Source of the DNA: Bryobacteraceae bacterium
GTDB taxonomy: Bacteria; Acidobacteriota; Terriglobia; Bryobacterales; Bryobacteraceae
Assembly (NCBI GenBank): GCA_025928545.1
Contig: JAICJH010000032.1
Span: 1 to 64,000 of the forward strand
Direction: 5' to 3'
Length of the DNA: 64,000 nucleotides
Below the pieces are notes generated by a model. That model worked only from the letters and a program-made list of their open reading frames with translations, did no database searches and was not told where the DNA came from. A program made the position numbers and the translations under genes. Positions 1-64,000 of the stretch are shown one piece after another. Each line of letters begins with the position of its first letter. The stretch's first letter is position 1.

Positions 1-234
1 CGCTATGCACGCGGGCATATGTACTTACTAACCGCGGGCCGACAGCCCGATAGATCCCGCTCGATTCATGGGCGGCAGGATACAGCGCTATAACAAGGCG
101 TCCCCTGCCGCCATCGACGTCATACGTTGCCGTCGAAGTGTATTTTTTTATCGGCGTGCACCGGCGGCCATGGCGTCATACGCCGAGGCTTGGCGGTTGC
201 AAAGACCCCCGGTGGAGAATGGAGGAATCCATCT

Positions 235-1704
235 ATGCCCATGTCTCCTCTGATGAAACCGGTGAATCTGCCCGCTGGCAAGCTCCTGATCAACGGGCAG
301 TGGCGGGACAGCGTCTCCGGAAAGCAGTTCGCCACGGTGAACCCGGCGAATGCGGAGGAAATTTGCCAGATCGCGGAGGCAGATGCCGCCGATGTGGATC
401 TCGCGGTCCAGGCCGCCCGGGATGCTTTCGAAATCGGCCCTTGGCGGAAGATGGCGGCCACAGAGCGCAGCAAGCTCCTGAACCGGCTGGCCGCCCTGAT
501 GGAAAAGAACCTGGAAGAACTGGCTGTGCTGGAGGCCCTCGATAACGGCAAACCTTACTTCACGGCAAAAGCCGTGGACGTTCCGCTGGCCATTGCCTGC
601 TTCCGCTATTTTGCCGGCTGGGCGGACAAGATTCAGGGCAGGACGATTCCGATCAACGGCAACTACTTCTGCTACACGCGGCATGAGCCGGTGGGCGTGG
701 TGGGGCAGATCATTCCGTGGAACTTCCCCCTGCTGATGCTCGCGTGGAAACTGGCGCCTGCGCTCGCGACCGGGAACACGATTGTGATGAAGCCGGCGGA
801 ACAGACTCCGCTTACCGCGTTGCGCGTTGCGGAACTCATCACCGAAGCCGGTTTTCCGGACGGTGTGGTCAACATGCTGCCCGGATTCGGACCGACGGCC
901 GGCGCCGCGATTGCCAGCCACATGGATATCGACAAAGTGGCTTTTACCGGCTCAACGGCGGTTGGCAGGCTGGTGATGCAGGCAGCGGCGCAAAGTAATC
1001 TGAAACGCGTCTCGCTGGAACTGGGCGGCAAGAGTCCGAACATCGTATTCGCGGATGCCGATATGGATGCCGCGATCGAGGGTTCGCACTTCGCCCTGTT
1101 CTTCAATCAGGGACAGTCGTGCTGCGCGGGTTCGCGGACGTTTGTCGATGAGAAGGTTTATGACGAATTCGTGGAGCGGAGTGTGGCGCGCGCAAAGAAA
1201 CGGCGGGTAGGAGATCCGTTCTCACCGCGCACCGAACAGGGGCCTCTGATCGACAGCGATCAGTTTGAGAAGGTACTGGCCTATGTGGAAGCAGGTAAGC
1301 GCGAGGGTGCGCGGCTGGCGGCCGGAGGGAGCCGCCGCGACGAGCCGGGCTTCTTCATGGAACCGACCGTGTTTGCCGACGTAACAGACACGATGACCAT
1401 CGCGCAGGAAGAAATCTTCGGCCCGGTAATGAGCATTATCAAATTCAGTTCGCTCGACGAAGTAGTCCAGCGCGCCAACCGGACGATGTACGGCCTGGCT
1501 GCGGCAGTCTGGACCCGCGATATCGGAAAAGCTCATGCGATTGCCAATGGGGTCCGCGCGGGAACGGTGTGGGTCAATTGCTACAACGTTCTTGACGCAG
1601 CTGCGCCCTTTGGCGGCTTCAAACAGTCGGGTAACGGCCGCGAACTCGGTGAGTACGGACTGGAGCAATACACAGAAGTTAAGACCGTGACCGTGAAGTT
1701 GTAG
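235..1704 (+). CDS. NAD(P)-dependent aldehyde dehydrogenase (ALDH1/2-like)
   Basis: A full-length 489-residue ALDH oxidising an aldehyde to the acid with NAD(P)+, cytoplasmic. Visible motifs: [12 protein letters not shown] (about 161-172) and the cofactor-binding KPAEQTPL, the Rossmann motif FTGSTAVGR (about 238-245), general base Glu262 in LELGGKSPN, catalytic Cys296 in [11 protein letters not shown], and EEIFGPV near the C-terminus. The ATG at 235 is chosen because GGAGGA lies 8 bases upstream; a longer frame from 127 has no family match at its N-terminus. The [11 protein letters not shown] block resembles the class 1/2, betaine and phenylacetaldehyde dehydrogenase group, but the substrate cannot be read from sequence. 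It lies 190 bases upstream of the secreted-protein cluster, which may or may not be functionally linked. Confidence 0.95.
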
Positions 1705-1895
1705 CCTACATCCCCTTGTAAACGCACCACAAGGCGCATTTCCAGGTGTCCGTTTCTCGGTCGGCCGGAACCTATCCGCAAAGACCACGTTTCCGCACAT
1801 TTAACTTAGTACGTTTGGTCACCTACGTGCGCCTGACCGTGGCTGAGTTTTGCCTTCGGAAACGGCGGATTTTCAAAATAAGGACAGGTATCTAG

Positions 1896-2486
1896 ATGAC
1901 CAACAGGCGTAACATTCTTGCAGGACTTCTGGGCTGGACCGGATTAAGTGCGGCGGCGGCACAAACACAGTCGGATCCGGAGCCCGAAGCAATGCCCAAC
2001 CGCGGGCTCCAGGTTTTCTTCCAACAGCACGATACCGTTATCGCCTTCAGCCAGATCACCGGCGTCGGCGAGCAGGTTGGAAACGTAATCGGCTCGATTC
2101 AGGGCACCGCGATCACAAATTTTCAGTTCATCCCCGTCTCGCAAACCGCCATCAAGTTCGATAACCGGTGCCTGATAACCGACATTGACGGCGATCAGAT
2201 TCTGTTCCAGGTCCTGGGCACAGGCCAGTTCATCACGCCGCTCACCGACCCCGCCTCACCACTTGGCAACCTGATGTCGATCGGAGGACCCCTGGTGGCG
2301 ACTTACATCGCGCTGAAGGGCTCGGGTAAATATGCCTTTTTGGTGGGCCGCAAGTTCCCGTGCAAGATGGCTGCTACTAACTCGGCCAGCCCCTCCGCGG
2401 GCGTGCTGGGCAACGTCTTCGTTCAGGTCTATTCCGACAACGTCGGCGTTCTCGCGACGGCGATCAGAAGTTATCCCGGCAGATAG
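1896..2486 (+). CDS. secreted hypothetical protein with twin-arginine-like signal
   Basis: 196 residues, not recognised with confidence. The N-terminus MTNRRNILAGLLGW followed by a small-residue stretch (SAAAAQ) reads as an export signal, possibly Tat because of the RRN pair. The mature part is rich in beta-prone, Gly and Thr segments (for example ITDIDGDQILFQVLGTG near residues 90-106), suggesting a small beta barrel or sandwich, loosely reminiscent of allene-oxide-cyclase-like proteins. AAGGACAGG precedes the ATG. It is followed 27 bases later by another secreted protein and then by the porin cassette in the same direction, so an envelope-associated role is likely. Confidence 0.7.
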   Translation: MTNRRNILAGLLGWTGLSAAAAQTQSDPEPEAMPNRGLQVFFQQHDTVIAFSQITGVGEQVGNVIGSIQGTAITNFQFIPVSQTAIKFDNRCLITDIDGDQILFQVLGTGQFITPLTDPASPLGNLMSIGGPLVATYIALKGSGKYAFLVGRKFPCKMAATNSASPSAGVLGNVFVQVYSDNVGVLATAIRSYPGR

Positions 2487-2513
2487 TTCGCCACAGGTTC
2501 CAGAGGAAACAAG

Positions 2514-3158
2514 ATGAAACTGACTTCCGGTTTTTCGCGCGCAGTAATTGTTCTGGCGGCGGCCGCATCCGGGGCCATCGCTCAAATGGGCCCGATGGCG
2601 CAGTTCTCACTGATTCCATCCGGCGGGCTCTTTACACAGCATCCCGCAATCGGTTCGTGGTTTGGCAAGGCTGTGCAGCTGTGCAAAACCACCAGCGATC
2701 CAAGTTGCTTCAAAGTGGCCCTCCTGATGACTCCCACCGTGAGTTCCGATGGAGTCTTCCTCGGCAACGATAGTCTCGCCCTGGGCGGACCTCCCTTCGG
2801 GCCGCATACCACAGCCCACGGCCGCTGGATCGCGACAAGCTCCACCGGCATAATCGCCGACTACGTCTTCATGTTGCCGGGTTCCACGGCGGCATCCGTG
2901 AGCGCACTGCGATTCCGCTGGAATGCCTCCGTCACCACTTACGACACGATGGTGGGCTACGTGAACATTTTCTTCGGCCCCGAAATCCCTGTGCTGTGGC
3001 AGGATATCAAGCCGCAGGAGAACCCCGCATTGCCAGCCGAGATTGTTCCGCCGCTCACCGCTCCGATCCTTTTCTATACCGATCCGGCTCAGTGCCCAAG
3101 CGGCCCCCCGGCCTGCCCACTGATCTTCAAGTTCACGATTAAGCGGGTTTCGCAATAG
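2514..3158 (+). CDS. secreted hypothetical protein
   Basis: 214 residues with a clear Sec signal (MKLTSGFSRAVIVLAAAASG, then AIAQ, cleavage near residue 24). No family recognised. The mature protein has four cysteines, arranged as CKTTSDPSC and CPSGPPAC pairs that could form disulfides outside the cytoplasm. GAGGAAAC lies just before the ATG. It sits 25 bases upstream of the first FadL-like porin and is probably co-transcribed with it. Unlike the next three genes it has no second copy in the window. Confidence 0.7.
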   Translation: MKLTSGFSRAVIVLAAAASGAIAQMGPMAQFSLIPSGGLFTQHPAIGSWFGKAVQLCKTTSDPSCFKVALLMTPTVSSDGVFLGNDSLALGGPPFGPHTTAHGRWIATSSTGIIADYVFMLPGSTAASVSALRFRWNASVTTYDTMVGYVNIFFGPEIPVLWQDIKPQENPALPAEIVPPLTAPILFYTDPAQCPSGPPACPLIFKFTIKRVSQ

Positions 3159-3183
3159 AGCGAACACATACAGGAGAGTCCAC

Positions 3184-4665
3184 ATGAACGGACAACCGAA
3201 TTGCCTGGCCTGCCTGCGGGTATACAGGGCAGGGTGTCGCCGCGTTGCTATTCTCTCCGCCCTCTCCACCGCCGCCGCAATATCGTGTTTCGGCGCGGCG
3301 TTTTCCGTGTCCGAGTTGGGGGCGCGCGCGACCGGAATGGGCACTGCCTTCATCGCGACGGCCGATGACGGCACTGCCCTGTTTTATAACCCGGCCGGAA
3401 TTGCATTTCAACCCGGACGAAGGATGGAGATGGATGGCCTGGTGGTGGTGGGGCTGTTTCGCTTCTTCCCCTCCTCCACGCCCGAAGGCCAGGTTGTCCC
3501 GGTCAACGGTTATTCGGGATCGATTAAGCCTCACTTTATTCCGATCCCGAGCATGTATGCGACACAGCAGATCAACCCAAAAATGACGTTCGGCTTCGGC
3601 CTCTTCACGCCCTTCGGGCTGGCCGCTAATTTCACAAATTTCAACGACGGCGATCCCGAGCTGACGAAGTTTGTGGGCAGATTTGCAGGCACGCGCGCTC
3701 AGCTCCAGGAGTATTGGTTTCAGCCGACACTCGCATACAAGATCACTCCGAATTCGGCTATCGCCGTGGGACCGGCTCTTGTCCACACCCATCTGGCGAT
3801 TGAACAGAGCATTCTGAATCCATCGGGTGACGGCTTGACCTTCGGAAATGCCGCTGCCTCCACCTTCTTCCCGAATCTCCCGGAAGGTCAGGCGGCGGCT
3901 ATCCTCGCCCGGCTTCTTCCGGCGGGCCGTTCACGCATTGCCGGCACAGCCAATAAGCCGGGTTTTTCCCTGGGCTGGTTGTATAAACATCCGAAAAGCA
4001 GGACTCGGCTCGGATTGATGTTTCGCAGCGCGGTCACCAACCACCTGAGCGGCAAAGCCTCCTTCGCGTTCAATCCTCCGACCCCGATCGAGACTTACCT
4101 GCCTCCGAATTTCCTGGGCAATGCCTTCCCCAACCAGAACATCACCGGCTCGCTGACCACGCCCGCCACTTACGGAATCGGTATTGCGAACTCGAGCTTC
4201 CACAACACGACTTTGGCAGTGGACCTTCGGCTTCAGGATTATCACCGCTTCTCCAGCGTGCCGGTGAATTTTCCGATTAATTCGGGGCAAAGCTCCGATA
4301 TCGCGATCCCGCCGGAACAGCGCCTCTATTTCGATTTCCACAACGCAATCGCTGTGGCCGTGGGCGCCGAAAAGCTGATGAGCCCGACGATGACGGTTCG
4401 GCTGGGGTTCATGTTCGACGAATCGCCCGTGCCCGACAAGAGCGTGGGGCCGCTGTTCCCCGATACGAATCGCGTGAGTTTCACATTCGGCGCCAGCCAG
4501 AAACGCGGCAACAAAGAATACACGTTTTTCTATGACGCCATGAAGTTCATGGACCGGGCTACCAACGTTCCCGCCAACGACACGCTGTATACCAACGGCG
4601 ACTATCGAAACTTCGCGCATCTGTTCGGAATGTCGCTGCGGTTTAATTTTGGCGACCGCTGGTAA
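3184..4665 (+). CDS. OmpP1/FadL-family outer-membrane transporter, copy 1
   Basis: 493 residues. After an N-terminal signal region comes the FadL-family hatch signature (ELGARATGMGTAFIA, then ADDGTALFYNPAGIAF, about residues 44-76), and the rest alternates polar and hydrophobic residues as in a 14-strand barrel, ending in an aromatic residue (FNFGDRW). FadL-type proteins pass hydrophobic substrates such as long-chain fatty acids or aromatic hydrocarbons across the outer membrane; the substrate here is unknown. CAGGAGAG precedes the ATG. It is the first gene of a cassette repeated at 8119-12943, where its paralogue shares long near-identical blocks. Confidence 0.9.
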   Translation: MNGQPNCLACLRVYRAGCRRVAILSALSTAAAISCFGAAFSVSELGARATGMGTAFIATADDGTALFYNPAGIAFQPGRRMEMDGLVVVGLFRFFPSSTPEGQVVPVNGYSGSIKPHFIPIPSMYATQQINPKMTFGFGLFTPFGLAANFTNFNDGDPELTKFVGRFAGTRAQLQEYWFQPTLAYKITPNSAIAVGPALVHTHLAIEQSILNPSGDGLTFGNAAASTFFPNLPEGQAAAILARLLPAGRSRIAGTANKPGFSLGWLYKHPKSRTRLGLMFRSAVTNHLSGKASFAFNPPTPIETYLPPNFLGNAFPNQNITGSLTTPATYGIGIANSSFHNTTLAVDLRLQDYHRFSSVPVNFPINSGQSSDIAIPPEQRLYFDFHNAIAVAVGAEKLMSPTMTVRLGFMFDESPVPDKSVGPLFPDTNRVSFTFGASQKRGNKEYTFFYDAMKFMDRATNVPANDTLYTNGDYRNFAHLFGMSLRFNFGDRW

Positions 4666-4695
4666 GAGGCCAGACAGACAACGGAGAGGATGGTT

Positions 4696-5958
4696 ATGAG
4701 ACTACGATCACTCACGGTTTTCGTCCTGAGCGCAATCTGCTGCGCCGGCCTTCAGGCTCAAACGAAGCGCGGCCTCGACACGACAACTTTTGTCGTTATG
4801 GGCGAGGGACTGGCTGCAGGGATGGCGAATTACGGGCTCAGCGCAACGTACCAGAACTTCAGCTTTCCGGCGCAGGCGGCGGCGCAGATGAAGGCGGCTC
4901 TCGTGCAACCTCTCATCCAGCCGCCGGGCATCGGTGATGTCGTCGGATACCCCGGCCAGGAGGTCAGGCTTCACACCTATCCGCAGGGATCGGTTCGGCA
5001 GTTCTATTACACGGGCACATCGAAGACTTCTTCACCTCCCATCTTTGTGCAGAATCTTTCGGTTCCCGGCCTGACGCTGGCGGACAGCGTATCGCTGCGC
5101 CCCGTTGCCCCCATCGCACAGCGCGATATGAAACAAACTGTGGTCAACCTGATTCTCGGCTTCCCTCAGTTATTTCTCGACCGAGTGCCGCTATGGAGCC
5201 AGTTCGAGTATGCCAAGGGCCTTGTGCCTTCGGTAGTGCTGATCGAACTTGGGTATTACGAAGCGCTCGATGCGGCGGTAAATCTGGACCCTGCGCGGCT
5301 GCCGAATCCGGCGACATTCGGCGCGACCTACGGCTCAGTTGTGCAGGGCCTGCGCGCAATGCAGGCGCAGGTGATTGTCACCACGATTCCGAATCCGCTT
5401 GATACGGCGTACTTCAGTTCGCCGGAGACCGCCGCGGCGATCACCGCAACCAACCCATTCGTGATCACAGGCGGTTATAACGTGACGCCGCAGGATTACC
5501 TGACGCGCAATGCCCTGATGACGATCTCGAATCAGTTTACGGCCGGCGCCATTGCGCCTTTGCCAGCCGGCTCTGTGATGAAGGCCGCTACCGCATCGGC
5601 GCTGACGGCAGGTATCAATGCCCTGAATGCCCAGATTGTGACCGCGGCGAAGGCGAATGGAGCCGTAATTTACGATCTGGCGGGATTCCTTCACACTGTG
5701 AAACTTTCAGGCACTACCGCCGGTACTTCCACGATTACGGCAGATTATCTGGGCGGCTTCTACTCTCTGGATGCCGTCTATCCGGGCCCTACGGGCAATG
5801 CCCTGATCGCGAACAATCTGCTGTCGTTCCTGAATTCGACTTACAGCAAGACGTATCCGCTGATTCCCGTTTCCGCGGTTTCGTCCAACGATCCGATCTC
5901 GACTTATAAGAAACCAAGAGGCCAGCTTCATACCGCCAGTACGCTCGGCATCCAGTGA
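4696..5958 (+). CDS. secreted SGNH-fold protein with degenerate active site, copy 1
   Basis: 420 residues with a Sec signal ending near LQAQ. The layout matches secreted SGNH/GDSL hydrolases: block I FVVMGEGLAAGMANYG, block II LSVPGLTLADS, block III LIELGYYEALDAA, block V SLDAVYPGPTGNALIAN. In catalytically competent relatives these read GDSL, GNND and DGVHP. Here the nucleophile Ser is Gly, the block III Asn is Tyr and the catalytic His is Tyr, so hydrolase activity is unlikely and a binding role is inferred. The ATG at 4696 is preferred over 4690 because GGAGAGG lies directly against 4690. It is flanked by the porin and the 680-residue protein. Confidence 0.85.
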   Translation: MRLRSLTVFVLSAICCAGLQAQTKRGLDTTTFVVMGEGLAAGMANYGLSATYQNFSFPAQAAAQMKAALVQPLIQPPGIGDVVGYPGQEVRLHTYPQGSVRQFYYTGTSKTSSPPIFVQNLSVPGLTLADSVSLRPVAPIAQRDMKQTVVNLILGFPQLFLDRVPLWSQFEYAKGLVPSVVLIELGYYEALDAAVNLDPARLPNPATFGATYGSVVQGLRAMQAQVIVTTIPNPLDTAYFSSPETAAAITATNPFVITGGYNVTPQDYLTRNALMTISNQFTAGAIAPLPAGSVMKAATASALTAGINALNAQIVTAAKANGAVIYDLAGFLHTVKLSGTTAGTSTITADYLGGFYSLDAVYPGPTGNALIANNLLSFLNSTYSKTYPLIPVSAVSSNDPISTYKKPRGQLHTASTLGIQ

Positions 5959-5984
5959 GACGTCTTCTTTCGATGGTGACATCC

Positions 5985-7997
5985 ATGAGACTAACTTTCG
6001 CAACTTCCTTACTACTGCTCACCGTCCCGGCCGGCGGATTGATGGCCGATAGCCCTCTGCTGCTGTTCGATCCTCTGGCGAAGCCGCTCGTACTTCCTCC
6101 CGGCAACGTCGAGACGCTGCCGTTGAACAAGACAGGCAGCTTTTTCGGGGATGCAATTCGCGCCGTGGACTGCGCCGACTACGTTCCGGTGGCCTTTCCC
6201 GGCGACACCCCGGCGCAGGAAACGCGGTTCGGCATCTGCGGGAATCAGCTCTTTGGCGGCGTAGTGATGACGGACAGTCATCTTTCGGGAAACATCAATA
6301 TCCGTTTTTTCCCGACGAGCCCAACGACGGCTCATTTCGTGGTGTCCCAGGGAGTCCTGCAGGGCGATGACGGCGTCCTGTCGGCGCCGCTTGGGTACAG
6401 CATGCCCGTGAAACGCAATCTGATTTCCGATGGCATGACTCTTTCTTCCGGGGACCTGGATCTGACTACCGGTTATGCCATTAACATCCAGTGGAACGTT
6501 TATTTTTCCAACACCGCGCTGCTGGCCCTTGCCAACGTGAATCCAAAGCTGACGGCTCCGCTCATCACGTTTCCGGGCACGCGGGGACATGCGTGGGCAA
6601 GTTTCAAACAACGCCCCGATGGTCTGCTGGATTTCTATTTCCGCGGGAGCACTTTCCTGGCTCTGGGCGGCGACGTAGAGGGCGATCCGGTCCGCTTTCC
6701 CCTGCCCTATTGCAGCAGCGATGGAAACTGCGCCAGCGTGCTTGCCCGAGGCACAAGCCTGCATCCACACCTCTACCTCAACACCGCGACGTCTTTGGGA
6801 TACACGCCCTGCGCTCCAAATTGCCCCGACCTGCCGATTAACAAGACTCAGGTTTTTACCGTCAACGCCCGCTACACCAATTACGGAGACGATTTCGATT
6901 TGCGTATCCCACAGCAGGGTGGGCTTGGACCGGGCCGATCGGAACTCCAGGGCCGCTTCGAAGTTCAGTTCGGCGCTCCCGCCGGCGGTACGCTGCCCTT
7001 CAAGATCTCCGCGCTCCCTCCCGAAGGGCTGTTTGCGGACCCGCCCAACAATCCGCTCCTCGGCTCCGGCTTTCGCGGCTTCCTGATGGGGCCGAACCAG
7101 AAACTGCATTTCCCGAACTACGTTTACGACCAGCACAAGCTTTACTTCGTCGACGAGCCTTACAATTTTGCGCAGGGCGCGATCGATCTTGCCAGCGGCC
7201 AGATCGTGGGCGAGTTCGAGTATCCGATGTATATCGATCAATCGATCATCGAGGCACTGATTCCGGACAATAACGGACGGGTATCGACCGATCCGTTCTT
7301 TTTGGTGGCAGAGGCGCCGTGGCAGGATCCCGGCGACACTAACTACGCGTTTTTCGAGAAAGAACCGAATGGGCAAACGATGTTCCGGGCCAACACCTTC
7401 CATCATCGGTCGTTCGAGAGCTATTGTTACCCACAACCTTCCTTATTGCCCGGAATCTGCTGGACCGCGCCCGCGGGGGGCAATCTGAACATTTTCGGCA
7501 AGCTGCAGGCGGCGCATCTGCCCGATCCGGCCAATCCCGGCGCGGCGATACTCAGGGACAACCGGACCTTCGTATCTTCGTTGGGAGATACCTTCAGCTA
7601 CAACTTCTCGATGGCCTGCAATCCAGCGGGCCAGCCGTTCTCGTTTGTTTACCAAAACAACAACTCCGGGCCCTCCGGCGGAACATTCACGATGACTCAT
7701 ATTGCTTCCGTGAGTTGCACGAACTCAAAGGTTTCGACTGCATCGCCGGGCAATTACGATCAAATCGCGATCACTGGTTTCGGCACGTGGAGCAAAGATC
7801 CTGCCAACTCGTTGCCGAGATTCATGGCATCGTCCATTTCAGTGGACCCGGCAAATCCGTACGGCATGATCATGGTGTTCCAGAAATATCCCGGCGAAGC
7901 GCAGACGATGGCGGGAGCGTTGATTCTTCCCGGGGATGAAATCGACGTCAATCTCTCGACAGCTGAGAATAAGCCTGCCGACAAGCCGCAGCCCTAA
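5985..7997 (+). CDS. large secreted protein of unknown family, copy 1
   Basis: About 670 residues with a Sec signal (MRLTFATSLLLLTVPAGG). No known domain recognised. The mature protein is beta-rich and has conserved blocks shared with the 10898-12943 paralogue: PLVLPPGN near the N-terminus, FPGTRGHAWASF, QRPDGLLDFYFRGSTFL, YPMYIDQSIIEALIPDNNGR, HHRSFESYCYP and a GFGTWSKDP segment near the C-terminus. Several cysteines could form disulfides. A GTG at 5955 would overlap the previous stop by four bases (GTGA) and add ten residues; 5985 is chosen because its signal peptide aligns with the paralogue start. Its position suggests a partner of the porin and the SGNH-like protein. Confidence 0.8.
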   Translation: MRLTFATSLLLLTVPAGGLMADSPLLLFDPLAKPLVLPPGNVETLPLNKTGSFFGDAIRAVDCADYVPVAFPGDTPAQETRFGICGNQLFGGVVMTDSHLSGNINIRFFPTSPTTAHFVVSQGVLQGDDGVLSAPLGYSMPVKRNLISDGMTLSSGDLDLTTGYAINIQWNVYFSNTALLALANVNPKLTAPLITFPGTRGHAWASFKQRPDGLLDFYFRGSTFLALGGDVEGDPVRFPLPYCSSDGNCASVLARGTSLHPHLYLNTATSLGYTPCAPNCPDLPINKTQVFTVNARYTNYGDDFDLRIPQQGGLGPGRSELQGRFEVQFGAPAGGTLPFKISALPPEGLFADPPNNPLLGSGFRGFLMGPNQKLHFPNYVYDQHKLYFVDEPYNFAQGAIDLASGQIVGEFEYPMYIDQSIIEALIPDNNGRVSTDPFFLVAEAPWQDPGDTNYAFFEKEPNGQTMFRANTFHHRSFESYCYPQPSLLPGICWTAPAGGNLNIFGKLQAAHLPDPANPGAAILRDNRTFVSSLGDTFSYNFSMACNPAGQPFSFVYQNNNSGPSGGTFTMTHIASVSCTNSKVSTASPGNYDQIAITGFGTWSKDPANSLPRFMASSISVDPANPYGMIMVFQKYPGEAQTMAGALILPGDEIDVNLSTAENKPADKPQP

Positions 7998-8118
7998 AGC
8001 ACGAGCTGCGCGGCTGGCGGCAAGAGGGCCTTGGCTGCGCACCCGTTTAGAATCCTGCGTGCTTTGGCGGTGTACACTGAACAGTTTTACGGATACTTTA
8101 CGGAGGATTCCGAAAGGA

Positions 8119-9576
8119 ATGACAGGTCGGTTACTCAAGAAGTTCACGCGGTTGTGTCTGTTCAGCTTTCTTGCCACTGAGTTTTGTTTCGGCTCCGCTT
8201 TTTCCATCAGCGAGCTCGGGGCGCGCGCTACGGGAATGGGGACGGCTTTCATCGCCGTAGCGGATGATGGCTCCGCCCTCTTCTACAATCCCGCGGGTAT
8301 TGCATTCCAGCCCGGGACGCACCTGGAGATGGATAATGCGGTGGTGGTGGGTCTGTTTCGGTTCACTCCTTCGGCGACTCCGCCCGGACAGGTGGTGCCT
8401 CCGAATGGCTACTCGGAGTCCATCCGGCCGCATTTCCTTCCGCTCGCATTCATGTATGCGACCAAACAGCTTTCGCCCAAAATGACCTTCGGCTTCGGCA
8501 TCTTCACACCGTTCGGCCTGGCCGCGAATTCGACCAACTTTAACGATGGCGATCCGAATCTGACGAAGTTCGTTTCCAGGTTTGCAGGTACGCGCGTTCG
8601 GCTGGAATCTTATTGGTTTCAGCCCACCATCGCCTATAAGCTCAGAGACAATCTAAGCATTGCGATCGGGCCAACGTTTGTCCACACGCACCTTTTCCTG
8701 GAACAGAGTTTTTTGAACCCCCTGGGGAACGATGACGCTCTCAAGTTCGGACGTACCGCAGCGCCGGTGGTTCTGCCCGGCGTGCCGGTCAACCTGGCCG
8801 CGCCGATCATTGCGCGGTTGTTACCTGAAGGCCGCTCCCGCGTGGCGGGAACCTCGAATGCCTTCGCCATTTCGGCCGGTCTTCTCTGGAAGAACGCTCT
8901 GCCGAAGACGGATATCGGCCTGATGTACCGAAGTTCGGTAGTCAACCACCTCTCCGGAAAGGCATCGTTCGCTTTCGGAAACCAGCCCTACGCACTCGAA
9001 CAATACGTCGGCCCCAGCTTCCTCCCCAATGCATTTCCGAATCAGGAGGTCACCAGCTCTTTACCCACGCCCGCCACTTACGGAATTGGTATTGCGAATT
9101 CAGGTTTGCACGGTATCCGCCTGTCGGCCGATGTGAGAATGCAGGATTACAAGAAATTCAAGTTCATCTCGCTGAATTTCCCTATCAACGAGAACAGCAC
9201 GACGCTTCAGAACATCGCGCTTCCGGCTGTAAAGATTCTGAACTTCAACTTCAGGGAATCGTGGAATTTTGCTCTGGGCGCGGAGAAAAAGCTCAACGAC
9301 GCGACCGCAATTCGCGTTGGATACATGTTCGACATGACGCCGGTGCCGTCGCAGAGCGTGGGACCGCTGTTTCCCGATGCCAACCGGCATAGCTTCACGG
9401 CGGGGGCATCGCGCAAATCCGGCAACAAAGAGTTTACTTTTTTCTACGAGGCTATGAAATTCGTTGACCGCCAGACGGACGTTCCGGCGAACAACTATCA
9501 ATGGACGAACGGCGATTATCACAATTTTGCCCATGTCGCGGGGCTGGCGCTGCGGTTCGACATGAAACCGCACTAG
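8119..9576 (+). CDS. OmpP1/FadL-family outer-membrane transporter, copy 2
   Basis: 485 residues, paralogue of the 3184-4665 protein. A short signal region ending near FCFGSAF is followed by the FadL hatch motif (SELGARATGMGTAFIA, then ADDGSALFYNPAGIAF). The barrel region carries the same landmarks as copy 1: MTFGFGIFTPFGLAAN, KFVSRFAGTR, NHLSGKASFAF, GNKEFTFFYEAMKF. The ATG at 8119 has AAAGGA directly before it and GGAGG 12 bases upstream; frames starting upstream run into the preceding gene and lack a signal peptide. A 121-base gap separates it from copy 1, so it may have its own promoter. Confidence 0.9.
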   Translation: MTGRLLKKFTRLCLFSFLATEFCFGSAFSISELGARATGMGTAFIAVADDGSALFYNPAGIAFQPGTHLEMDNAVVVGLFRFTPSATPPGQVVPPNGYSESIRPHFLPLAFMYATKQLSPKMTFGFGIFTPFGLAANSTNFNDGDPNLTKFVSRFAGTRVRLESYWFQPTIAYKLRDNLSIAIGPTFVHTHLFLEQSFLNPLGNDDALKFGRTAAPVVLPGVPVNLAAPIIARLLPEGRSRVAGTSNAFAISAGLLWKNALPKTDIGLMYRSSVVNHLSGKASFAFGNQPYALEQYVGPSFLPNAFPNQEVTSSLPTPATYGIGIANSGLHGIRLSADVRMQDYKKFKFISLNFPINENSTTLQNIALPAVKILNFNFRESWNFALGAEKKLNDATAIRVGYMFDMTPVPSQSVGPLFPDANRHSFTAGASRKSGNKEFTFFYEAMKFVDRQTDVPANNYQWTNGDYHNFAHVAGLALRFDMKPH

Positions 9577-9599
9577 ATTAACGACGGGATGACGACAGG

Positions 9600-10901
9600 A
9601 TGACAAGCACGAAGAAAAATATCGTTTTCAGCCTGCCTTTATTGGTTTTTTCCATGGCCTGGCAGGCGCACTCGCAGACGCTGGACACAACCACGTTTGT
9701 GTTTATGGGCGAAGGCCTGACGGCCGGCATGGCGAACTACGGTCTGAGCAGTGCGATGCAGAATCATGATTTCGCGGTTCTGATGGCGGCGCAGATGAAC
9801 GCCGGTATTGAACAACCGCTGATACAGCCGCCCGGCATCGGCGATGTGATCGGATATCCCGGACAGGAAGTGCAGGTGCAGAAGTACCCGCAGGGTTCGG
9901 TCCGTCAAATGTATCTGCCCACGGATAAAACCAAGGCCCCGATTCAGACTCCTCCGCTGTTCGTAACCAACGTTTCGGTACCCGGACTGACGCTGAACGA
10001 CAGCATCACCATGAAACCGGTCGCGCCGGTCGTACAGCGGGCCAACATGAAGCAGACGACGTTCAATATGATTCTCGCCTTCCCTCAGCTGATCCTGAAT
10101 AACGTGCGGTTGTGGACGCAACTGGAGTACGCCGAGGCGCTGAATCCAACCGCCGTGCTGGTCGAGCTTGGTTATTATGAAGCCCTGAATGCGGCTGTTG
10201 CGGGCGATCCGTCGCTCATCCCCAACCCAACGGCGTTCGGGAAAAACTACAATACGGTAATTGCCGGTCTGCGCGGAGTGCAGGCGCAGGTGATCGTCAC
10301 AACGATACCCAATCCGCTGGATACAGCCTATTTCAATTCGCCCACGGCCGCTGCCGCCATTGTCCAATCCACGCCTTCCGCCCTCGCCACGAGCTTCAAC
10401 GTGGGGCCGCAGGATTATGTCACGCGCAATGGTCTCGAGGCGATGGGGTATGCGTCGATGACAGGCGGAGTTCAGGCCGCCCAACCGCTGCCGGCGGGAT
10501 CTGTTTTGACGGCCGCCACCGCAGCTGCCATTACGAGCGGCGTCAATGCGCTCAACGCACAGATTGTCAGCGCCGCCAAAGCCAATGGAGCAGTGGTGTA
10601 CGACCTGAATGCGTTTCTTCATAAGATCAAGATCTCCGGCGCCAGCGCAGGTTCGGGAACGGTCAATGGCGATTACCTGGGCGGCTTCTATTCCCTCGAT
10701 GGCGTGTATCCGGGGGCAACCGGACATGCCCTGATCGCGAATGACATGCTGAGTTTTCTGAATCAGACGTATCACCGCACATTCACGACGGTCGATGTGG
10801 CTGCGATAGCCGCAACCGATCCCCTCGGCCAGAATCTGAAGCCGAAACCCTCTTCAACCGGCACCATGGAACGAATTGAGCTCAGGGGGGCGCGCCGATG
10901 A
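9600..10901 (+). CDS. secreted SGNH-fold protein with degenerate active site, copy 2
   Basis: 433 residues with a Sec signal (cleavage near AHSQ). It has the same degenerate SGNH blocks as copy 1: MGEGLTAGMANYG in place of GDSL, VELGYYEALNAA in place of GNND, and SLDGVYPGATGHALIAND in place of DGVHP. Because the Ser, Asn and His replacements are identical in both copies, they predate the duplication and have been kept. Its 3' end overlaps the next start by four bases. It is about a dozen residues longer than copy 1, mainly at the C-terminus. Confidence 0.85.
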   Translation: MTSTKKNIVFSLPLLVFSMAWQAHSQTLDTTTFVFMGEGLTAGMANYGLSSAMQNHDFAVLMAAQMNAGIEQPLIQPPGIGDVIGYPGQEVQVQKYPQGSVRQMYLPTDKTKAPIQTPPLFVTNVSVPGLTLNDSITMKPVAPVVQRANMKQTTFNMILAFPQLILNNVRLWTQLEYAEALNPTAVLVELGYYEALNAAVAGDPSLIPNPTAFGKNYNTVIAGLRGVQAQVIVTTIPNPLDTAYFNSPTAAAAIVQSTPSALATSFNVGPQDYVTRNGLEAMGYASMTGGVQAAQPLPAGSVLTAATAAAITSGVNALNAQIVSAAKANGAVVYDLNAFLHKIKISGASAGSGTVNGDYLGGFYSLDGVYPGATGHALIANDMLSFLNQTYHRTFTTVDVAAIAATDPLGQNLKPKPSSTGTMERIELRGARR

Positions 10902-12943
10902 ACAGACTCGCCGTTCTCACCACTTGTCTCACGGTTCTGGCGGCATTTGCGAACGCCGATCAGCCCACGTATATTTTCGATCCCCTGCCGAAACCGCTCG
11001 TACTGCCGCCCGGGAACATCGAGACGCTCCCGATTAATCACGACGGAAGTTTCTACGGCGATCAAATCCGTATTGTCGACTGCACTCCCGACCTGACGCC
11101 GGCCTTTTCGGGCGAAACGGCTGCCGATGAAGTGAAATATGGCACCTGCGGAAATCAGCTCTTCGGCGGTCCCGCGATGTTCGACAGCCATCTGCGCGGC
11201 AACATCACGATTCAGTTCACGCCAACCGGGCCGACCACCGCTCATTTCACCGTCTCGCAGCACGTCCTCACTGGTGACGACGGCACTGTGACGGCGCCGC
11301 TGGGCTACAATTTTCCGATTGTCAACAGCACCGTATCGGACGTCCTTCAGATCTCCTCCGGCGACGTGGATCTCACAACCGGCTACGCCAACCCCAACAC
11401 GCTCGTGTGGAACGCAGCGTTTTTGAACAGTGGCATGCAGGCCATAGCTCTGGCGAATCCAAAACTCATCCCGCCTGTCATAACGTTTCCGGGTGCGCGA
11501 GGCATTGCCTGGGCGAGCTTTGCCCAGCGGCCCGACGGCCTGCTGGATTTCTTTTTCCGGGGCAGCACCTTCCTCCCGCTCGGCGGCGAGATCGGCGGCG
11601 ATCCTGTGCACTTCCCCCTCCCCTACTGCAACCCGAAAATTCAGTGCACCAGTATTCTGGCGCGCGGCACTTCCCTTCATCCTCATCTTCAACTCGATAC
11701 GAGGGACTCGCTCGGGTATACGCCTTGTGCGCCGAACTGCCCGGATATCCCGACGAACAAAGTGGAAGTCTTCACCGTCCATGCAAGGTACACTGCGTTC
11801 GGCGACGATTTCGATCTGCACATTCCGGAACTCGGCGGCCTCGGGCCGGGCCGTTCTGAACTACAGGGGCGTGTGGCGATTCAGTTCGGACCGAAATCCG
11901 GCAACGGAGTTCCCTTCCAGATCTCTGTCATGCCGCCCGAGGGTTTGTTCGCGGAACCGCCCAACAGCCCTTTGCTCGGCCCCGGATTTCGCGGGGTAAT
12001 CATGGGGACAAATCAACAGCTTCACTTCCCCAATTACCTATACAACCAGCACAAAGTTTATTTCGCCGATGAGGTGCACAATCGCGCCAGCGGCATGATC
12101 GACCTTGCCAGCGGCCAGATCGTGGGCGAGTTTATTTATCCTATGTATATCGATCAGTCGATCATTGAACAGTTGATTCCGGATAACAACGGCCGGGTGA
12201 CCCTGGAACCGTTCTTCCTCGTCGGCATGCGCGCCCCTCAGGATCCGGAGGATCTGAACTATGCGATGTTCGAGAAGGAGCCGAATGGCGAGACGATGCT
12301 CCGGATGAATCTCTTCCACCATCGCTCATTCGAAACCTACTGTTATCCGTTCCCCTCTTTCATTCCCGGCCAGTGCTGGACGGCAAAGGCGGGCAGCGGA
12401 AGCAACCTGAATATCTTCGGCAAAATTCAGGCGGCGCATCTGACCGATCCCGGCAATCCCGGCAACGCGCTCCTCAAAGACAACCGCACTTTTGTCTCGT
12501 CCGCCGGTGACACGTTTAGCTACAATTTTTCGGTGGCCTGCAATCCCGTGGGCCAGCCCTTTTCTTTCACGTATTCAAACGACAACTCGGGCGCTTCCGG
12601 CGGAACGTTTAAGCTGGAGCACCTTGTCTCCGTGAGCTGCACCAACTCAAAGGTTTCCACCGCGGCTACCGGTAACTACGACCAGATTGCGATCACGGGT
12701 TTCGGCACATGGAGTAAAGATCCCGTGGTGGGCCCGACAGTTGCCGCCCTACCGACTCAGCCACGGTTCATGACCGCCTCCATTTCGGTTGACCCCGCGA
12801 ATCCGTACGCCGCCATCATCGTTTTCAATAACTACCCCGGTGAGAACCTGAAGCTGCCTGGAGGGTTCGTGCTGACAGGCGATGACGTGGATGTCAATCT
12901 TTCCACGGCGGAAAACAAGCCGGCGTCCAAGCCAGTGCCTTAG
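10898..12943 (+). CDS. large secreted protein of unknown family, copy 2
   Basis: 681 residues, paralogue of the protein at 5985-7997. The signal peptide is MNRLAVLTTCLTVLAAFANA. Its ATG overlaps the upstream stop (ATGA) and CAGGGGGG lies about 10 bases upstream. Shared blocks include PLVLPPGNIETLP, QRPDGLLDFFFRGSTFL, HIPELGGLGPGRSELQGR, YPMYIDQSIIEQLIPDNNGR and SCTNSKVSTA. Near the C-terminus it has a short insertion before PRFMTASISVDPANPYA relative to copy 1. No enzyme motif or membrane segment beyond the signal was found; function unknown. Confidence 0.8.
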   Translation: MNRLAVLTTCLTVLAAFANADQPTYIFDPLPKPLVLPPGNIETLPINHDGSFYGDQIRIVDCTPDLTPAFSGETAADEVKYGTCGNQLFGGPAMFDSHLRGNITIQFTPTGPTTAHFTVSQHVLTGDDGTVTAPLGYNFPIVNSTVSDVLQISSGDVDLTTGYANPNTLVWNAAFLNSGMQAIALANPKLIPPVITFPGARGIAWASFAQRPDGLLDFFFRGSTFLPLGGEIGGDPVHFPLPYCNPKIQCTSILARGTSLHPHLQLDTRDSLGYTPCAPNCPDIPTNKVEVFTVHARYTAFGDDFDLHIPELGGLGPGRSELQGRVAIQFGPKSGNGVPFQISVMPPEGLFAEPPNSPLLGPGFRGVIMGTNQQLHFPNYLYNQHKVYFADEVHNRASGMIDLASGQIVGEFIYPMYIDQSIIEQLIPDNNGRVTLEPFFLVGMRAPQDPEDLNYAMFEKEPNGETMLRMNLFHHRSFETYCYPFPSFIPGQCWTAKAGSGSNLNIFGKIQAAHLTDPGNPGNALLKDNRTFVSSAGDTFSYNFSVACNPVGQPFSFTYSNDNSGASGGTFKLEHLVSVSCTNSKVSTAATGNYDQIAITGFGTWSKDPVVGPTVAALPTQPRFMTASISVDPANPYAAIIVFNNYPGENLKLPGGFVLTGDDVDVNLSTAENKPASKPVP

Positions 12944-13041
12944 CGCGCGAGCCGCGCTCAAAGTAATCGGGCCTCCCCTATACTGTTGGATAGCGCGCAC
13001 CCTCGCGTACAGTCCACCGTCGACAGCCCAACCCTTTTCTT

Positions 13042-13953
13042 ATGGACGATCTGGCCCGATTAGTCATCTTTTGTGGAAAGGGCGGAGTCGGTAAGACTAC
13101 GTTGAGTCTTGCGCTGGGGTTACATCGTGCCATACAGGGTCACAAAGTTCTCGTGATCAGTTCTCATCCCCTGCCGGAACTTGCAGTGGGAGTTTCGCTC
13201 GAACGCCTTGCTTCGCGATTTCCGGAGGCAGCCCCCAACCTGCTCGTCCAGTACATCGAACCGAAGGATCTGATTGCTGAACTGGTACTGAAGTATTTCC
13301 CGATGGAAACGATGGCGCGGAAAATACTCAACAGCTCAATTTTCACGAACCTGATTGAGATTGCACCTGGTCTCAAGGAATTCTTCTTCCTCGGCAAACT
13401 TCAGGAACTGGCGGAAAGCCGGAACTTCAGTTCAACGGGAGTCACCCAGGAATACGACTATCTCATTTGGGATGCGCCTGCCAGCGGTCACTTTCTGAGC
13501 ACACTGCGAGCCGCTAAAACATTTGAGGTTTTTCTCACAGGCCCTCTATCGGACGCGGGAGCGAAGCTGCATCGCTTTTTTTCGAATGGGAGAAATATTC
13601 AGCTTTTCCCCGTCACTCCACTGGAGGAAATGGCTATCGCGGAGACGCTCGAAACCGTTGAGGCATTGAAAACCGATTTCGACGTCGCCTGCTCGGCTGC
13701 CCTGATTAACTTTGCGTCGCCCATGTGCTCCGCCAGCGACGCCGAAATTGCCGCACTGGAGGCGGTGAAAACTTCCTCGCCCGCGATGAGCTTCGCCATT
13801 GAACGCGGAAGTATGGAGCGGGAACGCCTTGCGGAACTGCGGACGACACTTCCGGTGCCGCAGGTCCTGGTTCCGAGAATCACTCAGTGGTCGGACGATC
13901 TGGATCTGCTGGAGAAAATCGGCAACAGCATGGATCTTTCGAGGTTTGCATGA
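13042..13953 (+). CDS. ArsA/GET3-family ATPase, first of a pair
   Basis: 303 residues. The deviant Walker A motif CGKGGVGKTT (residues 11-20) keeps the signature lysine K13 and catalytic K18, as in ArsA, GET3/TRC40 and MinD-type SIMIBI ATPases. YDYLIWDAPASGHFLSTL resembles the switch region that follows the second Walker motif in this family. No metalloid-transport gene (arsB, arsC, arsR) lies nearby, so arsenite export is not supported. There is no obvious Shine-Dalgarno before the ATG. It overlaps the next gene by four bases, and the two probably work as a heteromeric pair. The 98-base gap from the envelope cassette leaves open whether they share a transcript. Confidence 0.85.
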   Translation: MDDLARLVIFCGKGGVGKTTLSLALGLHRAIQGHKVLVISSHPLPELAVGVSLERLASRFPEAAPNLLVQYIEPKDLIAELVLKYFPMETMARKILNSSIFTNLIEIAPGLKEFFFLGKLQELAESRNFSSTGVTQEYDYLIWDAPASGHFLSTLRAAKTFEVFLTGPLSDAGAKLHRFFSNGRNIQLFPVTPLEEMAIAETLETVEALKTDFDVACSAALINFASPMCSASDAEIAALEAVKTSSPAMSFAIERGSMERERLAELRTTLPVPQVLVPRITQWSDDLDLLEKIGNSMDLSRFA

Positions 13954-14987
13954 AGATCACTGTTTGTGTGGGCACGGGCGGGGTCGGCAAGACGTCAGTG
14001 GCAGCGGCGATGGCGCTGAAAGAAGCGCAGGCCGGAGAGAAGTGCCTCGTCCTGACGACAGATCCCGCACTGCGCCTGCGCACCGCGCTGGGCCTGAAAG
14101 ACGGCTTGCTGGAGCAGCGCGTACCTTTGTCCGACACGAAAGGTGAGCTTTGGGCCGCGCTGATGGACGTGAACGCAACTCTCGACGACGCGGTGAGATT
14201 TCACGCCAAAACCTCCGATCAGGAAAAGATCCTGAACCATCCGATTTACCGGTCGATCGCCAGTTCGATGGCCGGGATGCAGGAGCTCATGTCCATTGAG
14301 CGAATCGATCAATTAAGGCGGCGCGGGTTCGACAACATCGTGATCGATACCGCGCCTTCCCGCCATGCGCTCGATACATTCGACAAGCCGGTATTGTTCG
14401 CGGATTTTTCCGATTCCGGAAAAGTCCGGTTCGTGAGCCGGACCTACAAGTTCGCCGAAGCCCTCGGCCTCACCACCATCGGGCGCAGCGCGCTCGAAGT
14501 TTACAGCCGCGCCGAATCGATTCTGGGCGCGGGCATGGTGCGAAGCATTCTGGACTTCTACTCGCTTTTCCATCCCGTCGCCGAGGGATATTCGGATCGG
14601 GCGCGAAACACCGTCTCCATGCTGCGCGATCCGGCCGTCACCGAGTTTCGCGTGGTGACGATTCCGGGAAAAGCCGTACGCGATGCGGGCTTTTTCCTGG
14701 ATGCCCTCAAGCAAAGGCGCTTCCCGACGGGCATGATTTGTGTCAACCGCACATGGCTTCACGACACGCCGGACTCCGCGCCCGAGGGGCTGCCGACCAG
14801 ACTTCTGGATTGGTATCGCGCGGTCAAAAACTCGCATTTGCTGGCGATTCGCGAACTAAATGAGAAATTCGCGGGGGATGTGCGGGAGATTCGCGTCCTG
14901 CGGGAACTCGACCGGGACGTGGAAGGTGTGCAGTCGCTTGTGTATCTCGCGGAACAACTCGGTATGCCGATCCGAGCCACAGCATAA
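13950..14987 (+). CDS. ArsA/GET3-like ATPase, second of a pair, altered signature lysine
   Basis: 345 residues beginning MKITVCVGTGGVGKTS. The P-loop keeps K14, but the signature lysine of the deviant Walker A motif is threonine (T9), unlike the upstream partner. LTTDPALRLRTALGL matches the Switch-I-like region of ArsA-related proteins, and NIVIDTAPSRHALDTFDKP is the Walker-B/switch II region. The ATG overlaps the previous stop (ATGA), so a longer frame starting at 13887 is rejected. Related adjacent ArsA-like pairs with a G[ST]GGVGKT loop occur in other phyla, notably actinobacteria, without a settled function. A heterodimer with the 13042 protein is inferred. Confidence 0.85.
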   Translation: MKITVCVGTGGVGKTSVAAAMALKEAQAGEKCLVLTTDPALRLRTALGLKDGLLEQRVPLSDTKGELWAALMDVNATLDDAVRFHAKTSDQEKILNHPIYRSIASSMAGMQELMSIERIDQLRRRGFDNIVIDTAPSRHALDTFDKPVLFADFSDSGKVRFVSRTYKFAEALGLTTIGRSALEVYSRAESILGAGMVRSILDFYSLFHPVAEGYSDRARNTVSMLRDPAVTEFRVVTIPGKAVRDAGFFLDALKQRRFPTGMICVNRTWLHDTPDSAPEGLPTRLLDWYRAVKNSHLLAIRELNEKFAGDVREIRVLRELDRDVEGVQSLVYLAEQLGMPIRATA

Positions 14988-15072
14988 CCCGATGTCATAA
15001 ATCGCCCGCGGGGCGGCGTCCTCCGCGACGAAGAATCCCACTTCGGCCCTTTTCCTGCGTGGCTGCAAGGCA

Positions 15073-16884
15073 GTGCAAGAATCGGGTCATGGGACGCGTC
15101 CAACTGGAGCAGGTTCGGTGACGCCGTCACCCGCGTCCAGATTTCGAAGCTGGGTTGACGAATTACGCCGCAGCGAAAACCAGCTGACGCTTTTCCTCAG
15201 CATCATCGTCGGTGTGCTCGTCGGCCTGGTAACCGTCGCTTTCATCCTGACCACAGGCCGGCTGGCGGCGCGCATGTACCCGGCCGGCGGCAGTGGATGG
15301 CGGCGGCTTCTGGTGCCCACTCTGGGTTCTCTCTTCACCGGCTTGCTGTTGGCGCGATACTTTCCCTTTGCCCGGGGCAGCGGAATTCCTCAGACGAAAT
15401 ATGCCCTGATGGTGAATGACGGCTTTATCCGGATTCGCACCGTAATCGGCAAACTCTTGTGCTGTTCCACATCGCTCGCCAGCGGTATGGCGCTGGGCCG
15501 CGAGGGCCCGTCGGTTCAGGTTGGCGCGGGCATCGCGTCCGTGATCGGGCGCAATTCCGGGCTCAGCCGCGATCAGGTCAAATCGCTCATTCCGGTTGGA
15601 TGCTCGGCGGCCCTGGCGGCGGCGTTCAACACGCCCATCGCGGCAGTGATCTTCACGCTGGAAGAAATCATGGGCGATCTGCATGCGACCGTCCTCGGGA
15701 CCGCGGTTCTGAGTTCGGCGGCATCGTGGATGGTGTTGCACTATTTCCTGGGTGATGAACCCTTATTTCATGTCCCCGCCTATCGACTGCTTCACCCTTC
15801 CGAACTTGCGGTCTATGCCGTTCTCGGTGTTGTGGGCGGCCTCGCATCGGTAGCTTTCGTCAAGCTTCTGCTGGGTATGCGTCTGCGGTTTCAGCGGCTC
15901 CCGAAAAGCACACTGTGGATTCAGCCGGTGGTTGGCGGACTGACGGTTGGTTTGCTCGGTTATTTCTACCCCGATGTCATGGGGGTTGGCTACACGCTCA
16001 TTGACCGGGTGTTGAACGGAGATGCCGTGCTGACAACGGTCGCCGTACTGGCAGTTCTCAAGATCGTTGCCACGGCTACCTGTTACGCTTCCGGCAACGC
16101 CGGAGGAATCTTCGGCCCCAGCTTATTCATCGGCGCGATGCTGGGTGCTGCCACAGGCGGCGTCGCGCACGTGCTTTTTCCCGGCATCACGGCCGGCCCG
16201 GGCGCTTATGCGCTGGTGGGAATGGGAACCGCTTTCGCCGGTATCCTGCGAACTCCATTTACATCCGTGATCATGATCTTCGAGCTGACGCGCGATTACA
16301 CGATCATTGTTCCGCTGATGATTTCCAACACAATCGCATATTTCATCTCGCAGAAACTCCAGCACGAACCCATCTACGATGCACTGGCACAGCAGGACGG
16401 AGTGCATCTGCCGGATACGCGGCTGCGCACGCGGCTGGGCGAGGCTGTCACCGTAATGCGCACGGACTTCACGATTCTACCGGGGGAATTGAGCGTCACG
16501 GCCGCGGCGCCGTTAATCGAGGCATCGGAATTCGACGCGTGGCCTGTCGCCGACGGCCAGGAATTCCGCGGAATGATACGGCGTGCCGAATTGACTCTCC
16601 CGATCGCGCAGGGCGCGGCGGAAAAATCCATCGAACAACTTCTGGCGGAGCGCGCCGAGGGAGAGACTGGTGATCCGACAGAATTCCCGCATCTGCACCC
16701 CGATCATTCTTTACATCAGGTGCTGGAAAAAATGGGGCAAAGCGGACTCAGCGTCCTGCCGGTGGTGAGCCGCGCCAACCTGCATCAACTCATGGGAATC
16801 GTGGTGCTGGGAGATGTTCTGAAAGCCTATGGTTTCCCCAAAGACATGCCGGTCAGCGCCGTTACGAGCGGGGATTTCTCATGA
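15073..16884 (+). CDS. ClC-family chloride channel/exchanger with CBS domains
   Basis: 603 residues in the inner membrane. The ClC signatures are all present: GSGIPQ (102-107), GREGPSVQVGAG with gating Glu144, and GNAGGIFGPSLFIG in the second half. IFTLEEIMGD places a glutamate (about E198) where the internal proton glutamate of H+/Cl- exchangers lies, so exchange rather than channel activity is more likely. The C-terminal ~150 residues carry two CBS-like segments (from TDFTILPGELSV and from FPHLHPDHSLHQVL) that usually bind adenine nucleotides. The start is a GTG; another GTG at 15118 with GGAGCAGG just upstream is a good alternative. The last four bases overlap the TPR gene. Confidence 0.9.
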   Translation: MQESGHGTRPTGAGSVTPSPASRFRSWVDELRRSENQLTLFLSIIVGVLVGLVTVAFILTTGRLAARMYPAGGSGWRRLLVPTLGSLFTGLLLARYFPFARGSGIPQTKYALMVNDGFIRIRTVIGKLLCCSTSLASGMALGREGPSVQVGAGIASVIGRNSGLSRDQVKSLIPVGCSAALAAAFNTPIAAVIFTLEEIMGDLHATVLGTAVLSSAASWMVLHYFLGDEPLFHVPAYRLLHPSELAVYAVLGVVGGLASVAFVKLLLGMRLRFQRLPKSTLWIQPVVGGLTVGLLGYFYPDVMGVGYTLIDRVLNGDAVLTTVAVLAVLKIVATATCYASGNAGGIFGPSLFIGAMLGAATGGVAHVLFPGITAGPGAYALVGMGTAFAGILRTPFTSVIMIFELTRDYTIIVPLMISNTIAYFISQKLQHEPIYDALAQQDGVHLPDTRLRTRLGEAVTVMRTDFTILPGELSVTAAAPLIEASEFDAWPVADGQEFRGMIRRAELTLPIAQGAAEKSIEQLLAERAEGETGDPTEFPHLHPDHSLHQVLEKMGQSGLSVLPVVSRANLHQLMGIVVLGDVLKAYGFPKDMPVSAVTSGDFS

Positions 16885-17987
16885 CCCTCCTGAGGCCCGC
16901 ACCCGCGGTGGGTTCGCTATTTCGGACGCTTTTTTTGGTGGCGATCTCCGCGGCTTCGTTTATCGCGATCGACAGTGTTCTGGCAAACACGGAGCGAAAG
17001 GAGACGGCACTGGCGGCTGCGCGTTTCGATCGGGAAGGCGGCGAACTCGTTCAAAAGGGCAAATTCGCCGAGGCTGCGGCGGCTTATCGTTCCGCGACCG
17101 CCAATGCGCGCGACAACCGACAGTATCCGCTGAAGCTGGCCGAAGCCTTATTGAAAGGCGGGCAACTAAATGACGCCGGCGCCACCTTATCGGAGTTGCT
17201 GACCTCCGAGCCAATGGCCGGCGCGCCCAATCTTGCCATGGCCCGCGTGCTGGCAAAAGAAGGCCGAACCGACGAAGCCGCGTTTTATTACCATCGCGCC
17301 ATTTACGGTCAATGGAAGGATAACGCCGAGAACCGGCAGTTGCAGGCGCGTTTTGAACTTGCCGATTTTCTGGCAGAACACAACTCAAAGGCGCAGTTAC
17401 TGGCCGAATTACTGCCGCTTCAGGAGCAGGCTCCCGATATCGATGCCGTTCAAAAGAAACTTGCGGGCCTCTATATCGTGGCCGGGTCGCCCGCGCGTGC
17501 GGCAGCGATTTTTCACGAACTGGCGCGAATTCACCCGAGGGATGCGGATGCGCAAAACGGGATCGGAGATGCCGAACTCGCGCGCTCGAATTATGCCGCT
17601 TCCGCAGCGGGTTATGCAACGGCCTTACGCCTTCGTCCGGACGACCAGCACTCTGTCGAAGGCGTGGCTTTGACTACGGCGCTGCTGGCGTTGGATCCGA
17701 CGCGACGGGGGCTGGGCGACGCGGAGCGTTTCGCTCGCAGCCTGCGGGTTCTTCAGCAAACGATGGAAACTACCGCGCATTGTGCAGCGTCTGTTCCCGC
17801 GGAGCTGCTCACTGCTGCGCAAGCGGCTTTGCAGGACAAAAGCCGGGGAATCCCGCCCGCCGAAAAAGTTGAAGAGAATCTGGAACTGGCCCGAAAACTC
17901 TGGCGGTTTGTAAAAGTGAACTGTGCCGCGTCGATTACGAATGCCGACAAGCCGCTGCAATTCCTGCTCGAACGCGCCGAACAATAG
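16881..17987 (+). CDS. membrane-anchored or exported TPR-repeat protein
   Basis: 368 residues. One hydrophobic segment (about 14-34, LFRTLFLVAISAASFIAI) serves as a signal or anchor. The rest is alpha-helical with TPR-type repeats, for example GKFAEAAAAYRSATANARDN, then AGATLSELLTSEP, DEAAFYYHRAIYG, and YAASAAGYATALRLRPDD. Such proteins scaffold protein complexes. ATGA overlap with the ClC gene implies co-translation, but no functional link is known. A 13-base repeat spans the stop codon (17978-18016). Confidence 0.8.
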   Translation: MTLLRPAPAVGSLFRTLFLVAISAASFIAIDSVLANTERKETALAAARFDREGGELVQKGKFAEAAAAYRSATANARDNRQYPLKLAEALLKGGQLNDAGATLSELLTSEPMAGAPNLAMARVLAKEGRTDEAAFYYHRAIYGQWKDNAENRQLQARFELADFLAEHNSKAQLLAELLPLQEQAPDIDAVQKKLAGLYIVAGSPARAAAIFHELARIHPRDADAQNGIGDAELARSNYAASAAGYATALRLRPDDQHSVEGVALTTALLALDPTRRGLGDAERFARSLRVLQQTMETTAHCAASVPAELLTAAQAALQDKSRGIPPAEKVEENLELARKLWRFVKVNCAASITNADKPLQFLLERAEQ

Positions 17988-18016
17988 TTCCGAACAACAG
18001 TTCCGAACGATCATTC
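17978..18016 (+). repeat. three 13-bp imperfect tandem repeats across a stop codon
   Basis: Units CGAACAATAGTTC, CGAACAACAGTTC and CGAACGATCATTC are contiguous. The TAG in the first unit is the stop of the TPR gene. The other two units are non-coding, consistent with local slippage duplication of the gene's last codons. Confidence 0.8.
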
Positions 18017-18047
18017 CCGACTGATATCCTGACGGAAAGCGTTCAAC

Positions 18048-18251
18048 ATGATGGAAACAGGCGGGAGCACACTGCGACCTACGAGGACTGCGTTCCGCGT
18101 TGTACTGTTACTGGTGTTTCTCGAAATTCCTCTTAAAGCGTATGCAGACCCCGGCAGCGGGTTGCTGTTGTGGCAACTGATTGGCGCTTTCTTTCTTGGT
18201 TTGGTTTATCAGGTCCGCAAATTTTTCGGACGTAACCGGAAGCAGAAGTGA
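18048..18251 (+). CDS. small membrane protein with DPGSG motif
   Basis: 67 residues: an N-terminal hydrophobic segment (VVLLLVFLEIPLKAYA, about 18-33), the motif ADPGSGLLLWQLIG, a second hydrophobic segment to about residue 55, and a basic tail (RKFFGRNRKQK). Small proteins with a DPGSG motif followed by a transmembrane helix occur widely beside polysaccharide or surface-modification genes; that association is from general knowledge and not certain. GGAAAG lies about 8 bases before the ATG. The stop overlaps the GTG of the methyltransferase gene (GTGA), so translation is coupled. Confidence 0.75.
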   Translation: MMETGGSTLRPTRTAFRVVLLLVFLEIPLKAYADPGSGLLLWQLIGAFFLGLVYQVRKFFGRNRKQK

Positions 18252-19633
18252 GCCAGGCGGATTCCTTTCGCGATCCCGCCGGCTTCGTCTCCGTTACTAG
18301 TGACCGCGTCATCCGCACGGTATTTCCGGATGGCATTGCCAATCTGAATGCGTGCCTCCACTCCAGGGCGGCGCAAACATTCGTGGAAGCTGGAAAACTG
18401 ATTGCCAGCCAGCCGCTCGATCCCGATACTTCCCTGCCTGCGGAACAAATGCGCGTCGAGCATCCACGGATTCCGTTCATCGCTTATCCGTGGGAATGGC
18501 CGCCCGCCATGCTGCACGCCGCGGCTTCACTGACACTTGAACTCTGCTCGGGATTGCTTGAGGAGGGACTGGGGCTCAAAGACGCCACGCCATCGAATAT
18601 CCTGTTCCGGGGTCCACGGCCGGTTTTCATCGACGTGCTTTCCATCGAAGAACGCCAGCCGCTCGATCCAGTCTGGCTGGCCGATGCTCAATTTGCGCGG
18701 ACTTTTCTGATTCCCCTGTTGTTGAATCGCCGCACAGGTTTTCCGGTTCACGAGCAGCTGCTGTTCCATCGCGACGGAATCACTCCGGCACAAGCTGTCC
18801 GGCAGCTTCCGCGGTTGCGCCGCTGGTTTCCGCCGGATCTCAATCTGGTCACGCTTCCGGCTCGTGCGGCGCGGCTGGAGAATCAGGCTATCTACCGACC
18901 CCGTGCAGCCCGCGATGCCGGAGAGGCCCGCTTCATTCTCGGACACCGCCTGCGTGGGCTGCGCGCAAAGCTCGACTCGCTGGAACCAACTCGCGAGCCA
19001 TCGGCGTGGTCCACCTATGAGAGCGCCTGTCCGTCTTATTCGCAGGAACAGCAGACGGTCAAGAAACAGTTCGTGGAACGCACGCTCACGGAAATTAAAC
19101 CCCGGCGGGTGCTGGATGTCGGCTCCAATACGGGTGAGTTCAGCCTGATGGCGGCCGCCACCGGCGCTTCGGTTGTCTCCATCGACAGCGATCCGGAATC
19201 GGTTTCCGAACTTTGGCGGATGGCGAACAAGGCCGATGCCGATGTCCTTCCGCTGGTAGCGGATTTCGCGCGGCCTACGCCGGCTACGGGCTGGCGCTGC
19301 CACGAGCACTCCAGCCTGCTGGATCGCTGCGAAGGTTTTTTCGACTGCGTCCTGATGCTGGCGGTCACGCATCACCTGATGGTGACCGATCAGATTCCGC
19401 CTGCCGAAATCTTCGACGCGGCAGCACCACTCACCACGGCCTGGCTGCTGATCGAATACGTGGGACCCGCCGATCCCATGTTCCGCCGACTCGCCCGCGG
19501 CCGCGACGCGCTTTACCAGGGCTATGACCGCCAGGTCTTTGAAGCCTGCGCGCGGCGTTCCTTCGAGATTGCCGGAAGCTGCGAGATTCCGGATTCGCAC
19601 CGGGCGCTCTATCTGCTGCGCAGAAAACCCTGA
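18248..19633 (+). CDS. kinase-like/SAM-dependent methyltransferase fusion
   Basis: 461 residues. The C-terminal half is a class I methyltransferase: motif I RVLDVGSNTGEFSLMAA (about 285-301), the acidic end of strand beta-2 VVSIDSD, and a later FDCVLMLAVTHHLM segment. The N-terminal part has GLKDATPSNILF (109-120) followed by PVFIDV (125-130), which resembles the catalytic loop and metal-binding Asp of kinase-like folds (HxDxxxxN ... D), with Lys where the usual His stands. Substrate unknown. The GTG start overlaps the small DPGSG gene and the sulfatase-like gene begins one base after its stop, so the three form one unit. Confidence 0.85.
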   Translation: MSQADSFRDPAGFVSVTSDRVIRTVFPDGIANLNACLHSRAAQTFVEAGKLIASQPLDPDTSLPAEQMRVEHPRIPFIAYPWEWPPAMLHAAASLTLELCSGLLEEGLGLKDATPSNILFRGPRPVFIDVLSIEERQPLDPVWLADAQFARTFLIPLLLNRRTGFPVHEQLLFHRDGITPAQAVRQLPRLRRWFPPDLNLVTLPARAARLENQAIYRPRAARDAGEARFILGHRLRGLRAKLDSLEPTREPSAWSTYESACPSYSQEQQTVKKQFVERTLTEIKPRRVLDVGSNTGEFSLMAAATGASVVSIDSDPESVSELWRMANKADADVLPLVADFARPTPATGWRCHEHSSLLDRCEGFFDCVLMLAVTHHLMVTDQIPPAEIFDAAAPLTTAWLLIEYVGPADPMFRRLARGRDALYQGYDRQVFEACARRSFEIAGSCEIPDSHRALYLLRRKP

Positions 19634-19634
19634 T

Positions 19635-21158
19635 ATGCCGGTGGAGAATTCAGGGCGCAATAATATCGGGCGCAACTATATGGTGTCGCTCTCTTTCGCG
19701 AATCTGGTTTATCTTCGCGCCTGGGCGGACCTGATTCCAGCGAATAAAGACGATCTTTTCCTGCGTAAGACAGTACCTTCGTTCAACCTTTATTTCGCCC
19801 TCGTGGGCGATGTGATTGCTCTATCCCTGCTGATCTTCGCAGTGCTCACGCTGGCGCCAAAAATGCCCGGCTGGCTGCGCCGGATGCTTCCGACAGGTGC
19901 GCTGGCGGTGCTGGTGTTTGCCATCAGTTTCCTGAGAAACCATCTGCCGCACCAGATTTCGGCCGCGGTATTGTCGGCGATTCTCGGGGTTGCGTTTCTT
20001 GCGCTCGTGGGACTCACGTTCAGATTTCCCGCTATTGCGGCACGCACTATCTCGGGTCTGGCCCTCGCAGCCACTCCCTGCATAGCCGTGACCTTTCTCG
20101 CACCGTTGTATTACCTGAGCCGCCCCTCGCCGCTGCCGCCCGACCCTCCCCTGGCAAGCCGTCTGCCCGGCACGCCTCCAGTCCGCGTGCTTTGGATTGT
20201 GTTCGACGATTGGGACCAACGCCTGACGTTCGCGAATCCGGACGATTTGCCTCCTATCCCAAAACTGCGCAAGCTGGCGGAACACTCGTTTGCGACCACT
20301 GGCGCTCTGGCTGCGCAGGCCCATCAACCTGTAAGCGACATGTCAACCGTACTGGCCATTCCTTCGCTTCTCTACGGTAAAGAAGCTTTGGACGCGGTGA
20401 TTGACGACCCGGCGAGGGAGCGCCTTATCGTGAGCGATAAGGGCGATTCCCCCGTGTTCGGAGCCGGCGACAGCGTGTTCGCGCGCCTTCGCGCTCAGGG
20501 CTGGAACTCCGCGGCAGCCGGCTGGTATCTGCCGTATTGCCGCGTTTTCGCTTCCCAACTTACCGACTGCTATTGGGATGTTCGCTACGATCAGGCCACC
20601 AGCTTCGGCCCGGAATTTACCAGCGCTGCCGTGGATGAAACGCGAATGCTTCTCGAAACGGATCTCTATTCGCCATTCGGCCCTTCGCTCGTCGGCGAGC
20701 GCCATTTTTCGGAATACGAGGCGCTGCTCTCGACCGGAAGGCGCTATGCCGCGGACCCATCTCTCGGACTGGCCTTCCTCCATTTCAATGTTCCGCACGC
20801 GCCTTATATCTACAATGCGGAACTCGGCAGGTTCGGCCGCAAAGGACATCCGAACGACCTTTACGTCGACGGCCTGAAATGGGTGGATCGAGCGGTGAAC
20901 GAGATTCTGTCTTCACTGAGCACTTCAGGGCTCGACTCGAGGACAGCGCTCATTATCAGTTCCGATCACCCCGCCCGCCTGCTCGCCAAGACAGACCCGC
21001 ACGTGCCGTTTATCGTCCACCTGCCAGGGGAGGAGGCGGGCCGATTCTCCACACGGGAGTTTTCCGCCCTTGGATCGGCGGACCTTGTTCTGGGAATTGC
21101 GACCGGGGGGATCAAGACGCCCGAAGATGTCGAGAAATTCCTCCTCCACCGCCGCTAG
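19635..21158 (+). CDS. membrane-anchored sulfatase/phosphatase-superfamily enzyme
   Basis: 507 residues. Four predicted transmembrane helices (about 52-74, 88-101, 110-128, 141-160) precede a soluble domain from about residue 170. That domain has alkaline-phosphatase-superfamily landmarks: the first metal-ligand strand VRVLWIVFDDWD, a TVLAIPSLLYG segment where the family nucleophile Thr/Ser is expected, FNVPHAPYIY, and ALIISSDHP carrying the late Asp-His metal ligands. Related enzymes transfer or remove phospho- or sulfo-groups on surface polymers; the substrate here is unknown. The ATG at 19635 lies one base after the previous stop; an ATG at 19680 is possible. The domain probably faces the periplasm. 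Confidence 0.8.
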   Translation: MPVENSGRNNIGRNYMVSLSFANLVYLRAWADLIPANKDDLFLRKTVPSFNLYFALVGDVIALSLLIFAVLTLAPKMPGWLRRMLPTGALAVLVFAISFLRNHLPHQISAAVLSAILGVAFLALVGLTFRFPAIAARTISGLALAATPCIAVTFLAPLYYLSRPSPLPPDPPLASRLPGTPPVRVLWIVFDDWDQRLTFANPDDLPPIPKLRKLAEHSFATTGALAAQAHQPVSDMSTVLAIPSLLYGKEALDAVIDDPARERLIVSDKGDSPVFGAGDSVFARLRAQGWNSAAAGWYLPYCRVFASQLTDCYWDVRYDQATSFGPEFTSAAVDETRMLLETDLYSPFGPSLVGERHFSEYEALLSTGRRYAADPSLGLAFLHFNVPHAPYIYNAELGRFGRKGHPNDLYVDGLKWVDRAVNEILSSLSTSGLDSRTALIISSDHPARLLAKTDPHVPFIVHLPGEEAGRFSTREFSALGSADLVLGIATGGIKTPEDVEKFLLHRR

Positions 21159-21238
21159 CGGCTTTTTGCCCGGAATCTGGTGTGTTTACGGGATTGTGTT
21201 CGGCCGCGAAAAGCCGCCTCATAGAAGAGGAGCCGTCC

Positions 21239-21826
21239 ATGCCGACCAAGACCCTCGCCCTCTGCGGAATCTCAGTTCTTTTCCTTGCCGCCTGCCATAA
21301 GGCCGCGCCAGTCATGTCGAAAGCCGTTCCTGCTCCGCCCGCACCTGTGGCCGCAGTTCCGGCAGCCAGAACGCCGCCGCCGCAGGCCACGCCCGCACCG
21401 CGTGCGCAGGCGGTGAATACTCCACCCGCACGCCCCGCCAACATGACGGCGCAGGAGCGTGAGACGCTGAATCAGCGTCTGGCGCGACTTTCCGACGCAC
21501 TTTTCGATTACGACAAGGCAACTATCCGTTCCGATGCCTCCACCGTTTTGAGCGGCGATGTGGCCGTGGTGAAAGGCATTCTGGCGAACTATCCCAATCA
21601 GAAACTCATCGTGGAAGGCGACACGGACGAGCGCGGGTCAGCCGAGTACAATCTGACGCTGGGCGACAAACGAGCTCACGCGGCGGAGGGTTTTTTGGTC
21701 GGTATGGGGATCCCGCAGGCGCAATTGATCGTAGTCAGCTACGGCAAAGAGCGCCCGGTCTGCACCGAACACGACGATGCGTGCTGGCAGAAGAACCGCC
21801 GCGCTCATATTACAGCGGCGCCATAA
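21239..21826 (+). CDS. pal: OmpA/Pal-like peptidoglycan-associated lipoprotein
   Basis: 195 residues. A lipobox (FLAAC, lipidated Cys19) is followed by a Pro/Ala-rich linker (about 25-75), then an OmpA-like domain: FDYDKATIRSDA, IVEGDTDERGSAEYNLTLGDKRA (the peptidoglycan-binding NL..G..RA pattern) and VVSYGKERPVC. It should sit in the outer membrane and bind peptidoglycan. AGAAGAGGAG precedes the ATG; upstream extensions of the frame run into the sulfatase gene and lack the lipobox at the N-terminus. No tol genes lie beside it, so the assignment to Pal rather than another OmpA-type lipoprotein rests on architecture. Confidence 0.85.
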   Translation: MPTKTLALCGISVLFLAACHKAAPVMSKAVPAPPAPVAAVPAARTPPPQATPAPRAQAVNTPPARPANMTAQERETLNQRLARLSDALFDYDKATIRSDASTVLSGDVAVVKGILANYPNQKLIVEGDTDERGSAEYNLTLGDKRAHAAEGFLVGMGIPQAQLIVVSYGKERPVCTEHDDACWQKNRRAHITAAP

Positions 21827-21850
21827 CAGGATGCGGAAAACCCAAATAGC

Positions 21851-21880
21851 CGCCGATGAACGCAGATGCACGCCGATCAG
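21851..21880. repeat. three 10-bp imperfect direct repeats
   Basis: CGCCGATGAA, CGCAGATGCA and CGCCGATCAG are contiguous between the Pal-like gene and the next gene. They resemble the short-period GAACGCAGATGAACGC-type intergenic repeats found in many high-GC genomes; that resemblance is from memory and unverified. Confidence 0.55.
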
Positions 21881-21902
21881 GACTTTGTAAGGAGTATATG
21901 CC

Positions 21903-22370
21903 ATGAAAGCATTCTTGTATGGGTTTGCCGCGGTCGCTACGATGGCCGCACTTTATCCGCTCCCGCGCCTGAAAGCGGACGATAAGACGGAAGAGGATCG
22001 TGCTCACCTGATTGGCTCGTGGGTACAAAACGGAGGCTCGCAAGGCTGGGTGATCGACGGAAGTAGCGACAAGCTCCACGTCACTGAAACTGAGAATTCC
22101 AGCCCGGTCGCCGAGTTTCAGTGCAATACAGACGGTCACGACTGTGACGTAAAAATCGGCGGGCACAAGGCCTCAGTATCGATGTATTACAACGGCTCCG
22201 CTCTGGTGCAGTTTGAGACGCGGGGTGGTCAGATCGTCAAGCGGCGATTTTCCGTCCTCCCGTCCGGGAACGCCATGAAAGTGGAGGTAACACCAATGAC
22301 CGGAGCCAAAACACAGACGGAAGAGCTGGAATTCAACCGCAGCCAGTCTCCGGCTACCGCTAAGAAATAG
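21903..22370 (+). CDS. secreted hypothetical protein, lipocalin-like size
   Basis: 155 residues with a Sec signal (MKAFLYGFAAVATMAALYP). The mature ~130 residues are predicted mostly beta (HLIGSWVQNG, LVQFETRGGQIVKRRFSVLP), a pattern common in small secreted proteins that begin with a GxW motif, as lipocalin-like folds do. Two cysteines (FQCNTDGHDCDV) could form a disulfide. AAGGAG lies 8 bases before the ATG. No family assigned. Confidence 0.7.
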   Translation: MKAFLYGFAAVATMAALYPLPRLKADDKTEEDRAHLIGSWVQNGGSQGWVIDGSSDKLHVTETENSSPVAEFQCNTDGHDCDVKIGGHKASVSMYYNGSALVQFETRGGQIVKRRFSVLPSGNAMKVEVTPMTGAKTQTEELEFNRSQSPATAKK

Positions 22371-22480
22371 AAGTTCCCCACTGAAAGTTCACAACCGCTC
22401 CCTCGCGGTCGCGGCTCGGAATTTGCACGCAATCCCCGGCGGCTCGGAATTATCTTTGAGAAACTGATTTGGAAGATCCC

Positions 22481-23830
22481 ATGCTCAAGCGCAGGTCGGT
22501 CCTGTCAGCGTTTGCTTTTGCCTCCCTCCTGGTGGTGCTCGGTGGTGCGGCTTTCGCAATTCGGCGGGGCGCCGATTCCGCCCGCCGCGAAGTTGCCTCC
22601 TTACACGAAGAGCACGTGAGAGAAGGCGAGGCTCTGGCTTCGATCCGCGCGAACGTTTTCCTGGGCGGAATTCTGACTCGCGATTATCTCCTCGATCCCG
22701 ATCCATCGCATGCGGCGCGGTATGTCGATCAATTCACGAAGATCCGTGCCGATACGGAGCGCAGCTTCCGGATACTCGCAGCATCGGGGCAAAATCCACG
22801 GGAGAAAGCCACGCTCGACAGTCTTCACGCTGAAGTGGACAGTTACTGGGATCCGACGAAAATCGTGCTCAACTGGACGCCGCGCGAAAAAGAGGCCCGC
22901 CGAGGAAAGGTTCTCCAGGAGCGTGTCCGCCACAGGGAAGAGATTGTCGCTCTGGCTGCGCAGGTAGAGCGGTTGATCACGGCCAATTTCTCCGGCGAAA
23001 GTTCCCGCATCACGGGCGCGGAAGATCGTTTTCGCACGTGGCTGGCCTGGACCACAGTGATCGCTCTGCTGCTGGGCGCCGGAATCGCCGCCGCCACAGT
23101 AGCCCACATCGCAGGCCTGGAACGCCGCTCGGTGGCCGCCGAAGCGGAACTGCTCCGTCTCTCCGGACAGATTCGTGTTGCCCAGGAACAGGAACGCCGC
23201 TACCTTTCAAGAGAACTTCACGACCAGGCGGGGCAGATGCTGACAGGGCTGCGGATGGAACTCGCCAGCATTTCGCACAGCGAGGGGCAGGAGGAGTTCG
23301 CCGCCAAAGTCGCGCATGCCAAAGGCATCGTGGAACAAGCGCTGCGGATTGTGCGGAATATTGCAATGATGCTGCGCCCGTCGATGCTCGACGACCTCGG
23401 CCTGGTGTCGGCACTGGGGTGGCTCATCCGCGAGATGAAGCGATCGAGCGGCATCGAAATTCACGCCGAGATCGATCCCGCTCTCGATTCCCTGCCCGAT
23501 GCGGAATGTACCTGCGTCTATCGGATCGCGCAGGAGGCTCTGACCAATGCGGCAAAGCATTCGGGGGCGCGCCGCGTCGACATCGTGCTCGAGATCCGTA
23601 ATTCACAGGTCTCAGGAAGTATTGCCGATAATGGCCGCGGCTTCGACTGGACCGCCGGGAATCGAAGTGGCCCCGGAACAGTGGGTCTGGGAATCGTGGG
23701 GATGGAGGAGCGAATGCAAGAGCTCGGGGGCAGCCTCCGCGTTTCTTCTTCGCCCGGCTACGGAACCCGGGTGCAGTTTCGCCTGCCGTGCCCGCAGGAC
23801 GCCGAGGTGCATTACGCAGAGAAAATATGA
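22481..23830 (+). CDS. NarL/DesK-type sensor histidine kinase
   Basis: 449 residues. One transmembrane helix (about 8-27), an extracytoplasmic helical sensor of ~150 residues with CHASE3/four-helix-bundle character (ILTRDYLLDPDPSHA), a second helix (LAWTTVIALLLGAGIAAATV), then a HisKA_3 dimerisation domain with phospho-accepting His in RYLSRELHDQAGQ and an HATPase domain (EALTNAAKHSGA N-box, DNGRGFDW G1, GLGIVGMEER G2). The ATG at 22481 has GGAAG five bases upstream; a TTG at 22469 is rejected. It overlaps its response regulator by four bases. Confidence 0.9.
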   Translation: MLKRRSVLSAFAFASLLVVLGGAAFAIRRGADSARREVASLHEEHVREGEALASIRANVFLGGILTRDYLLDPDPSHAARYVDQFTKIRADTERSFRILAASGQNPREKATLDSLHAEVDSYWDPTKIVLNWTPREKEARRGKVLQERVRHREEIVALAAQVERLITANFSGESSRITGAEDRFRTWLAWTTVIALLLGAGIAAATVAHIAGLERRSVAAEAELLRLSGQIRVAQEQERRYLSRELHDQAGQMLTGLRMELASISHSEGQEEFAAKVAHAKGIVEQALRIVRNIAMMLRPSMLDDLGLVSALGWLIREMKRSSGIEIHAEIDPALDSLPDAECTCVYRIAQEALTNAAKHSGARRVDIVLEIRNSQVSGSIADNGRGFDWTAGNRSGPGTVGLGIVGMEERMQELGGSLRVSSSPGYGTRVQFRLPCPQDAEVHYAEKI

Positions 23831-24474
23831 TTCGTATCTTAATAGTCGACGACCACGGCATTGTCCGCGCCGGGCTCCGGCTTCTACTGAACCGCATTGC
23901 CGGAATCGAGGTTGTGGGCGAAGCTTCCGACGGCCGCGAAGCGGTGCGGCTTGCCGAAACTCTGGCGCCGAATATCGTGCTCATCGATATCGCCATGCCG
24001 CTGCTGAACGGGCTGGAGGCGGCGCGTCAGATTTCGGGCGACAACCCCCGGATTGGCATTATCGTGCTGAGCATGTATATGGACGAGAGTTACATTCTGC
24101 GCGCGATCGATGCGGGAGCGAAAGGCTACCTGATTAAAGACAACGCCGACGACGAACTGGAAGCCGCGATCCGCTCGGTGGCCGCCGGCCGGCCGTTCTT
24201 TTCCAAAGTTATCGCTCAAGCCTTATCGGAGGATCACGTCAGCGCCATGCGGAAACACGGCGCGAAGCGATCCTACGATCTGCTGACCGAGCGCGAGCGG
24301 GAAGTGCTGCATCTGCTCGCCGAGGGGAAATCGAACAAGGAGACCGCCGCGGTGCTGAACCTGAGCCCCTACACGGTCGACACGCATCGCACTAACCTGA
24401 TGCAGAAGCTGGGTCTGCATAATACCGCCGAAATTGTTTTGTACGCGGTGCGGAATGCGATTATCAAGCCGTAG
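23827..24474 (+). CDS. NarL/FixJ-type LuxR response regulator
   Basis: 215 residues. The receiver domain has acidic D8/D9, phospho-acceptor D54 (IVLIDIAMP) and the conserved Lys in GYLIKDNA. The C-terminal LuxR helix-turn-helix is LTEREREVLHLLAEGKSNKE with YTVDTHRTNLMQKLGL. It is expected to bind DNA as a dimer once phosphorylated by the overlapping kinase (ATGA overlap). Targets are not evident; adjacent genes are the pirin and MoeA-like genes. Confidence 0.93.
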   Translation: MIRILIVDDHGIVRAGLRLLLNRIAGIEVVGEASDGREAVRLAETLAPNIVLIDIAMPLLNGLEAARQISGDNPRIGIIVLSMYMDESYILRAIDAGAKGYLIKDNADDELEAAIRSVAAGRPFFSKVIAQALSEDHVSAMRKHGAKRSYDLLTEREREVLHLLAEGKSNKETAAVLNLSPYTVDTHRTNLMQKLGLHNTAEIVLYAVRNAIIKP

Positions 24475-24568
24475 CGGGTTTATGGGAACCACTTGCTTGC
24501 GCGCGTGGCTCAGTATCGGCGGTGTTGTATGCGGGGCGAAGTTCGATTAGAAGGAAGCTCGCGGGTCA

Positions 24569-25438
24569 CTATCTTGCGGTCTTCAGGAACGTGCCGTTTT
24601 GCAGCTCGCTGAAGGCCGTCTGAAGCTCTGCCTGGGTGTTCATTACGATCGGACCGTGCCAGGCGACCGGCTGTTCGAGCGGCTTGCCCGACACCAGCAG
24701 GAAGCGTATCCCGGCTTCTCCGGCCTCGACCGTTACCTCGTCGCCGCGGTCGAACAGGATCAGTGATCTGTTGTTCGCCGGATCGCCGCTTCGCGGGTCG
24801 GAGGCGTTGGAGAAATTCCCCCCTCCCTCGAACACGTAGGCGAACGCGTGGCGGGTCGTCTCGACGGGCAACGTCTTGCGGCGGCCTGGCGGTACCGATA
24901 CATCGAGATACGTCGGCTCGGCTGCAATTCCATCGACCGGGCCTGTCTTGCCCCAGAAAGTGCCGCACACAATACGGACAAATGTTCCGTCGTCGTCGGT
25001 AATGCCGGGGATATCGGGCGACTTTACTTCCTGATAGCGCGGGGCCGTCATCTTAAGGGAGGCTGGCAGGTTGGCCCACAGCTGAAATCCGTGCATGCGG
25101 CCCGCTGCATCACCTTTAGGCATTTCCTGATGAATGATGCCGCTGCCAGCCGTCATCCACTGGACATCGCCGGCGCCGATGATCCCGCTGTTCCCCATGC
25201 TGTCGCCATGCTCTACGTTGCCGGCGAGAACATAGGTAATCGTCTCTATTCCCCGGTGGGGATGCCACGGGAAGCCGTTCGCGTATGCCGAAGGAACGTC
25301 GTTGCGGAAGTCGTCGAACAACAAAAAGGGATCGAATTCCGCCGTGTTTCCAAACCCAAACGCCCTCCTGAGGTGTACACCAGCGCCTTCGACAGTTGGC
25401 TTCGCCTCGATCAAACGCTTTACGGGACGCAGAGACAT
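24569..25438 (-). CDS. pirin-family bicupin protein
   Basis: 289 residues. The N-terminal cupin has the pirin iron-binding pattern HPHRGIETITY plus GSGIIHQEM, giving the three His and one Glu metal ligands, and VKRLIEAKPTVEGAGV at the start is typical. The C-terminal cupin (EGGGNFSNA) is the usual second domain. Relatives act as quercetin 2,3-dioxygenase or as redox-dependent co-regulators; which applies here is unknown. AGAGGG precedes the ATG. It is divergent from the MoeA-like gene, with a 164-base intergenic region. Confidence 0.92.
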   Translation of the reverse strand: MSLRPVKRLIEAKPTVEGAGVHLRRAFGFGNTAEFDPFLLFDDFRNDVPSAYANGFPWHPHRGIETITYVLAGNVEHGDSMGNSGIIGAGDVQWMTAGSGIIHQEMPKGDAAGRMHGFQLWANLPASLKMTAPRYQEVKSPDIPGITDDDGTFVRIVCGTFWGKTGPVDGIAAEPTYLDVSVPPGRRKTLPVETTRHAFAYVFEGGGNFSNASDPRSGDPANNRSLILFDRGDEVTVEAGEAGIRFLLVSGKPLEQPVAWHGPIVMNTQAELQTAFSELQNGTFLKTAR

Positions 25439-25567
25439 TTTGACCCTCTAAACAAGAGAATACAACGGCAGCACATTGATTCTTAAGGCGATTGCGGCAA
25501 TTTGAGTGCCAGTTGAAATAACGGGAGAAAAAAAGCCTGGCTTGCCCACTTAAATTCTGATATTTTG

Positions 25568-25583
25568 TATGTTAGATCACATA
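25568..25583. promoter_or_regulatory. inverted repeat upstream of MoeA-like gene
   Basis: TATGT-TAGATC-ACATA is a 5-bp inverted repeat with a 6-bp spacer in an AT-rich stretch, 20 bases before the ATG at 25603. It could be an operator for either divergent gene. The regulator is unknown. Confidence 0.3.
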
Positions 25584-25602
25584 TTCTGGAGTCAACGAGA
25601 GA

Positions 25603-26577
25603 ATGAGAGCTCAAACGGTGGGTATCGAGGAGTGCACGGGACGGATCCTTTCGACGCCAGTGTTCCGATCCGGCGGCAAAAAGCTCATGGCCAAAGGCCA
25701 CATGTTGCGAGCGGAGGACGTCAGGGTCCTTCAGATGGAAGGCATGCAACGGCTCTGGGTAGCCGAACTCGAGGAGAACGAAGTCCACGAAGATGAGGCT
25801 GTCTGCGGCATAGCGGGTGAAATGGCGTGTGGTTCCTATGAGATCCAGATCGCACCGGGCGGCCGGGCGAACCTGATTGCAACCGCCGACTGCTGTGTTC
25901 TGGTGGATGACGATCTGCTGCGCCAGGTGAACTGCACGTCCGGGCTGGTGATTGCCACAGCACTCAATTTCAGCTTCGCCATGGCCGGGCAAAGAATTGC
26001 CACGGTGAAGAGCGCGCCTTTTGCGGTATCCAGGAAGGATTTTGAACAATCTCTGACAATGCTTCGGGAACGGGGCGCCATCATGCAGGCGCGGCCCCTG
26101 CAGCCTGCGCCCGTCGGAGTCGTTTACAGCGATCCTTCCAATAGAGACCGGGCCCGAAGCATGTTTGAGCCGATCGTTCGGCAGAAGCTGGAAAAGCTGG
26201 GTGTACGCTCGCATATCGGCGTCCCTTCGCTCGAAACCGACGACAATGTCTCGCGCGGAATTCAACACCTGACAGAGGCCGGGGCGGGAGTTATTCTGAT
26301 CGCTTCCACGACAGCGCCCGCAGGCCCGGACGACGCGGTTGGGCGGGCAATGGCCATGGCGGGCTGCCCGATCGAGCGGTATCTCGCGCCCGTGGAACCG
26401 GGCCATCTGCTGCTGCTCGGCTACAAAGACGAGATCCCGGTAGTTTCGGCGCCGGGCTGCTTCCGTTCGCTCAGACCAAACGTTGTTGACCTGCTGCTGC
26501 CACCGATGATGTCGCAATACCGGATATCCGGGTGGGAAGTTGCCTCTCTCGGCCACGGCGGCCTGCTCGCACCCTAG
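25603..26577 (+). CDS. MoeA/MoaB-like molybdopterin-binding domain protein
   Basis: 324 residues, cytoplasmic. The N-terminal ~170 residues resemble MoeA domains (IEECTGRILSTPVFRSGG, KGHMLRAEDVRVLQ). The C-terminal half has a MoCF-type Rossmann-like fold (PVGVVYSDPSNRDRAR, AGVILIASTTAPAGPDDAVGRA, GYKDEIPVVSAPGCF). MoCF-domain proteins bind molybdopterin or insert molybdenum. At 324 residues it is shorter than MoeA (about 400), and no other moa/moe/mob genes lie nearby, so it may be one of the MoeA-like accessory proteins that serve a particular molybdoenzyme. Start at the ATG after GAGAGA. Confidence 0.7.
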   Translation: MRAQTVGIEECTGRILSTPVFRSGGKKLMAKGHMLRAEDVRVLQMEGMQRLWVAELEENEVHEDEAVCGIAGEMACGSYEIQIAPGGRANLIATADCCVLVDDDLLRQVNCTSGLVIATALNFSFAMAGQRIATVKSAPFAVSRKDFEQSLTMLRERGAIMQARPLQPAPVGVVYSDPSNRDRARSMFEPIVRQKLEKLGVRSHIGVPSLETDDNVSRGIQHLTEAGAGVILIASTTAPAGPDDAVGRAMAMAGCPIERYLAPVEPGHLLLLGYKDEIPVVSAPGCFRSLRPNVVDLLLPPMMSQYRISGWEVASLGHGGLLAP

Positions 26578-26803
26578 CCGGGCGCTTCCCAGGCACACCC
26601 AGGATTACTGCCAGCTTTTCCCGCCTGCCGATTCCGTTAAGTTTAGGTTGCAGGTCAAAAGCGGCCGAGATGAGGATTGCCGGGCACAGACACGGGGATA
26701 GTTTTGGTATCTGCGCCGCCTGGATGGTACGACTATTTGCGAGGCATCGGCACGGGCGTGCGGCCATACTCGCGATAGTTCGCAGTGGACTTGCAGAGTT
26801 GAG

Positions 26804-27193
26804 CTAAGCGTGGCTGGCGCATAAAACGCGACGCCCGTCGAAGCGCAGGGTGTGCGGCGCATGCAGGGCTCGCCCGTCCGGATCCTGATAACGCACGGTC
26901 ACGGGAACGGCAAAATCGTCTCCCGACGCGGTCAAAAAGTCGAGCGCCCAGTGCGGATCGTTGCCGACCACTGGATAAACAATCGACATACAGGTCACCG
27001 AAGCGCCGGGCCGAAGTTCCTCAATTGTTTCGAAGTCGAGCGTATGGTCGTCATTTTGAAGCTGATCGACCTGAATTCCAAGCGCCGGAGCAGCGCCGAG
27101 ATTGGTAAAAGTAAAATGAGGGCGGGCCACATCCTGGCTGTTGACGCTCAGTGTGACCAAAGGAACAGATTGATCGAATTTCATCAGCGGCAT
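26804..27193 (-). CDS. hypothetical protein, single beta-sandwich-like domain
   Basis: 129 residues, no signal peptide. The pattern VPLVTLSVNSQDVARPHFTF with TNLGAAPALGI and LRPGASVTCMSI resembles small beta-sandwich (CARDB or Ig-like) domains, but I assign no family. It lies just 3' of the response-regulator gene on the same strand (77-base gap) and may be part of that transcript. An internal ATG at 27184 is an alternative start. The 226 bases beyond its 3' end (26578-26803) hold nothing I can identify. Confidence 0.6.
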   Translation of the reverse strand: MPLMKFDQSVPLVTLSVNSQDVARPHFTFTNLGAAPALGIQVDQLQNDDHTLDFETIEELRPGASVTCMSIVYPVVGNDPHWALDFLTASGDDFAVPVTVRYQDPDGRALHAPHTLRFDGRRVLCASHA

Positions 27194-27213
27194 CCCCCTA
27201 TGAGACCGAAATA

Positions 27214-27232
27214 GTACTAGAACTTATAGTAC
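27214..27232 (-). promoter_or_regulatory. GTACTA inverted repeat with TATAAG -10-like element
   Basis: GTACTA-N7-TAGTAC is a perfect 6-bp inverted repeat. Read on the minus strand it includes GTACTATAAG, a -10-like hexamer about 30 bases before the hypothetical gene at 27193. GTACTATAA also occurs upstream of the CheB/CheR kinase. Confidence 0.3.
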
Positions 27233-27270
27233 CTCAGTCGGATTGCTTTTGCCACTGCCGATTTTCGGCG

Positions 27271-27900
27271 TCAGACCAGGCCCTTCTCCATTGCGTGTCT
27301 GGTTAACTCTGCCGTCGTCCGCAGGCCGAGTTTCCGTTTGAGGTTTGCGCGGTGAAAAGCGACTGTCTTGATCGAGATGGTCATCTGGTGGGCGATTTCC
27401 TTGGCGGCACGTCCTTCAGCAATTAACTGAAGCGTTTCCCGCTCCCGGGAACTCAGGCGAAGACTGGCAGCCGCGCGTTGGGGGTCGCGGAAGTATTCCA
27501 GATTCTCGCCGGAAAGGCTTGGGGTGACGTAGATTTGACCCTTGAGTACTTGTCTGGCGGCTTGGAGGAGCTCCTCGCGGGCAGCGGACTTCAGCACGTA
27601 ACCGATGGCGCCGGCATCCAGGGCAGCCTCGAGGTACGCCGGGTCCACGTGCATAGTGACGAATAACAGGCGCGCGTCCGGCATAAACTTGCGGATCTGG
27701 CGCGCCGCATCGATGCCATTCAGGCCTGGCATGGTGATATCGAGAATGATCAGATCGGGTTTTTGGCGCCGGGCTTCCTCGACGAGAGTCCGCCCGTCTG
27801 AAACCGTCGTGATGCTTTCAAAGTGCGGTTCGAGGAAGAAACGCATTCCTTCGAGTGTCAGGGGGTGATCGTCGGCCAGTAAGACACGCGCCAATTTCAT
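27271..27900 (-). CDS. LuxR-type response regulator paired with CheB/CheR kinase
   Basis: 209 residues. Receiver: ADDH at 9-12, phospho-acceptor D54 (LIILDITMP), Lys in GYVLKSAA. LuxR helix-turn-helix: LSSRERETLQLIAEGRAAKE then KTVAFHRANLKRKLGL. Its ATG overlaps the stop of the giant kinase (ATGA), so it is the cognate partner. It is closely similar to the regulator at 34075-34698, including the unusual TV[AG]FHR recognition helix region, so the two regulators may share targets. Confidence 0.93.
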   Translation of the reverse strand: MKLARVLLADDHPLTLEGMRFFLEPHFESITTVSDGRTLVEEARRQKPDLIILDITMPGLNGIDAARQIRKFMPDARLLFVTMHVDPAYLEAALDAGAIGYVLKSAAREELLQAARQVLKGQIYVTPSLSGENLEYFRDPQRAAASLRLSSRERETLQLIAEGRAAKEIAHQMTISIKTVAFHRANLKRKLGLRTTAELTRHAMEKGLV

Positions 27901-30900
27901 GTGGACTCCCTTGTTAACGGAACTTCAAGAACAATTCGGGTGCCATGGCCGGGCCGCGCGTGAATCGATAGTTTTCCATTCACCAGACGCGCCCGTTCCT
28001 CCATACCCACAAGACCCAGACCTCCGGTTCCCGTCGCAGCGGCGATATCGAAGCCGGAACCGTCATCCACTATGGATAATAAAACGGACCCCTTGCCGGA
28101 ACTCACCGACACGGTCGCCGTCTTCGCTCCGGAATGGCTGGCGACGTTCTGGAGACTCTCCTGCGCCACACGATAGAGACACGAGACAATCTCGCGTGGC
28201 ATCGCCGCCGGCAGCTGCTCCGGGTGGAACCGGACGGAAATGCCATCCCGGGTGGAAAACTGTTTGCACAAGGCCCGCAGCGATGCCACGAGGCCAAGGT
28301 CGTCGAGTACGGAAGGATGCAGCCGATAGGCGATATGGCGGGTCGCTTCCGATGCCTGCACGACGCGTTCCTGGAGTTTCTTCAGGCTTTGCCGTCGCTC
28401 CGGCCGCGAAGACTCCGGAGAAGCCGCATAAGTACCAATGTCGATCGCCAGGGACGCCAGTTGCTGGCAAATCTGATCGTGCAGTTCGCGGGAGACGCGC
28501 CGGCGCTCCTCTTCCTGCACCGAAAGCAGGCGAGCCGCCAAAGCCTGTACCTGCGAAGCGTGTAACTGGGCGGCTTTTTCCAGTTCAGCGCGCTCTGTGA
28601 TATCGGTGAGAAACGCGACCGTGAGCTTTTCTCCGTAAGGTTCGACCAGAGTGAGGCTGACCTCCACCGGAAAAATGGTTCCGTCCATCCGGCGCCCATC
28701 CAGCGGCACGGATGCTTGCGCGCGACTGCCATCCGTGCGGGCAAAATAAACTTTCCCTTCTTTCGTATGACGGAGACGCGCCACCTGAGGCAGCAGAATG
28801 CCGATGGGCTGGCCGATCAACTCCACGGCCTTGTAGCCGAAAATAGACTCGGTGTGGCCACTGACCATCACGATGGTGCCCGAATCCTTCATGGTGACAA
28901 CGGCCTGGGATGAAGCATCCAGCAAGGTGCGGACCATCGCTGAGCTCTTCTCCGATCTCTCCTGCGCCAGCTTGCGGACTGTTATGTCTTCCATGGCAAT
29001 GAGCGCCGCACGGGTACCTGCGATTCGGGCCGCATTGACAACCAACCGCAGCTGTCCGATGCCTGGAATGTCCTGCCCGAGTTCCAGATTCCTGATTTCA
29101 TCGCCCCCCGCCAGCAGATCTTTGAGCAATCCGCGGAGAGGTGACGCTGTGCATTGTCCGGGTTCGCGGCCGAAGAAGGACTTGCCGAGCACGTCGGCCG
29201 GCTGTACGTGAAACAGTTCACCGAAGCAGCGGTTTACCGTAACGATCCTGAAATCGGAATCCACAACCGCCAGGGCTTCATGGATGGTCTCGACGATGGC
29301 ATGAGCATAGTCGCTCGACTTTTGGGCGTTATCTCTGGCGCGGTAAATAATATCCGTATCGAGGAAGACAACCAGCACACCTTCAATTCGGTTGTCCGAC
29401 TTGTAGGGGCGCACACGCATCGAATACCGATGGCCGCTCTTGTCGCTGACCTCACGCTCCACGATCCGGCCGTGAGCCGTCACTTCATGCAGCAGAGCCT
29501 TCCAGTCCTCCACATTCAAGGTGGAAGCAATGTTACTGAAGGGTCGCCCGACGTCGCCGCCAATCAGATTGAGCAGCTGCCCCGCCATGGGTGTGAAACG
29601 CCGGACCCGCAATTCGGAATCGAGCACCAGCACAGGAATATCGACACCGACCAGCAGATTGCTGAGGTCATGCGTCAACACATCCAGTTCGGCGTTGCGA
29701 TGCTGGAGTTCGTCATTGAGGGTGATGAGTTCCTCATTGGACGACTGGAGTTCTTCCTTGGCAGTCTCCAGTTCTTCGTTGGTACTCTGCAATTCCTCAT
29801 TGCTGGAGAGAATCTCTTCGTTGGCCGCCTTCATCTCTTCCTGGGCGGTCTCGTGTTCGGCGATCAGAGTGCGAAGGTGGTCCCGGGTGGTAACAAGCTC
29901 GCGTTCCAGTTTGACGGCTTTGCCTGCTGTTTTGGCAGCGCCGGTCTGTTTGCCCGCCGGCGTTTCAGCTGCATCCGCGGAACCAACGGCGATGCGATGA
30001 AACACAACCAGCAGTTGCTGCGGCTTGCCGCTGCCCTTCGATAGCGGACGAACTTCCATTCGCACAATACAGGGCCTGCCCTCGAAATCGAAACGCACAT
30101 CGTCCCGCCGGACGGCAATGCCTTCTTTGCGGGCGTTGGCAATTGCGGTCCGCAGAGCCACCACAAATTCCGGACGCACCATTTTCAACAAATGGAAGCT
30201 GGGCTGTCCCGTGGCGGGCGCAAGATAGGGACTGGTATTGCCCTGAAAGTGGACGATATGAAGATTCCGATCCACTACCAGTGCAGGTGGCGAATAGTGC
30301 TCGAGGATTGCGGCTTCGGCTTCTTTCCTGAAATCGGGAGCCGGAGGCGGCATGGTTCGCACCGGCGCAACCGCCGCTTCGGCGATACCGACCGCAACGG
30401 AGGAGACTTCGCGGAAAGTCGTGGCCGGCGCCTTTCGCTGAAAAATCCTGTGCCGCGCGTCGGTCGGGGCGAACGCCTCGGAGTAATCGCTCACGGATTC
30501 CGAGGTTCCAAGAAACAGAGAGCCACCTGGTTTGAGCGCGTACTGAAAAGTCGAGAGGATTCGCTTCTGTAACGGCGACCCCATGTAGATCAGCACATTG
30601 CGGCAACTGATCAGATCGAGCCGGGAGAACGGAGGATCGCGGGTGAGGTCATGCCTGACGAAAACGCACGCGTCGCGGATGGATTTCAGAATCTGATAGC
30701 CGTGATCTGTGCGCGTGAAGAAACGCTTCAGCCGGAGGGAGGAGATTAGGGAGACGGCCGACTCGGTATAAATTCCGGCTCTTGCCTGGGCCAGCGCGCG
30801 TTCCTGAATGTCGGTACCGAAGATCTGAAGTTTGGTCCGGCTGGCGCGTTCGCCAAGTTCCTCCAGTAAACACATGGCAATGGAATAAACTTCCTCCCCG

Positions 30901-31964
30901 GTGGAACAGCCCGCTACCCAGATGCGAATCGGCTCGTCCTCCGGGTTCCCGTTACGCGGCTTACGGAGCAGCCAGCTGGAAAACACATGTTTGCGGAGTG
31001 CCTGAAAACATTCCGGGTCGCGGAAGAAGCTGGTGACGTGGATGAAAATGTCGTCGGCCAGAGACTGCGGCTCATCCCGATTCTGTTTCAGGAAAAGCGC
31101 ATATTTGTTGAGCGAGGTGATTTTGTGCAGCGCCATGCGGCGCGAAATTCGCCGCAGGACGGTGGCTTGCTTGTACAGGCGGAAATCGACGCCGACGGCG
31201 GCCCGCAGGATCAGACAGATCTTATCGAGATCGCTGCCTTCGGAAACACCGGTGGCGCCGGTCACATAAGGATGGCGTCCGATTCGCGCCAACTCTGCCG
31301 CAATGCCCGCGGGAGGGAGGACAAAATCCACCGAGCCCGCTGTAATGGCGCTCATGGGCATGGCATTCCACTGGGCGGTCTTGGGCTCCTGAGCGAAGGT
31401 CACGCCGCCGGCCGCCTTGATAGCCTTCAACCCGTAAGTCCCGTCCGAGCCGGTGCCGGAGAGCACCACTCCGATGGCTCTGGGACCCTGTTCCTCAGCC
31501 AGCGCCATGGCGAATTCGTCAATGGGCCGCTGGAGTCCGGAACCTTCCACACGTGGCGACAGGCGGAGAATGCCCTTGCGCACGGTCATGCTCTTGTTGG
31601 GTGGAATTACATAAATGCGATCCGGCTCGACCGGCAAGCCGTCGGAAACTTCCACGGCAAGCATCTTCGTCTCTTTGGCGAGGAGGCCGGTCAGTATGCT
31701 TTCGTGGCTGGGTTCCAGATGCTGGATGAGCACGAACGCCATGCCTGTAGTGGGCGGAAGTGCCCGCAGGAGCGCGGTAAAAGCCTGGAGTCCACCGGCT
31801 GACGCGCCGATGGCTACGACGGGGAATGAGAGGGAAGGATGCGAACCCGCGGGCTCATAGGCGGGCGCTCCTTCAGGAGTTTGCGCATGCGGCGATGCTT
31901 TCTTTGGCTTGCCCTTACCCTGCTGTGGCTTGCCCTTACCCGGCCTGGCCTTTTTCGTGGGCAT
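27897..31964 (-). CDS. CheB-CheR-PAS hybrid histidine kinase
   Basis: 1355 residues, cytoplasmic. A lysine-rich leader (1-40) precedes a CheB methylesterase domain (about 47-235; catalytic S55 in GASAGG, H82 in IQHLEPSHE, D174 in SGTGSDGT), then a CheR methyltransferase (about 242-520; IWVAGCSTGEEVYSIAM, FGTDIQE, ISCRNVLIYM). A long Glu/Asn/Leu coiled coil with ANEEILSSNEELQSTNEEL repeats follows (about 690-770), then three PAS segments, a HisKA_3 domain (RRVSRELHDQICQQ) and an HATPase. No receiver domain and no chemoreceptor gene are nearby, so the Che-like domains probably act in an atypical output pathway. It overlaps the regulator gene downstream. Confidence 0.93.
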   Translation of the reverse strand: MPTKKARPGKGKPQQGKGKPKKASPHAQTPEGAPAYEPAGSHPSLSFPVVAIGASAGGLQAFTALLRALPPTTGMAFVLIQHLEPSHESILTGLLAKETKMLAVEVSDGLPVEPDRIYVIPPNKSMTVRKGILRLSPRVEGSGLQRPIDEFAMALAEEQGPRAIGVVLSGTGSDGTYGLKAIKAAGGVTFAQEPKTAQWNAMPMSAITAGSVDFVLPPAGIAAELARIGRHPYVTGATGVSEGSDLDKICLILRAAVGVDFRLYKQATVLRRISRRMALHKITSLNKYALFLKQNRDEPQSLADDIFIHVTSFFRDPECFQALRKHVFSSWLLRKPRNGNPEDEPIRIWVAGCSTGEEVYSIAMCLLEELGERASRTKLQIFGTDIQERALAQARAGIYTESAVSLISSLRLKRFFTRTDHGYQILKSIRDACVFVRHDLTRDPPFSRLDLISCRNVLIYMGSPLQKRILSTFQYALKPGGSLFLGTSESVSDYSEAFAPTDARHRIFQRKAPATTFREVSSVAVGIAEAAVAPVRTMPPPAPDFRKEAEAAILEHYSPPALVVDRNLHIVHFQGNTSPYLAPATGQPSFHLLKMVRPEFVVALRTAIANARKEGIAVRRDDVRFDFEGRPCIVRMEVRPLSKGSGKPQQLLVVFHRIAVGSADAAETPAGKQTGAAKTAGKAVKLERELVTTRDHLRTLIAEHETAQEEMKAANEEILSSNEELQSTNEELETAKEELQSSNEELITLNDELQHRNAELDVLTHDLSNLLVGVDIPVLVLDSELRVRRFTPMAGQLLNLIGGDVGRPFSNIASTLNVEDWKALLHEVTAHGRIVEREVSDKSGHRYSMRVRPYKSDNRIEGVLVVFLDTDIIYRARDNAQKSSDYAHAIVETIHEALAVVDSDFRIVTVNRCFGELFHVQPADVLGKSFFGREPGQCTASPLRGLLKDLLAGGDEIRNLELGQDIPGIGQLRLVVNAARIAGTRAALIAMEDITVRKLAQERSEKSSAMVRTLLDASSQAVVTMKDSGTIVMVSGHTESIFGYKAVELIGQPIGILLPQVARLRHTKEGKVYFARTDGSRAQASVPLDGRRMDGTIFPVEVSLTLVEPYGEKLTVAFLTDITERAELEKAAQLHASQVQALAARLLSVQEEERRRVSRELHDQICQQLASLAIDIGTYAASPESSRPERRQSLKKLQERVVQASEATRHIAYRLHPSVLDDLGLVASLRALCKQFSTRDGISVRFHPEQLPAAMPREIVSCLYRVAQESLQNVASHSGAKTATVSVSSGKGSVLLSIVDDGSGFDIAAATGTGGLGLVGMEERARLVNGKLSIHARPGHGTRIVLEVPLTREST

Positions 31965-32000
31965 TCAGCGAATCGTTATCCTCTTCACCATACGTATTTC

Positions 32001-32023
32001 CACAATTATAGTACTCGATTGTG
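32001..32023 (-). promoter_or_regulatory. TATAAT promoter element inside an inverted repeat, CheB/CheR kinase
   Basis: On the minus strand GTACTATAAT gives a perfect -10 hexamer (32005-32010) about 40 bases before the start at 31964. It is framed by CACAAT and ATTGTG, a 6-bp inverted repeat with an 11-bp spacer, which could be an operator overlapping the promoter. The -35 match is weak. Confidence 0.4.
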
Positions 32024-32126
32024 AAATTTATTGATATGGAGTTTCGAGGTTTGGCTGTAGGGGATGCAAGGCCACCACAAACGGGGCGCAAAGCGGTGTC
32101 GGCAATTTCAATGGTCTGTCGCCTTT

Positions 32127-32792
32127 TCAGGGGGTGACAGCGATATGGTCGACGACTGTTGAGACGCCTGGGGCGGCCCATGCCGCCCGTTCCGCGGCTT
32201 CGCGTTCCACCCAGGAACGGACATTTCCCGCCAGGGTCAGCATGCCGTCGCAGACTGTGACGGAGATATGGCGGGCGTCCACTTCCGCGCTGCGCCTGAG
32301 CGCGTCTTCAATCCTGAGCTTCAGGTCGGCAGGGGATGGGTGGGGTTTTATCGCGATGTTGTTGATCACGCCTCGGACGCCGGCGGTACGTTCGGCAGAT
32401 GCGACCGCGCCAACTCGCTGGAAATTCCAATCGACACTTCCTTCCAGCCAGACAAAACCGCCTTTCACGACGACCTTGATTTTTTCGCCGGGGATGGTGG
32501 CGTCCACCGACATGGCATGCACGACATCGCGCGCGATCTCCGGATCGGTTCGCGCGACAGGCGCTGCGATTTCGATCTCGTTCGCCACCGCAGTCACACC
32601 ATAAACAGACTTGACGGCCCGCTCCGCCGCCGCCTTTTCGTAGTAATGGTGCACGAAACCGGTGAGTGTGACTTCACCCCGATGAACAGAAACCGAAATA
32701 TCGCGCGAGACGATTTCCGGGGCCCAATCGATCTGCATGGCTAAGGCCGTGCGAAGCTGAGCGTCGGTTTCATTCCGCGTGCGCATCCGCAT
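32127..32792 (-). CDS. triple BON-domain protein
   Basis: 221 residues with three BON domains in tandem (about 10-75, 78-145 and 150-220): ISVSVHRGEVTLTGFV, IKVVVKGGFVWLEGSV and ISVTVCDGMLTLAGNV are the equivalent beta-hairpins, each followed by a helix rich in ERA and a final V..I strand. BON domains bind phospholipid or membranes, and related proteins respond to osmotic or envelope stress. There is no signal peptide on this start. GGAAAAGAG lies about 8 bases before the ATG. It begins 19 bases after the sigma-54 activator's stop, so they are co-transcribed. Confidence 0.88.
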   Translation of the reverse strand: MRMRTRNETDAQLRTALAMQIDWAPEIVSRDISVSVHRGEVTLTGFVHHYYEKAAAERAVKSVYGVTAVANEIEIAAPVARTDPEIARDVVHAMSVDATIPGEKIKVVVKGGFVWLEGSVDWNFQRVGAVASAERTAGVRGVINNIAIKPHPSPADLKLRIEDALRRSAEVDARHISVTVCDGMLTLAGNVRSWVEREAAERAAWAAPGVSTVVDHIAVTP

Positions 32793-32811
32793 TTCGCTCT
32801 TTTCCGTTTGG

Positions 32812-33885
32812 CTACGCGGATACCACGAAAGCGTTTTCCGACCGTGAAACGCGCAGCCGATACTTTCTGACTTTGTAGCGCAGCGCATCGCGGCCGATCT
32901 GAAGAGCCCGCGCAGCCCTGGATTGGTTTCCTCCGGCGGCGGCAAGCGCCCGAATAACAATCATCCGTTCCTGGTCGTGAAGCGTTTCGCAGGCTTCGGT
33001 GTTTGTGCGAACGCCTTCCGGCTCGTTCTGCAAATACTCCGGCAGATCGGGCACGTCTATGAGGCCATCGCGCGTCATCATGGCGGCATGCCCGATCACG
33101 TTTTCCAGTTCGCGGACGTTGCCGGGCCAGGAATGACTGGACAGGCGAGCATGGGCGGCGCGCGACAAGCCGGAAATGTTTTTACCGAAGACGTCAGCAA
33201 AACGGCGGGCAAAATACCGCTGCAACAGGGGAAGATCTTCCACACGATCCGCCAGGCGCGGCATCTGGATTTCAACCATGGAGAGGCGGTAGTACAAATC
33301 CTCGCGGAAACGGTTCTGCGCGATGAGATCCCTGAGATCGTGGTTGGTTGCGGCTACGACGCGGACATCCACCTTCCTGGTTTGCAGCGAGCCGACACGC
33401 TGGACTTCCCGATCCTGGAGCACGCGCAGGAGCTTCGCCTGGCTGGCAAGCGGCATGTCCCCGATTTCATCGAGAAACAGAGTGCCCTGATCGGCATACT
33501 CGAAAAGGCCGGCTTTATCGCGGGTGGCGTCGGTGAAGGCTCCCTTTTCATGCCCGAACAGCTCACTTTCAAAAAGGGTTTCGACTACCGCGGAGCAATT
33601 GAGAACTACATACCGCCCGCCGGAAGCCGGGCTGAGGCGATGCAGAGCGCGCGCGGCCAGGTCTTTACCCGTACCCGTCTCTCCCGAGATAAGAACACCG
33701 CGGTAATAGGGAGCAATGCGCTGAAGCCGAGTAAATATGTCCAGCATCGCGGTACTGCGGCCCACAATACCTTCGAACTGGGAATCCGGGCAGAGCTCAT
33801 CCGTCTGCCCGACTTCGGGGTCAAAATCCGTTAACGACATGACGGAGCCACTGGCCTCCAGACTCAAATTGAAATCTCCCTGCAT
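32812..33885 (-). CDS. sigma-54-dependent activator without receiver domain
   Basis: 357 residues. A short N-terminal leader (about 40 residues, no sensor domain) precedes an AAA+ domain: Walker A GETGTGKD, L1 loop GHEKGAFTDA, Walker B GTLFLDEIGD, arginine-finger region FREDLYYRLSMVEI. A Fis-type helix-turn-helix ends the protein (GGNQSRAARALQIGRDALRY). The sigma-54 contact loop reads GAFTDA rather than GAFTGA. It may be controlled by a partner or constitutively active. The ATG at 33885 is used; the ATG at 33840 is an alternative with GGAGG 14 bases upstream. The downstream BON gene is a plausible co-expressed effector. Confidence 0.88.
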   Translation of the reverse strand: MQGDFNLSLEASGSVMSLTDFDPEVGQTDELCPDSQFEGIVGRSTAMLDIFTRLQRIAPYYRGVLISGETGTGKDLAARALHRLSPASGGRYVVLNCSAVVETLFESELFGHEKGAFTDATRDKAGLFEYADQGTLFLDEIGDMPLASQAKLLRVLQDREVQRVGSLQTRKVDVRVVAATNHDLRDLIAQNRFREDLYYRLSMVEIQMPRLADRVEDLPLLQRYFARRFADVFGKNISGLSRAAHARLSSHSWPGNVRELENVIGHAAMMTRDGLIDVPDLPEYLQNEPEGVRTNTEACETLHDQERMIVIRALAAAGGNQSRAARALQIGRDALRYKVRKYRLRVSRSENAFVVSA

Positions 33886-33926
33886 AAAAACGGCACGGGG
33901 TCGTGCATGGAAACGCGCGCAGCGCC

Positions 33927-33961
33927 TGCGCTGGTTCGCGCGCAAGGTTGCGCTGGTTCGC
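33927..33961. repeat. two 13-bp direct repeats, 22 bp apart
   Basis: TGCGCTGGTTCGC occurs at 33927-33939 and again at 33949-33961, a 22-bp period close to two helical turns. It lies upstream of the sigma-54 activator start, the usual position of activator or autoregulation sites. CACACAGTGTG, a short palindrome, follows at 33961-33971. Confidence 0.5.
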
Positions 33962-34043
33962 ACACAGTGTGGCGTGCTCTGACGCAAGGCCCGCGAAAGG
34001 TATCGCCGCCCAATAAAAAATTTATCAAAATTAGTTTTTGGAA

Positions 34044-34069
34044 AATAGCTGTGAAAAATGCCAGCTATT
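34044..34069 (-). terminator. intrinsic-terminator-like hairpin after kinase/regulator operon
   Basis: AATAGCTG-N10-CAGCTATT forms a perfect 8-bp stem immediately after the stop of the regulator at 34075. On the minus strand it is followed by TT and an AT-rich run with several T tracts. Confidence 0.55.
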
Positions 34070-34074
34070 GGCGA

Positions 34075-34698
34075 TCAGGTTCTGCTTTGCGCGATCACAT
34101 ACCGGGTCATTTCGGCGGTGGTGCTTATTCCGAGTTTGTGCCTGATGTTCTCCCGATGAAAACCAACAGTTCGCGCCGAAATCGAGAGACGAAAAGCGAT
34201 CTCTTTGGACGAGCATCCTTCGGAAAGAAGCTGAAGGACCTCCTGTTCGCGAACGCTCAGGTGAACCGCGGGAGGGGTACGGCCCGGATACTCGTCCACG
34301 GGATGGGAGGAGATGCCGGGGGACACATAAACAGTGCCTGCGAGCGCGCTTTCGAGCGCATCCATCAACTCCTCGGCGGCAGCGGTCTTCACAACATAGG
34401 CGGCGGCGCCGGCGGCAAGCGCCGCCCTCAGGTATCCCGCATCCAGGTGCATTGTCAGGAACACGAGTTTGACATAGGGCAGTTCCTTCGCGATCAGGCG
34501 GGCGGCGTCGATGCCATTCATTACCGGCATCGTCACATCCAGAAGAATCAGGTCGGGCCGTAAACGCAGCGCGGCCTCGACGAGTGCGCCGCCATCGAAT
34601 ACTTCACCCACAACTTCATAGCTGGGCGTCAGAAAATCGTGAATGCCTTTCAGCGTCAACCGGTGATCGTCCGCCAGCAGGATTCGTACGCGTTTCAT
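34075..34698 (-). CDS. LuxR-type response regulator paired with PAS kinase
   Basis: 207 residues. Receiver: ADDH at 9-12, D54 (LILLDVTMP), Lys in AYVVKTAA. LuxR helix-turn-helix: LSVREQEVLQLLSEGCSSKE and RTVGFHRENIRHKLGI. Its ATG overlaps the upstream kinase stop (ATGA); a longer in-frame extension to 34920 is antisense-like sequence within the kinase gene and is rejected. It is a paralogue of the regulator at 27271-27900. Confidence 0.93.
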   Translation of the reverse strand: MKRVRILLADDHRLTLKGIHDFLTPSYEVVGEVFDGGALVEAALRLRPDLILLDVTMPVMNGIDAARLIAKELPYVKLVFLTMHLDAGYLRAALAAGAAAYVVKTAAAEELMDALESALAGTVYVSPGISSHPVDEYPGRTPPAVHLSVREQEVLQLLSEGCSSKEIAFRLSISARTVGFHRENIRHKLGISTTAEMTRYVIAQSRT

Positions 34699-36905
34699 GT
34701 TGCATCCGCCTGGTAAGGTATTCTGAGGGCAATTCGGGTGCCGCGGCCGCGCCTCGTCGAAACGATCAGCCTTCCTTTCACCAGCTGCGCCCGTTCTTCC
34801 ATGCCAATCAGCCCGAGCGAACCGCTGCCTCTGATTTTTTCGGGCTCGAAGCCAATGCCATCGTCTCGCACGGTCAGGATGAGATTTCCCTGTTGCCAGA
34901 CCAGCCCCACCATGACCCATGTTGCACCGGAATGCTCAGCGACATTTTGCAGAGATTGTTGAGCGATCCGGTAGAGGCTGGAGCCGACTTCCCTGGATAT
35001 CGAAGGGGGAAGGTTGCCATGGCGGAACCTGACGGCGATCGCATGCGCGTGGGAGACTTCATTGCACAGACTCCGCAGCGATGCCACCACGCCAAGATCG
35101 TCCAGGATGGCGGGGTGCAGTTCGTGGGCAATATGGCGGGCATCTTCGGCGGCCTGTGTCGCGCGGACCTGCAAGGCCCGGAGCTGGCTCCGTGTCCCCT
35201 CGGGAGCAACAGCAGCCAATTTGCCGATTTCTATGGACAGGTGAGCGAGTTGCTGGCAGGTTCCATCATGCAGTTCGCGAGAGACTCTGCGGCGTTCATC
35301 TTCCTGCGCGGTCAGCAGACGACGCGCGAGCGCGTTGATTTCCGCGGCCCTCGATTTCGCAGTCTCTTCCATCTGCCTGCGAACGGTGATGTCAGTGACA
35401 AACGCAACCGCGAGAGGGCCCGCCGCGGTATCGATAGAACTCAGGCTCACTTCAATCGGGAAGCGGCCACCGTCCCGTCGAACCGCTTCAAGATTCGTGC
35501 CGATGCCCATGGGCCGCGTATGCGGGTCGGCGAAGTAATCGGCATAGAACTGCGGGTGAGATTCCACGATTTCCGGCGGTATCAACAGCGACACAGACTG
35601 GCCTTTCAATGCGTCCGTTTCATAGCCAAACATGGCTCCGGCCATTGGATTGAGGAGCACGATTTTCGATTCCCGGTTTACGGCGAGGATCGCCTGGCTG
35701 GCGGAGTTCAGCAGCGTCCTGATGGTGTGTTCGCTATCCCGCAGGGCCAGTTCGGCACGCTTCGTCTCCGTTACATCGGAAAGATAGCCAAACCAGTTAA
35801 CGGCCCCATCGGGCTCGCGCAGGGGAGCCGCATGTCCGGCAATCCAGAGTTCGCCGTGGACGGGGTGCAGCACCCGAAACTCGCCACGCCAATTCGAGTT
35901 CGCGCGGGCAGATTCGGCGATTTTTTCCAGCGTGGCCGCGCGATCGTCAGGCTGGATGAGGTCAAGAAACGGCGCGGCATCTTCGGTAAGATCGGCCGGA
36001 TTCAGGCCGCAGATCTCACGGACGGCAGGGCTCGCAAAAGGCATGGCGAGCGAGCCATCGGAACGAAGCTGCCACTGGAAGATGGCGCCAGGCGCGGTGG
36101 CGACGAGCAGCCTGAAGCGTTCAGCCTCGGCGCGCGCGGCCTCGCGCAGTTCCCTGCTTTCCTGAATATCGGTGCTGGCGCCAAACCATTTCGTCACTTG
36201 TCCGGATGCATCGCGTGACGGCACCATTCGGCACTCGGACCAGCGGTAGGCGCCATCCCGGCGACGCATCCTGAATTCGCAAGTGCAGTCGGTACCGGCC
36301 TCCATAACCCGGGCGCAATGGCCGAAGATCCGGAGCCGGTCGTCCGGATGTACGAAGGCCATCCAGCGGTCTTCGAGCCCTTCGCCTGGATTTGCGCCGG
36401 TGAACTCGTAAAAGCGCTCATTCACGTAATCTCGGAGCCCATCGGGCCGGGCCGTCCAAAGGATCTGGGGAATCGTATTGGATACGATGCGCAGCCTCTG
36501 CTCTTCGTGCCGGCTGCGGGCCAGCGCGCTGCGCAGGCGTCCCGCGAACACGCTGGCTCCGATGCCGGCTATGGCAAAGAAAATCAAACCGTCGATATCG
36601 TCGCGATCGCGCATCGCGAGGTTGAAACGAGGTTCCAGAAAAAAATAATCGCATGTCAGCGTAGCGAGGAAAGTGGCGGTCAGGCCCGGCCCCACACCTC
36701 CGTTGCGCGCGGTCGCCAGGATGGCAAGAAGGAAAGCGATGTAAACGGCGCGCCCCGCGAGAAGCGGGTCGAGAACGACCCTGAACACGGCGGCAATGAC
36801 AACGATCACAAAAGCCGTGCTGTAGCGGAGAAGCACGGGCGTATCGTCACCCGCATGCGAGAGTTGTTTCCAACCCGAAAGCAGCCGTTTCGGTGGATGA
36901 TCCAT
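34695..36905 (-). CDS. membrane PAS-domain histidine kinase, KdpD-like membrane region
   Basis: 736 residues. Three to four hydrophobic segments (about 25-115, including FVIVVIAAVFRVVLD and AVYIAFLLAILATARNGGVG) resemble the DUF4118 membrane module of KdpD. Then three PAS domains follow (about 130-255, 270-395, 395-515; PQILWTARPDGLRDYVNERF, GAIFQWQLRSDG, ASQAILAVNRES), then HisKA_3 (RRVSRELHDGTCQQ) and HATPase (SLQNVAEHSGA, RDDGIGFEPE, GSLGLIGMEER). The kinase core closely matches that of the CheB/CheR hybrid kinase. It overlaps its response regulator by four bases. Confidence 0.92.
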   Translation of the reverse strand: MDHPPKRLLSGWKQLSHAGDDTPVLLRYSTAFVIVVIAAVFRVVLDPLLAGRAVYIAFLLAILATARNGGVGPGLTATFLATLTCDYFFLEPRFNLAMRDRDDIDGLIFFAIAGIGASVFAGRLRSALARSRHEEQRLRIVSNTIPQILWTARPDGLRDYVNERFYEFTGANPGEGLEDRWMAFVHPDDRLRIFGHCARVMEAGTDCTCEFRMRRRDGAYRWSECRMVPSRDASGQVTKWFGASTDIQESRELREAARAEAERFRLLVATAPGAIFQWQLRSDGSLAMPFASPAVREICGLNPADLTEDAAPFLDLIQPDDRAATLEKIAESARANSNWRGEFRVLHPVHGELWIAGHAAPLREPDGAVNWFGYLSDVTETKRAELALRDSEHTIRTLLNSASQAILAVNRESKIVLLNPMAGAMFGYETDALKGQSVSLLIPPEIVESHPQFYADYFADPHTRPMGIGTNLEAVRRDGGRFPIEVSLSSIDTAAGPLAVAFVTDITVRRQMEETAKSRAAEINALARRLLTAQEDERRRVSRELHDGTCQQLAHLSIEIGKLAAVAPEGTRSQLRALQVRATQAAEDARHIAHELHPAILDDLGVVASLRSLCNEVSHAHAIAVRFRHGNLPPSISREVGSSLYRIAQQSLQNVAEHSGATWVMVGLVWQQGNLILTVRDDGIGFEPEKIRGSGSLGLIGMEERAQLVKGRLIVSTRRGRGTRIALRIPYQADAT

Positions 36906-36979
36906 ATACCTGAAACCTGTTTGCCCGGTTACTCGGCGCGACCGATACTATCAGAACTTCGCGCAACATGGAAACCTTC

Positions 36980-37597
36980 TCAGGTTCCAGCCGGGCCCCA
37001 CGCAATGCGCTGCCGCAGTTCCCGCTCGATCTGTTCGGCGGATTGGAACTGCACGGCGTCAATGCCATAGCGGCGCGCACCTTCCACATATTCGGGAATA
37101 TCGTCGGTAAAGAAGCATTCTCCCGGCAGACAACCGGCCGCCTCAACCGCTTTTTGGTAGATCGCAGGTGACGGTTTCATCGCGCCGACCTCGTGCGAGA
37201 GCACCAGCGCGTGGAAATGCTTCAGCAGCGGATAGGCTGCTCGAATCATGTCGAAATGAATCTGGTTCGTGTTGGAGAGCAGCACGAGCCGGTAGTTGGC
37301 AGCGATGCCCCGCAGGAGGTCTTCGGAAATCAGAGTGTGCGGAAGAAAGATCGAACTCCAGATATCGCAGAATTCTTCATACGAGCAGTGGAGGTTGAGC
37401 AGTTCCGAGATCTGCCTCACAAACTCACGCGGCGCGATCTGACCCGATTCCAGGCGTTCCACGAGACCGGAAGGGCGGATTCGGGCCGGGATTTCGGTGG
37501 CAGGGATGCCCGTAAGGGCCGAAATACGGTCATAGCCGCGACGGAAGTCAAAAGGCACAATGACACGGCCGAGGTCGAAGATGACAGCTTTTATCAA
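36980..37597 (-). CDS. HAD-superfamily phosphatase (subfamily IA, YihX-like)
   Basis: 205 residues, cytoplasmic. Motif I FDLGRVIVPFD has the nucleophile Asp, with Gly at the +2 position as in the FDLGNV subset of HAD-IA proteins; motif II is LVLLSNTN; motif III is the Lys in GAMKPSP; motif IV is FTDDIPEYV. YihX-type relatives dephosphorylate sugar phosphates such as glucose-1-phosphate. The helical cap lies between motifs I and II. It stands alone, divergent from the TPR-like gene at 37706 and tail-to-head with the kinase at 36905. Confidence 0.88.
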   Translation of the reverse strand: MIKAVIFDLGRVIVPFDFRRGYDRISALTGIPATEIPARIRPSGLVERLESGQIAPREFVRQISELLNLHCSYEEFCDIWSSIFLPHTLISEDLLRGIAANYRLVLLSNTNQIHFDMIRAAYPLLKHFHALVLSHEVGAMKPSPAIYQKAVEAAGCLPGECFFTDDIPEYVEGARRYGIDAVQFQSAEQIERELRQRIAWGPAGT

Positions 37598-37705
37598 GTT
37601 CTACTGTATCTTGCTGGTTCGAATGGCTTTTTCAGATTGCGCCGCGCGGCGCGCCGAAATAACGGCGTAACCGTACCCGGCGGGTGCTCGTCTAAAGTAG
37701 TACTG

Positions 37706-38542
37706 ATGAAAACGACCTTTGCCATCCGTGTCGGCTGGCTGGCCTTGCTCTCAGCTGGTTTGGCGGCTTCTGTTTCAGCGGATGCCCTGCTGGATGAAGG
37801 GTACCGCCAGATGTACAACCTGAATTTCGCAGCCGCGCACAGCACATTCGCGCAATTCGAGAAAACACAACCCACCAATGCTCTGGGTCCCGTTTCCGAT
37901 GCGGCCGCCTACCTTTTCACCGAGTTCGACCGCCTCAACATTTTGCGTTCGGACTATCTCACCAAAGACGAAAGCTTCTTCACAGGCAGCAGGGCGCCTA
38001 AGGCCGATCCCACGCTCAAGAAGAAATTCGACGACGCGCTGAACCTGGGGCAGCACCTGGCGGATATCAAACTGAAGCAGGCGCCGACCGATGCGGACGC
38101 GATGCTGGCCTCCACCATGGGCCTGGGTCTGCATGCGAATTACCTGGCAATGATCGAGAAGAAGAACCTGGCTGCTCTTTCAGAGGTCAAGCAGAGCACC
38201 GCGCTGGCACAGAAATTATTGGCCGTGCATCCGGATGTGTACGACGCTTACATCGCGCAGGGTATCGAGAATTATCTACTGAGCCAAAAGAACGCGGCGG
38301 TACGCTGGTTCCTGCGTCTGGGCGGCGCGCAGACGGATAAGCAGGTGGGCATCGAGAAAACCAGTATTACGGCTGAAAAAGGGCATTATTTCATGCCCTA
38401 CGCGCGGCTTCTGCTGGCAATCCAGGAGCTGAGAGACAATAATCGGGTAGACGCGAAACAGAAACTGTCATGGTTGGCGGCCGAATACCCCGGCAACCAT
38501 CTGTATCGCGATGAACTCGAAAGGCTCGTAATCGCTAAATGA
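37706..38542 (+). CDS. secreted TPR-like hypothetical protein
   Basis: 278 residues with a Sec signal (MKTTFAIRVGWLALLSAG, cleavage near VSADA). The remainder is helical with TPR-like spacing (DEGYRQMYNLNFAAAHSTFAQFE, ALAQKLLAVHPDVYDAYIAQG, NNRVDAKQKLSWLAAEYPGN). Its last four bases overlap the start of the type III polyketide synthase (ATGA), so the two are translationally coupled. A frame extension upstream to 37193 is the shadow of the HAD gene and is rejected. Function unknown. Confidence 0.75.
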   Translation: MKTTFAIRVGWLALLSAGLAASVSADALLDEGYRQMYNLNFAAAHSTFAQFEKTQPTNALGPVSDAAAYLFTEFDRLNILRSDYLTKDESFFTGSRAPKADPTLKKKFDDALNLGQHLADIKLKQAPTDADAMLASTMGLGLHANYLAMIEKKNLAALSEVKQSTALAQKLLAVHPDVYDAYIAQGIENYLLSQKNAAVRWFLRLGGAQTDKQVGIEKTSITAEKGHYFMPYARLLLAIQELRDNNRVDAKQKLSWLAAEYPGNHLYRDELERLVIAK

Positions 38543-39594
38543 GGATTGTCGGCGCTGCCAGCGCGTTTCCTAAGTACCACTACGATCAAAAGTCTCTGTG
38601 TGAAGCTTTCGTCGCCTATTGGGGCGACCGGCTTCCGGAACCGCGAAAATTCGAACTCCTCCACAGCAATGTGGGCGTGAACGGCCGATATCTTTCGCTG
38701 CCGATCGAACAGTACGCGGCGCTTCGTTTCAGCGAAGCCAACAACGTCTGGATCCGGACCGCCGTTGAACTTGGCGAGCAGGCGATTCCGGCAGCGATCG
38801 CGCAGGCGGGAATCGACAAGAGCGAAATCTCCGCGTTTTTTTTCGTCTCGGTGACCGGCATTGCCAGTCCCTCGATTGATGCGCGTCTGATCAACAAGCT
38901 GGGCCTCTCGACCGATATGCGGCGCGTGCCGATTTTTGGTCTGGGATGCGTGGCAGGCGCGGCCGGAATCTCGCTGGCCGCCGATTACGTGAAGGCTTAT
39001 CCCGATAAGTACGCGCTGCTCCTCTCGGTTGAGCTCTGCACCCTGACAATTCAGCACGACGATCTTTCGATGGCGAATCTGATCTCGACCGGCCTGTTCG
39101 GCGACGGCGGCGCGGCGGTGATTGTGGCCGGCGACCGGGCGGCGGAAAAATGCGGCCATCAGGGTCCGGATATTATCGATACCCAGGCGACGTTCTATCC
39201 CGATACCGAGAAAGTGATGGGCTGGGATATTTCGGGAAATGGATTTCAGATCGTCCTGTCGCCGGAAGTGCCCACGGTAATCGCGGGCAATGTGGGCGGC
39301 GATCTTGACCGTTTGCTTTCGAAGCACAATTTGACACGCGCGGATATTGGCTGCTGGATGCTGCACACCGGCGGCCCGAAGATTCTGCGTGCGACTGCGC
39401 AGGCGCTCGGTGTAGGCGACGACGCGATGTGGGCATCATGGGAAGCTCTGGCGGAGATGGGGAATCTGTCGTCTTCGTCGGTGCTGATGGTGCTCGAAAA
39501 AACGATGAAGAAGCGTCCGGCACCCGGCACGTGGAGTATTCTCGCGGCCATGGGGCCGGCGTTTTGTTCGGAACTTGTGCTGCTCCGCTGGTAG
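38539..39594 (+). CDS. type III polyketide synthase (chalcone-synthase-like)
   Basis: 351 residues, the usual size. The Cys-His-Asn triad is visible: C137 in VPIFGLGCVAGAAG, H276 in WMLHTGGPK and N309 in EMGNLSSSS. The C-terminal AAMGPAFCSELVLL corresponds to the family's GxGPG-type loop, here with Ala for the second Gly. Such enzymes condense an acyl-CoA starter with malonyl-CoA to give pyrones, resorcinols or tetrahydroxynaphthalene. The product cannot be predicted, and no tailoring oxidase or methyltransferase is adjacent. The ATG overlaps the preceding secreted-protein gene. Confidence 0.9.
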   Translation: MRIVGAASAFPKYHYDQKSLCEAFVAYWGDRLPEPRKFELLHSNVGVNGRYLSLPIEQYAALRFSEANNVWIRTAVELGEQAIPAAIAQAGIDKSEISAFFFVSVTGIASPSIDARLINKLGLSTDMRRVPIFGLGCVAGAAGISLAADYVKAYPDKYALLLSVELCTLTIQHDDLSMANLISTGLFGDGGAAVIVAGDRAAEKCGHQGPDIIDTQATFYPDTEKVMGWDISGNGFQIVLSPEVPTVIAGNVGGDLDRLLSKHNLTRADIGCWMLHTGGPKILRATAQALGVGDDAMWASWEALAEMGNLSSSSVLMVLEKTMKKRPAPGTWSILAAMGPAFCSELVLLRW

Positions 39595-39679
39595 ACCGGC
39601 AATCTGGCGATTGAAATCGGCATGAGAAGGCGACGAAAGTCGCGCGAATTCAGCGTGCTGTAATAAACTGGTTCGGTCA

Positions 39680-40846
39680 ATGCCATACCAGCCTGGTCGT
39701 CACTTCCTTCAACTTCCCGGACCCACCAACGTTCCGGACCGGGTACTGGCGGCTATCGCCAAACCGACGTTCGATCACCGTGGCCCGGACGCCATATCGC
39801 TGACAAAGGACTGCGTCGACGGCATGAAGACCGTCTTCCAGACTGCGGCGGACGTGGCGATATACCCGGGTTCGGCTACCGGCGCGTGGGAAGCCGCGCT
39901 CGTCAACACGCTGAATCCAGGCGACCAGGTTCTGGCCTTCGATAACGGGCAGTTCGCAGTGCAGTGGGCGAACGTGGCGAAGCGTTTCGGGCTTGAGGCC
40001 GAGTTGCTGCCGGGCGATTGGCATCGCGGCGCGAATGCGACCGTTCTCAGGGAGAGGCTCGGCAAAGACAGTGGCCATCGGATTCGCGCGGTGATGGCTG
40101 TTCACAACGAGACCTCGACGTGCGTTACCAGCGACATCCCCGCGCTGCGCCGCGCGATGGACGAGACCGGCCATCCGGCGCTGCTGATGGTGGATACGGT
40201 TTCATCGCTCGCCACCACGGATTATCGGCATGACGAATGGGGCGTGGATGTCACCGTCGCGGGGTCGCAAAAAGGTCTGATGCTGCCACCTGGGCTTTGT
40301 TTTAACGCGATCAGCGAGAAGGCTATCGCTGCCAGCCGGACCGCGACTTTGCCACGCAACTACTGGCGCTGGGAAGACGTGCTGGAGTGGAATCGCAAGG
40401 GCTTTTTCCCTTACACCCCTTCGACAAATCTGCTGTACGGCCTGCGGGAAGCGCTCAAGATGCTGATCGAGGAAGAAGGTCTGCCGAACGTCTTCGCACG
40501 GCACAAACGCCATGGGGAAGCGACCAGACGAGCGGTGCAGGCGTGGGGTCTGGAGATCTGGGCCAGCGACCCAACCGAGTACAGCCAGACCGCTACCGGC
40601 GTGACGATGCCGGAGGGCTGCAATGAAGCGGAAGTCCGCGCTGTTATTCTGCGGCATTTCAACATGTCGCTCGGCGCGGGCCTCGGCAAAGTGGCGGGGA
40701 AGATCTTCCGTATCGGACACCTGGGCAGCTTCAACGATCTGATGCTGGCAGGCACTTTATGCGGCGTCGAAATGGGGCTGGACCTCGCCGGAGTGCCGCA
40801 TCGCAAAGGCGGAGTGGCGGCGGCGATGGCGTCATTACTGGGATGA
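39680..40846 (+). CDS. alanine/serine-glyoxylate aminotransferase (class V PLP)
   Basis: 388 residues, cytoplasmic. Class V aminotransferase features: LPGPTNVPDRVL at the N-terminus, PGSATGAWEAAL (cofactor phosphate region), PLP-ring aspartate D172 in LLMVDTVSSLA, and PLP lysine K198 in VAGSQKGLMLPPG, a motif typical of serine- and alanine-glyoxylate aminotransferases. It would convert glyoxylate to glycine. The next gene overlaps its stop by four bases and encodes a glycolate/lactate oxidase, the likely source of glyoxylate, so the pair reads as one short pathway. Confidence 0.92.
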   Translation: MPYQPGRHFLQLPGPTNVPDRVLAAIAKPTFDHRGPDAISLTKDCVDGMKTVFQTAADVAIYPGSATGAWEAALVNTLNPGDQVLAFDNGQFAVQWANVAKRFGLEAELLPGDWHRGANATVLRERLGKDSGHRIRAVMAVHNETSTCVTSDIPALRRAMDETGHPALLMVDTVSSLATTDYRHDEWGVDVTVAGSQKGLMLPPGLCFNAISEKAIAASRTATLPRNYWRWEDVLEWNRKGFFPYTPSTNLLYGLREALKMLIEEEGLPNVFARHKRHGEATRRAVQAWGLEIWASDPTEYSQTATGVTMPEGCNEAEVRAVILRHFNMSLGAGLGKVAGKIFRIGHLGSFNDLMLAGTLCGVEMGLDLAGVPHRKGGVAAAMASLLG

Positions 40847-43653
40847 CCGCCGGGATCACTGGCCTGCGCGAACGGCTGGAAGCCACTATTGAAGGCGAGG
40901 TTCGGTTCGATGCCGTCACGCGCGCACTGTATTCAACCGATGCCAGCGTTTATCAGATAGAGCCACTGGGCGCGGTGCTCGTCAAGTCGCGGGAAGACCT
41001 GATTCAGGCCGTGCGTATTTGCGCGGAGTTTTCCTGTCCCCTCACGATGCGCGGCGGCGGTACGTCGCAGGCGGGGCAAGCGATCGGCGCCGGCCTCCAG
41101 ATCGATACTTCCAAATACTATAACCAGATTCTGGAACTGAACGCGGAGGAGCTGTGGGTTCGCGTTCAGCCTGGCATCGTCCTCGATGAGCTGAACGCCG
41201 TCTTGCGACCGCATGGACTCCGCTTCGCACCCGACGTTTCCACTGCGAGCCGCGCGACTATCGGCGGGATGATTGCAAACAACTCCAGCGGCGCCCGGTC
41301 GGTGCTTTATGGAAAAACGATCGACCACGTCCTCGATCTGGAAGTCGTATTCTCCGACGGTTCGATCAGCGGCAGCAGCGAGCTTGAGACCGAATGCTAC
41401 CGAACCGTAGGGCAGGTGGCCGCGGAGCACGCGGAAGAGATCGACCGCCGCTTCCCGAAAGTTCTTCGGCGGGTGGGCGGCTATAACCTGGATGAGTTCG
41501 TTCCGGGCCGCGAGCCTTTCAATCTGGCGAAGATGATCGTCGGCTCGGAGGGGACCCTGGCAGTCATCCTGGAAGCACGGCTGAATCTGGTGCGGCTTCC
41601 AAAAGAGAAGGCGGTGCTGGTGGTGCAGTTTCGCGAACTGCTGGAGGCTCTTGAGGCCACGCCGCTCATCCTGCTGCACAAACCCTCGGCCGTGGAGGTG
41701 ATGGACAGCTTCATCCTGGACCATACGCGGCTCAGCCCTAATCTGCAGCTGCTGCGCGAGACATTCGTCGAAGGCGAACCCGGCGCGCTGCTTTGCATCG
41801 AGTTCTATGCCGACGCGAAGGAGGATCTGCCGCCGCGAATGGCTGCGCTGGAAAAAGACCTCACCAGCCACGGATACGGCTACCGCTTCTTCCACGCCAC
41901 GGATGCGGCGCAGCAGGCTCGCGTTTGGAGTCTGCGGGAAGCCGCACTCGGCCTGTCCATGACGATGAAGGGAGATGCGAAATCGCTTTCCTTCGTGGAA
42001 GACACGGCCGTGGCGCCGGAAAAACTGCGCGATTTCATCGACCGGTTTCTGCGGCTGATCGAAAAACACGGGACTCGCGCCGGCATCTACGCTCATGCTT
42101 CGGTCGGGTGCCTGCATGTGCGGCCGGTGGTCAACATGAAGACCGCGGAGGGGATTCAGAAATTCCAGGATATTGCCAATGATGTTTCCGATCTTGTGCT
42201 CGAATTCGGCGGCGCGCTTTCCGGTGAGCACGGCGACGGTCTGGTGCGAAGTCCGTTCATGCGGAAGATGTTCGGACCAGTGCTGTACGAAGCTTTCCGC
42301 ACGATCAAGCACACGTTCGACCCACACGGAATTCTCAATCCGGGGAAGATTGTCGACAGCCCGGCGTTGACGGAGAATCTGCGCTTCGGCGCGGGCTACA
42401 GGTCGCCCGATCCAATTTCATTCTTCGACTTTTCCGCGTTCGGCGGATTTGGCGGAGCGGTTGAGATGTGCAGCGGACTTGGGGCGTGCCGCAAGAAATC
42501 CGAAGGCACGATGTGCCCTTCCTACATGGCGACGCGCGAGGAGAAGGACGTCACGCGGGGGCGCGCCAACGTGTTGCGCCTCGCCATGACGGGCCGGATG
42601 CAGGATGCGGGGCTGGACGATCAGGGAGTTTACGAATCGCTCGATCTTTGTCTGGAATGCCGCGCGTGCAAGGCGGAGTGCCCGGTAGGGGTCGACATGG
42701 CCCGCTTCAAGAGCGAGTTTCTCGCTGGGTACTGGCAGACTTACGGCACTCCGCTCGAAGCCAGGGCGCTCGGCAATGTGCACGCGGCGGCGCGGCTGGC
42801 GAGTCCATTCGCTTCCATCGCGAACCGGATCTCCGGTTCGAAGCCGGTGAAGCATCTGTTGGGCATCGATCAGCGGCGCTCACTGCCGCAACTCAGCCGG
42901 CGAACGCTGGCGGCACGGGTTCGCGGCCGGAGCGCACCCGATGCCGAGGTGCTGCTCTTCAACGACACCTTCACAAATTACTACGATCCGGAGATCGGCG
43001 TGGCGGCGTGGGAGGTGCTGGAATCGGCTGGGCTGAAGATCGCGCTCGCACCCAACCAGTGCTGCGGGAGACCGATGATTTCGAAGGGTCTGCTGGGTGA
43101 CGCCACGGAGCAGGCGCGCCGCAACACGGCCGCCTTATACGATGCAGCCTCAGCTGGCCGGAAGCTGGTCTTCTGTGAACCGAGCTGCCTCTCCGCGATG
43201 CGGGAGGACGTGCCGGATCTGTTGCGAGGCGAGGAACAGCGACGGGCGAGGGTGATTGCCGGCGCTTGCGTGTCTTTCGAAGAAATCGCCGCGAGTTTGC
43301 CTCTGCGGTTTGTTTCCACGCCGCCAAAAGTGCTGCTTCACGGACACTGCCATCAGAAATCGATGGGCCTGATTCCAACAGCAATGGGGCTGCTGAAGGG
43401 AATCCCGGGCGCGGCTGTGACGGATGCCGACGCCGGATGCTGCGGTATGGCGGGCTCGTTTGGCTACTCGAAGGATCACTACGATCTCTCGCAGGCGATC
43501 GGCGAACGGAAGCTGTTCCCGCAGGTGCGCGCGATGGAGGGCGGAACGAAGATCGTTGCGGCGGGCACTTCATGCCGACATCAGATCCGCGACTTTACGG
43601 GCGAAGAGGCGGTGCATCCCGCGGTGCTGCTGCGTTCGCTGCTGGGCGCCTGA
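40843..43653 (+). CDS. fused FAD-linked glycolate/D-lactate oxidase with Fe-S subunit
   Basis: 936 residues joining GlcD-like and GlcF-like parts. FAD-binding PCMH domain (about 35-220; RGGGTSQAGQAIG, IGGMIANNSSGARSVLYG), FAD-oxidase C-terminal domain (about 255-510; HASVGCLHVRP, GEHGDGLVRSPFM), then two 4Fe-4S clusters (CSGLGACRKKSEGTMCPS and CLECRACKAECPVG), and two CCG domains (NQCCGRPM, GHCHQKS with DAGCCGMAG). It oxidises a 2-hydroxy acid and probably passes electrons to the quinone pool at the membrane. ATGA overlap with the glyoxylate aminotransferase favours glycolate as substrate; D-lactate remains possible. Confidence 0.92.
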   Translation: MTAGITGLRERLEATIEGEVRFDAVTRALYSTDASVYQIEPLGAVLVKSREDLIQAVRICAEFSCPLTMRGGGTSQAGQAIGAGLQIDTSKYYNQILELNAEELWVRVQPGIVLDELNAVLRPHGLRFAPDVSTASRATIGGMIANNSSGARSVLYGKTIDHVLDLEVVFSDGSISGSSELETECYRTVGQVAAEHAEEIDRRFPKVLRRVGGYNLDEFVPGREPFNLAKMIVGSEGTLAVILEARLNLVRLPKEKAVLVVQFRELLEALEATPLILLHKPSAVEVMDSFILDHTRLSPNLQLLRETFVEGEPGALLCIEFYADAKEDLPPRMAALEKDLTSHGYGYRFFHATDAAQQARVWSLREAALGLSMTMKGDAKSLSFVEDTAVAPEKLRDFIDRFLRLIEKHGTRAGIYAHASVGCLHVRPVVNMKTAEGIQKFQDIANDVSDLVLEFGGALSGEHGDGLVRSPFMRKMFGPVLYEAFRTIKHTFDPHGILNPGKIVDSPALTENLRFGAGYRSPDPISFFDFSAFGGFGGAVEMCSGLGACRKKSEGTMCPSYMATREEKDVTRGRANVLRLAMTGRMQDAGLDDQGVYESLDLCLECRACKAECPVGVDMARFKSEFLAGYWQTYGTPLEARALGNVHAAARLASPFASIANRISGSKPVKHLLGIDQRRSLPQLSRRTLAARVRGRSAPDAEVLLFNDTFTNYYDPEIGVAAWEVLESAGLKIALAPNQCCGRPMISKGLLGDATEQARRNTAALYDAASAGRKLVFCEPSCLSAMREDVPDLLRGEEQRRARVIAGACVSFEEIAASLPLRFVSTPPKVLLHGHCHQKSMGLIPTAMGLLKGIPGAAVTDADAGCCGMAGSFGYSKDHYDLSQAIGERKLFPQVRAMEGGTKIVAAGTSCRHQIRDFTGEEAVHPAVLLRSLLGA

Positions 43654-43664
43654 GCGCGCCGCCG

Positions 43665-44276
43665 CTATATTGAAAATTGCGCGAATGCCTGGCGCAACAT
43701 CGGGATGATGGAGCCGGTGGGGCCGTCGCTGAACCAGCGTTCGCTGACCAGGTTGATCACAGAGATCGCCACCGCCGCTGTGATGTGGGCGCTGAGATCG
43801 TTTTCCGGGGTGCCCGTTCGTTCCGCCACCGCCTTTGCCAATTCGATTCGCGCCGCCTCATTCGCTCTCAGGACTTCGCCGTGAATTGCAGGTTCGGCGA
43901 AAAGAACACGGAGACGTTCGGACCACCGTTTGGCATTGGAGGTGATCGCGCTTGTTGTCGCCGGGTTTTCGAACTGAGCGGTGGCTGAGTTCGCGATGGC
44001 GGCCCAGAGCGGCTCGCCAGCCGGTCGCGCGCGGAATTCATCGGCGATTCGCAGCATTCGTTCCAGATGTCCGGCGGCGACGGCCTCGGCCTTATTGGAA
44101 AAATAATTGCGAAAGGTTCGGGGCGAGACATTTGCGGCGGCGGCAATATCGTCCACGGTCACGTTTCCGAAGCCGCGCTGAACGAACAGACGCGTGGCTG
44201 CGAGACTGAGCGCGGCGCGCGTCTCGCGGTGTTTGCGCTGCCGCAAACCTTCGGCTGAATGCGCGTGGGAATCCAT
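43665..44276 (-). CDS. TetR-family transcriptional regulator
   Basis: 203 residues. The N-terminal helix-turn-helix is typical of TetR (TRAALSLAATRLFVQRGFGN, VTVDDIAAAANVSPRTFRNYF), followed by a helical ligand domain. Its start lies directly against the stop of the truncated TIGR03435 gene on the same strand, and its 3' end faces the oxidase gene. Ligand and targets unknown. Confidence 0.92.
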   Translation of the reverse strand: MDSHAHSAEGLRQRKHRETRAALSLAATRLFVQRGFGNVTVDDIAAAANVSPRTFRNYFSNKAEAVAAGHLERMLRIADEFRARPAGEPLWAAIANSATAQFENPATTSAITSNAKRWSERLRVLFAEPAIHGEVLRANEAARIELAKAVAERTGTPENDLSAHITAAVAISVINLVSERWFSDGPTGSIIPMLRQAFAQFSI

Positions 44277-45062
44277 TTAGTTCTCGGTCGGCGTTTTTTC
44301 GATGTGATCGACGATGAACTGTTCGACCGGGGCTTTTCGCGATTCCAGCTTCAGGCCGAGCGACTGGACGGCGTCGGTAACCGAAGTACCTCCGCCGCCT
44401 GGATCGGCAGCTACGCCGGTACCTGCCGCCGGCGCGGACCCGCCAGGCGTGCCGACCGGAATGTCGATACCTGCGTTTTTCGCTATGGCAACCAGGTCGG
44501 CAAGTGAAATCTCCATCGACGCTTCATAATTGCCCTTGATATCCGTCATGTCGACGATCTGACGTCCGCCTCCACCGCCCAATTGCGCGAAAAGCTGGGT
44601 CATCATGTCGGCCAGGCCGCTCATGGTGACCATGCTGAAATCGATGTGCATCGATTGGGTGGCAGGAATGATCTTGTAAGACATTTTGCCTTTGAGGCCC
44701 ATATCGACGACCGCTCCGGCGGTCTTCGTGTCGACGGTAACCCGAATGGGACCATCGGGGCCGTCGGTTTGTCTCTGGCCTGGGGCGAGAGGCGTCTTCT
44801 CATCGATTGCGACAGGCGTTTCGGAAGAGGCCTTCAATTTCGGGCCACCTTTGCCCACCACGAGAGCAAGGACGGGGTGTTCGGAGGTGGCGCGATGCGT
44901 GGCGAGTTTGAACCGATCTTCGAGCAACGACTGGAGCATTTTGGGAGCGTCTGCCTTTGTTGCTCCTGCGGGAAATTTCGCGATGATATCGAAACGCGTT
45001 GCGGCCAGCCAATCGGGCGCCGAGATCTGGTAGGGCTTCACGCCGTAGGCAAGCGCAATCAA
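44277..45062 (-). CDS. TIGR03435-family protein, N-terminally truncated (probable remnant)
   Basis: 261 residues match the soil-acidobacterial TIGR03435 family from its middle onward (LIALAYGVKPYQISAPDWL, RFDIIAKFPAG, LLEDRFKLATHR, VLALVVGKGGPKL). The only start in the frame is a TTG at 45062. Upstream the frame stays open for about 35 codons (to about 45167) and still reads like the family (AEYLYLDLKTLIALAYG), but it has no ATG, GTG or TTG and then meets a stop. The usual signal peptide and FEVASIKP-like start are missing. Either the gene is decayed or its 5' end was lost. Function of the family unknown. Confidence 0.75.
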   Translation of the reverse strand: MIALAYGVKPYQISAPDWLAATRFDIIAKFPAGATKADAPKMLQSLLEDRFKLATHRATSEHPVLALVVGKGGPKLKASSETPVAIDEKTPLAPGQRQTDGPDGPIRVTVDTKTAGAVVDMGLKGKMSYKIIPATQSMHIDFSMVTMSGLADMMTQLFAQLGGGGGRQIVDMTDIKGNYEASMEISLADLVAIAKNAGIDIPVGTPGGSAPAAGTGVAADPGGGGTSVTDAVQSLGLKLESRKAPVEQFIVDHIEKTPTEN

Positions 45063-45216
45063 AGTTTTGAGATCGAGGTAGAGATATTCAGCCTGGCTTG
45101 TGCCAATACTGGCGCCTATGGGTAGGAGGCTTTGTCGGGAGTGCTTTTGAATGTTTTCAGGCTTTTTTCAGTGTTCCGTGGTTTGATGGGCTGTCGAAGT
45201 GCGACAGGAGAACTTC

Positions 45217-46341
45217 ATGCGAAAAACGTATTTTGCCGTGACAGCGGCTCTCGCGATTACGATCGCAGGCTTTGCGCAGCAGACGGGTCCATACAAGATT
45301 GTCAAGACTTCGAAGACCGGCGGCACCGGCGGCTTCGACTATATCTATGCCGACTCGGCCAACCGCCGGCTCTACATTCCCCGTGGCGCGGATAACAGCA
45401 CGACGCCGCCGTCACCGGCGCGCATCAGCGTGTTCGATCTGGATGCGCTGACTCTGGTCGGCGAGGTTGCCGATACAAGAGCCAATGGCGCCGCAATCGA
45501 TCTGGCGTCCGGCCATGGCTTTGCCACCAGCAAGCCCGTAACGATGTTCGATATCAAGACGCTCAAGGTGATCAAGACGATCAATGTGGAGGGCGCTCCC
45601 GACGGGTTGCTGGCCGATCCGTTCAATCAGCGGGTTTATATTCTGAGCCATCAGGCTCCGCACGTAACGGTGATCGACGCGAAGAGCGGCGATATTCTCG
45701 GAACCCTGGATCTGGGCGGCGCGCCGGAGCAGGCGGCGACGGACGGCGCGGGGCATATCTACGTGGATGTCTCGGATAAGGCGAACATTGCCGTAATCGA
45801 TGCGAAGGCAATGACAGTGACCGGCCACTACGATCTGGGCGATAAGGGCAACGGCGTCGCGGGCCTGGCGTTCGATGTGAAGAACCACATTCTGTTTGCG
45901 GCGTGCCGGAATTCAGGCAATCCGCCGGCGAATCCAGCCACGCCCACCATGGTCATTCTCAGTGCGACCGACGGGAAGATCATTACGACGCTGCCTCTGG
46001 CCGGGAGTTCCGATGGCGCCACGTTCAATCCGGCGACCATGGAAGCTTTCAGCACACATGGGAACGGTACGCTGACCGTGATCAAGGAAAACAGCCCGAC
46101 CAGTTTCGTGGTGGAACAGAACCTGGATACGATGGCCGGCGCCAAAACGCTGACCCTGGACAGCAAAACGAACCACATCCTGACAATGGCGGCGGAATAT
46201 GCGGCACCTGGCGCGCCGGCTCCCGCAGCGGCTGCCCCGGCTCCTGGCGTTCCCGGAGCGAGTGGTCAGCAGGGACGCGGCGGCGGCAGAGGACGCGCCA
46301 TGCTGCCTGAATCGTTCCAGATTCTGGCTATCGGTAGATAA
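45217..46341 (+). CDS. exported YncE-like beta-propeller protein
   Basis: 374 residues with a Sec signal (MRKTYFAVTAALAITIAGFA). The mature protein has seven-bladed YVTN/YncE propeller features: GGFDYIYADSANRRLYIPR, TRANGAAIDLASGHGFATS, FDIKTLKVIKTINVEGAPDG, VTVIDAKSGDILGTLDLG. The C-terminal part carries a Pro/Ala-rich then Gly/Arg-rich low-complexity segment (about 335-365) before a last strand. Role probably periplasmic binding; ligand unknown. The ATG at 45217 has CAGGAG 6 bases upstream. A strong hairpin follows the gene. Confidence 0.88.
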   Translation: MRKTYFAVTAALAITIAGFAQQTGPYKIVKTSKTGGTGGFDYIYADSANRRLYIPRGADNSTTPPSPARISVFDLDALTLVGEVADTRANGAAIDLASGHGFATSKPVTMFDIKTLKVIKTINVEGAPDGLLADPFNQRVYILSHQAPHVTVIDAKSGDILGTLDLGGAPEQAATDGAGHIYVDVSDKANIAVIDAKAMTVTGHYDLGDKGNGVAGLAFDVKNHILFAACRNSGNPPANPATPTMVILSATDGKIITTLPLAGSSDGATFNPATMEAFSTHGNGTLTVIKENSPTSFVVEQNLDTMAGAKTLTLDSKTNHILTMAAEYAAPGAPAPAAAAPAPGVPGASGQQGRGGGRGRAMLPESFQILAIGR

Positions 46342-46371
46342 GCAAGTAATAAGTCACGCCTGCAATGAATC

Positions 46372-46402
46372 GGGGGCCGGGGAACGATGTTCCCTGGCCC
46401 CC
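46372..46402. terminator. GC-rich hairpin between convergent genes
   Basis: GGGGGCCGGGGAA-CGATG-TTCCCTGGCCCCC pairs over 13 bp with one G-T pair and a 5-base loop. It lies between the propeller gene and the converging small gene. T-tracts are weak on both sides, so termination may be only partly intrinsic. Confidence 0.6.
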
Positions 46403-46434
46403 GGTCTTTGAGTACCGCCTTAGTGTGTGTAACG

Positions 46435-46686
46435 TTACGCGGCCGCGAATTTCTTCACGGGAACGCGCGGTTTGGCTACCCGGGCTTTGATCGGGAAATG
46501 CTGCCGGAGCCAGTTATGCAGGCTTTCTTTTTGGGTGGCGTTTACGACGCGGTACCAGCGAATTTCGCCGGTCTGCTCATCGTATTCGGCCATGACGTAA
46601 GCACCGGTGGTCATGACGCTGACGATGCTGTCGTCCCTTAACCGCCCGCAGTAAAACGAATCATTAATTGTGTGACGGTCAATCAT
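46435..46686 (-). CDS. small hypothetical protein (83 aa), near-leaderless
   Basis: 83 residues, soluble, with a tryptophan/tyrosine-rich core (YVMAEYDEQTGEIRWYRVV) and a basic C-terminal tail (RVAKPRVPVKKFAAA). No family recognised. It is supported by an ATG preceded by a perfect extended -10 element and a terminator-like hairpin after its stop. The predicted transcription start falls within a few bases of the ATG and no Shine-Dalgarno is present, so translation may be leaderless. Confidence 0.6.
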   Translation of the reverse strand: MIDRHTINDSFYCGRLRDDSIVSVMTTGAYVMAEYDEQTGEIRWYRVVNATQKESLHNWLRQHFPIKARVAKPRVPVKKFAAA

Positions 46687-46694
46687 TTAAACCC

Positions 46695-46703
46695 ATTATA
46701 ACA
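46695..46703 (-). promoter_or_regulatory. extended -10 promoter (TGTTATAAT) for small gene
   Basis: On the minus strand TGTTATAAT is a perfect TGnTATAAT extended -10, ending 8 bases before the ATG at 46686. No good -35 at 17 bp was found, as is usual for extended -10 promoters. Confidence 0.6.
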
Positions 46704-46716
46704 GAAAATATGCAGG

Positions 46717-48168
46717 CTAACGGGCAAAGTCGAGATAGCCTCGGTTCGGATCAGTACTAATCAACTTCACCTGTAGTTTATCGCCCACGTCCACACCCTC
46801 ACCGTGTACCAGAATTCCTTCAGCGGGCGGATCCGCCACGCGCACGAAGACACCTTTGGGAGTTACGCCGGTCACCACAGCCGCGAATCTTTCGCCGATC
46901 CGCGACTGAAGCGCGACCGCCGCCATGCGTTTGTTCATGATGCGTTCGACCTTGCGGGCAGCGTCTTCCTTCTGGGTACAGTTCTTCGCCGCGGCATCCA
47001 GTTGCTGATCCGAATACGGGCAGGGCGCCTTTGCGATGACGGCTTTGATCAACCGCTGCGTCACCGTGTCGGCAAAGCGCCGGTTGGGCGCGGTCGAATG
47101 CGTATAGTCGTGGGCTGCGAGGGCGAAATGTCCCACGTCCTTGTCCCCTGCCCTTGCCAGGATGTATTCGCCGGGTCCCATCAGCTTGACGACGGCCAGC
47201 GAGATATCGGGGTAGTGATCGGGATCGGTTTCCTTTCGCTTCAGCAGGAACCGATTCAGAGCTCCCGAGTCGGGAGTTGCCGGCAGAGTTTCACCGTATT
47301 GCGCGGCAAGTTGAACGATGCGGGGCCAGCGCTCCGGTGTCCGGACAACGCGCGCAATAGAGGAGACCCCGGCTTCAGAAAGACTGCGGGCCATCACGCC
47401 ATTGGCCGCGACCATGAAATTCTCAATCAGTTCCGTGGCGCGATTCTTGCGGCGGACGTTAATGCCACCCACCTTGCCATCCGTCACGACGGCCTCTGCT
47501 TCCACGCGATCCAGATTGAGGGCGCCCATACGATGGCGCTCATCGAGCAAGAGCCGCGCGGCTTCATCCTGGAGCTTCAACTGAGCCTGTAAAGCGGTGG
47601 ATGCGGCAACCTTCGCGGGAGCCGCGCCATTGCCCTCCAGCCACGGTCCCACGCCGTTGTAAGTGAGTTGAGCCTGGTTCCTGACGAGCGCGCGGAACAC
47701 GCTGCCGGAGGCGACCGAGCCATCCGGCGCCACAATGATTTCAATCACGATTGAAAGCCGGTCTTCGTTTTCGTTGAGCGAGGTCAGGCCGGTGGAAAGC
47801 TCTTCCGGCAGCATGGGGAAGGTCCGCACGCCGGTATAGACCGAAGTGGTTTCGATCGAGGCATGCAGATCAATCGGCGATCCGGCCGGAACATCGGCGT
47901 CCACGTCCGCAATCGCGACCAGAATGCGGATGCCTGCGTCGACACGTTCCGCCACTTCGGCCTGATCCAGATCGCGCGAGGTATCGTTGTCGATCGACGA
48001 CCAGAGCAGCGAGCGCAGGTCGCGCACGTCATTTCCGCCAGGCAGCACCTTTTGCGTACGGAGGGCCGCCATTTGCCGCTCCACTTCCGGAGGGAAATCC
48101 GGCTGGAATCCGTTGTCGATCATGGTTTGGCGCGCGGCCGCCGCCAAATCGAAGCCGTTATGGTTCAT
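46717..48168 (-). CDS. RNB-domain (RNase II/R family) exoribonuclease
   Basis: 483 residues, cytoplasmic. The RNB catalytic motif SIDNDTSRDLDQAEVAERV carries the clustered aspartates that bind Mg2+, followed by ILVAIADVDADVPAGS and TFPMLPEELSTGLTSLNEN. The RNB signature near the 3' side is HSTAPNRRFADTVTQRLI. A C-terminal S1-type RNA-binding domain is GERFAAVVTGVTPKGVFVRV. It degrades RNA 3' to 5'. It is shorter than RNase II (about 640) because N-terminal cold-shock domains are absent. The ATG at 48168 follows the upstream stop by 13 bases; the longer frame overlaps that gene. Confidence 0.9.
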   Translation of the reverse strand: MNHNGFDLAAAARQTMIDNGFQPDFPPEVERQMAALRTQKVLPGGNDVRDLRSLLWSSIDNDTSRDLDQAEVAERVDAGIRILVAIADVDADVPAGSPIDLHASIETTSVYTGVRTFPMLPEELSTGLTSLNENEDRLSIVIEIIVAPDGSVASGSVFRALVRNQAQLTYNGVGPWLEGNGAAPAKVAASTALQAQLKLQDEAARLLLDERHRMGALNLDRVEAEAVVTDGKVGGINVRRKNRATELIENFMVAANGVMARSLSEAGVSSIARVVRTPERWPRIVQLAAQYGETLPATPDSGALNRFLLKRKETDPDHYPDISLAVVKLMGPGEYILARAGDKDVGHFALAAHDYTHSTAPNRRFADTVTQRLIKAVIAKAPCPYSDQQLDAAAKNCTQKEDAARKVERIMNKRMAAVALQSRIGERFAAVVTGVTPKGVFVRVADPPAEGILVHGEGVDVGDKLQVKLISTDPNRGYLDFAR

Positions 48169-48181
48169 GATTGGCGCGTGT

Positions 48182-49444
48182 TCAGTGAGCCGCAGCCGCG
48201 TGAAAAGCATCCAAAGGCAGATTGCCGTCGGGTCCAAAGGGAAGCGCGTGGGCCTCTTCGAGGATCGTCAGATTCGGATTGGCCTCGATTTCAGCGCGCA
48301 TGTTTTCGCTGAGAGCGATGGGGGATACGGCCAGGGTGTTGGCAATCCAGCCAATGCGGACATCGGCGAAATTCATTTTGCCCACGGTTGGCACAATGCG
48401 TTCGATGCATTCGCGATCAGTGGGAAAGTGGATCGGCAATCTGCCACAGCGAGGCGTGGTCGCCGTGAGCACGTTCAGCCAGGTGGCATTGTTGTCCATT
48501 GCCGCCGCCAGACGGTCCGTGATGACTTCAGCCATGCCGATGCCGGAGGCGTTTCCATAACTGTGATCGCTCAGCCCGCGCACGAAGATGCGTTCCACGT
48601 GAGCGAGGCCGGGCCACGGATTGATCTCGCCTTCCACGCCGCGGTTAACGATTTTCGTATCCATGCCGGCGCCGCTGTAATTCTTACCCATCTCGTCGAT
48701 GATGAGCAGATCCAGATTGCACGGGAGGGTGGCGGCCCAGGTCTTCGAGAGCGCCAGCAATTCTTCTTCGCGGGGTTCCATGCTGCCTGCCGGTACCGCC
48801 GCGAGTTTCGCGGTGTTATGGAAAGCGTCTTCCAGAATCGCCAGGCCGCCGAGAATCTTGCCGGATCCGAGCACCTGACGTCCCACTGAGCGAATCACAC
48901 CTTCGAGGCCGAGCCTGTGGGCGTGCATGTGGTAATTCTTCGCTCCAGCCCATTTGCCGAGGCCGATCGCCATCATTTTGTACAGGCCGCTTTCGATTTT
49001 GCCGGCGAAATCCGTGTGCTGCTTGATGCGGCCAACCAAAAATACTCCTGAAGCTCCCGCCGCATGGCGGTCCAGAAACACTTCGATTCCTTCAGGAGAT
49101 TTACCCAAATCGATGACTTCGAGGGAGCTGCGGACTCCGCAGCCCATTGTGGCTGGAGAAATTCCATAATGCGCCAGCACATCCGTTTGACCTTCGGCCG
49201 TCGCGGCGCCATGGCTGCCCATCGCCGGAAAAATAAAGGGAGTCAGTTGGCGTGATTTCCAGTAATCAACCACTGCACGAACAATTGTGTCTATATTACT
49301 GATTCCACGGCTGCCAACGCCTATAGCAACTTCCGAACCCGGGGCCAGGCCGGCACCGAAGCCCGCTGCGCTCAGCTCGCGAAAAACTTCGCCAGGAATG
49401 TCATTCAGACGGCGGTCGGGAAAATTCTGGCCGACCAGGAGCAT
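48182..49444 (-). CDS. LarA-like lactate-racemase-domain protein (DUF2088)
   Basis: 420 residues. The LarA-type N-terminal domain (VAIGVGSRGISNIDTIVRAVV, FPAMGSHGAATAEGQ) and the central histidine cluster KNYHMHAHRLG resemble nickel-pincer racemases and related DUF2088 proteins. No larB, larC or larE maturation genes are in the window, so it may use no pincer cofactor, or obtain it from elsewhere. The ATG at 49444 is chosen because the frame to 49504 starts with GTG inside the preceding gene. It lies 13 bases upstream of the ribonuclease gene, suggesting co-transcription. Confidence 0.82.
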   Translation of the reverse strand: MLLVGQNFPDRRLNDIPGEVFRELSAAGFGAGLAPGSEVAIGVGSRGISNIDTIVRAVVDYWKSRQLTPFIFPAMGSHGAATAEGQTDVLAHYGISPATMGCGVRSSLEVIDLGKSPEGIEVFLDRHAAGASGVFLVGRIKQHTDFAGKIESGLYKMMAIGLGKWAGAKNYHMHAHRLGLEGVIRSVGRQVLGSGKILGGLAILEDAFHNTAKLAAVPAGSMEPREEELLALSKTWAATLPCNLDLLIIDEMGKNYSGAGMDTKIVNRGVEGEINPWPGLAHVERIFVRGLSDHSYGNASGIGMAEVITDRLAAAMDNNATWLNVLTATTPRCGRLPIHFPTDRECIERIVPTVGKMNFADVRIGWIANTLAVSPIALSENMRAEIEANPNLTILEEAHALPFGPDGNLPLDAFHAAAAH

Positions 49445-49488
49445 GGGGGAGAGTGTCACGCGATGAATTATATCAACGAATCGAGAAG

Positions 49489-50100
49489 CTACGGCGTGTC
49501 CCACTGTTCGGAAAGAATTCGGGAGTACTCTTCCGATGCATAGATATGGAAATCGTATGCCGCGCCATCCATGGCGCGATAAGGCTTCATCTGTTGGAAG
49601 CAGAGATAAGCATAATCGGCGAACCGGTGGTAGTGCTCAAGGAACATTGGCGAGAGCATTCCCACATCGGGAGGGTCCTCGAACAGGCAGCGGATGCCGA
49701 TTGCACGCGAGAACACTGCCCGACGGTCGGAAACACCCCATTCTTCCAGTTTCGTTCGAACCCCGTCCGGAGGAGAATCGACGAGCAAAGCCGAGAATCC
49801 CTGCGCGTTTACCCCGATACCGGTGTCTCCCGACCGCTCCATTTGATCCAGACACTGGTCGATCCAGCGAAAAATATCCTTGCCAAGGAACAGCAGCATG
49901 CGGATTTCCTGATAGCGGCCGAGCATCACTCGCTGCTGAATATCGGCATACTTCGGGTTGGCGAGCGATGCTTCCTGGAGGGCGATAGCGGCGCGCGAAC
50001 CTTCGAGCAACTGTTCGGTACCGTTCTCACCGCCAAAGGGGTGCAGGATCAGATGCGGCAGCACTGTTTTCGAAGTCAGGGTTGGGGTGATCGATGACAC
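49489..50100 (-). CDS. hypothetical protein
   Basis: 203 residues, soluble, no signal peptide and no recognised domain. The protein has even aromatic and charged content (KYADIQQRVMLGRYQEIRMLLF, FLEHYHRFADYAYLCFQQMKPY) typical of a real globular helical protein. It lies directly upstream of the LarA-like gene on the same strand, 44 bases apart, so the three minus-strand genes 50100-46717 probably form an operon. The 212 bases before 50313 hold only divergent promoter space. Confidence 0.65.
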   Translation of the reverse strand: MSSITPTLTSKTVLPHLILHPFGGENGTEQLLEGSRAAIALQEASLANPKYADIQQRVMLGRYQEIRMLLFLGKDIFRWIDQCLDQMERSGDTGIGVNAQGFSALLVDSPPDGVRTKLEEWGVSDRRAVFSRAIGIRCLFEDPPDVGMLSPMFLEHYHRFADYAYLCFQQMKPYRAMDGAAYDFHIYASEEYSRILSEQWDTP

Positions 50101-50312
50101 TCTGCTTTGATTATCGGTCAGATCGGGTATAAGTTCTACTCCCGGTTCAAAGAAGGCCGATTTTATCCGGGCCCGTGGACCTTCAAATGCCTGTTGTTAA
50201 GGCTGTGATGGCACGAACATACGAGCGATTGTTTTTCGCGGCCTTCGCGCTACGCCGCAAGTGAGGCCGTTCCCGGCGCTGGCCGGATGCAGGGCGCTCC
50301 CGCGCAATCAGT

Positions 50313-51278
50313 ATGCATGATACGACGGCAACCAACAATATCCGCGCTGTGCAAAGCAAACGGGCGGCGCGCCATTTTTCAAGGCTGCGCAACTTCTGGA
50401 CCAGGTTAATCCTGATCCTCCGGGAGACGGGCGACGCATGGCTGGCAGATAACGTCCCGCGCCTGAGCGCTTCACTGGCCTACTACTCCGTGTTGTCCCT
50501 CATCCCTTTCCTGGTGTTGGTGGCCTCCGTAGCGGGGAGCCTTTTCGGCCAGAAAGCGGCCCAGGGCCAGCTGATGTGGGAAATTCAGGATTTGATTGGA
50601 ACAGTGGGCGCCCGGGCCATTCAGGGCCTGATTCAGCCTGGCCATAAATCCGTCACCCTCACGGTCCTGGGTTTTCTTGGGCTCGCCCTCGGTACATCCG
50701 CCGTCGTCATGGAACTGCGGGATGCGCTTAACACGATTTGGCACCGGCCCACCGGCTCATCGTTTTCGGGTTTCCACGGGCTGCTCCACGTCGTCCGGGA
50801 GCGGTTCTACCTGTTCGGACTCATCATGATCGCCGGGCTTCTGGTGGTGGCTTCGATTGCCATCAATGCTCTTGTGACGGGACTCGATTTCGAATTCGGT
50901 CCCTTTCTGCCAGTGTCTCCCGTCCTGATGCACATCGTTGTTTTTTGTGTCTCATTCGTCGTAGTCACAATCCTTTTTGCGGCCATCTACAAGGTGGTTC
51001 CCGAGGTCAAATTGAGATGGAATGACGTCATGGTCGGGGCATCCGTCACTTCACTTCTGTTCACAATCGGCAAGCAGATTATCGGAGTCTATCTGGGGAA
51101 AGCGAGTTTCGGCAGTACTTTCGGTGCGGCGGAATCGCTCGCGATTATCCTGGTTTGGGTTTATTACTCGGCGCAGCTGTTTTTCTTTGGAGCGGAGTTC
51201 ACCCGGATTTACGCGATGCGGGTTCACCCCCGGCGCGAAATCGGATGCCCCGAGGGAACGCAACGGCCTCCAAAATAA
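50313..51278 (+). CDS. YihY/BrkB-family inner-membrane protein
   Basis: 321 residues. The family hallmarks are present: NVPRLSASLAYYSVLSLIPFL at the first transmembrane helix, LGTSAVVMELRDALNTIWH, FGLIMIAGLLVVASIAINALV, FFGAEFTRIYA near the end. About six transmembrane helices. The family was once called RNase BN, which is now known to be wrong; its function is unresolved, possibly transport or envelope-related. The basic C-terminal tail lies in the cytoplasm. Confidence 0.92.
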   Translation: MHDTTATNNIRAVQSKRAARHFSRLRNFWTRLILILRETGDAWLADNVPRLSASLAYYSVLSLIPFLVLVASVAGSLFGQKAAQGQLMWEIQDLIGTVGARAIQGLIQPGHKSVTLTVLGFLGLALGTSAVVMELRDALNTIWHRPTGSSFSGFHGLLHVVRERFYLFGLIMIAGLLVVASIAINALVTGLDFEFGPFLPVSPVLMHIVVFCVSFVVVTILFAAIYKVVPEVKLRWNDVMVGASVTSLLFTIGKQIIGVYLGKASFGSTFGAAESLAIILVWVYYSAQLFFFGAEFTRIYAMRVHPRREIGCPEGTQRPPK

Positions 51279-51332
51279 TTCCTCGTGGCGATCCACGCCA
51301 ATTGCGACCGTCGGGGCTAGGGGAAAACAGAA

Positions 51333-51393
51333 GCGCGCGCCTCCGCCGTTGCTGCCAGATCCATCAGATCAGTTGCAAAGCGAAGGCGCGCGC
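51333..51393. repeat. 10-bp inverted repeat with 41-base loop
   Basis: GCGCGCGCCT and AGGCGCGCGC are perfect reverse complements between convergent transcription units (YihY gene and the TamB operon). No T-tract follows, but it may still slow read-through in both directions. Confidence 0.45.
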
Positions 51394-51407
51394 AGTGGCG
51401 GGTCACG

Positions 51408-51599
51408 TTATTTCAATCGCTGCGTCTGTTTCGACTGAGCGTTCTCGGGAGCGCTGTCGAACGTATCGTCATCCGTCGATGTACGCCTGCCGGGGCTGGT
51501 CGCCTTCGAAGCATGGGCATCATCCGGAGCCATGCCACGAGGCGAAGTTTTATGATCCTTATGGACAGTATCGTTTTTGTCTGTCTTGTTGGTTTGCAT
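51408..51599 (-). CDS. small hydrophilic protein downstream of TamB
   Basis: 63 residues, very hydrophilic (Lys, Asp, Thr, Ser-rich, for example NKTDKNDTVHKDHK and TSTDDDTFDSAPEN), probably disordered. Support for being real is a good Shine-Dalgarno (GAGGAA, about 8 bases before the ATG) and a 34-base distance from the TamB stop on the same strand. A TTG two codons upstream is not needed. No family known. Confidence 0.45.
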   Translation of the reverse strand: MQTNKTDKNDTVHKDHKTSPRGMAPDDAHASKATSPGRRTSTDDDTFDSAPENAQSKQTQRLK

Positions 51600-51633
51600 A
51601 AACAAATTCCTCGCCCGTAATGCAGCAATTACC

Positions 51634-54600
51634 TTACCGAAACTGGCGTTTGTAGAAGAAGTTCACACTGAAGATACCGTTCTGGTCCCGCGTTGCGATT
51701 GCCGACCATTTGGGATCGAACGCCCATTCCACCTTGATGATCTGCCCGTTCGGATCGTCCAGCGCGGAAGTGTACGTAAACGTCATGTTGTGCGTAATAT
51801 GCTGCTGTAGGGTCAGGCGCGCTGTTGGTAGCGAGGACCCGCTCTGGAAACTCGGATCGATCTTGAGCTGTGACACGCCGAACACCCGCTGGAGCCGCCC
51901 GGCAACCGGATTCGCCACCGCCTGGCCGAGTGCCGCCGATTCTCCCATCTGCTGCAAGGAAGACTGAGGAACCTGCGGCTGATTCGCCAGCAGTGTTGGA
52001 TCCGACGTGGGCCCCTTGCCTGTAGCCAGCAGACTGACGATCTCCTGGAATCTCAGCGGCGGATTGGAAGTATAACTCAGCTTCATGTTGTAGATGGGCC
52101 CGGTGACTCGCAACGTCACGTCAATTCCCTGCGTCTGCGTTTCGAGACTGACATCCAGCACGGGGTCGATTTGCAGCGGATTAAAAAACCCTATCGTTCC
52201 AGCCTGAACCGTAAATGAGGAGCCGAGAAAAACCAGTTTGCCTTCATTGATAGTGACCCGCCCCAGGGCAGCTGGCTTGGCCGCGGTCCCCTGCACGTGA
52301 ATGTCGGCCGTGGCTGAAATACCCTGCGCGACATCCGCCTGCACCGCAAGTCCGGAAGCCGTCCGGAGCCTGATATCCAGTCGCATGTTCTCGAGCAGCG
52401 GCGAAGGGGCGGTTTCGGATTGAACGGAGGGCTCGGCCTGGGAAAGGATCGAGGCCATATCGGTTTGCGGATTGTAATTTACCTGCCCGATAACTGCCGT
52501 TCCGGAGAGGGTACTCCTTCGCGAAGTTCCGCTCAACTGGAGGTCCGCGCCTGCTACAACGCTGACGCCTGGTTGCAACCGCGCCCGAACGCGTGTGGCT
52601 TTCACCTGAATCCCGAAACGTGACAGATCGGCATATTCGGCAAAGCCCGTAACAGTGATCTTCCCTCCCCCGGATTCACCGCTCAGATTCTGGATCGTCG
52701 CCGTCTTACCGCTCAGAATCACCAGGCCGTTGGCGTTGGAAATGCCGTTGGGAAGACCCGCGTAGTTGAAGGTGGCGTTTTGCAGAGCAAACCGCCCGTT
52801 GATCTGGGGTTGTGCCTGGGTCCCGCGAACCGTGGCTGTGAGATTCAGGTCCCCCGACGAATAGATGTCGCTGTCGAAATCCGGCAGGATTCCGAGATTC
52901 AGTTTTGCATTCAGATTCAGGTTCAATGTCCCGGCAGGTAAAGTCGCTCCGCCGGTTGCCTGTATATCCACTCCGGAGCCTGCCAGATGCGCATTCTGAA
53001 TTTGCGCGGAACCGCGGTCGAGGGTCAAAGCGATCGGTCCCTGATTGGATATCGAAACCGGTTTCGTGTCGCCCGGCCGCGCCTTGGCCGTGATGTTCAG
53101 GCGGCTCACCTGGAGGCTTGCTTTCAGTTGATCGGTGCGCAGTATCGGCCCGTTCACGGTGATTTGCCCGTCCGTTGCCGCCTCCACCTGGGACTGTCCT
53201 TCCTGAGCGATGCCGGCAAGTTTCGCGACTCGCGAGTAGAGCAGGTTGTTGAACGTGAGTTGCGCGTTCACCGGATAACCATCCACCAGTTGCGCGCTGC
53301 CCTTACCGTGAATCGCGGCATCCGCCAGATCCGAATCCAGCGCGAATTCCACTCTGTCGCCCGATGTCGTATTCGCGGTGAGCTTCAGATTGCCGAAATT
53401 CTCGCCCTGGTCCCGCACCTGACTGGCGGCGACGTTGACATTGAGATCGCGCAGGGTGATCCGCGGCTGACTGTTGCCTGTTCCGTTAACAACGCTGCCT
53501 TCACCGTGCGCCTCCAGTTGAACAGCCCCCGCAAGCCCAAGCCGCCGCGACTGGACGTTGTGGATGCGGGCAAGATCGAGCCGGCTGCTCGTCACGTTGA
53601 ACTTCGCGCTGCCTGAAGTCAGGCTACCCGCGGGATGGTCGTAATGCGCAGTCAGTTCGATTTGTGAATTCCCAGCCGTGATCTGAAATTCAGGCACGTC
53701 AACCGCGCGGGCCAGCCAGGCGGCACGAACGTGCAGACGGTCGATGGGTTCGTCGTAGAGGACCGCGCGTGTCAGATCCAGACTGCCCTCACCGTGCGGA
53801 TCGCTCACCGTGCCTGTCAGACGGAGGTTGCCCGCCAGATTGCCACGGGCCGGTATGTCGGCATTGCCGGCCACGGCGAGGGTCTTGTCGATTGGCAGAT
53901 TGGCGATGACGAGATCGGCCGTCGTGGGATAGTCATGGACCAGCTGCGTATTGCCGTTGGCGTGAATTGAGGAGCCGGCAAAGTTCGACGTCGCAGTGTA
54001 GTTGACCGTTTGCCCAGTGGTGCGTGCCGATGCGTCCAGATCGCCATACGGCTGTCCATTCCACTTCACAGCGCGAGCCGTGGCACTCCCGTTGACGCTG
54101 GTCAGGATGAACTCATCGGTCTTGAGTTCGCCGGCGACATCCAGATTTGTCGAAACGGTACCCGAAACATTCTGCCGAAAGCGGCCGACAGTCGAGGCAA
54201 GGTCGATCTGGTTGCTCACCACTTTGGCGTGAATCTGGCCGGTTGAGAAACTGTCCTCAGGGTGCCGGAATTCTCCTGAGAGATCCAGCCTCCCTGAGCC
54301 GGACTGCACAAACGATGCGGGAATCGTCACCAGCCGATCCGTCAGATTGGCCTGCACCTGCGCCTTGTCGAAAGACAGTCCGTTGATTGCGCCGGTCGCT
54401 GCGTTCAGGGTGACGGCGCCCACCGGGTTCCCGGCGGTTCCATCGATGTGGGCCATGGCCGTCACCGCACCGGAATAATCGGCGCTGGGTTGTCCGGCCA
54501 GCGCTGCCAGATCCGCCAGGTCGCCGTCCGTAATCGAAAGGTCCGCTTTCACCGGCTCCCTTGGTAACAGCTTCCAGTCCGCCAGGCCAACCGAGCCTGC

Positions 54601-56472
54601 AAATTGTGCGTGGAGGCCCGGACCCGATCCCGCGCGAACCAGCACGCCATTTGAAACAGCCGCGCCCGCGCCCGAGGCTGCGAGATCCGCGGCCAGGCTG
54701 TCGAACTGCCGTCCTTCCACAACCAGGCGTTCAGATGCAAGGTGGCCGTTGATGCGCGGGGAATGCAGGCCCCCGGTCACCGCGCCGGCGAATGTGACCT
54801 CTCCCCGATTGAGAGAGACGGTCTGCCCCGAAACTCCCGCGGCAACCAGAACATCGTTCAGATCTTGTGTCTTCGCTTTCACCTGCAGGGTCCGGCTGAG
54901 AGAACCGTCCATATCCAGGCGGGTGTGCGGAAGAGCAAGGAATGAGTTGTGTAGCGTCACATCGTTGGCCGCGGCGCTATAGTCGGCGTTCACTTTGCCG
55001 GTTACGGGAACCCCGTGTTTCCCGGGGGAAACCGAGAGCCGCCCCGATGCCGCCAGGCTATTCGGCAAGCTGGTGTCGCCCTCCGCCGCGATATTTCCAC
55101 TGACGATCCCGTCATAGGGCAGCTTTTGGCCTACTGTGTTCAAGGCTGTTTGAATGTCGAAAGCGCGCAGATCGCCGTTGACCTTATAGTGCTGCATGTG
55201 GTCGAGAGAAGCGCTCCCTTCGAAGCGGCCACCGAGCGCTGTTACCGCCAGATTGCGCAACTCCACCAGGCTTTGAGTAGCGCTCACTGAGGATGAAATA
55301 TTCAGATTGCGCAGTCGGGTTGTTCCCTGCTCGATGGCAATGTTCTTACCCTGCAGAGCGCCAGTGACGGAGTATCCGTTATCCGCTGTCAGCCGCGCAT
55401 CGCCGTTCAGGTCCATCGTCCCGGCGCGCATTTCGGTCACATTAAGAAGTTTCCCCAGTTCAGCCAGATCCAAAGTAGAGCGGAATGCCAGCGCGCCACC
55501 CTGATGAGGGTCTTTCAACGTTCCTGAGGCTTCCACCGACGAAGCACCCAATGTCGTTTGAAGGTTCGTGACATGGATCGCCTCATTCGAAGCAGTGAAG
55601 TCGCCAGCCAGATGAATTCGCTGCGGAACCCCGGGGGCGTTCAGCGCGACGGGAATATCTCCGATGGTCTTCAGCTCCTCCAGCGCAATGTCGCCGTTCA
55701 CACGCGCGGACACTTCCGGCGCATCGATGTGAGTGATTGAGCCATCCAGTGAAATTTTCGAAGCGTTCGTCGAAAGAGTTGCCTGATGCAGTTCGACGCG
55801 GTCGCTCCCGATCGTAAGCGGCAGCTTGAGACTGATCACCACAGGCGTGGAGCGGCCTGAAACCACATATACCGGCGCAAGCGAAATATCGCCGTGGTAC
55901 GTATTGGTCGTCAGGCTGTAGAAGAGTTGCGCGCGCAGATTGTTTGCATTGAGGCTGAAGGGCACCGTCTGCCGCACAAACGTCGCCACCCCGTTACTGA
56001 GTTCGAAGTGACCGATGGCCAGATCGACGACGGTCTTCAACGGTGGTTTTCCTGAGGGGCTCGAAGTTTTCGGCGACGGGACATTGCTGCGTCCATCGGG
56101 CAGAATCATGATGTTCACTTCCGGCTTTTGGACGCCCAGATTGGCAATATCCACAATTCGGTTCAGACGGGTGAACAACCGCAGATCGGCCACTACCTGC
56201 TGCACACGCACAAAGGGAGCGGCAGTCGCCGGTTCATATCCGTGAATCACAAGGTTCCCGATGGAAGCGTGCAGCCGTCCCTCATCGAAATTGAAGGAAC
56301 CCAGTTCCACCCGGCCGCCAGTGCTGTCCTCCACCGCGGAAACGATCTGTTCCCTTACATAGTTTCTGAACCAATCCGTGCGCACAACAATCAGCGCAGT
56401 CAGCATGACGCCGACCACCAGCACGATCAGCCCAACCACAATATTTCGCGTAATTCTCGCGCCCCGGCTCAT
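51634..56472 (-). CDS. tamB: TamB-like translocation/assembly protein (DUF490)
   Basis: 1612 residues. One N-terminal transmembrane anchor (IVVGLIVLVVGVMLTALIVV, about 11-30) is followed by a very long repetitive beta-rich region (many LNLNA, VSATG and LDLA-type strands, AsmA/TamB-like beta-taco repeats) spanning the periplasm, and a C-terminal DUF490 domain (GLAVQADVAQGISATADIHV, RLQRVFGVSQLKIDPSF, NGIFSVNFFYKRQF). TamB-like proteins work with an Omp85 partner in outer-membrane protein insertion or phospholipid transport. The ATG overlaps the SurA-like gene stop; the frame to 56529 is rejected. Confidence 0.92.
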   Translation of the reverse strand: MSRGARITRNIVVGLIVLVVGVMLTALIVVRTDWFRNYVREQIVSAVEDSTGGRVELGSFNFDEGRLHASIGNLVIHGYEPATAAPFVRVQQVVADLRLFTRLNRIVDIANLGVQKPEVNIMILPDGRSNVPSPKTSSPSGKPPLKTVVDLAIGHFELSNGVATFVRQTVPFSLNANNLRAQLFYSLTTNTYHGDISLAPVYVVSGRSTPVVISLKLPLTIGSDRVELHQATLSTNASKISLDGSITHIDAPEVSARVNGDIALEELKTIGDIPVALNAPGVPQRIHLAGDFTASNEAIHVTNLQTTLGASSVEASGTLKDPHQGGALAFRSTLDLAELGKLLNVTEMRAGTMDLNGDARLTADNGYSVTGALQGKNIAIEQGTTRLRNLNISSSVSATQSLVELRNLAVTALGGRFEGSASLDHMQHYKVNGDLRAFDIQTALNTVGQKLPYDGIVSGNIAAEGDTSLPNSLAASGRLSVSPGKHGVPVTGKVNADYSAAANDVTLHNSFLALPHTRLDMDGSLSRTLQVKAKTQDLNDVLVAAGVSGQTVSLNRGEVTFAGAVTGGLHSPRINGHLASERLVVEGRQFDSLAADLAASGAGAAVSNGVLVRAGSGPGLHAQFAGSVGLADWKLLPREPVKADLSITDGDLADLAALAGQPSADYSGAVTAMAHIDGTAGNPVGAVTLNAATGAINGLSFDKAQVQANLTDRLVTIPASFVQSGSGRLDLSGEFRHPEDSFSTGQIHAKVVSNQIDLASTVGRFRQNVSGTVSTNLDVAGELKTDEFILTSVNGSATARAVKWNGQPYGDLDASARTTGQTVNYTATSNFAGSSIHANGNTQLVHDYPTTADLVIANLPIDKTLAVAGNADIPARGNLAGNLRLTGTVSDPHGEGSLDLTRAVLYDEPIDRLHVRAAWLARAVDVPEFQITAGNSQIELTAHYDHPAGSLTSGSAKFNVTSSRLDLARIHNVQSRRLGLAGAVQLEAHGEGSVVNGTGNSQPRITLRDLNVNVAASQVRDQGENFGNLKLTANTTSGDRVEFALDSDLADAAIHGKGSAQLVDGYPVNAQLTFNNLLYSRVAKLAGIAQEGQSQVEAATDGQITVNGPILRTDQLKASLQVSRLNITAKARPGDTKPVSISNQGPIALTLDRGSAQIQNAHLAGSGVDIQATGGATLPAGTLNLNLNAKLNLGILPDFDSDIYSSGDLNLTATVRGTQAQPQINGRFALQNATFNYAGLPNGISNANGLVILSGKTATIQNLSGESGGGKITVTGFAEYADLSRFGIQVKATRVRARLQPGVSVVAGADLQLSGTSRRSTLSGTAVIGQVNYNPQTDMASILSQAEPSVQSETAPSPLLENMRLDIRLRTASGLAVQADVAQGISATADIHVQGTAAKPAALGRVTINEGKLVFLGSSFTVQAGTIGFFNPLQIDPVLDVSLETQTQGIDVTLRVTGPIYNMKLSYTSNPPLRFQEIVSLLATGKGPTSDPTLLANQPQVPQSSLQQMGESAALGQAVANPVAGRLQRVFGVSQLKIDPSFQSGSSLPTARLTLQQHITHNMTFTYTSALDDPNGQIIKVEWAFDPKWSAIATRDQNGIFSVNFFYKRQFR

Positions 56473-57113
56473 TGGAAAGCCTCCTGACGATAGTCGACTT
56501 GTTGACTTTTCCGCTTTTCGTCCAGCCATGTGTCGAACTGCTTATCGACCTGAGATCCCTGCAGCAGATTCACAATGTTCGGCTGAAGCGCGGTCAGACT
56601 GTTGTCCGCGGGGTATTGTCTTTTCAGCTCCGCGAGATGCTGCTGGTAGTAAGTCTTCACTTCCTCGTCTGTCACCATGACCGCCGGCCGGAACCTTTGG
56701 TCGATGAACTTCAGCACCGTCAGCTGCCAAAGGAGTTGGTCTTTAATCTGCCCTTCAGTCAGCCCATACGTCGAAAGTTCCTGGCGCATCCGCGCATCCG
56801 ACCCGGCGAACCTGTCATTGCAAATCCGGGCCAGCATTTCCGCAGCCTGCCGGTCGGTGGCACGTTCATAATCTCCGCTGTTAATCTCGTCCCTGATGAT
56901 GGTTTGATCCACCAGCCGTCCGGCCGATTTTCTGCGCTCCTCGGCGCTGTCATGAACCGCCGCCCGGTTGAGAAAAGCCGTGACACGAAGATCTCTGTCG
57001 ATATCGCTCGCCTTGATCGCATGTCTCCCCACCACCACGGCAACGCGGTCCAGCACTACGGATGCCGCCATCGCGGTAACCGCCAGGCACGGAATCAGGA
57101 TCAGGTTTCGCAT
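56469..57113 (-). CDS. SurA-N-like periplasmic chaperone
   Basis: 214 residues with a Sec signal (MRNLILIPCLAVTAMAA). The pattern VVLDRVAVVVGRHAIKASDIDRDLR is the SurA N-terminal start, followed by a helical chaperone domain (MLARICNDRFAGSDARMRQEL, YGLTEGQIKDQLLWQLTVLKFI, VTDEEVKTYYQQHLAELK). There is no parvulin PPIase domain, so it is a chaperone-only form. It lies between an Omp85 gene (2-base gap) and tamB (4-base overlap), so it likely delivers substrates or stabilises that pair. Confidence 0.85.
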   Translation of the reverse strand: MRNLILIPCLAVTAMAASVVLDRVAVVVGRHAIKASDIDRDLRVTAFLNRAAVHDSAEERRKSAGRLVDQTIIRDEINSGDYERATDRQAAEMLARICNDRFAGSDARMRQELSTYGLTEGQIKDQLLWQLTVLKFIDQRFRPAVMVTDEEVKTYYQQHLAELKRQYPADNSLTALQPNIVNLLQGSQVDKQFDTWLDEKRKSQQVDYRQEAFQ

Positions 57114-57115
57114 AG

Positions 57116-60100
57116 TCAAAACGTTTGCCCAATCGAAAAGAAGAACTGCAGGTGACCGGTAGTCTGCTGGGTTACCTGGCACGCAGCCTTCGTCAGTGTT
57201 GCGGGGTCGTTCGGATCGCACGACAGAAGTTGTTGCGGAGTTCCGGCGAAGCCTTCGAAAGACGGCGGATTCAATGTATACGCCAGATCGACCCTGATCG
57301 GTCCGACCGGCGTTTGATAACGGATACCAAAGCCGGCCGCGTGAGCCGTGTAATTGAAATCCTGCAGATTCTTTTGCTTCATTCGCAGCGACATGTTGCC
57401 AATTGACGTAAAGACGTTTCCCATGTCATGGAAGAAAACGCCCTGGATATTTTCGCCCAGGAGAGGAAACCGCAGCTCGATATTGTTCGTGAAAAGCGCA
57501 TTTCCGCCCAGAGGGAACCCGGTGGGTCGCGATGTTGGACCCCCCGGCACCAGCGGCGCTCCGGTATCCCGCGGACCGGCCTCGTTGAACGCAAATGCAC
57601 GCAATGAATCCGCGCCGCCCGCAAAGTATCTCTCGGGCAGAGGCACGGACTGCTGATCGTTCAGACCAGCCGGAGCCGCGAAGGGCGCGATAATTCCAAA
57701 CTGTGTCTGGCGCGCCAGGACAAAGTTTTTGGTCAGGCGGTGGTAGGTTGCGTTGCGAACCAGCGCGGCCCCGAAACTTCTCTGTGAGCCGAAGAACTTA
57801 CCCGCCAGCCGAATATCGACGCTATTGAGGCTGCCTCGCCGTGCGTTACCTGGGTTGTCCCGACGGTCCCTGACGAAGTTCGACGAGAGCATGCCGATCC
57901 TGACCGGCTGCAGCAGCTGCGGAATCAACAGGACCGGAATCACAATCTGACTTGCACTCACGCGCCGGTATGCGAAGCGGAACATTCCGGTGAGCGACTT
58001 GGAGAAAGTCTGAGAAACCTGAACCGAACCCTCGTCGCGTTTCGACGCAAAAGTCCGGACATCGCGCTCTTCATTGTGCACGATCGAATAAGTGATGTTA
58101 CGGTTGGCCGAGTTGAGAAAGCGTGGCTGCTGATAGCTCAGCGAACCGGATTTTTCAATCGATGAATACACAACATGAAGAGTCGCTGTATGGCCCCTGC
58201 CGAAGAAGTTCAGGCGGCTGACACTGAAGGACGCTTCCGGACTGAAACCCGTGGTACCGGCGGGTGAACCGAGACTCTTGCTGCTGGGTTTCCCAAATCG
58301 CGCCACCTGAGCCCCGAAGCCGAGGTTAACCGTGTACCTGTTGGCCTCTTCGAAGTCATAGAGAACGAATTTGTGGCTCGTATCGCCCGCTGGATTTTCG
58401 ATCGCGGTATCCACGCGAGCGAAGATACCGAGATCGTAGAGGCGCTTTTGAATCTGGATTTGCTGCACCGGCGAAATTGGTTCTCCTGGCTTCAGGCCGA
58501 TGGTCTTATCGATGAGGCTCTGCCGCGTTGTACGCAGACCATGTGTGACAACCTGCCGCACGTACTGGCGCCGGCCTTCGACAACCGCGTAGTGAACGTC
58601 CGCGTGGGCGGGCGTGTCCGATTCATGCCAGTCCGCCTTGAATGACGCATCCGGATACCCATTGGTGTAGTACCAGGTGAGCACGGCATCCCGGTCGCTG
58701 GCCAGCGAAACCTCGGAAAAAGGCTGCCCGGCCACAGACATAAGGTTGGCGAGGACGTCTTTTCGCTGAGACGCTGCAACGCCGTCCACGCTCAGGTTAT
58801 CGACGACCCACTGCCGACCTTCCGCAATGCTCACTGTGACTCCCACATCGCCGGTCTTGCTCTTGAAATCTTTCACGACTTCGGTGGTCACTTTCACATC
58901 GCGAAAGCCATTGGCCTTGTAGAGATCGGCGATACTGGCTTCGTCCCTGCGCCGGAAAGCATCGCTGTATCGTCCCCGCCTCAGATTAAATGCCGAGGGC
59001 GCGATAAACATCCGCTCCCGAATCGTGTTCTGATCGAAGTATTTGTTGCCGAGGATCGTGAGATTGACAAGACGGAATCGCTGGCCTTTAGAGATCACGT
59101 ACTGGATCGTTTCAAGATCGTTCTCCGGCGGCTGAATCCGAAAATCGACATCCACGTCGAAATAGCCCTGGCTCTGGAGGTAGTCGTGAAGATTTCGCTT
59201 CCCTTCCACCAGCAGGTCGGAGTCGACATCGTGTTCCTGAAACGCCGGCACATAGCGCTTGAGAACCCGACCCGAAACTTTGTCTTCAATGGATGTGATT
59301 TTGACTTTCGGTCCGGGCGTGATATTGAGGTGGGGGGTCACCCGCCGGCGTTGCTCATCGTAATCGAGCTTCTCAAGTTCAACGCGCGCGAGAAGGCGAT
59401 CTTGTTTTTGATAACGCGCCAGCAGCTTCTGGACCCCGGAGCGTGTTCTTGCGCTCGACACTTTACGCCACCAGTGAATCAACGGAAGCCGCCAGCCGGT
59501 CACGCGCAGGATCGTAGCCTCACTCAGCGTGCCGGCGCCCTGAATATCCGGCATATCGTACTTCGCCCGCTTCCCGGGGCGCACCTGAAACGTAATAAAT
59601 ACCTGCTGGGCTTCTCCATTCGGACCGCCCGGTCGCTCGATTTTAGGTTCGACCGATGCCTCGTAGAGCCCGTTCGTCTGGAAGAGCCGGGTCATTCTTT
59701 GGACGGCCGCCGTCACATCGTCCTCACGAAACGGCATACCTAATCCGATCTGGCCATTGCTTTCGAGCGCAGTCCGATCCGGCGGCGTCAGAAACTTGCC
59801 TTCCACGGCAACACCACCGACGAACAACTGCGGCTGGGTGACAAAGCGAATCACAACACCCGCGGTGCCTGCGGAGTCGGCCTCGACTGCGATGTTCTGA
59901 AAACGACCGGTCGCGAAAAGCGAGTCGATTGCCTCGGCTACATCGCGCGCATGCAATATATCGCCCTGATGCAGAGGCTGAGCGGATGCCAGATCGAGCG
60001 GATCGAGAGTCGGCGCAGGGGAGTATTCAATGGCTACGATTCGCTGACCTTCGAACCGCATCACCTGCGCTGGCAGGATTGCGCTGCATGCCAAAGTCAG

Positions 60101-60133
60101 TAGTGCCAGCGAGCAACCCGTCTTCGGCAGCAT
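57116..60133 (-). CDS. Omp85-family outer-membrane protein (TamA/BamA-like) with POTRA domains
   Basis: 1005 residues with a Sec signal (MLPKTGCSLALLTLACSAILPAQ). Several POTRA repeats occupy about 75-600 (DVAEAIDSLFATGRFQNIAVEADS, GDVGVTVSIAEGRQWVVDNLSVDGV, QIQIQKRLYDLGIFARVDTAI). The C-terminal ~400 residues form a 16-strand barrel with AGGADSLRAFAFNEAGPRD as the conserved loop 6 region and ending in FFFSIGQTF (terminal Phe). The gene order with SurA-like and TamB proteins points to a TamA role, though the number of POTRA repeats exceeds the three of E. coli TamA and is nearer to BamA. Confidence 0.9.
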   Translation of the reverse strand: MLPKTGCSLALLTLACSAILPAQVMRFEGQRIVAIEYSPAPTLDPLDLASAQPLHQGDILHARDVAEAIDSLFATGRFQNIAVEADSAGTAGVVIRFVTQPQLFVGGVAVEGKFLTPPDRTALESNGQIGLGMPFREDDVTAAVQRMTRLFQTNGLYEASVEPKIERPGGPNGEAQQVFITFQVRPGKRAKYDMPDIQGAGTLSEATILRVTGWRLPLIHWWRKVSSARTRSGVQKLLARYQKQDRLLARVELEKLDYDEQRRRVTPHLNITPGPKVKITSIEDKVSGRVLKRYVPAFQEHDVDSDLLVEGKRNLHDYLQSQGYFDVDVDFRIQPPENDLETIQYVISKGQRFRLVNLTILGNKYFDQNTIRERMFIAPSAFNLRRGRYSDAFRRRDEASIADLYKANGFRDVKVTTEVVKDFKSKTGDVGVTVSIAEGRQWVVDNLSVDGVAASQRKDVLANLMSVAGQPFSEVSLASDRDAVLTWYYTNGYPDASFKADWHESDTPAHADVHYAVVEGRRQYVRQVVTHGLRTTRQSLIDKTIGLKPGEPISPVQQIQIQKRLYDLGIFARVDTAIENPAGDTSHKFVLYDFEEANRYTVNLGFGAQVARFGKPSSKSLGSPAGTTGFSPEASFSVSRLNFFGRGHTATLHVVYSSIEKSGSLSYQQPRFLNSANRNITYSIVHNEERDVRTFASKRDEGSVQVSQTFSKSLTGMFRFAYRRVSASQIVIPVLLIPQLLQPVRIGMLSSNFVRDRRDNPGNARRGSLNSVDIRLAGKFFGSQRSFGAALVRNATYHRLTKNFVLARQTQFGIIAPFAAPAGLNDQQSVPLPERYFAGGADSLRAFAFNEAGPRDTGAPLVPGGPTSRPTGFPLGGNALFTNNIELRFPLLGENIQGVFFHDMGNVFTSIGNMSLRMKQKNLQDFNYTAHAAGFGIRYQTPVGPIRVDLAYTLNPPSFEGFAGTPQQLLSCDPNDPATLTKAACQVTQQTTGHLQFFFSIGQTF

Positions 60134-60248
60134 GTTGGCTTCATAGAAAGCACCCGCGTCACCAATGTGCGGATAAGCTCATTGCGCGTCGTTTGCGCGG
60201 AGCACCAAGCGGCTGACGAGACTTCATCAAACCGCACATTCGCCCGCC

Positions 60249-60752
60249 TCAACCTTTCCGGCTCGAACGCGTTTTGGCAGCCTTGCGCGCAGCTTCCTGC
60301 AGGCCCGCTTTTCCCTTCGTTCGGACTGCCTTTTTCGCAGCCGCACTCCGACTGGATGGAGATCGATGCTGGGCACTGGTACGACCCTGCCGTGAAAGTG
60401 CATCCGGTGACGCTGCTTTCTTGCTTTCTTTTCGCAACGCTCCGATGCTCGCGCGCGATCGTGTGGCGGAGGGTTGCCGGCCGGAGCCTTCCTCGCCTTT
60501 TGCTACATCGCGTGCCGCCTGCTGCCGCGTCTTATCCGATGCAGCGTCCTCTTTTGGCGGAGGCAACTTCACACCTGCGCGTCTCGCCTTCGACAACCCG
60601 ATTGCAATCGCCTGTTTTGTGGATCGCGCGCCGTGCTTGCCCTCCCGGATGTGATCCATCTCCTCCCTGACAAATTCACCCGCTTGCGTGGACGGAGCTT
60701 TGCCCTCGGCCGCATCCTTTCGGGCACGTTGCAGAGTTTTTTCTTCAGGCAT
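60249..60752 (-). CDS. DUF6496-like basic, histone-H1-like protein
   Basis: 167 residues. The N-terminal third contains GKAPSTQAGEFVREEMDHIR then KHGARSTKQAIAIGLSKARR, the DUF6496 pattern. The remainder is Lys, Arg, Ala, Ser-rich and repetitive (KKAVRTKGKAGLQEAARKAA), resembling histone H1-like proteins and likely to contact nucleic acid. A strong Shine-Dalgarno GGGAGGTAGG lies just before the ATG at 60752; the GTG/ATG frame upstream is rejected. Confidence 0.8.
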   Translation of the reverse strand: MPEEKTLQRARKDAAEGKAPSTQAGEFVREEMDHIREGKHGARSTKQAIAIGLSKARRAGVKLPPPKEDAASDKTRQQAARDVAKGEEGSGRQPSATRSRASIGALRKESKKAASPDALSRQGRTSAQHRSPSSRSAAAKKAVRTKGKAGLQEAARKAAKTRSSRKG

Positions 60753-60958
60753 ACCTACCTCCCGGTCATGCCCTGCAATCGGAATTCCGGACGTCAACGT
60801 CGTATGCGATGCTGCGTCGTGATCGCAACAATGCGAATCGTGACCTGCCAGCGTCTATTGCCTATTAACGCCGCAAAGCGGATTCCTGCATGACGTGATC
60901 CTCGAATGCATCGATTGTTGTTTGCCCAGGGGTACTAAATGGCCTTACTAAAGGGCGT

Positions 60959-61216
60959 CTAACTGCTTACTCCGCATCCGTGGCGGAGTTCATGTTGACT
61001 GAGTTCAGCTTTCGAGAGATTGGCTTCAATCCGGGCGTCTTCCAGCGCCTGACGGCACGCATGAAATTCGGCGCCTACAGGGCCGTCACTAAGGGATTCC
61101 CAGCGAGCCAGACAGGCCGAAAAGATTTCGATCGCGGCAGCATACCTTTCCGAGAGGCTGCGCTGCTGGAGACAACCCGAATCACCTGTCTCTTCGGGAC
61201 CACAAAGCTCCGACAT
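60959..61216 (-). CDS. hypothetical small protein (85 aa)
   Basis: 85 residues, helical and charged (RYAAAIEIFSACLARWESL, RQALEDARIEANLSKAELSQHE). No family recognised and no Shine-Dalgarno seen, so it is a moderate call. It stands alone between the DUF6496 gene and the DUF1345 gene on the same strand. The 206 bases to 60753 contain no other gene that I can support. Confidence 0.45.
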   Translation of the reverse strand: MSELCGPEETGDSGCLQQRSLSERYAAAIEIFSACLARWESLSDGPVGAEFHACRQALEDARIEANLSKAELSQHELRHGCGVSS

Positions 61217-61289
61217 CAACGAAAGCTTAGCCGACTGATGTACTGTTTAATACTGTCAAAAGTGCCAGCCAGCCGATCTATTAGTTCTA

Positions 61290-61940
61290 TTACAGGATAT
61301 TCACAGCCCGGGCGGCCACTAATGCCAGCGCCGCCAGAGATATTGACGATTGCACTATCATCATCACCTTAGCCCAACGCGTCAACACGGGCACATCCGT
61401 CGGTGAGAATGCCGTGCTTGTGTTGAAAGCAAGAAACAAATAGTCGATGAAGCCTGGATTCCACGGATGCTGCTTCAGAGTTTTCTTCAACTCCTCGCTG
61501 AGCGTCATTTGAGGAAAAAGGAAGGCTCCCGATTGGTGCGAATGCCGCTGATCCCGTTCATTCGGACCGCCGCCATCCAGTCGCCAGTACCACGAGGCGA
61601 AGACCAGTACGTTACTGACCCACAGTTCAGCTGCCGCGCGCAGCAGTTCACCTGGCGGGTCCAGATGTTTTGGCAATCGGAGTATCAGCAGAATCAGCGA
61701 CGACGCAAGTGCCGCCGTTGTAATCGCAAGCCCCAGATACGCGAAAACATCGTTTAGCTGAACCCGGCCAGTATGGTGAAACAGCTTGGCGGGAATCAGC
61801 ATGGCCGCAATCAGCACCAGTGGCAGCCACGGCGGACCCACCGTCAGCGGGTCCGGCATGAGGTAGAACAGCACACCGACGGCCAGCCCCGCCACCAGCG
61901 CCGGCCACCTTGGTTCGGGAATCGGTTTCGGATTAGCCAT
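61290..61940 (-). CDS. DUF1345-family membrane protein
   Basis: 216 residues with five to six transmembrane helices (WPALVAGLAVGVLFYLM, LPLVLIAAMLIPAKLF, VFAYLGLAITTAALASSLILLIL, WVSNVLVFASWYWRLDGGGP, SSISLAALALVAARAVN). The segment FIDYLFLAFNTSTAFSPTDVPVLTRWAK is characteristic of DUF1345 and resembles the pore region of two-helix ion channels, so an ion-channel-like role is possible but unproven. It lies six bases after the ABC ATPase gene on the same strand. Confidence 0.85.
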   Translation of the reverse strand: MANPKPIPEPRWPALVAGLAVGVLFYLMPDPLTVGPPWLPLVLIAAMLIPAKLFHHTGRVQLNDVFAYLGLAITTAALASSLILLILRLPKHLDPPGELLRAAAELWVSNVLVFASWYWRLDGGGPNERDQRHSHQSGAFLFPQMTLSEELKKTLKQHPWNPGFIDYLFLAFNTSTAFSPTDVPVLTRWAKVMMIVQSSISLAALALVAARAVNIL

Positions 61941-61946
61941 TACGCG

Positions 61947-62741
61947 CTACCACAGATGATAGTAGCCGTCTCTCTCCACCATTTGTACCTTCACTCCGAA
62001 CAGCTTGCCCAAATTCGCGGCGGTCAGCAATTCGGGTTTCGGACCGTCTTCCACGATTTCGCCGGCGCTCATCATGATGACTCGCTCGATTTCCGGAATG
62101 ATATCGGACAAATGGTGCGTCACCAGCAGGACCGCGATACCCGCCCGCGCCAGCTTGCGAATCGTATCGCGCAGTTCGTGTTGAGCAAACAAATCGAGGC
62201 TCGTGGATGGCTCGTCCAGCAGCAAGGCCCTGGGGTCGTGCACGAGCGCTCTGCCGATCAGCATGCGGCGTGCTTCGCCGGAGGACATTTCCTCCACTGG
62301 CTTTTCGCTTAAATGTGCAGCCTCCAGAAAGCGCAGCACGTCGGCCGCTTTGCGCCGCTGCTTTTCCGTGACATGATGATTCGGCCAGATCCCGATACTC
62401 GAAAAGAAACCGGAAAGCACAATTTCGAAGCCGGTAATCTCGCGCGTGCACTGTGCCATCAGATCGTTCGAGACAATGCCCAGCATGCTGCGCAGACTGA
62501 CGACGTCCCAGAGACTCTGGCCCAAAATCCTCACACTCGCCCCCGGCTGACTCAGCGGGTAACACTCGCGGGTGATCGTTTTGATGAGAGTCGATTTCCC
62601 GCAACCGTTGGGCCCCAGAATCGCCACGTGTTCCCCGGCCCCGATGGTGAGGCTCACGTTGCGAAGTGCGATGTTGCCCCCGCGCATCACGCTCACGTTG
62701 CGGAGTTCGATCAAAGTAGGTGTGTCGGCTGATTCGGTCAA
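61947..62741 (-). CDS. orphan ABC transporter ATP-binding protein
   Basis: About 264 residues, cytoplasmic. Walker A GPNGCGKST, Q-loop region LGIVSNDLMAQC, signature EMSSGEARRM (variant of LSGGQ), Walker B ALLLDEPSTSLD and H-loop LLVTHH are all present, so it can bind and hydrolyse ATP. The fold of the domain resembles ModF/YbbL-type soluble ATPases more than importers. No permease is adjacent except the unrelated DUF1345 protein. The N-terminus is uncertain: the frame reaches an ATG at 62819, which would overlap the divergent SGNH gene, so a TTG at 62741 is preferred; TTG at 62714 is also possible. Confidence 0.82.
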   Translation of the reverse strand: MTESADTPTLIELRNVSVMRGGNIALRNVSLTIGAGEHVAILGPNGCGKSTLIKTITRECYPLSQPGASVRILGQSLWDVVSLRSMLGIVSNDLMAQCTREITGFEIVLSGFFSSIGIWPNHHVTEKQRRKAADVLRFLEAAHLSEKPVEEMSSGEARRMLIGRALVHDPRALLLDEPSTSLDLFAQHELRDTIRKLARAGIAVLLVTHHLSDIIPEIERVIMMSAGEIVEDGPKPELLTAANLGKLFGVKVQMVERDGYYHLW

Positions 62742-62784
62742 GCAACCAGTATCGCCCGTGAGGCCGCCCCGATAGAATGGCGGA

Positions 62785-63549
62785 ATGCGATTTCTGTCCG
62801 TCCTGCTCCTCGCCCCCATAGCAACCCTGGCTCAACCCCTCGCTCAGCCTCAGACTCAACCCCAAACTCTCAGCGCGATTCCGCCGTCCCTCCGGCAGGC
62901 CGCGACGCTGCTCACCGATTACGGCAACACAAAGCGCTATGCGGCCGAGAACGCGGCCACCAAACCTCCCGCCGCCGGCGAACAACGCGTCGTCTTCATG
63001 GGCGATTCGATCACCGACAATATGCACAATTCCCAGCGCTTCGGCCCTTTCTTCCCCGGTAAGCCGTATCTGAATCGTGGAATCGGCGGACAAACCACAG
63101 TGCAGATGCTGATCCGCTTTTATTCGGACGTGATTGCGCTCCAGCCAACGACAGTCGTGATCTTCGGGGGCACAAACGATATAGCCGGCAACCTGGGACC
63201 GGTCTCTCTCGAATCCACCGAACAGAATCTGGCTGCGATGGCCGATATGGCGCGCGGCAATGGAATCAAGGTGATCATGGCGACGGTGATGCCGGTTTGC
63301 GACCTGCCCGGCAAGCCACCCATGACGACAGGCCGGCCGCCCGAAACGATTCTCAGACTAAACACCTGGATCAAGGAGTATGCGGCCAGCCACGCCGCGG
63401 TTCTCCTGGATTATTATTCCGTGACCGTGGACGACAAGGGATTCCTGAAGGCGGATATGACGGAGGACGGCCTCCATCCCACTATGAAGGGCTATGAAGT
63501 CATGAATCCGGTGGCGGAAAAAGCCATTGCACTTTCCCTGAATAAGTAG
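62785..63549 (+). CDS. secreted SGNH/GDSL hydrolase (intact active site)
   Basis: 254 residues with a short Sec signal (MRFLSVLLLAPIATLAQPLAQP). All four SGNH blocks are intact: GDSITDN (Ser), GIGGQTT (Gly), GGTNDIAGN (Asn) and DGLHPTMKGYEVM (Asp-His). It is probably an esterase or acetylhydrolase acting outside the cytoplasm, such as a deacetylase for polysaccharides. It is a direct contrast to the two degenerate SGNH proteins at 4696 and 9600. The start is divergent from the ABC gene, 43 bases away. Confidence 0.9.
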   Translation: MRFLSVLLLAPIATLAQPLAQPQTQPQTLSAIPPSLRQAATLLTDYGNTKRYAAENAATKPPAAGEQRVVFMGDSITDNMHNSQRFGPFFPGKPYLNRGIGGQTTVQMLIRFYSDVIALQPTTVVIFGGTNDIAGNLGPVSLESTEQNLAAMADMARGNGIKVIMATVMPVCDLPGKPPMTTGRPPETILRLNTWIKEYAASHAAVLLDYYSVTVDDKGFLKADMTEDGLHPTMKGYEVMNPVAEKAIALSLNK

Positions 63550-63692
63550 ACCTGGCCAGGTAAACCCCGACGAAATAAATCGGCGCCTGCAAAAGATGTA
63601 TGCATTGCCACATCGACGGAACGGCGTAAAATCACCTCACCCCGGCCGTTAACGTGGCTTAATCTGGCGTGCTGCATGCATACTCAATTGGC

Positions 63693-63950
63693 ATGAAAAC
63701 TTTATCTCTTCAAATCGCACTTATTCTCGGAATAGCATTTGCATCCGGGGCTTATGCTCAAAGCGCTGGTCAGGACATGAAACAGGCTGGCCAGGATACT
63801 AAAGATGCTGCAAAGAATGTCGCGCAGGGTACGGGCAAGGCGGTAAAAAAGGCGGCGACCAAGACCACGCACGCCACCAAAAAAGTCGCCCACAAAGCGG
63901 CAAAAAAGGTCGATGAGGGCGCGCAGAAAGTCGAAGACAAAACCCGCTGA
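63693..63950 (+). CDS. exported lysine/alanine-rich repetitive protein
   Basis: 85 residues. A Sec signal (MKTLSLQIALILGIAFASGAYA) is followed by ~60 residues of low complexity: KQAGQDTKDAAKNVAQGTG, then KKAATKTTHATKKVAHKAAK. The short lysine/alanine periodicity resembles histone H1 tails, but it is exported, so binding to anionic envelope polymers or extracellular DNA is more likely. Start at the ATG at 63693; an upstream ATG at 63669 would place the signal inside the protein. Confidence 0.7.
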   Translation: MKTLSLQIALILGIAFASGAYAQSAGQDMKQAGQDTKDAAKNVAQGTGKAVKKAATKTTHATKKVAHKAAKKVDEGAQKVEDKTR

Positions 63951-63954
63951 ATTG

Positions 63955-64000
63955 TCATTCGGGCGGCTTACGGCGGGCGCGGAGTTCATCCAGCCGCTCT
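63955..64000 (-). CDS. possible C-terminus of a gene entering from the right edge
   Basis: On the minus strand an open frame runs from the window edge to a TGA at 63955-63957, reading ERLDELRARRKPPE. The charged, proline-ending tail looks like a genuine C-terminus, but 14 codons are too few to identify it. Confidence 0.3.
   Translation of the reverse strand, partial: ERLDELRARRKPPE

What the first reader, a model, noticed from the sequence alone, without database searches (positions are those of the whole stretch)
3184..12943. Tandemly duplicated three-gene envelope cassette
A FadL-like porin, a degenerate SGNH secreted protein and a ~680-residue secreted protein occur twice in tandem in the same order. 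All six frames are intact and diverged along their length, so selection has kept both sets. A porin plus two exported partners suggests a dedicated system for acquiring or sensing a hydrophobic molecule. The two copies could differ in ligand.
Basis: partly seen in the sequence, partly recalled or inferred. Interest (0 to 1): 0.72.

Follow-up and report, generated by a model that had tools for sequence, protein, structure and literature searches.

The report
FadL channel with dead-hydrolase partner cassette
Some soil acidobacteria keep a gene cassette that pairs a channel for oily molecules with a hydrolase look-alike that has lost its active site and a large secreted protein of an unnamed family; this window carries two old, separately maintained copies, probably used to take up and hand on some oily molecule.

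Summary
Window 3184-12943 carries FadL, SGNH and a ~680-aa secreted protein ('SEC') twice in the same order, frames open; paralogues are 63, 59 and 68% identical, with low dN and saturated dS. The copies are old: each pairs with a different relative's cassette in all three gene trees. The cassette is real: at 23 unfused SEC loci in 15 genomes SGNH lies directly upstream 23 times and FadL is linked 22 times, once by inference across a contig break (and window). In the order this FadL clade occurs in 16 of 250 genomes, among them all 15 with SEC. The SGNH is a pseudoenzyme: Ser lost in 31 of 32, Asn and His in 32 of 32, whereas 17 of 17 solitary relatives examined keep Ser and His. SEC has no significant Pfam, NCBIfam or PDB match and is internally duplicated. 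Other acidobacterial classes carry SGNH-SEC fused, at least five of nine without room for a signal peptide. Best reading: FadL uptake of a hydrophobic molecule with a non-catalytic SGNH-SEC carrier. Ligand, direction and binding are untested.

The parts
1896..2486 (+). X1: 196-aa exported protein with a twin-arginine (RRxxLAG) type N-terminus; no Pfam/NCBIfam name; relatives beside FadL-SGNH-SEC cassettes elsewhere
   Evidence: nothing above a cut-off; X1 at L053 twice, L057, L060, L061, L062, L063; alignment A8; Arg-Arg and LAG invariant in 8 of 8
2514..3158 (+). X2: 214-aa exported protein; relatives beside other cassettes
   Evidence: L060 E 2e-84; L053 E 5e-6; hydrophobic N-terminus; an L063 gene clusters with the L053 one
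3184..4665 (+). FadL1, outer-membrane hydrophobic-compound channel family (set 1)
   Evidence: PF03349 E 8e-38; 74.8% to the L012 FadL; profile A10 of cassette FadLs matches solved FadL/TodX/CymD chains
4690..5958 (+). SGNH1, exported SGNH/GDSL-type protein without catalytic residues (Ser>Gly40, Asn>Tyr189, His>Tyr364)
5955..7997 (+). SEC1, large exported protein of an unnamed family (start probably 5973 or 5985)
8119..9576 (+). FadL2 (set 2); ORF open back to 7936 but ATG 8119 precedes the signal-like stretch
   Evidence: PF03349 E 1.2e-37; 74.3% to the L011 set B FadL
9600..10901 (+). SGNH2, SGNH/GDSL-type protein without catalytic residues (Ser>Gly39, Asn>Tyr192, His>Tyr370)
10898..12943 (+). 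SEC2; about residues 30-250 and 250-480 are two copies of one domain, then a different C-terminal region; overlaps SGNH2 by 4 bases
   Evidence: (profile self-comparison: probability 98.4, E 6e-15)

Best explanation
Each trio is one outer-membrane uptake unit for a bulky hydrophobic molecule. FadL lets the molecule through the outer membrane. SGNH and SEC are exported together (overlapping or adjacent genes; fused into one chain in other classes) and act as a non-catalytic carrier: the SGNH protein descends from GDSL hydrolases but has lost the nucleophile, the oxyanion Asn and the base, so it would hold a lipid-like ligand without cutting it, and the two-domain SEC would cap it or dock it to the channel. 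In the related 'GMC' cassettes the ligand would be passed to a GMC oxidoreductase that oxidises an alcohol group; in the window's variant the small exported proteins X1/X2 take that downstream place. The two window copies are old paralogues kept for different or differently regulated ligands. Shown here: gene content, conservation, catalytic loss, FadL family, SEC duplication, SGNH-SEC fusion. Inferred: export (from N-termini), binding, complex formation, uptake direction, ligand class.
For: Co-inheritance: SGNH directly upstream of SEC at 23 of 23 unfused loci, FadL linked at 22 of 23, GMC plus a small partner at 11 of 23, cupin-like at 11 of 23 (two cut by contig ends), X1 at 7 of 23 (plus the window); FadL clade (E 1e-30 or better) in 16 of 250 genomes of the order, containing all 15 SEC genomes, the sixteenth (G611) cut by a contig end after FadL-GMC. 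SGNH-SEC fusion in 10 ORFs of 9 genomes outside the window's class, a common sign of a physical or functional pair. Catalytic loss confined to the cassette clade in the sample: Ser in 1 of 32, Asn 0 of 32, His 0 of 32, against Ser 17 of 17 and His 17 of 17 in the solitary relatives examined; one branch (100/99) parts the two groups. In a studied SGNH lipase, Ala at Ser, Asn or His each abolished activity (PMC10779480, abstract seen). FadL channels TodX and CymD pass hydrophobic substrates by lateral diffusion (PMC7728783, abstract seen). Next to two fused genes (L134, L135) stand another FadL (PF03349 E 5.6e-23 in L134; the L135 one is its relative, E 3.7e-94) and a GMC oxidoreductase. Low dN between copies.
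Against: No ligand, binding or complex was tested. Seven of the 9 fused loci have no FadL in the stretch read, and at least five of nine fused N-termini leave no room for a signal peptide, so SGNH-SEC can occur without the channel and probably inside the cell. One fused SGNH keeps Ser (GESL, G116), though not Asn or His. In one genome FadL is on a different contig from SGNH-SEC (G405). Twelve of the 23 cassettes, both of the window's among them, have no GMC enzyme in the stretch read. The genomes are related (6 of 84 genera), so the counts are not independent. Fold models were too poor to use (mean pLDDT 36 and 33).
Confidence: 0.45

Rival explanations
1. Export rather than uptake: SGNH-SEC carries a self-made lipid, isoprenoid or wax-like molecule to the surface and FadL places it in the outer leaflet; X1, the cupin-like protein and GMC modify it on the way.
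For: Carotenoid-oxygenase (RPE65, L135), Trp-halogenase-like (L134) and GMC genes near fused genes; the own genome has an island with a patatin and ABC1-type kinases and, by eye, a CrtI-like FAD enzyme; FadL direction is not readable from sequence.
Against: FadL members known to me (recalled) are importers; among the neighbour clusters that I could name, no biosynthetic gene recurs at the split cassettes (not every cluster was annotated).
Confidence: 0.2
2. SGNH-SEC is primarily a component of intracellular hydrophobic bodies (lipid-droplet or polyester-granule like); the exported FadL-linked version feeds them or is a redeployment.
For: Patatins neighbour the fused gene at six of nine fused loci (Pfam in L028, L133, L134, L136; by profile in L135 and, more distantly, L132). 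Small proteins with a shared FSWAMSLFGxQQ-type N-terminus lie nearby, and that N-terminus is itself fused to SGNH-SEC in G386 and, by eye, G839. Two unnamed families (D334, D335) and ABC1-type kinases neighbour both split and fused loci, and D335 lies about 8 kb upstream of FadL of the own genome's third cassette. Synechocystis has an operon with a phasin-like and a patatin-domain protein linked to PHB granules (PMC7203880, passages seen).
Against: The phasin likeness is by eye and the link between the small proteins of the two groups is weak (profile E about 1e-5). The window's cassette has none of these neighbours among the 48 genes called in the window. Patatins lie next to fused loci only. 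In the tree the fused forms lie inside the split ones, not at the base, though with weak support and midpoint rooting.
Confidence: 0.2
3. SGNH has a changed, not lost, activity (for example one that uses the conserved Tyr residues) and SEC is its anchoring or processing subunit; FadL supplies the substrate.
For: The replacements are not random: Tyr in 28 of 32 at the His column, Tyr or Phe in 29 of 32 at the Asn column, Gly in 30 of 32 at the Ser column; low dN.
Against: No nucleophile or base at the known sites; I know of no SGNH-fold enzyme with this set of residues (recall).
Confidence: 0.12
4. The trio is only a chance neighbourhood of envelope genes duplicated once, without a joint function.
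For: Gene order varies between genomes (FadL after SEC in G226 and G494, the cupin-like gene after SEC in G429), and one genome has FadL elsewhere (G405).
Against: 23 of 23 and 22 of 23 linkage, fusion, and matching genome distributions.
Confidence: 0.03

Closest known systems
FadL/OmpP1/TodX family outer-membrane channels (PF03349; solved E. coli-type FadL 1t16, CymD 6z34, TodX 3brz)
   Same: Both window porins belong to the family, and the profile of 24 cassette FadLs matches solved FadL, CymD, TodX and TbuX chains.
   Different: In the order searched these FadLs (E 1e-30 or better) occur only in genomes that also hold SEC or a contig-cut cassette; known FadLs as I recall them work without fixed exported partners.
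SGNH/GDSL hydrolases (PF13472, PF00657)
   Same: 20 of 28 members match PF13472 at E 0.5 or better (best 3.1e-6); block II Gly is kept in 24 of 32 and Asp in 22 of 32; solitary relatives in the same order keep Ser and His.
   Different: Ser, Asn and His lost; none is known to me as part of a FadL cassette.
FilD-type FadL of the Fil system (NF050080)
   Same: FadL2 has a partial NCBIfam match (E 1.6e-10, 39.9 bits); as recalled, a FadL there also sits with large exported proteins.
   Different: Far below the cut-off of 970 bits; SEC and SGNH match no Fil model.
GMC oxidoreductases (PF00732/PF05199; nearest NCBIfam models choline dehydrogenase and MftG)
   Same: The oxidoreductase in 11 of 23 cassettes is of this type (PF00732 E 1.7e-31 for the own C49 one; the others by profile).
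   Different: The two scanned are below every NCBIfam cut-off, so no substrate can be read off; absent from the window's cassettes.
Synechocystis slr0058-slr0061 operon (phasin-like plus patatin-domain protein, PHB granules)
   Same: Patatin plus a small phasin-like protein also lie beside the fused form (PMC7203880 passages).
   Different: No FadL, SGNH or SEC is mentioned in the passages seen; homology of the small proteins was not tested.

Membership tests
FadL/OmpP1/TodX channel family | Full-length match to PF03349 above its cut-off | tested here: met
   130.4 and 129.9 bits against a cut-off of 29.7, residues 30-489 and 19-480
FadL/OmpP1/TodX channel family | Signal-like N-terminus, mature start at Ala-Phe and the NPA motif | tested here: met
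   N-terminal hydrophobic stretch by a simple scale, no signal predictor; A27 F28 and N57 P58 A59 invariant in 24 of 24 cassette FadLs; that these are the family's marks is recalled
FadL/OmpP1/TodX channel family | Lateral gate and measured transport of a hydrophobic substrate | not testable with these tools
   no structure and no experiment
SGNH/GDSL hydrolases | Sequence match above the Pfam cut-off | tested here: not met
   15.8 and 14.8 bits against 32.9 for the window pair
SGNH/GDSL hydrolases | Catalytic Ser of block I | tested here: not met
   Gly in both window proteins; Ser in 1 of 32 cassette or fused proteins
SGNH/GDSL hydrolases | Oxyanion Asn of block III | tested here: not met
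   0 of 32; in the solitary relatives Asn 12 and Ser 5 of 17
SGNH/GDSL hydrolases | Asp-x-x-His of block V | tested here: not met
   Asp in 22 of 32, His in 0 of 32; 17 of 17 for both in the solitary relatives
SGNH/GDSL hydrolases | Common ancestry with active-type members | tested here: met
   alignable with 17 Ser- and His-bearing relatives that profile A7 finds at E 8e-81 to 3e-29
Any named family for SEC | Match to a Pfam, NCBIfam or PDB sequence family | tested here: not met
   26 members: best Pfam E 0.011 in one member, none in NCBIfam at E 0.01, none in PDB sequences at E 1 by profile
Type IX secretion PorV family | Match to NF033709/NF033710 above cut-off | tested here: not met
   38.6 and 49.2 bits against 90 (NF033709), 17.2 and 16.9 against 250 (NF033710)

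The most novel reading that the evidence does not exclude
SGNH-SEC is a new kind of hydrophobic-cargo module that exists in two places of the cell: exported with a FadL channel, as in this window, and fused without a signal peptide inside the cell, where it belongs to an undescribed bacterial lipid-body system with patatins, ABC1-type kinases, phasin-like small proteins and two unnamed families. The FadL trios would be the supply line of that system, built on a GDSL hydrolase that lost its chemistry once and became a carrier.
Probability: 0.2. Interest if true: 0.78.

Novelty: new variant of a known kind. Interest (0 to 1): 0.58.

Why it matters
FadL channels are usually treated as stand-alone pores, and how a hydrophobic molecule crosses the periplasm after the pore is poorly known (recalled). 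A FadL clade inherited with two fixed exported partners, one of them a former hydrolase without catalytic residues, gives a concrete candidate for a periplasmic carrier that can be expressed and tested. Two protein families without a Pfam name (SEC, X1) would gain a first function. The twin occurrence, exported with FadL and fused inside the cell beside patatins, may link outer-membrane uptake to storage of lipids.

Tried and rejected
Fold prediction: SEC2 and SGNH2 with five-row alignments of window, L011 and L012 proteins gave mean pLDDT 33 and 36; I ran no fold search on them. I used only rows that the tool's description allows, so the many relatives fetched by other tools could not deepen the alignments.

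Chance neighbourhood: rejected by linkage and fusion. Recent duplication: rejected by trees. Relaxed selection: not supported, dN far below saturated dS and open frames throughout. Exact omega values are not trusted because dS is saturated.

ArsA/Get3-like pair (13042-14987) and aldehyde dehydrogenase (127-1704) as cassette members: no match at E 1e-4 in 19 other cassette stretches, so left out. Type IX secretion (PorV) and Fil system: below cut-offs. CtpM chemoreceptor match of SGNH2 (E 7.1e-6, 25 of 900 bits, 1 of 28 members): discarded as probable low complexity.

The cassette outside the phylum: SEC had no match in 72,556 plasmid records. SGNH had three plasmid matches; the Deinococcus radiophilus and Gemmatirosa ones keep Ser and His by eye, the D. 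proteolyticus one was not read; no FadL or SEC lies in the stretches read. Other phyla could not be centred on, so the range outside Acidobacteriota is unknown. The genome-contig scan found only two near relatives.

Literature, open-access library only: the searches FadL + SGNH hydrolase + outer membrane + complex (17), FadL + SGNH + Bacteroidetes (40) and a five-term Acidobacteria search listed nothing; GMC oxidoreductase/FadL (69), FadL in Acidobacteria (76), FadL + GDSL (78) and ABC1-patatin-phasin (97) listed papers, none on this cassette as judged from titles and abstract starts. Searches were read as listings.

The iterated 'PHASIN' profile drifted into SGNH and SEC through fused proteins and its list is not used; the 'ABC1' list there also took in ordinary protein kinases (L013, L029) and is used only where Pfam or very high scores support it; E-values of the iterated D334/D335 profiles are flattered by iteration. 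The labels SU3 (gluconate-2-dehydrogenase subunit 3-like), CrtI-like and phasin-like are from recall or by eye; Pfam gave no name for SU3, D334, D335, S93 or the phasin-like protein and NCBIfam none for SU3.

Full report
WHAT IS THERE. The window is contig C10, bases 1-64000, of a 6.7 Mb assembly (171 contigs, 95.1% complete, 5.6% contaminated). Its near relatives in genome contigs are titled uncultured Acidobacteriia MAGs. On the + strand lie X1 1896-2486, X2 2514-3158, FadL1 3184-4665, SGNH1 4690-5958, SEC1 5955-7997, FadL2 8119-9576, SGNH2 9600-10901 and SEC2 10898-12943. The frames are intact. Gaps are short (25-27 bases between X1, X2 and FadL1, 121 between the sets), and promoter- or terminator-like sites are not above chance (11 terminator-like against 11.8 expected, 3 promoter-like against 4.5). 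FadL matches PF03349; SGNH only grazes PF13472 below its cut-off; SEC, X1 and X2 match nothing of weight.

THE TWO COPIES. BLASTP identity is 62.7, 59.2 and 67.7% for FadL, SGNH and SEC. Between copies dN is 0.33, 0.35 and 0.25 while synonymous differences are saturated (pS 0.66-0.74). Trees of the three genes agree: window set 1 pairs with the cassette on the L012 contig, window set 2 with set B of L011 (starred support for set 1 in SGNH and SEC and for set 2 in FadL and SGNH; 89/94 and 81/81 in the other two). So the duplication is older than the split of these lineages. A third, more distant cassette lies at C49 of the same genome (SEC 41% identical).

CONSERVATION. SEC alone gave 4 of 297 genomes in the phylum, own included; its profile gave 6 of 396 and 15 of 250 in the order, own included. 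In the stretches fetched around these plus the window there are 23 unfused SEC loci in 15 genomes. Two are partial: L068 at a contig end, and G226, where the two halves of SEC end two contigs (L015, L016) whose 70-odd shared residues differ at two positions, so that I count one locus by inference. SGNH is directly upstream of SEC on the same strand in 23 of 23. FadL is linked in 22 of 23: 21 on one contig, G226 across the break. A GMC oxidoreductase with a small partner gene is in 11, a cupin-like gene in 11 (two cut by contig ends), X1 in 7 (plus the window). The exception for FadL is G405, where it sits on another contig. A FadL profile at E 1e-30 finds 16 of 250 genomes in the order: the same 15, and G611, where FadL is followed by a GMC gene cut by the contig end. 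G515 is among the 15 only through the long SEC variant described next. The genomes are related (6 of 84 genera), so these counts are not independent events.

A SIDE BRANCH. Five loci have FadL, SGNH and a longer partner (832-843 aa as called). It carries a SEC-like N-terminal part (E 1e-4 to 2e-10), then kelch-like repeats (by eye; weak matches to mutarotase models in the one member scanned) and, in that member, the TIGR03437 Solibacter C-terminal domain.

THE SGNH IS A PSEUDOENZYME. In an alignment of 32 cassette or fused proteins, 17 solitary relatives and one Deinococcus outgroup, the Ser column reads Gly 30, Ser 1, Glu 1 in the cassette group and Ser 17 of 17 in the solitary group; block III Asn 0 of 32 against Asn 12 and Ser 5 of 17; Asp 22 of 32 against 17 of 17; His 0 of 32 against 17 of 17. 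The solitary set is 17 of the 34 weaker rows (17 genomes, one stretch each, picked before looking). No SEC or other cassette gene, and no FadL by a broad profile, lies in the 3.5-15 kb read around them. A tree parts the two groups by one branch (100/99), which fits a single loss of catalysis as the cassette arose. Ala at the Ser, Asn or His of a Streptomyces SGNH lipase abolishes activity (PMC10779480, abstract).

SEC. Of twenty-six members none has a Pfam match better than E 0.011, an NCBIfam match at E 0.01 or, by profile, a PDB sequence at E 1. Profile self-comparison shows that the first ~230 residues repeat in the next ~230 (probability 98.4, E 6e-15, 19% identity) and that the C-terminal third does not match either.

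THE FUSED FORM. Outside the window's class SGNH and SEC form one ORF of about 1,010-1,165 codons: G116, G245, G386 and G368, two in G687, and one each in G671, G842, G819 and G839. In two classes searched that is 4 of 149 and 6 of 147 genomes with SEC (one of the six, G823, is marginal at E 7e-4 and not counted as fused). In five of nine N-termini inspected (G116, G245, G687, G842, G819) the SGNH part starts within about eight residues of the start, leaving no room for a signal peptide; G386 and G839 have an LFG-type leader instead; G671 has a weakly hydrophobic leader that might be a signal, and the starts of G368 and of the second G687 gene are uncertain. Patatins neighbour the fused gene at six of nine loci: L028, L133, L134 and L136 by Pfam, L135 and, more distantly, L132 by profile. 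A FadL (PF03349 E 5.6e-23) and a GMC oxidoreductase neighbour it in L134, with the same arrangement in L135. The FadL searches found none at the other seven fused loci.

A WIDER ISLAND. Clustering of neighbours shows two unnamed families (D335: 8 proteins; D334: 11; iterated profiles) beside both split and fused loci, ABC1-type kinases (PF03109 in L053 and twice in L133; high-scoring relatives in L059, L060 and L061) and a small protein whose N-terminus is shared, weakly, by both groups (profile E about 1e-5). An AHSA1-type gene lies within about 3 kb downstream of SEC at six X-type loci (Pfam on the L053 one). In the own genome D335 lies about 8 kb upstream of the C49 FadL, and C44 holds a patatin, D335, two ABC1-type genes and, by eye, a CrtI-like gene. 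None of the 48 genes called in the window belongs to these neighbour families.

HOW IT MOST LIKELY WORKS. The FadL family passes hydrophobic molecules, with lateral diffusion reported for TodX and CymD (PMC7728783, abstract). A partner that descends from GDSL hydrolases but has lost the catalytic groups is best read as a binder, and its fixed adjacency and fusion to SEC say that the two act as one unit. GMC enzymes inside 11 of 23 cassettes suggest that the cargo can carry an alcohol group. I therefore read each trio as uptake channel plus exported carrier. Steps shown: family, co-inheritance, catalytic loss, fusion. Steps inferred: export, binding, direction and ligand. Sensing and a ligand difference between the two copies have no evidence either way.

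NOVELTY. Seven literature searches found no paper on such a cassette (open-access library only, listings judged by title and abstract start). The channel is known in kind; the fixed pseudo-SGNH plus SEC partnership is, as far as these searches go, undescribed.

CHECK.

Noticed in passing
window 13042-14987: Two adjacent ArsA/Get3-type ATPase genes, the second closest to mycobacterial BagB (E 3.8e-60, below cut-off); they follow set 2 on the same strand but have no match in 19 other cassette stretches.
   Followed up: partly
G494:C114 about 35800-36003 (L059:5675-6241): A separate, opposite-strand ORF of 188 aa that matches only the C-terminal part of SEC (E 2.7e-13), beside a full cassette: perhaps a free-standing C-terminal domain or a remnant.
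   Followed up: no
L016:4673-7189, L069, L100, L101, L102: A long SEC variant with a SEC-like N-terminus, kelch-like repeats and (in the one scanned) the Solibacter C-terminal domain, behind FadL and a pseudo-SGNH whose motif reads GGGL, GGGI or GGGA (5 of 5).
   Followed up: partly
L148 (own contig C44:74000-93000): An island with a CrtI-like FAD enzyme (by eye), patatin, D335, a small S93-type protein, two ABC1-type kinases and a phasin-like small protein (by eye), without FadL or SGNH-SEC among the genes called.
   Followed up: partly
L134, L135: Fused SGNH-SEC near FadL and GMC oxidoreductase in both, a Trp-halogenase-like protein (Pfam in L134) and in L135 a carotenoid-oxygenase (RPE65) gene.
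   Followed up: partly
L149:4386-6734 and 10171-12540, L150:3261-5792: Unnamed proteins of 782, 789 and 843 aa, each near a D335 gene and preceded by a thioredoxin-like gene (by eye), on two contigs of the own genome.
   Followed up: no
window 51634-60133: By eye, a TamB-like 1,612-aa protein, a 214-aa protein and a 1,005-aa BamA/TamA-like protein in a row on the minus strand; not searched.
   Followed up: no
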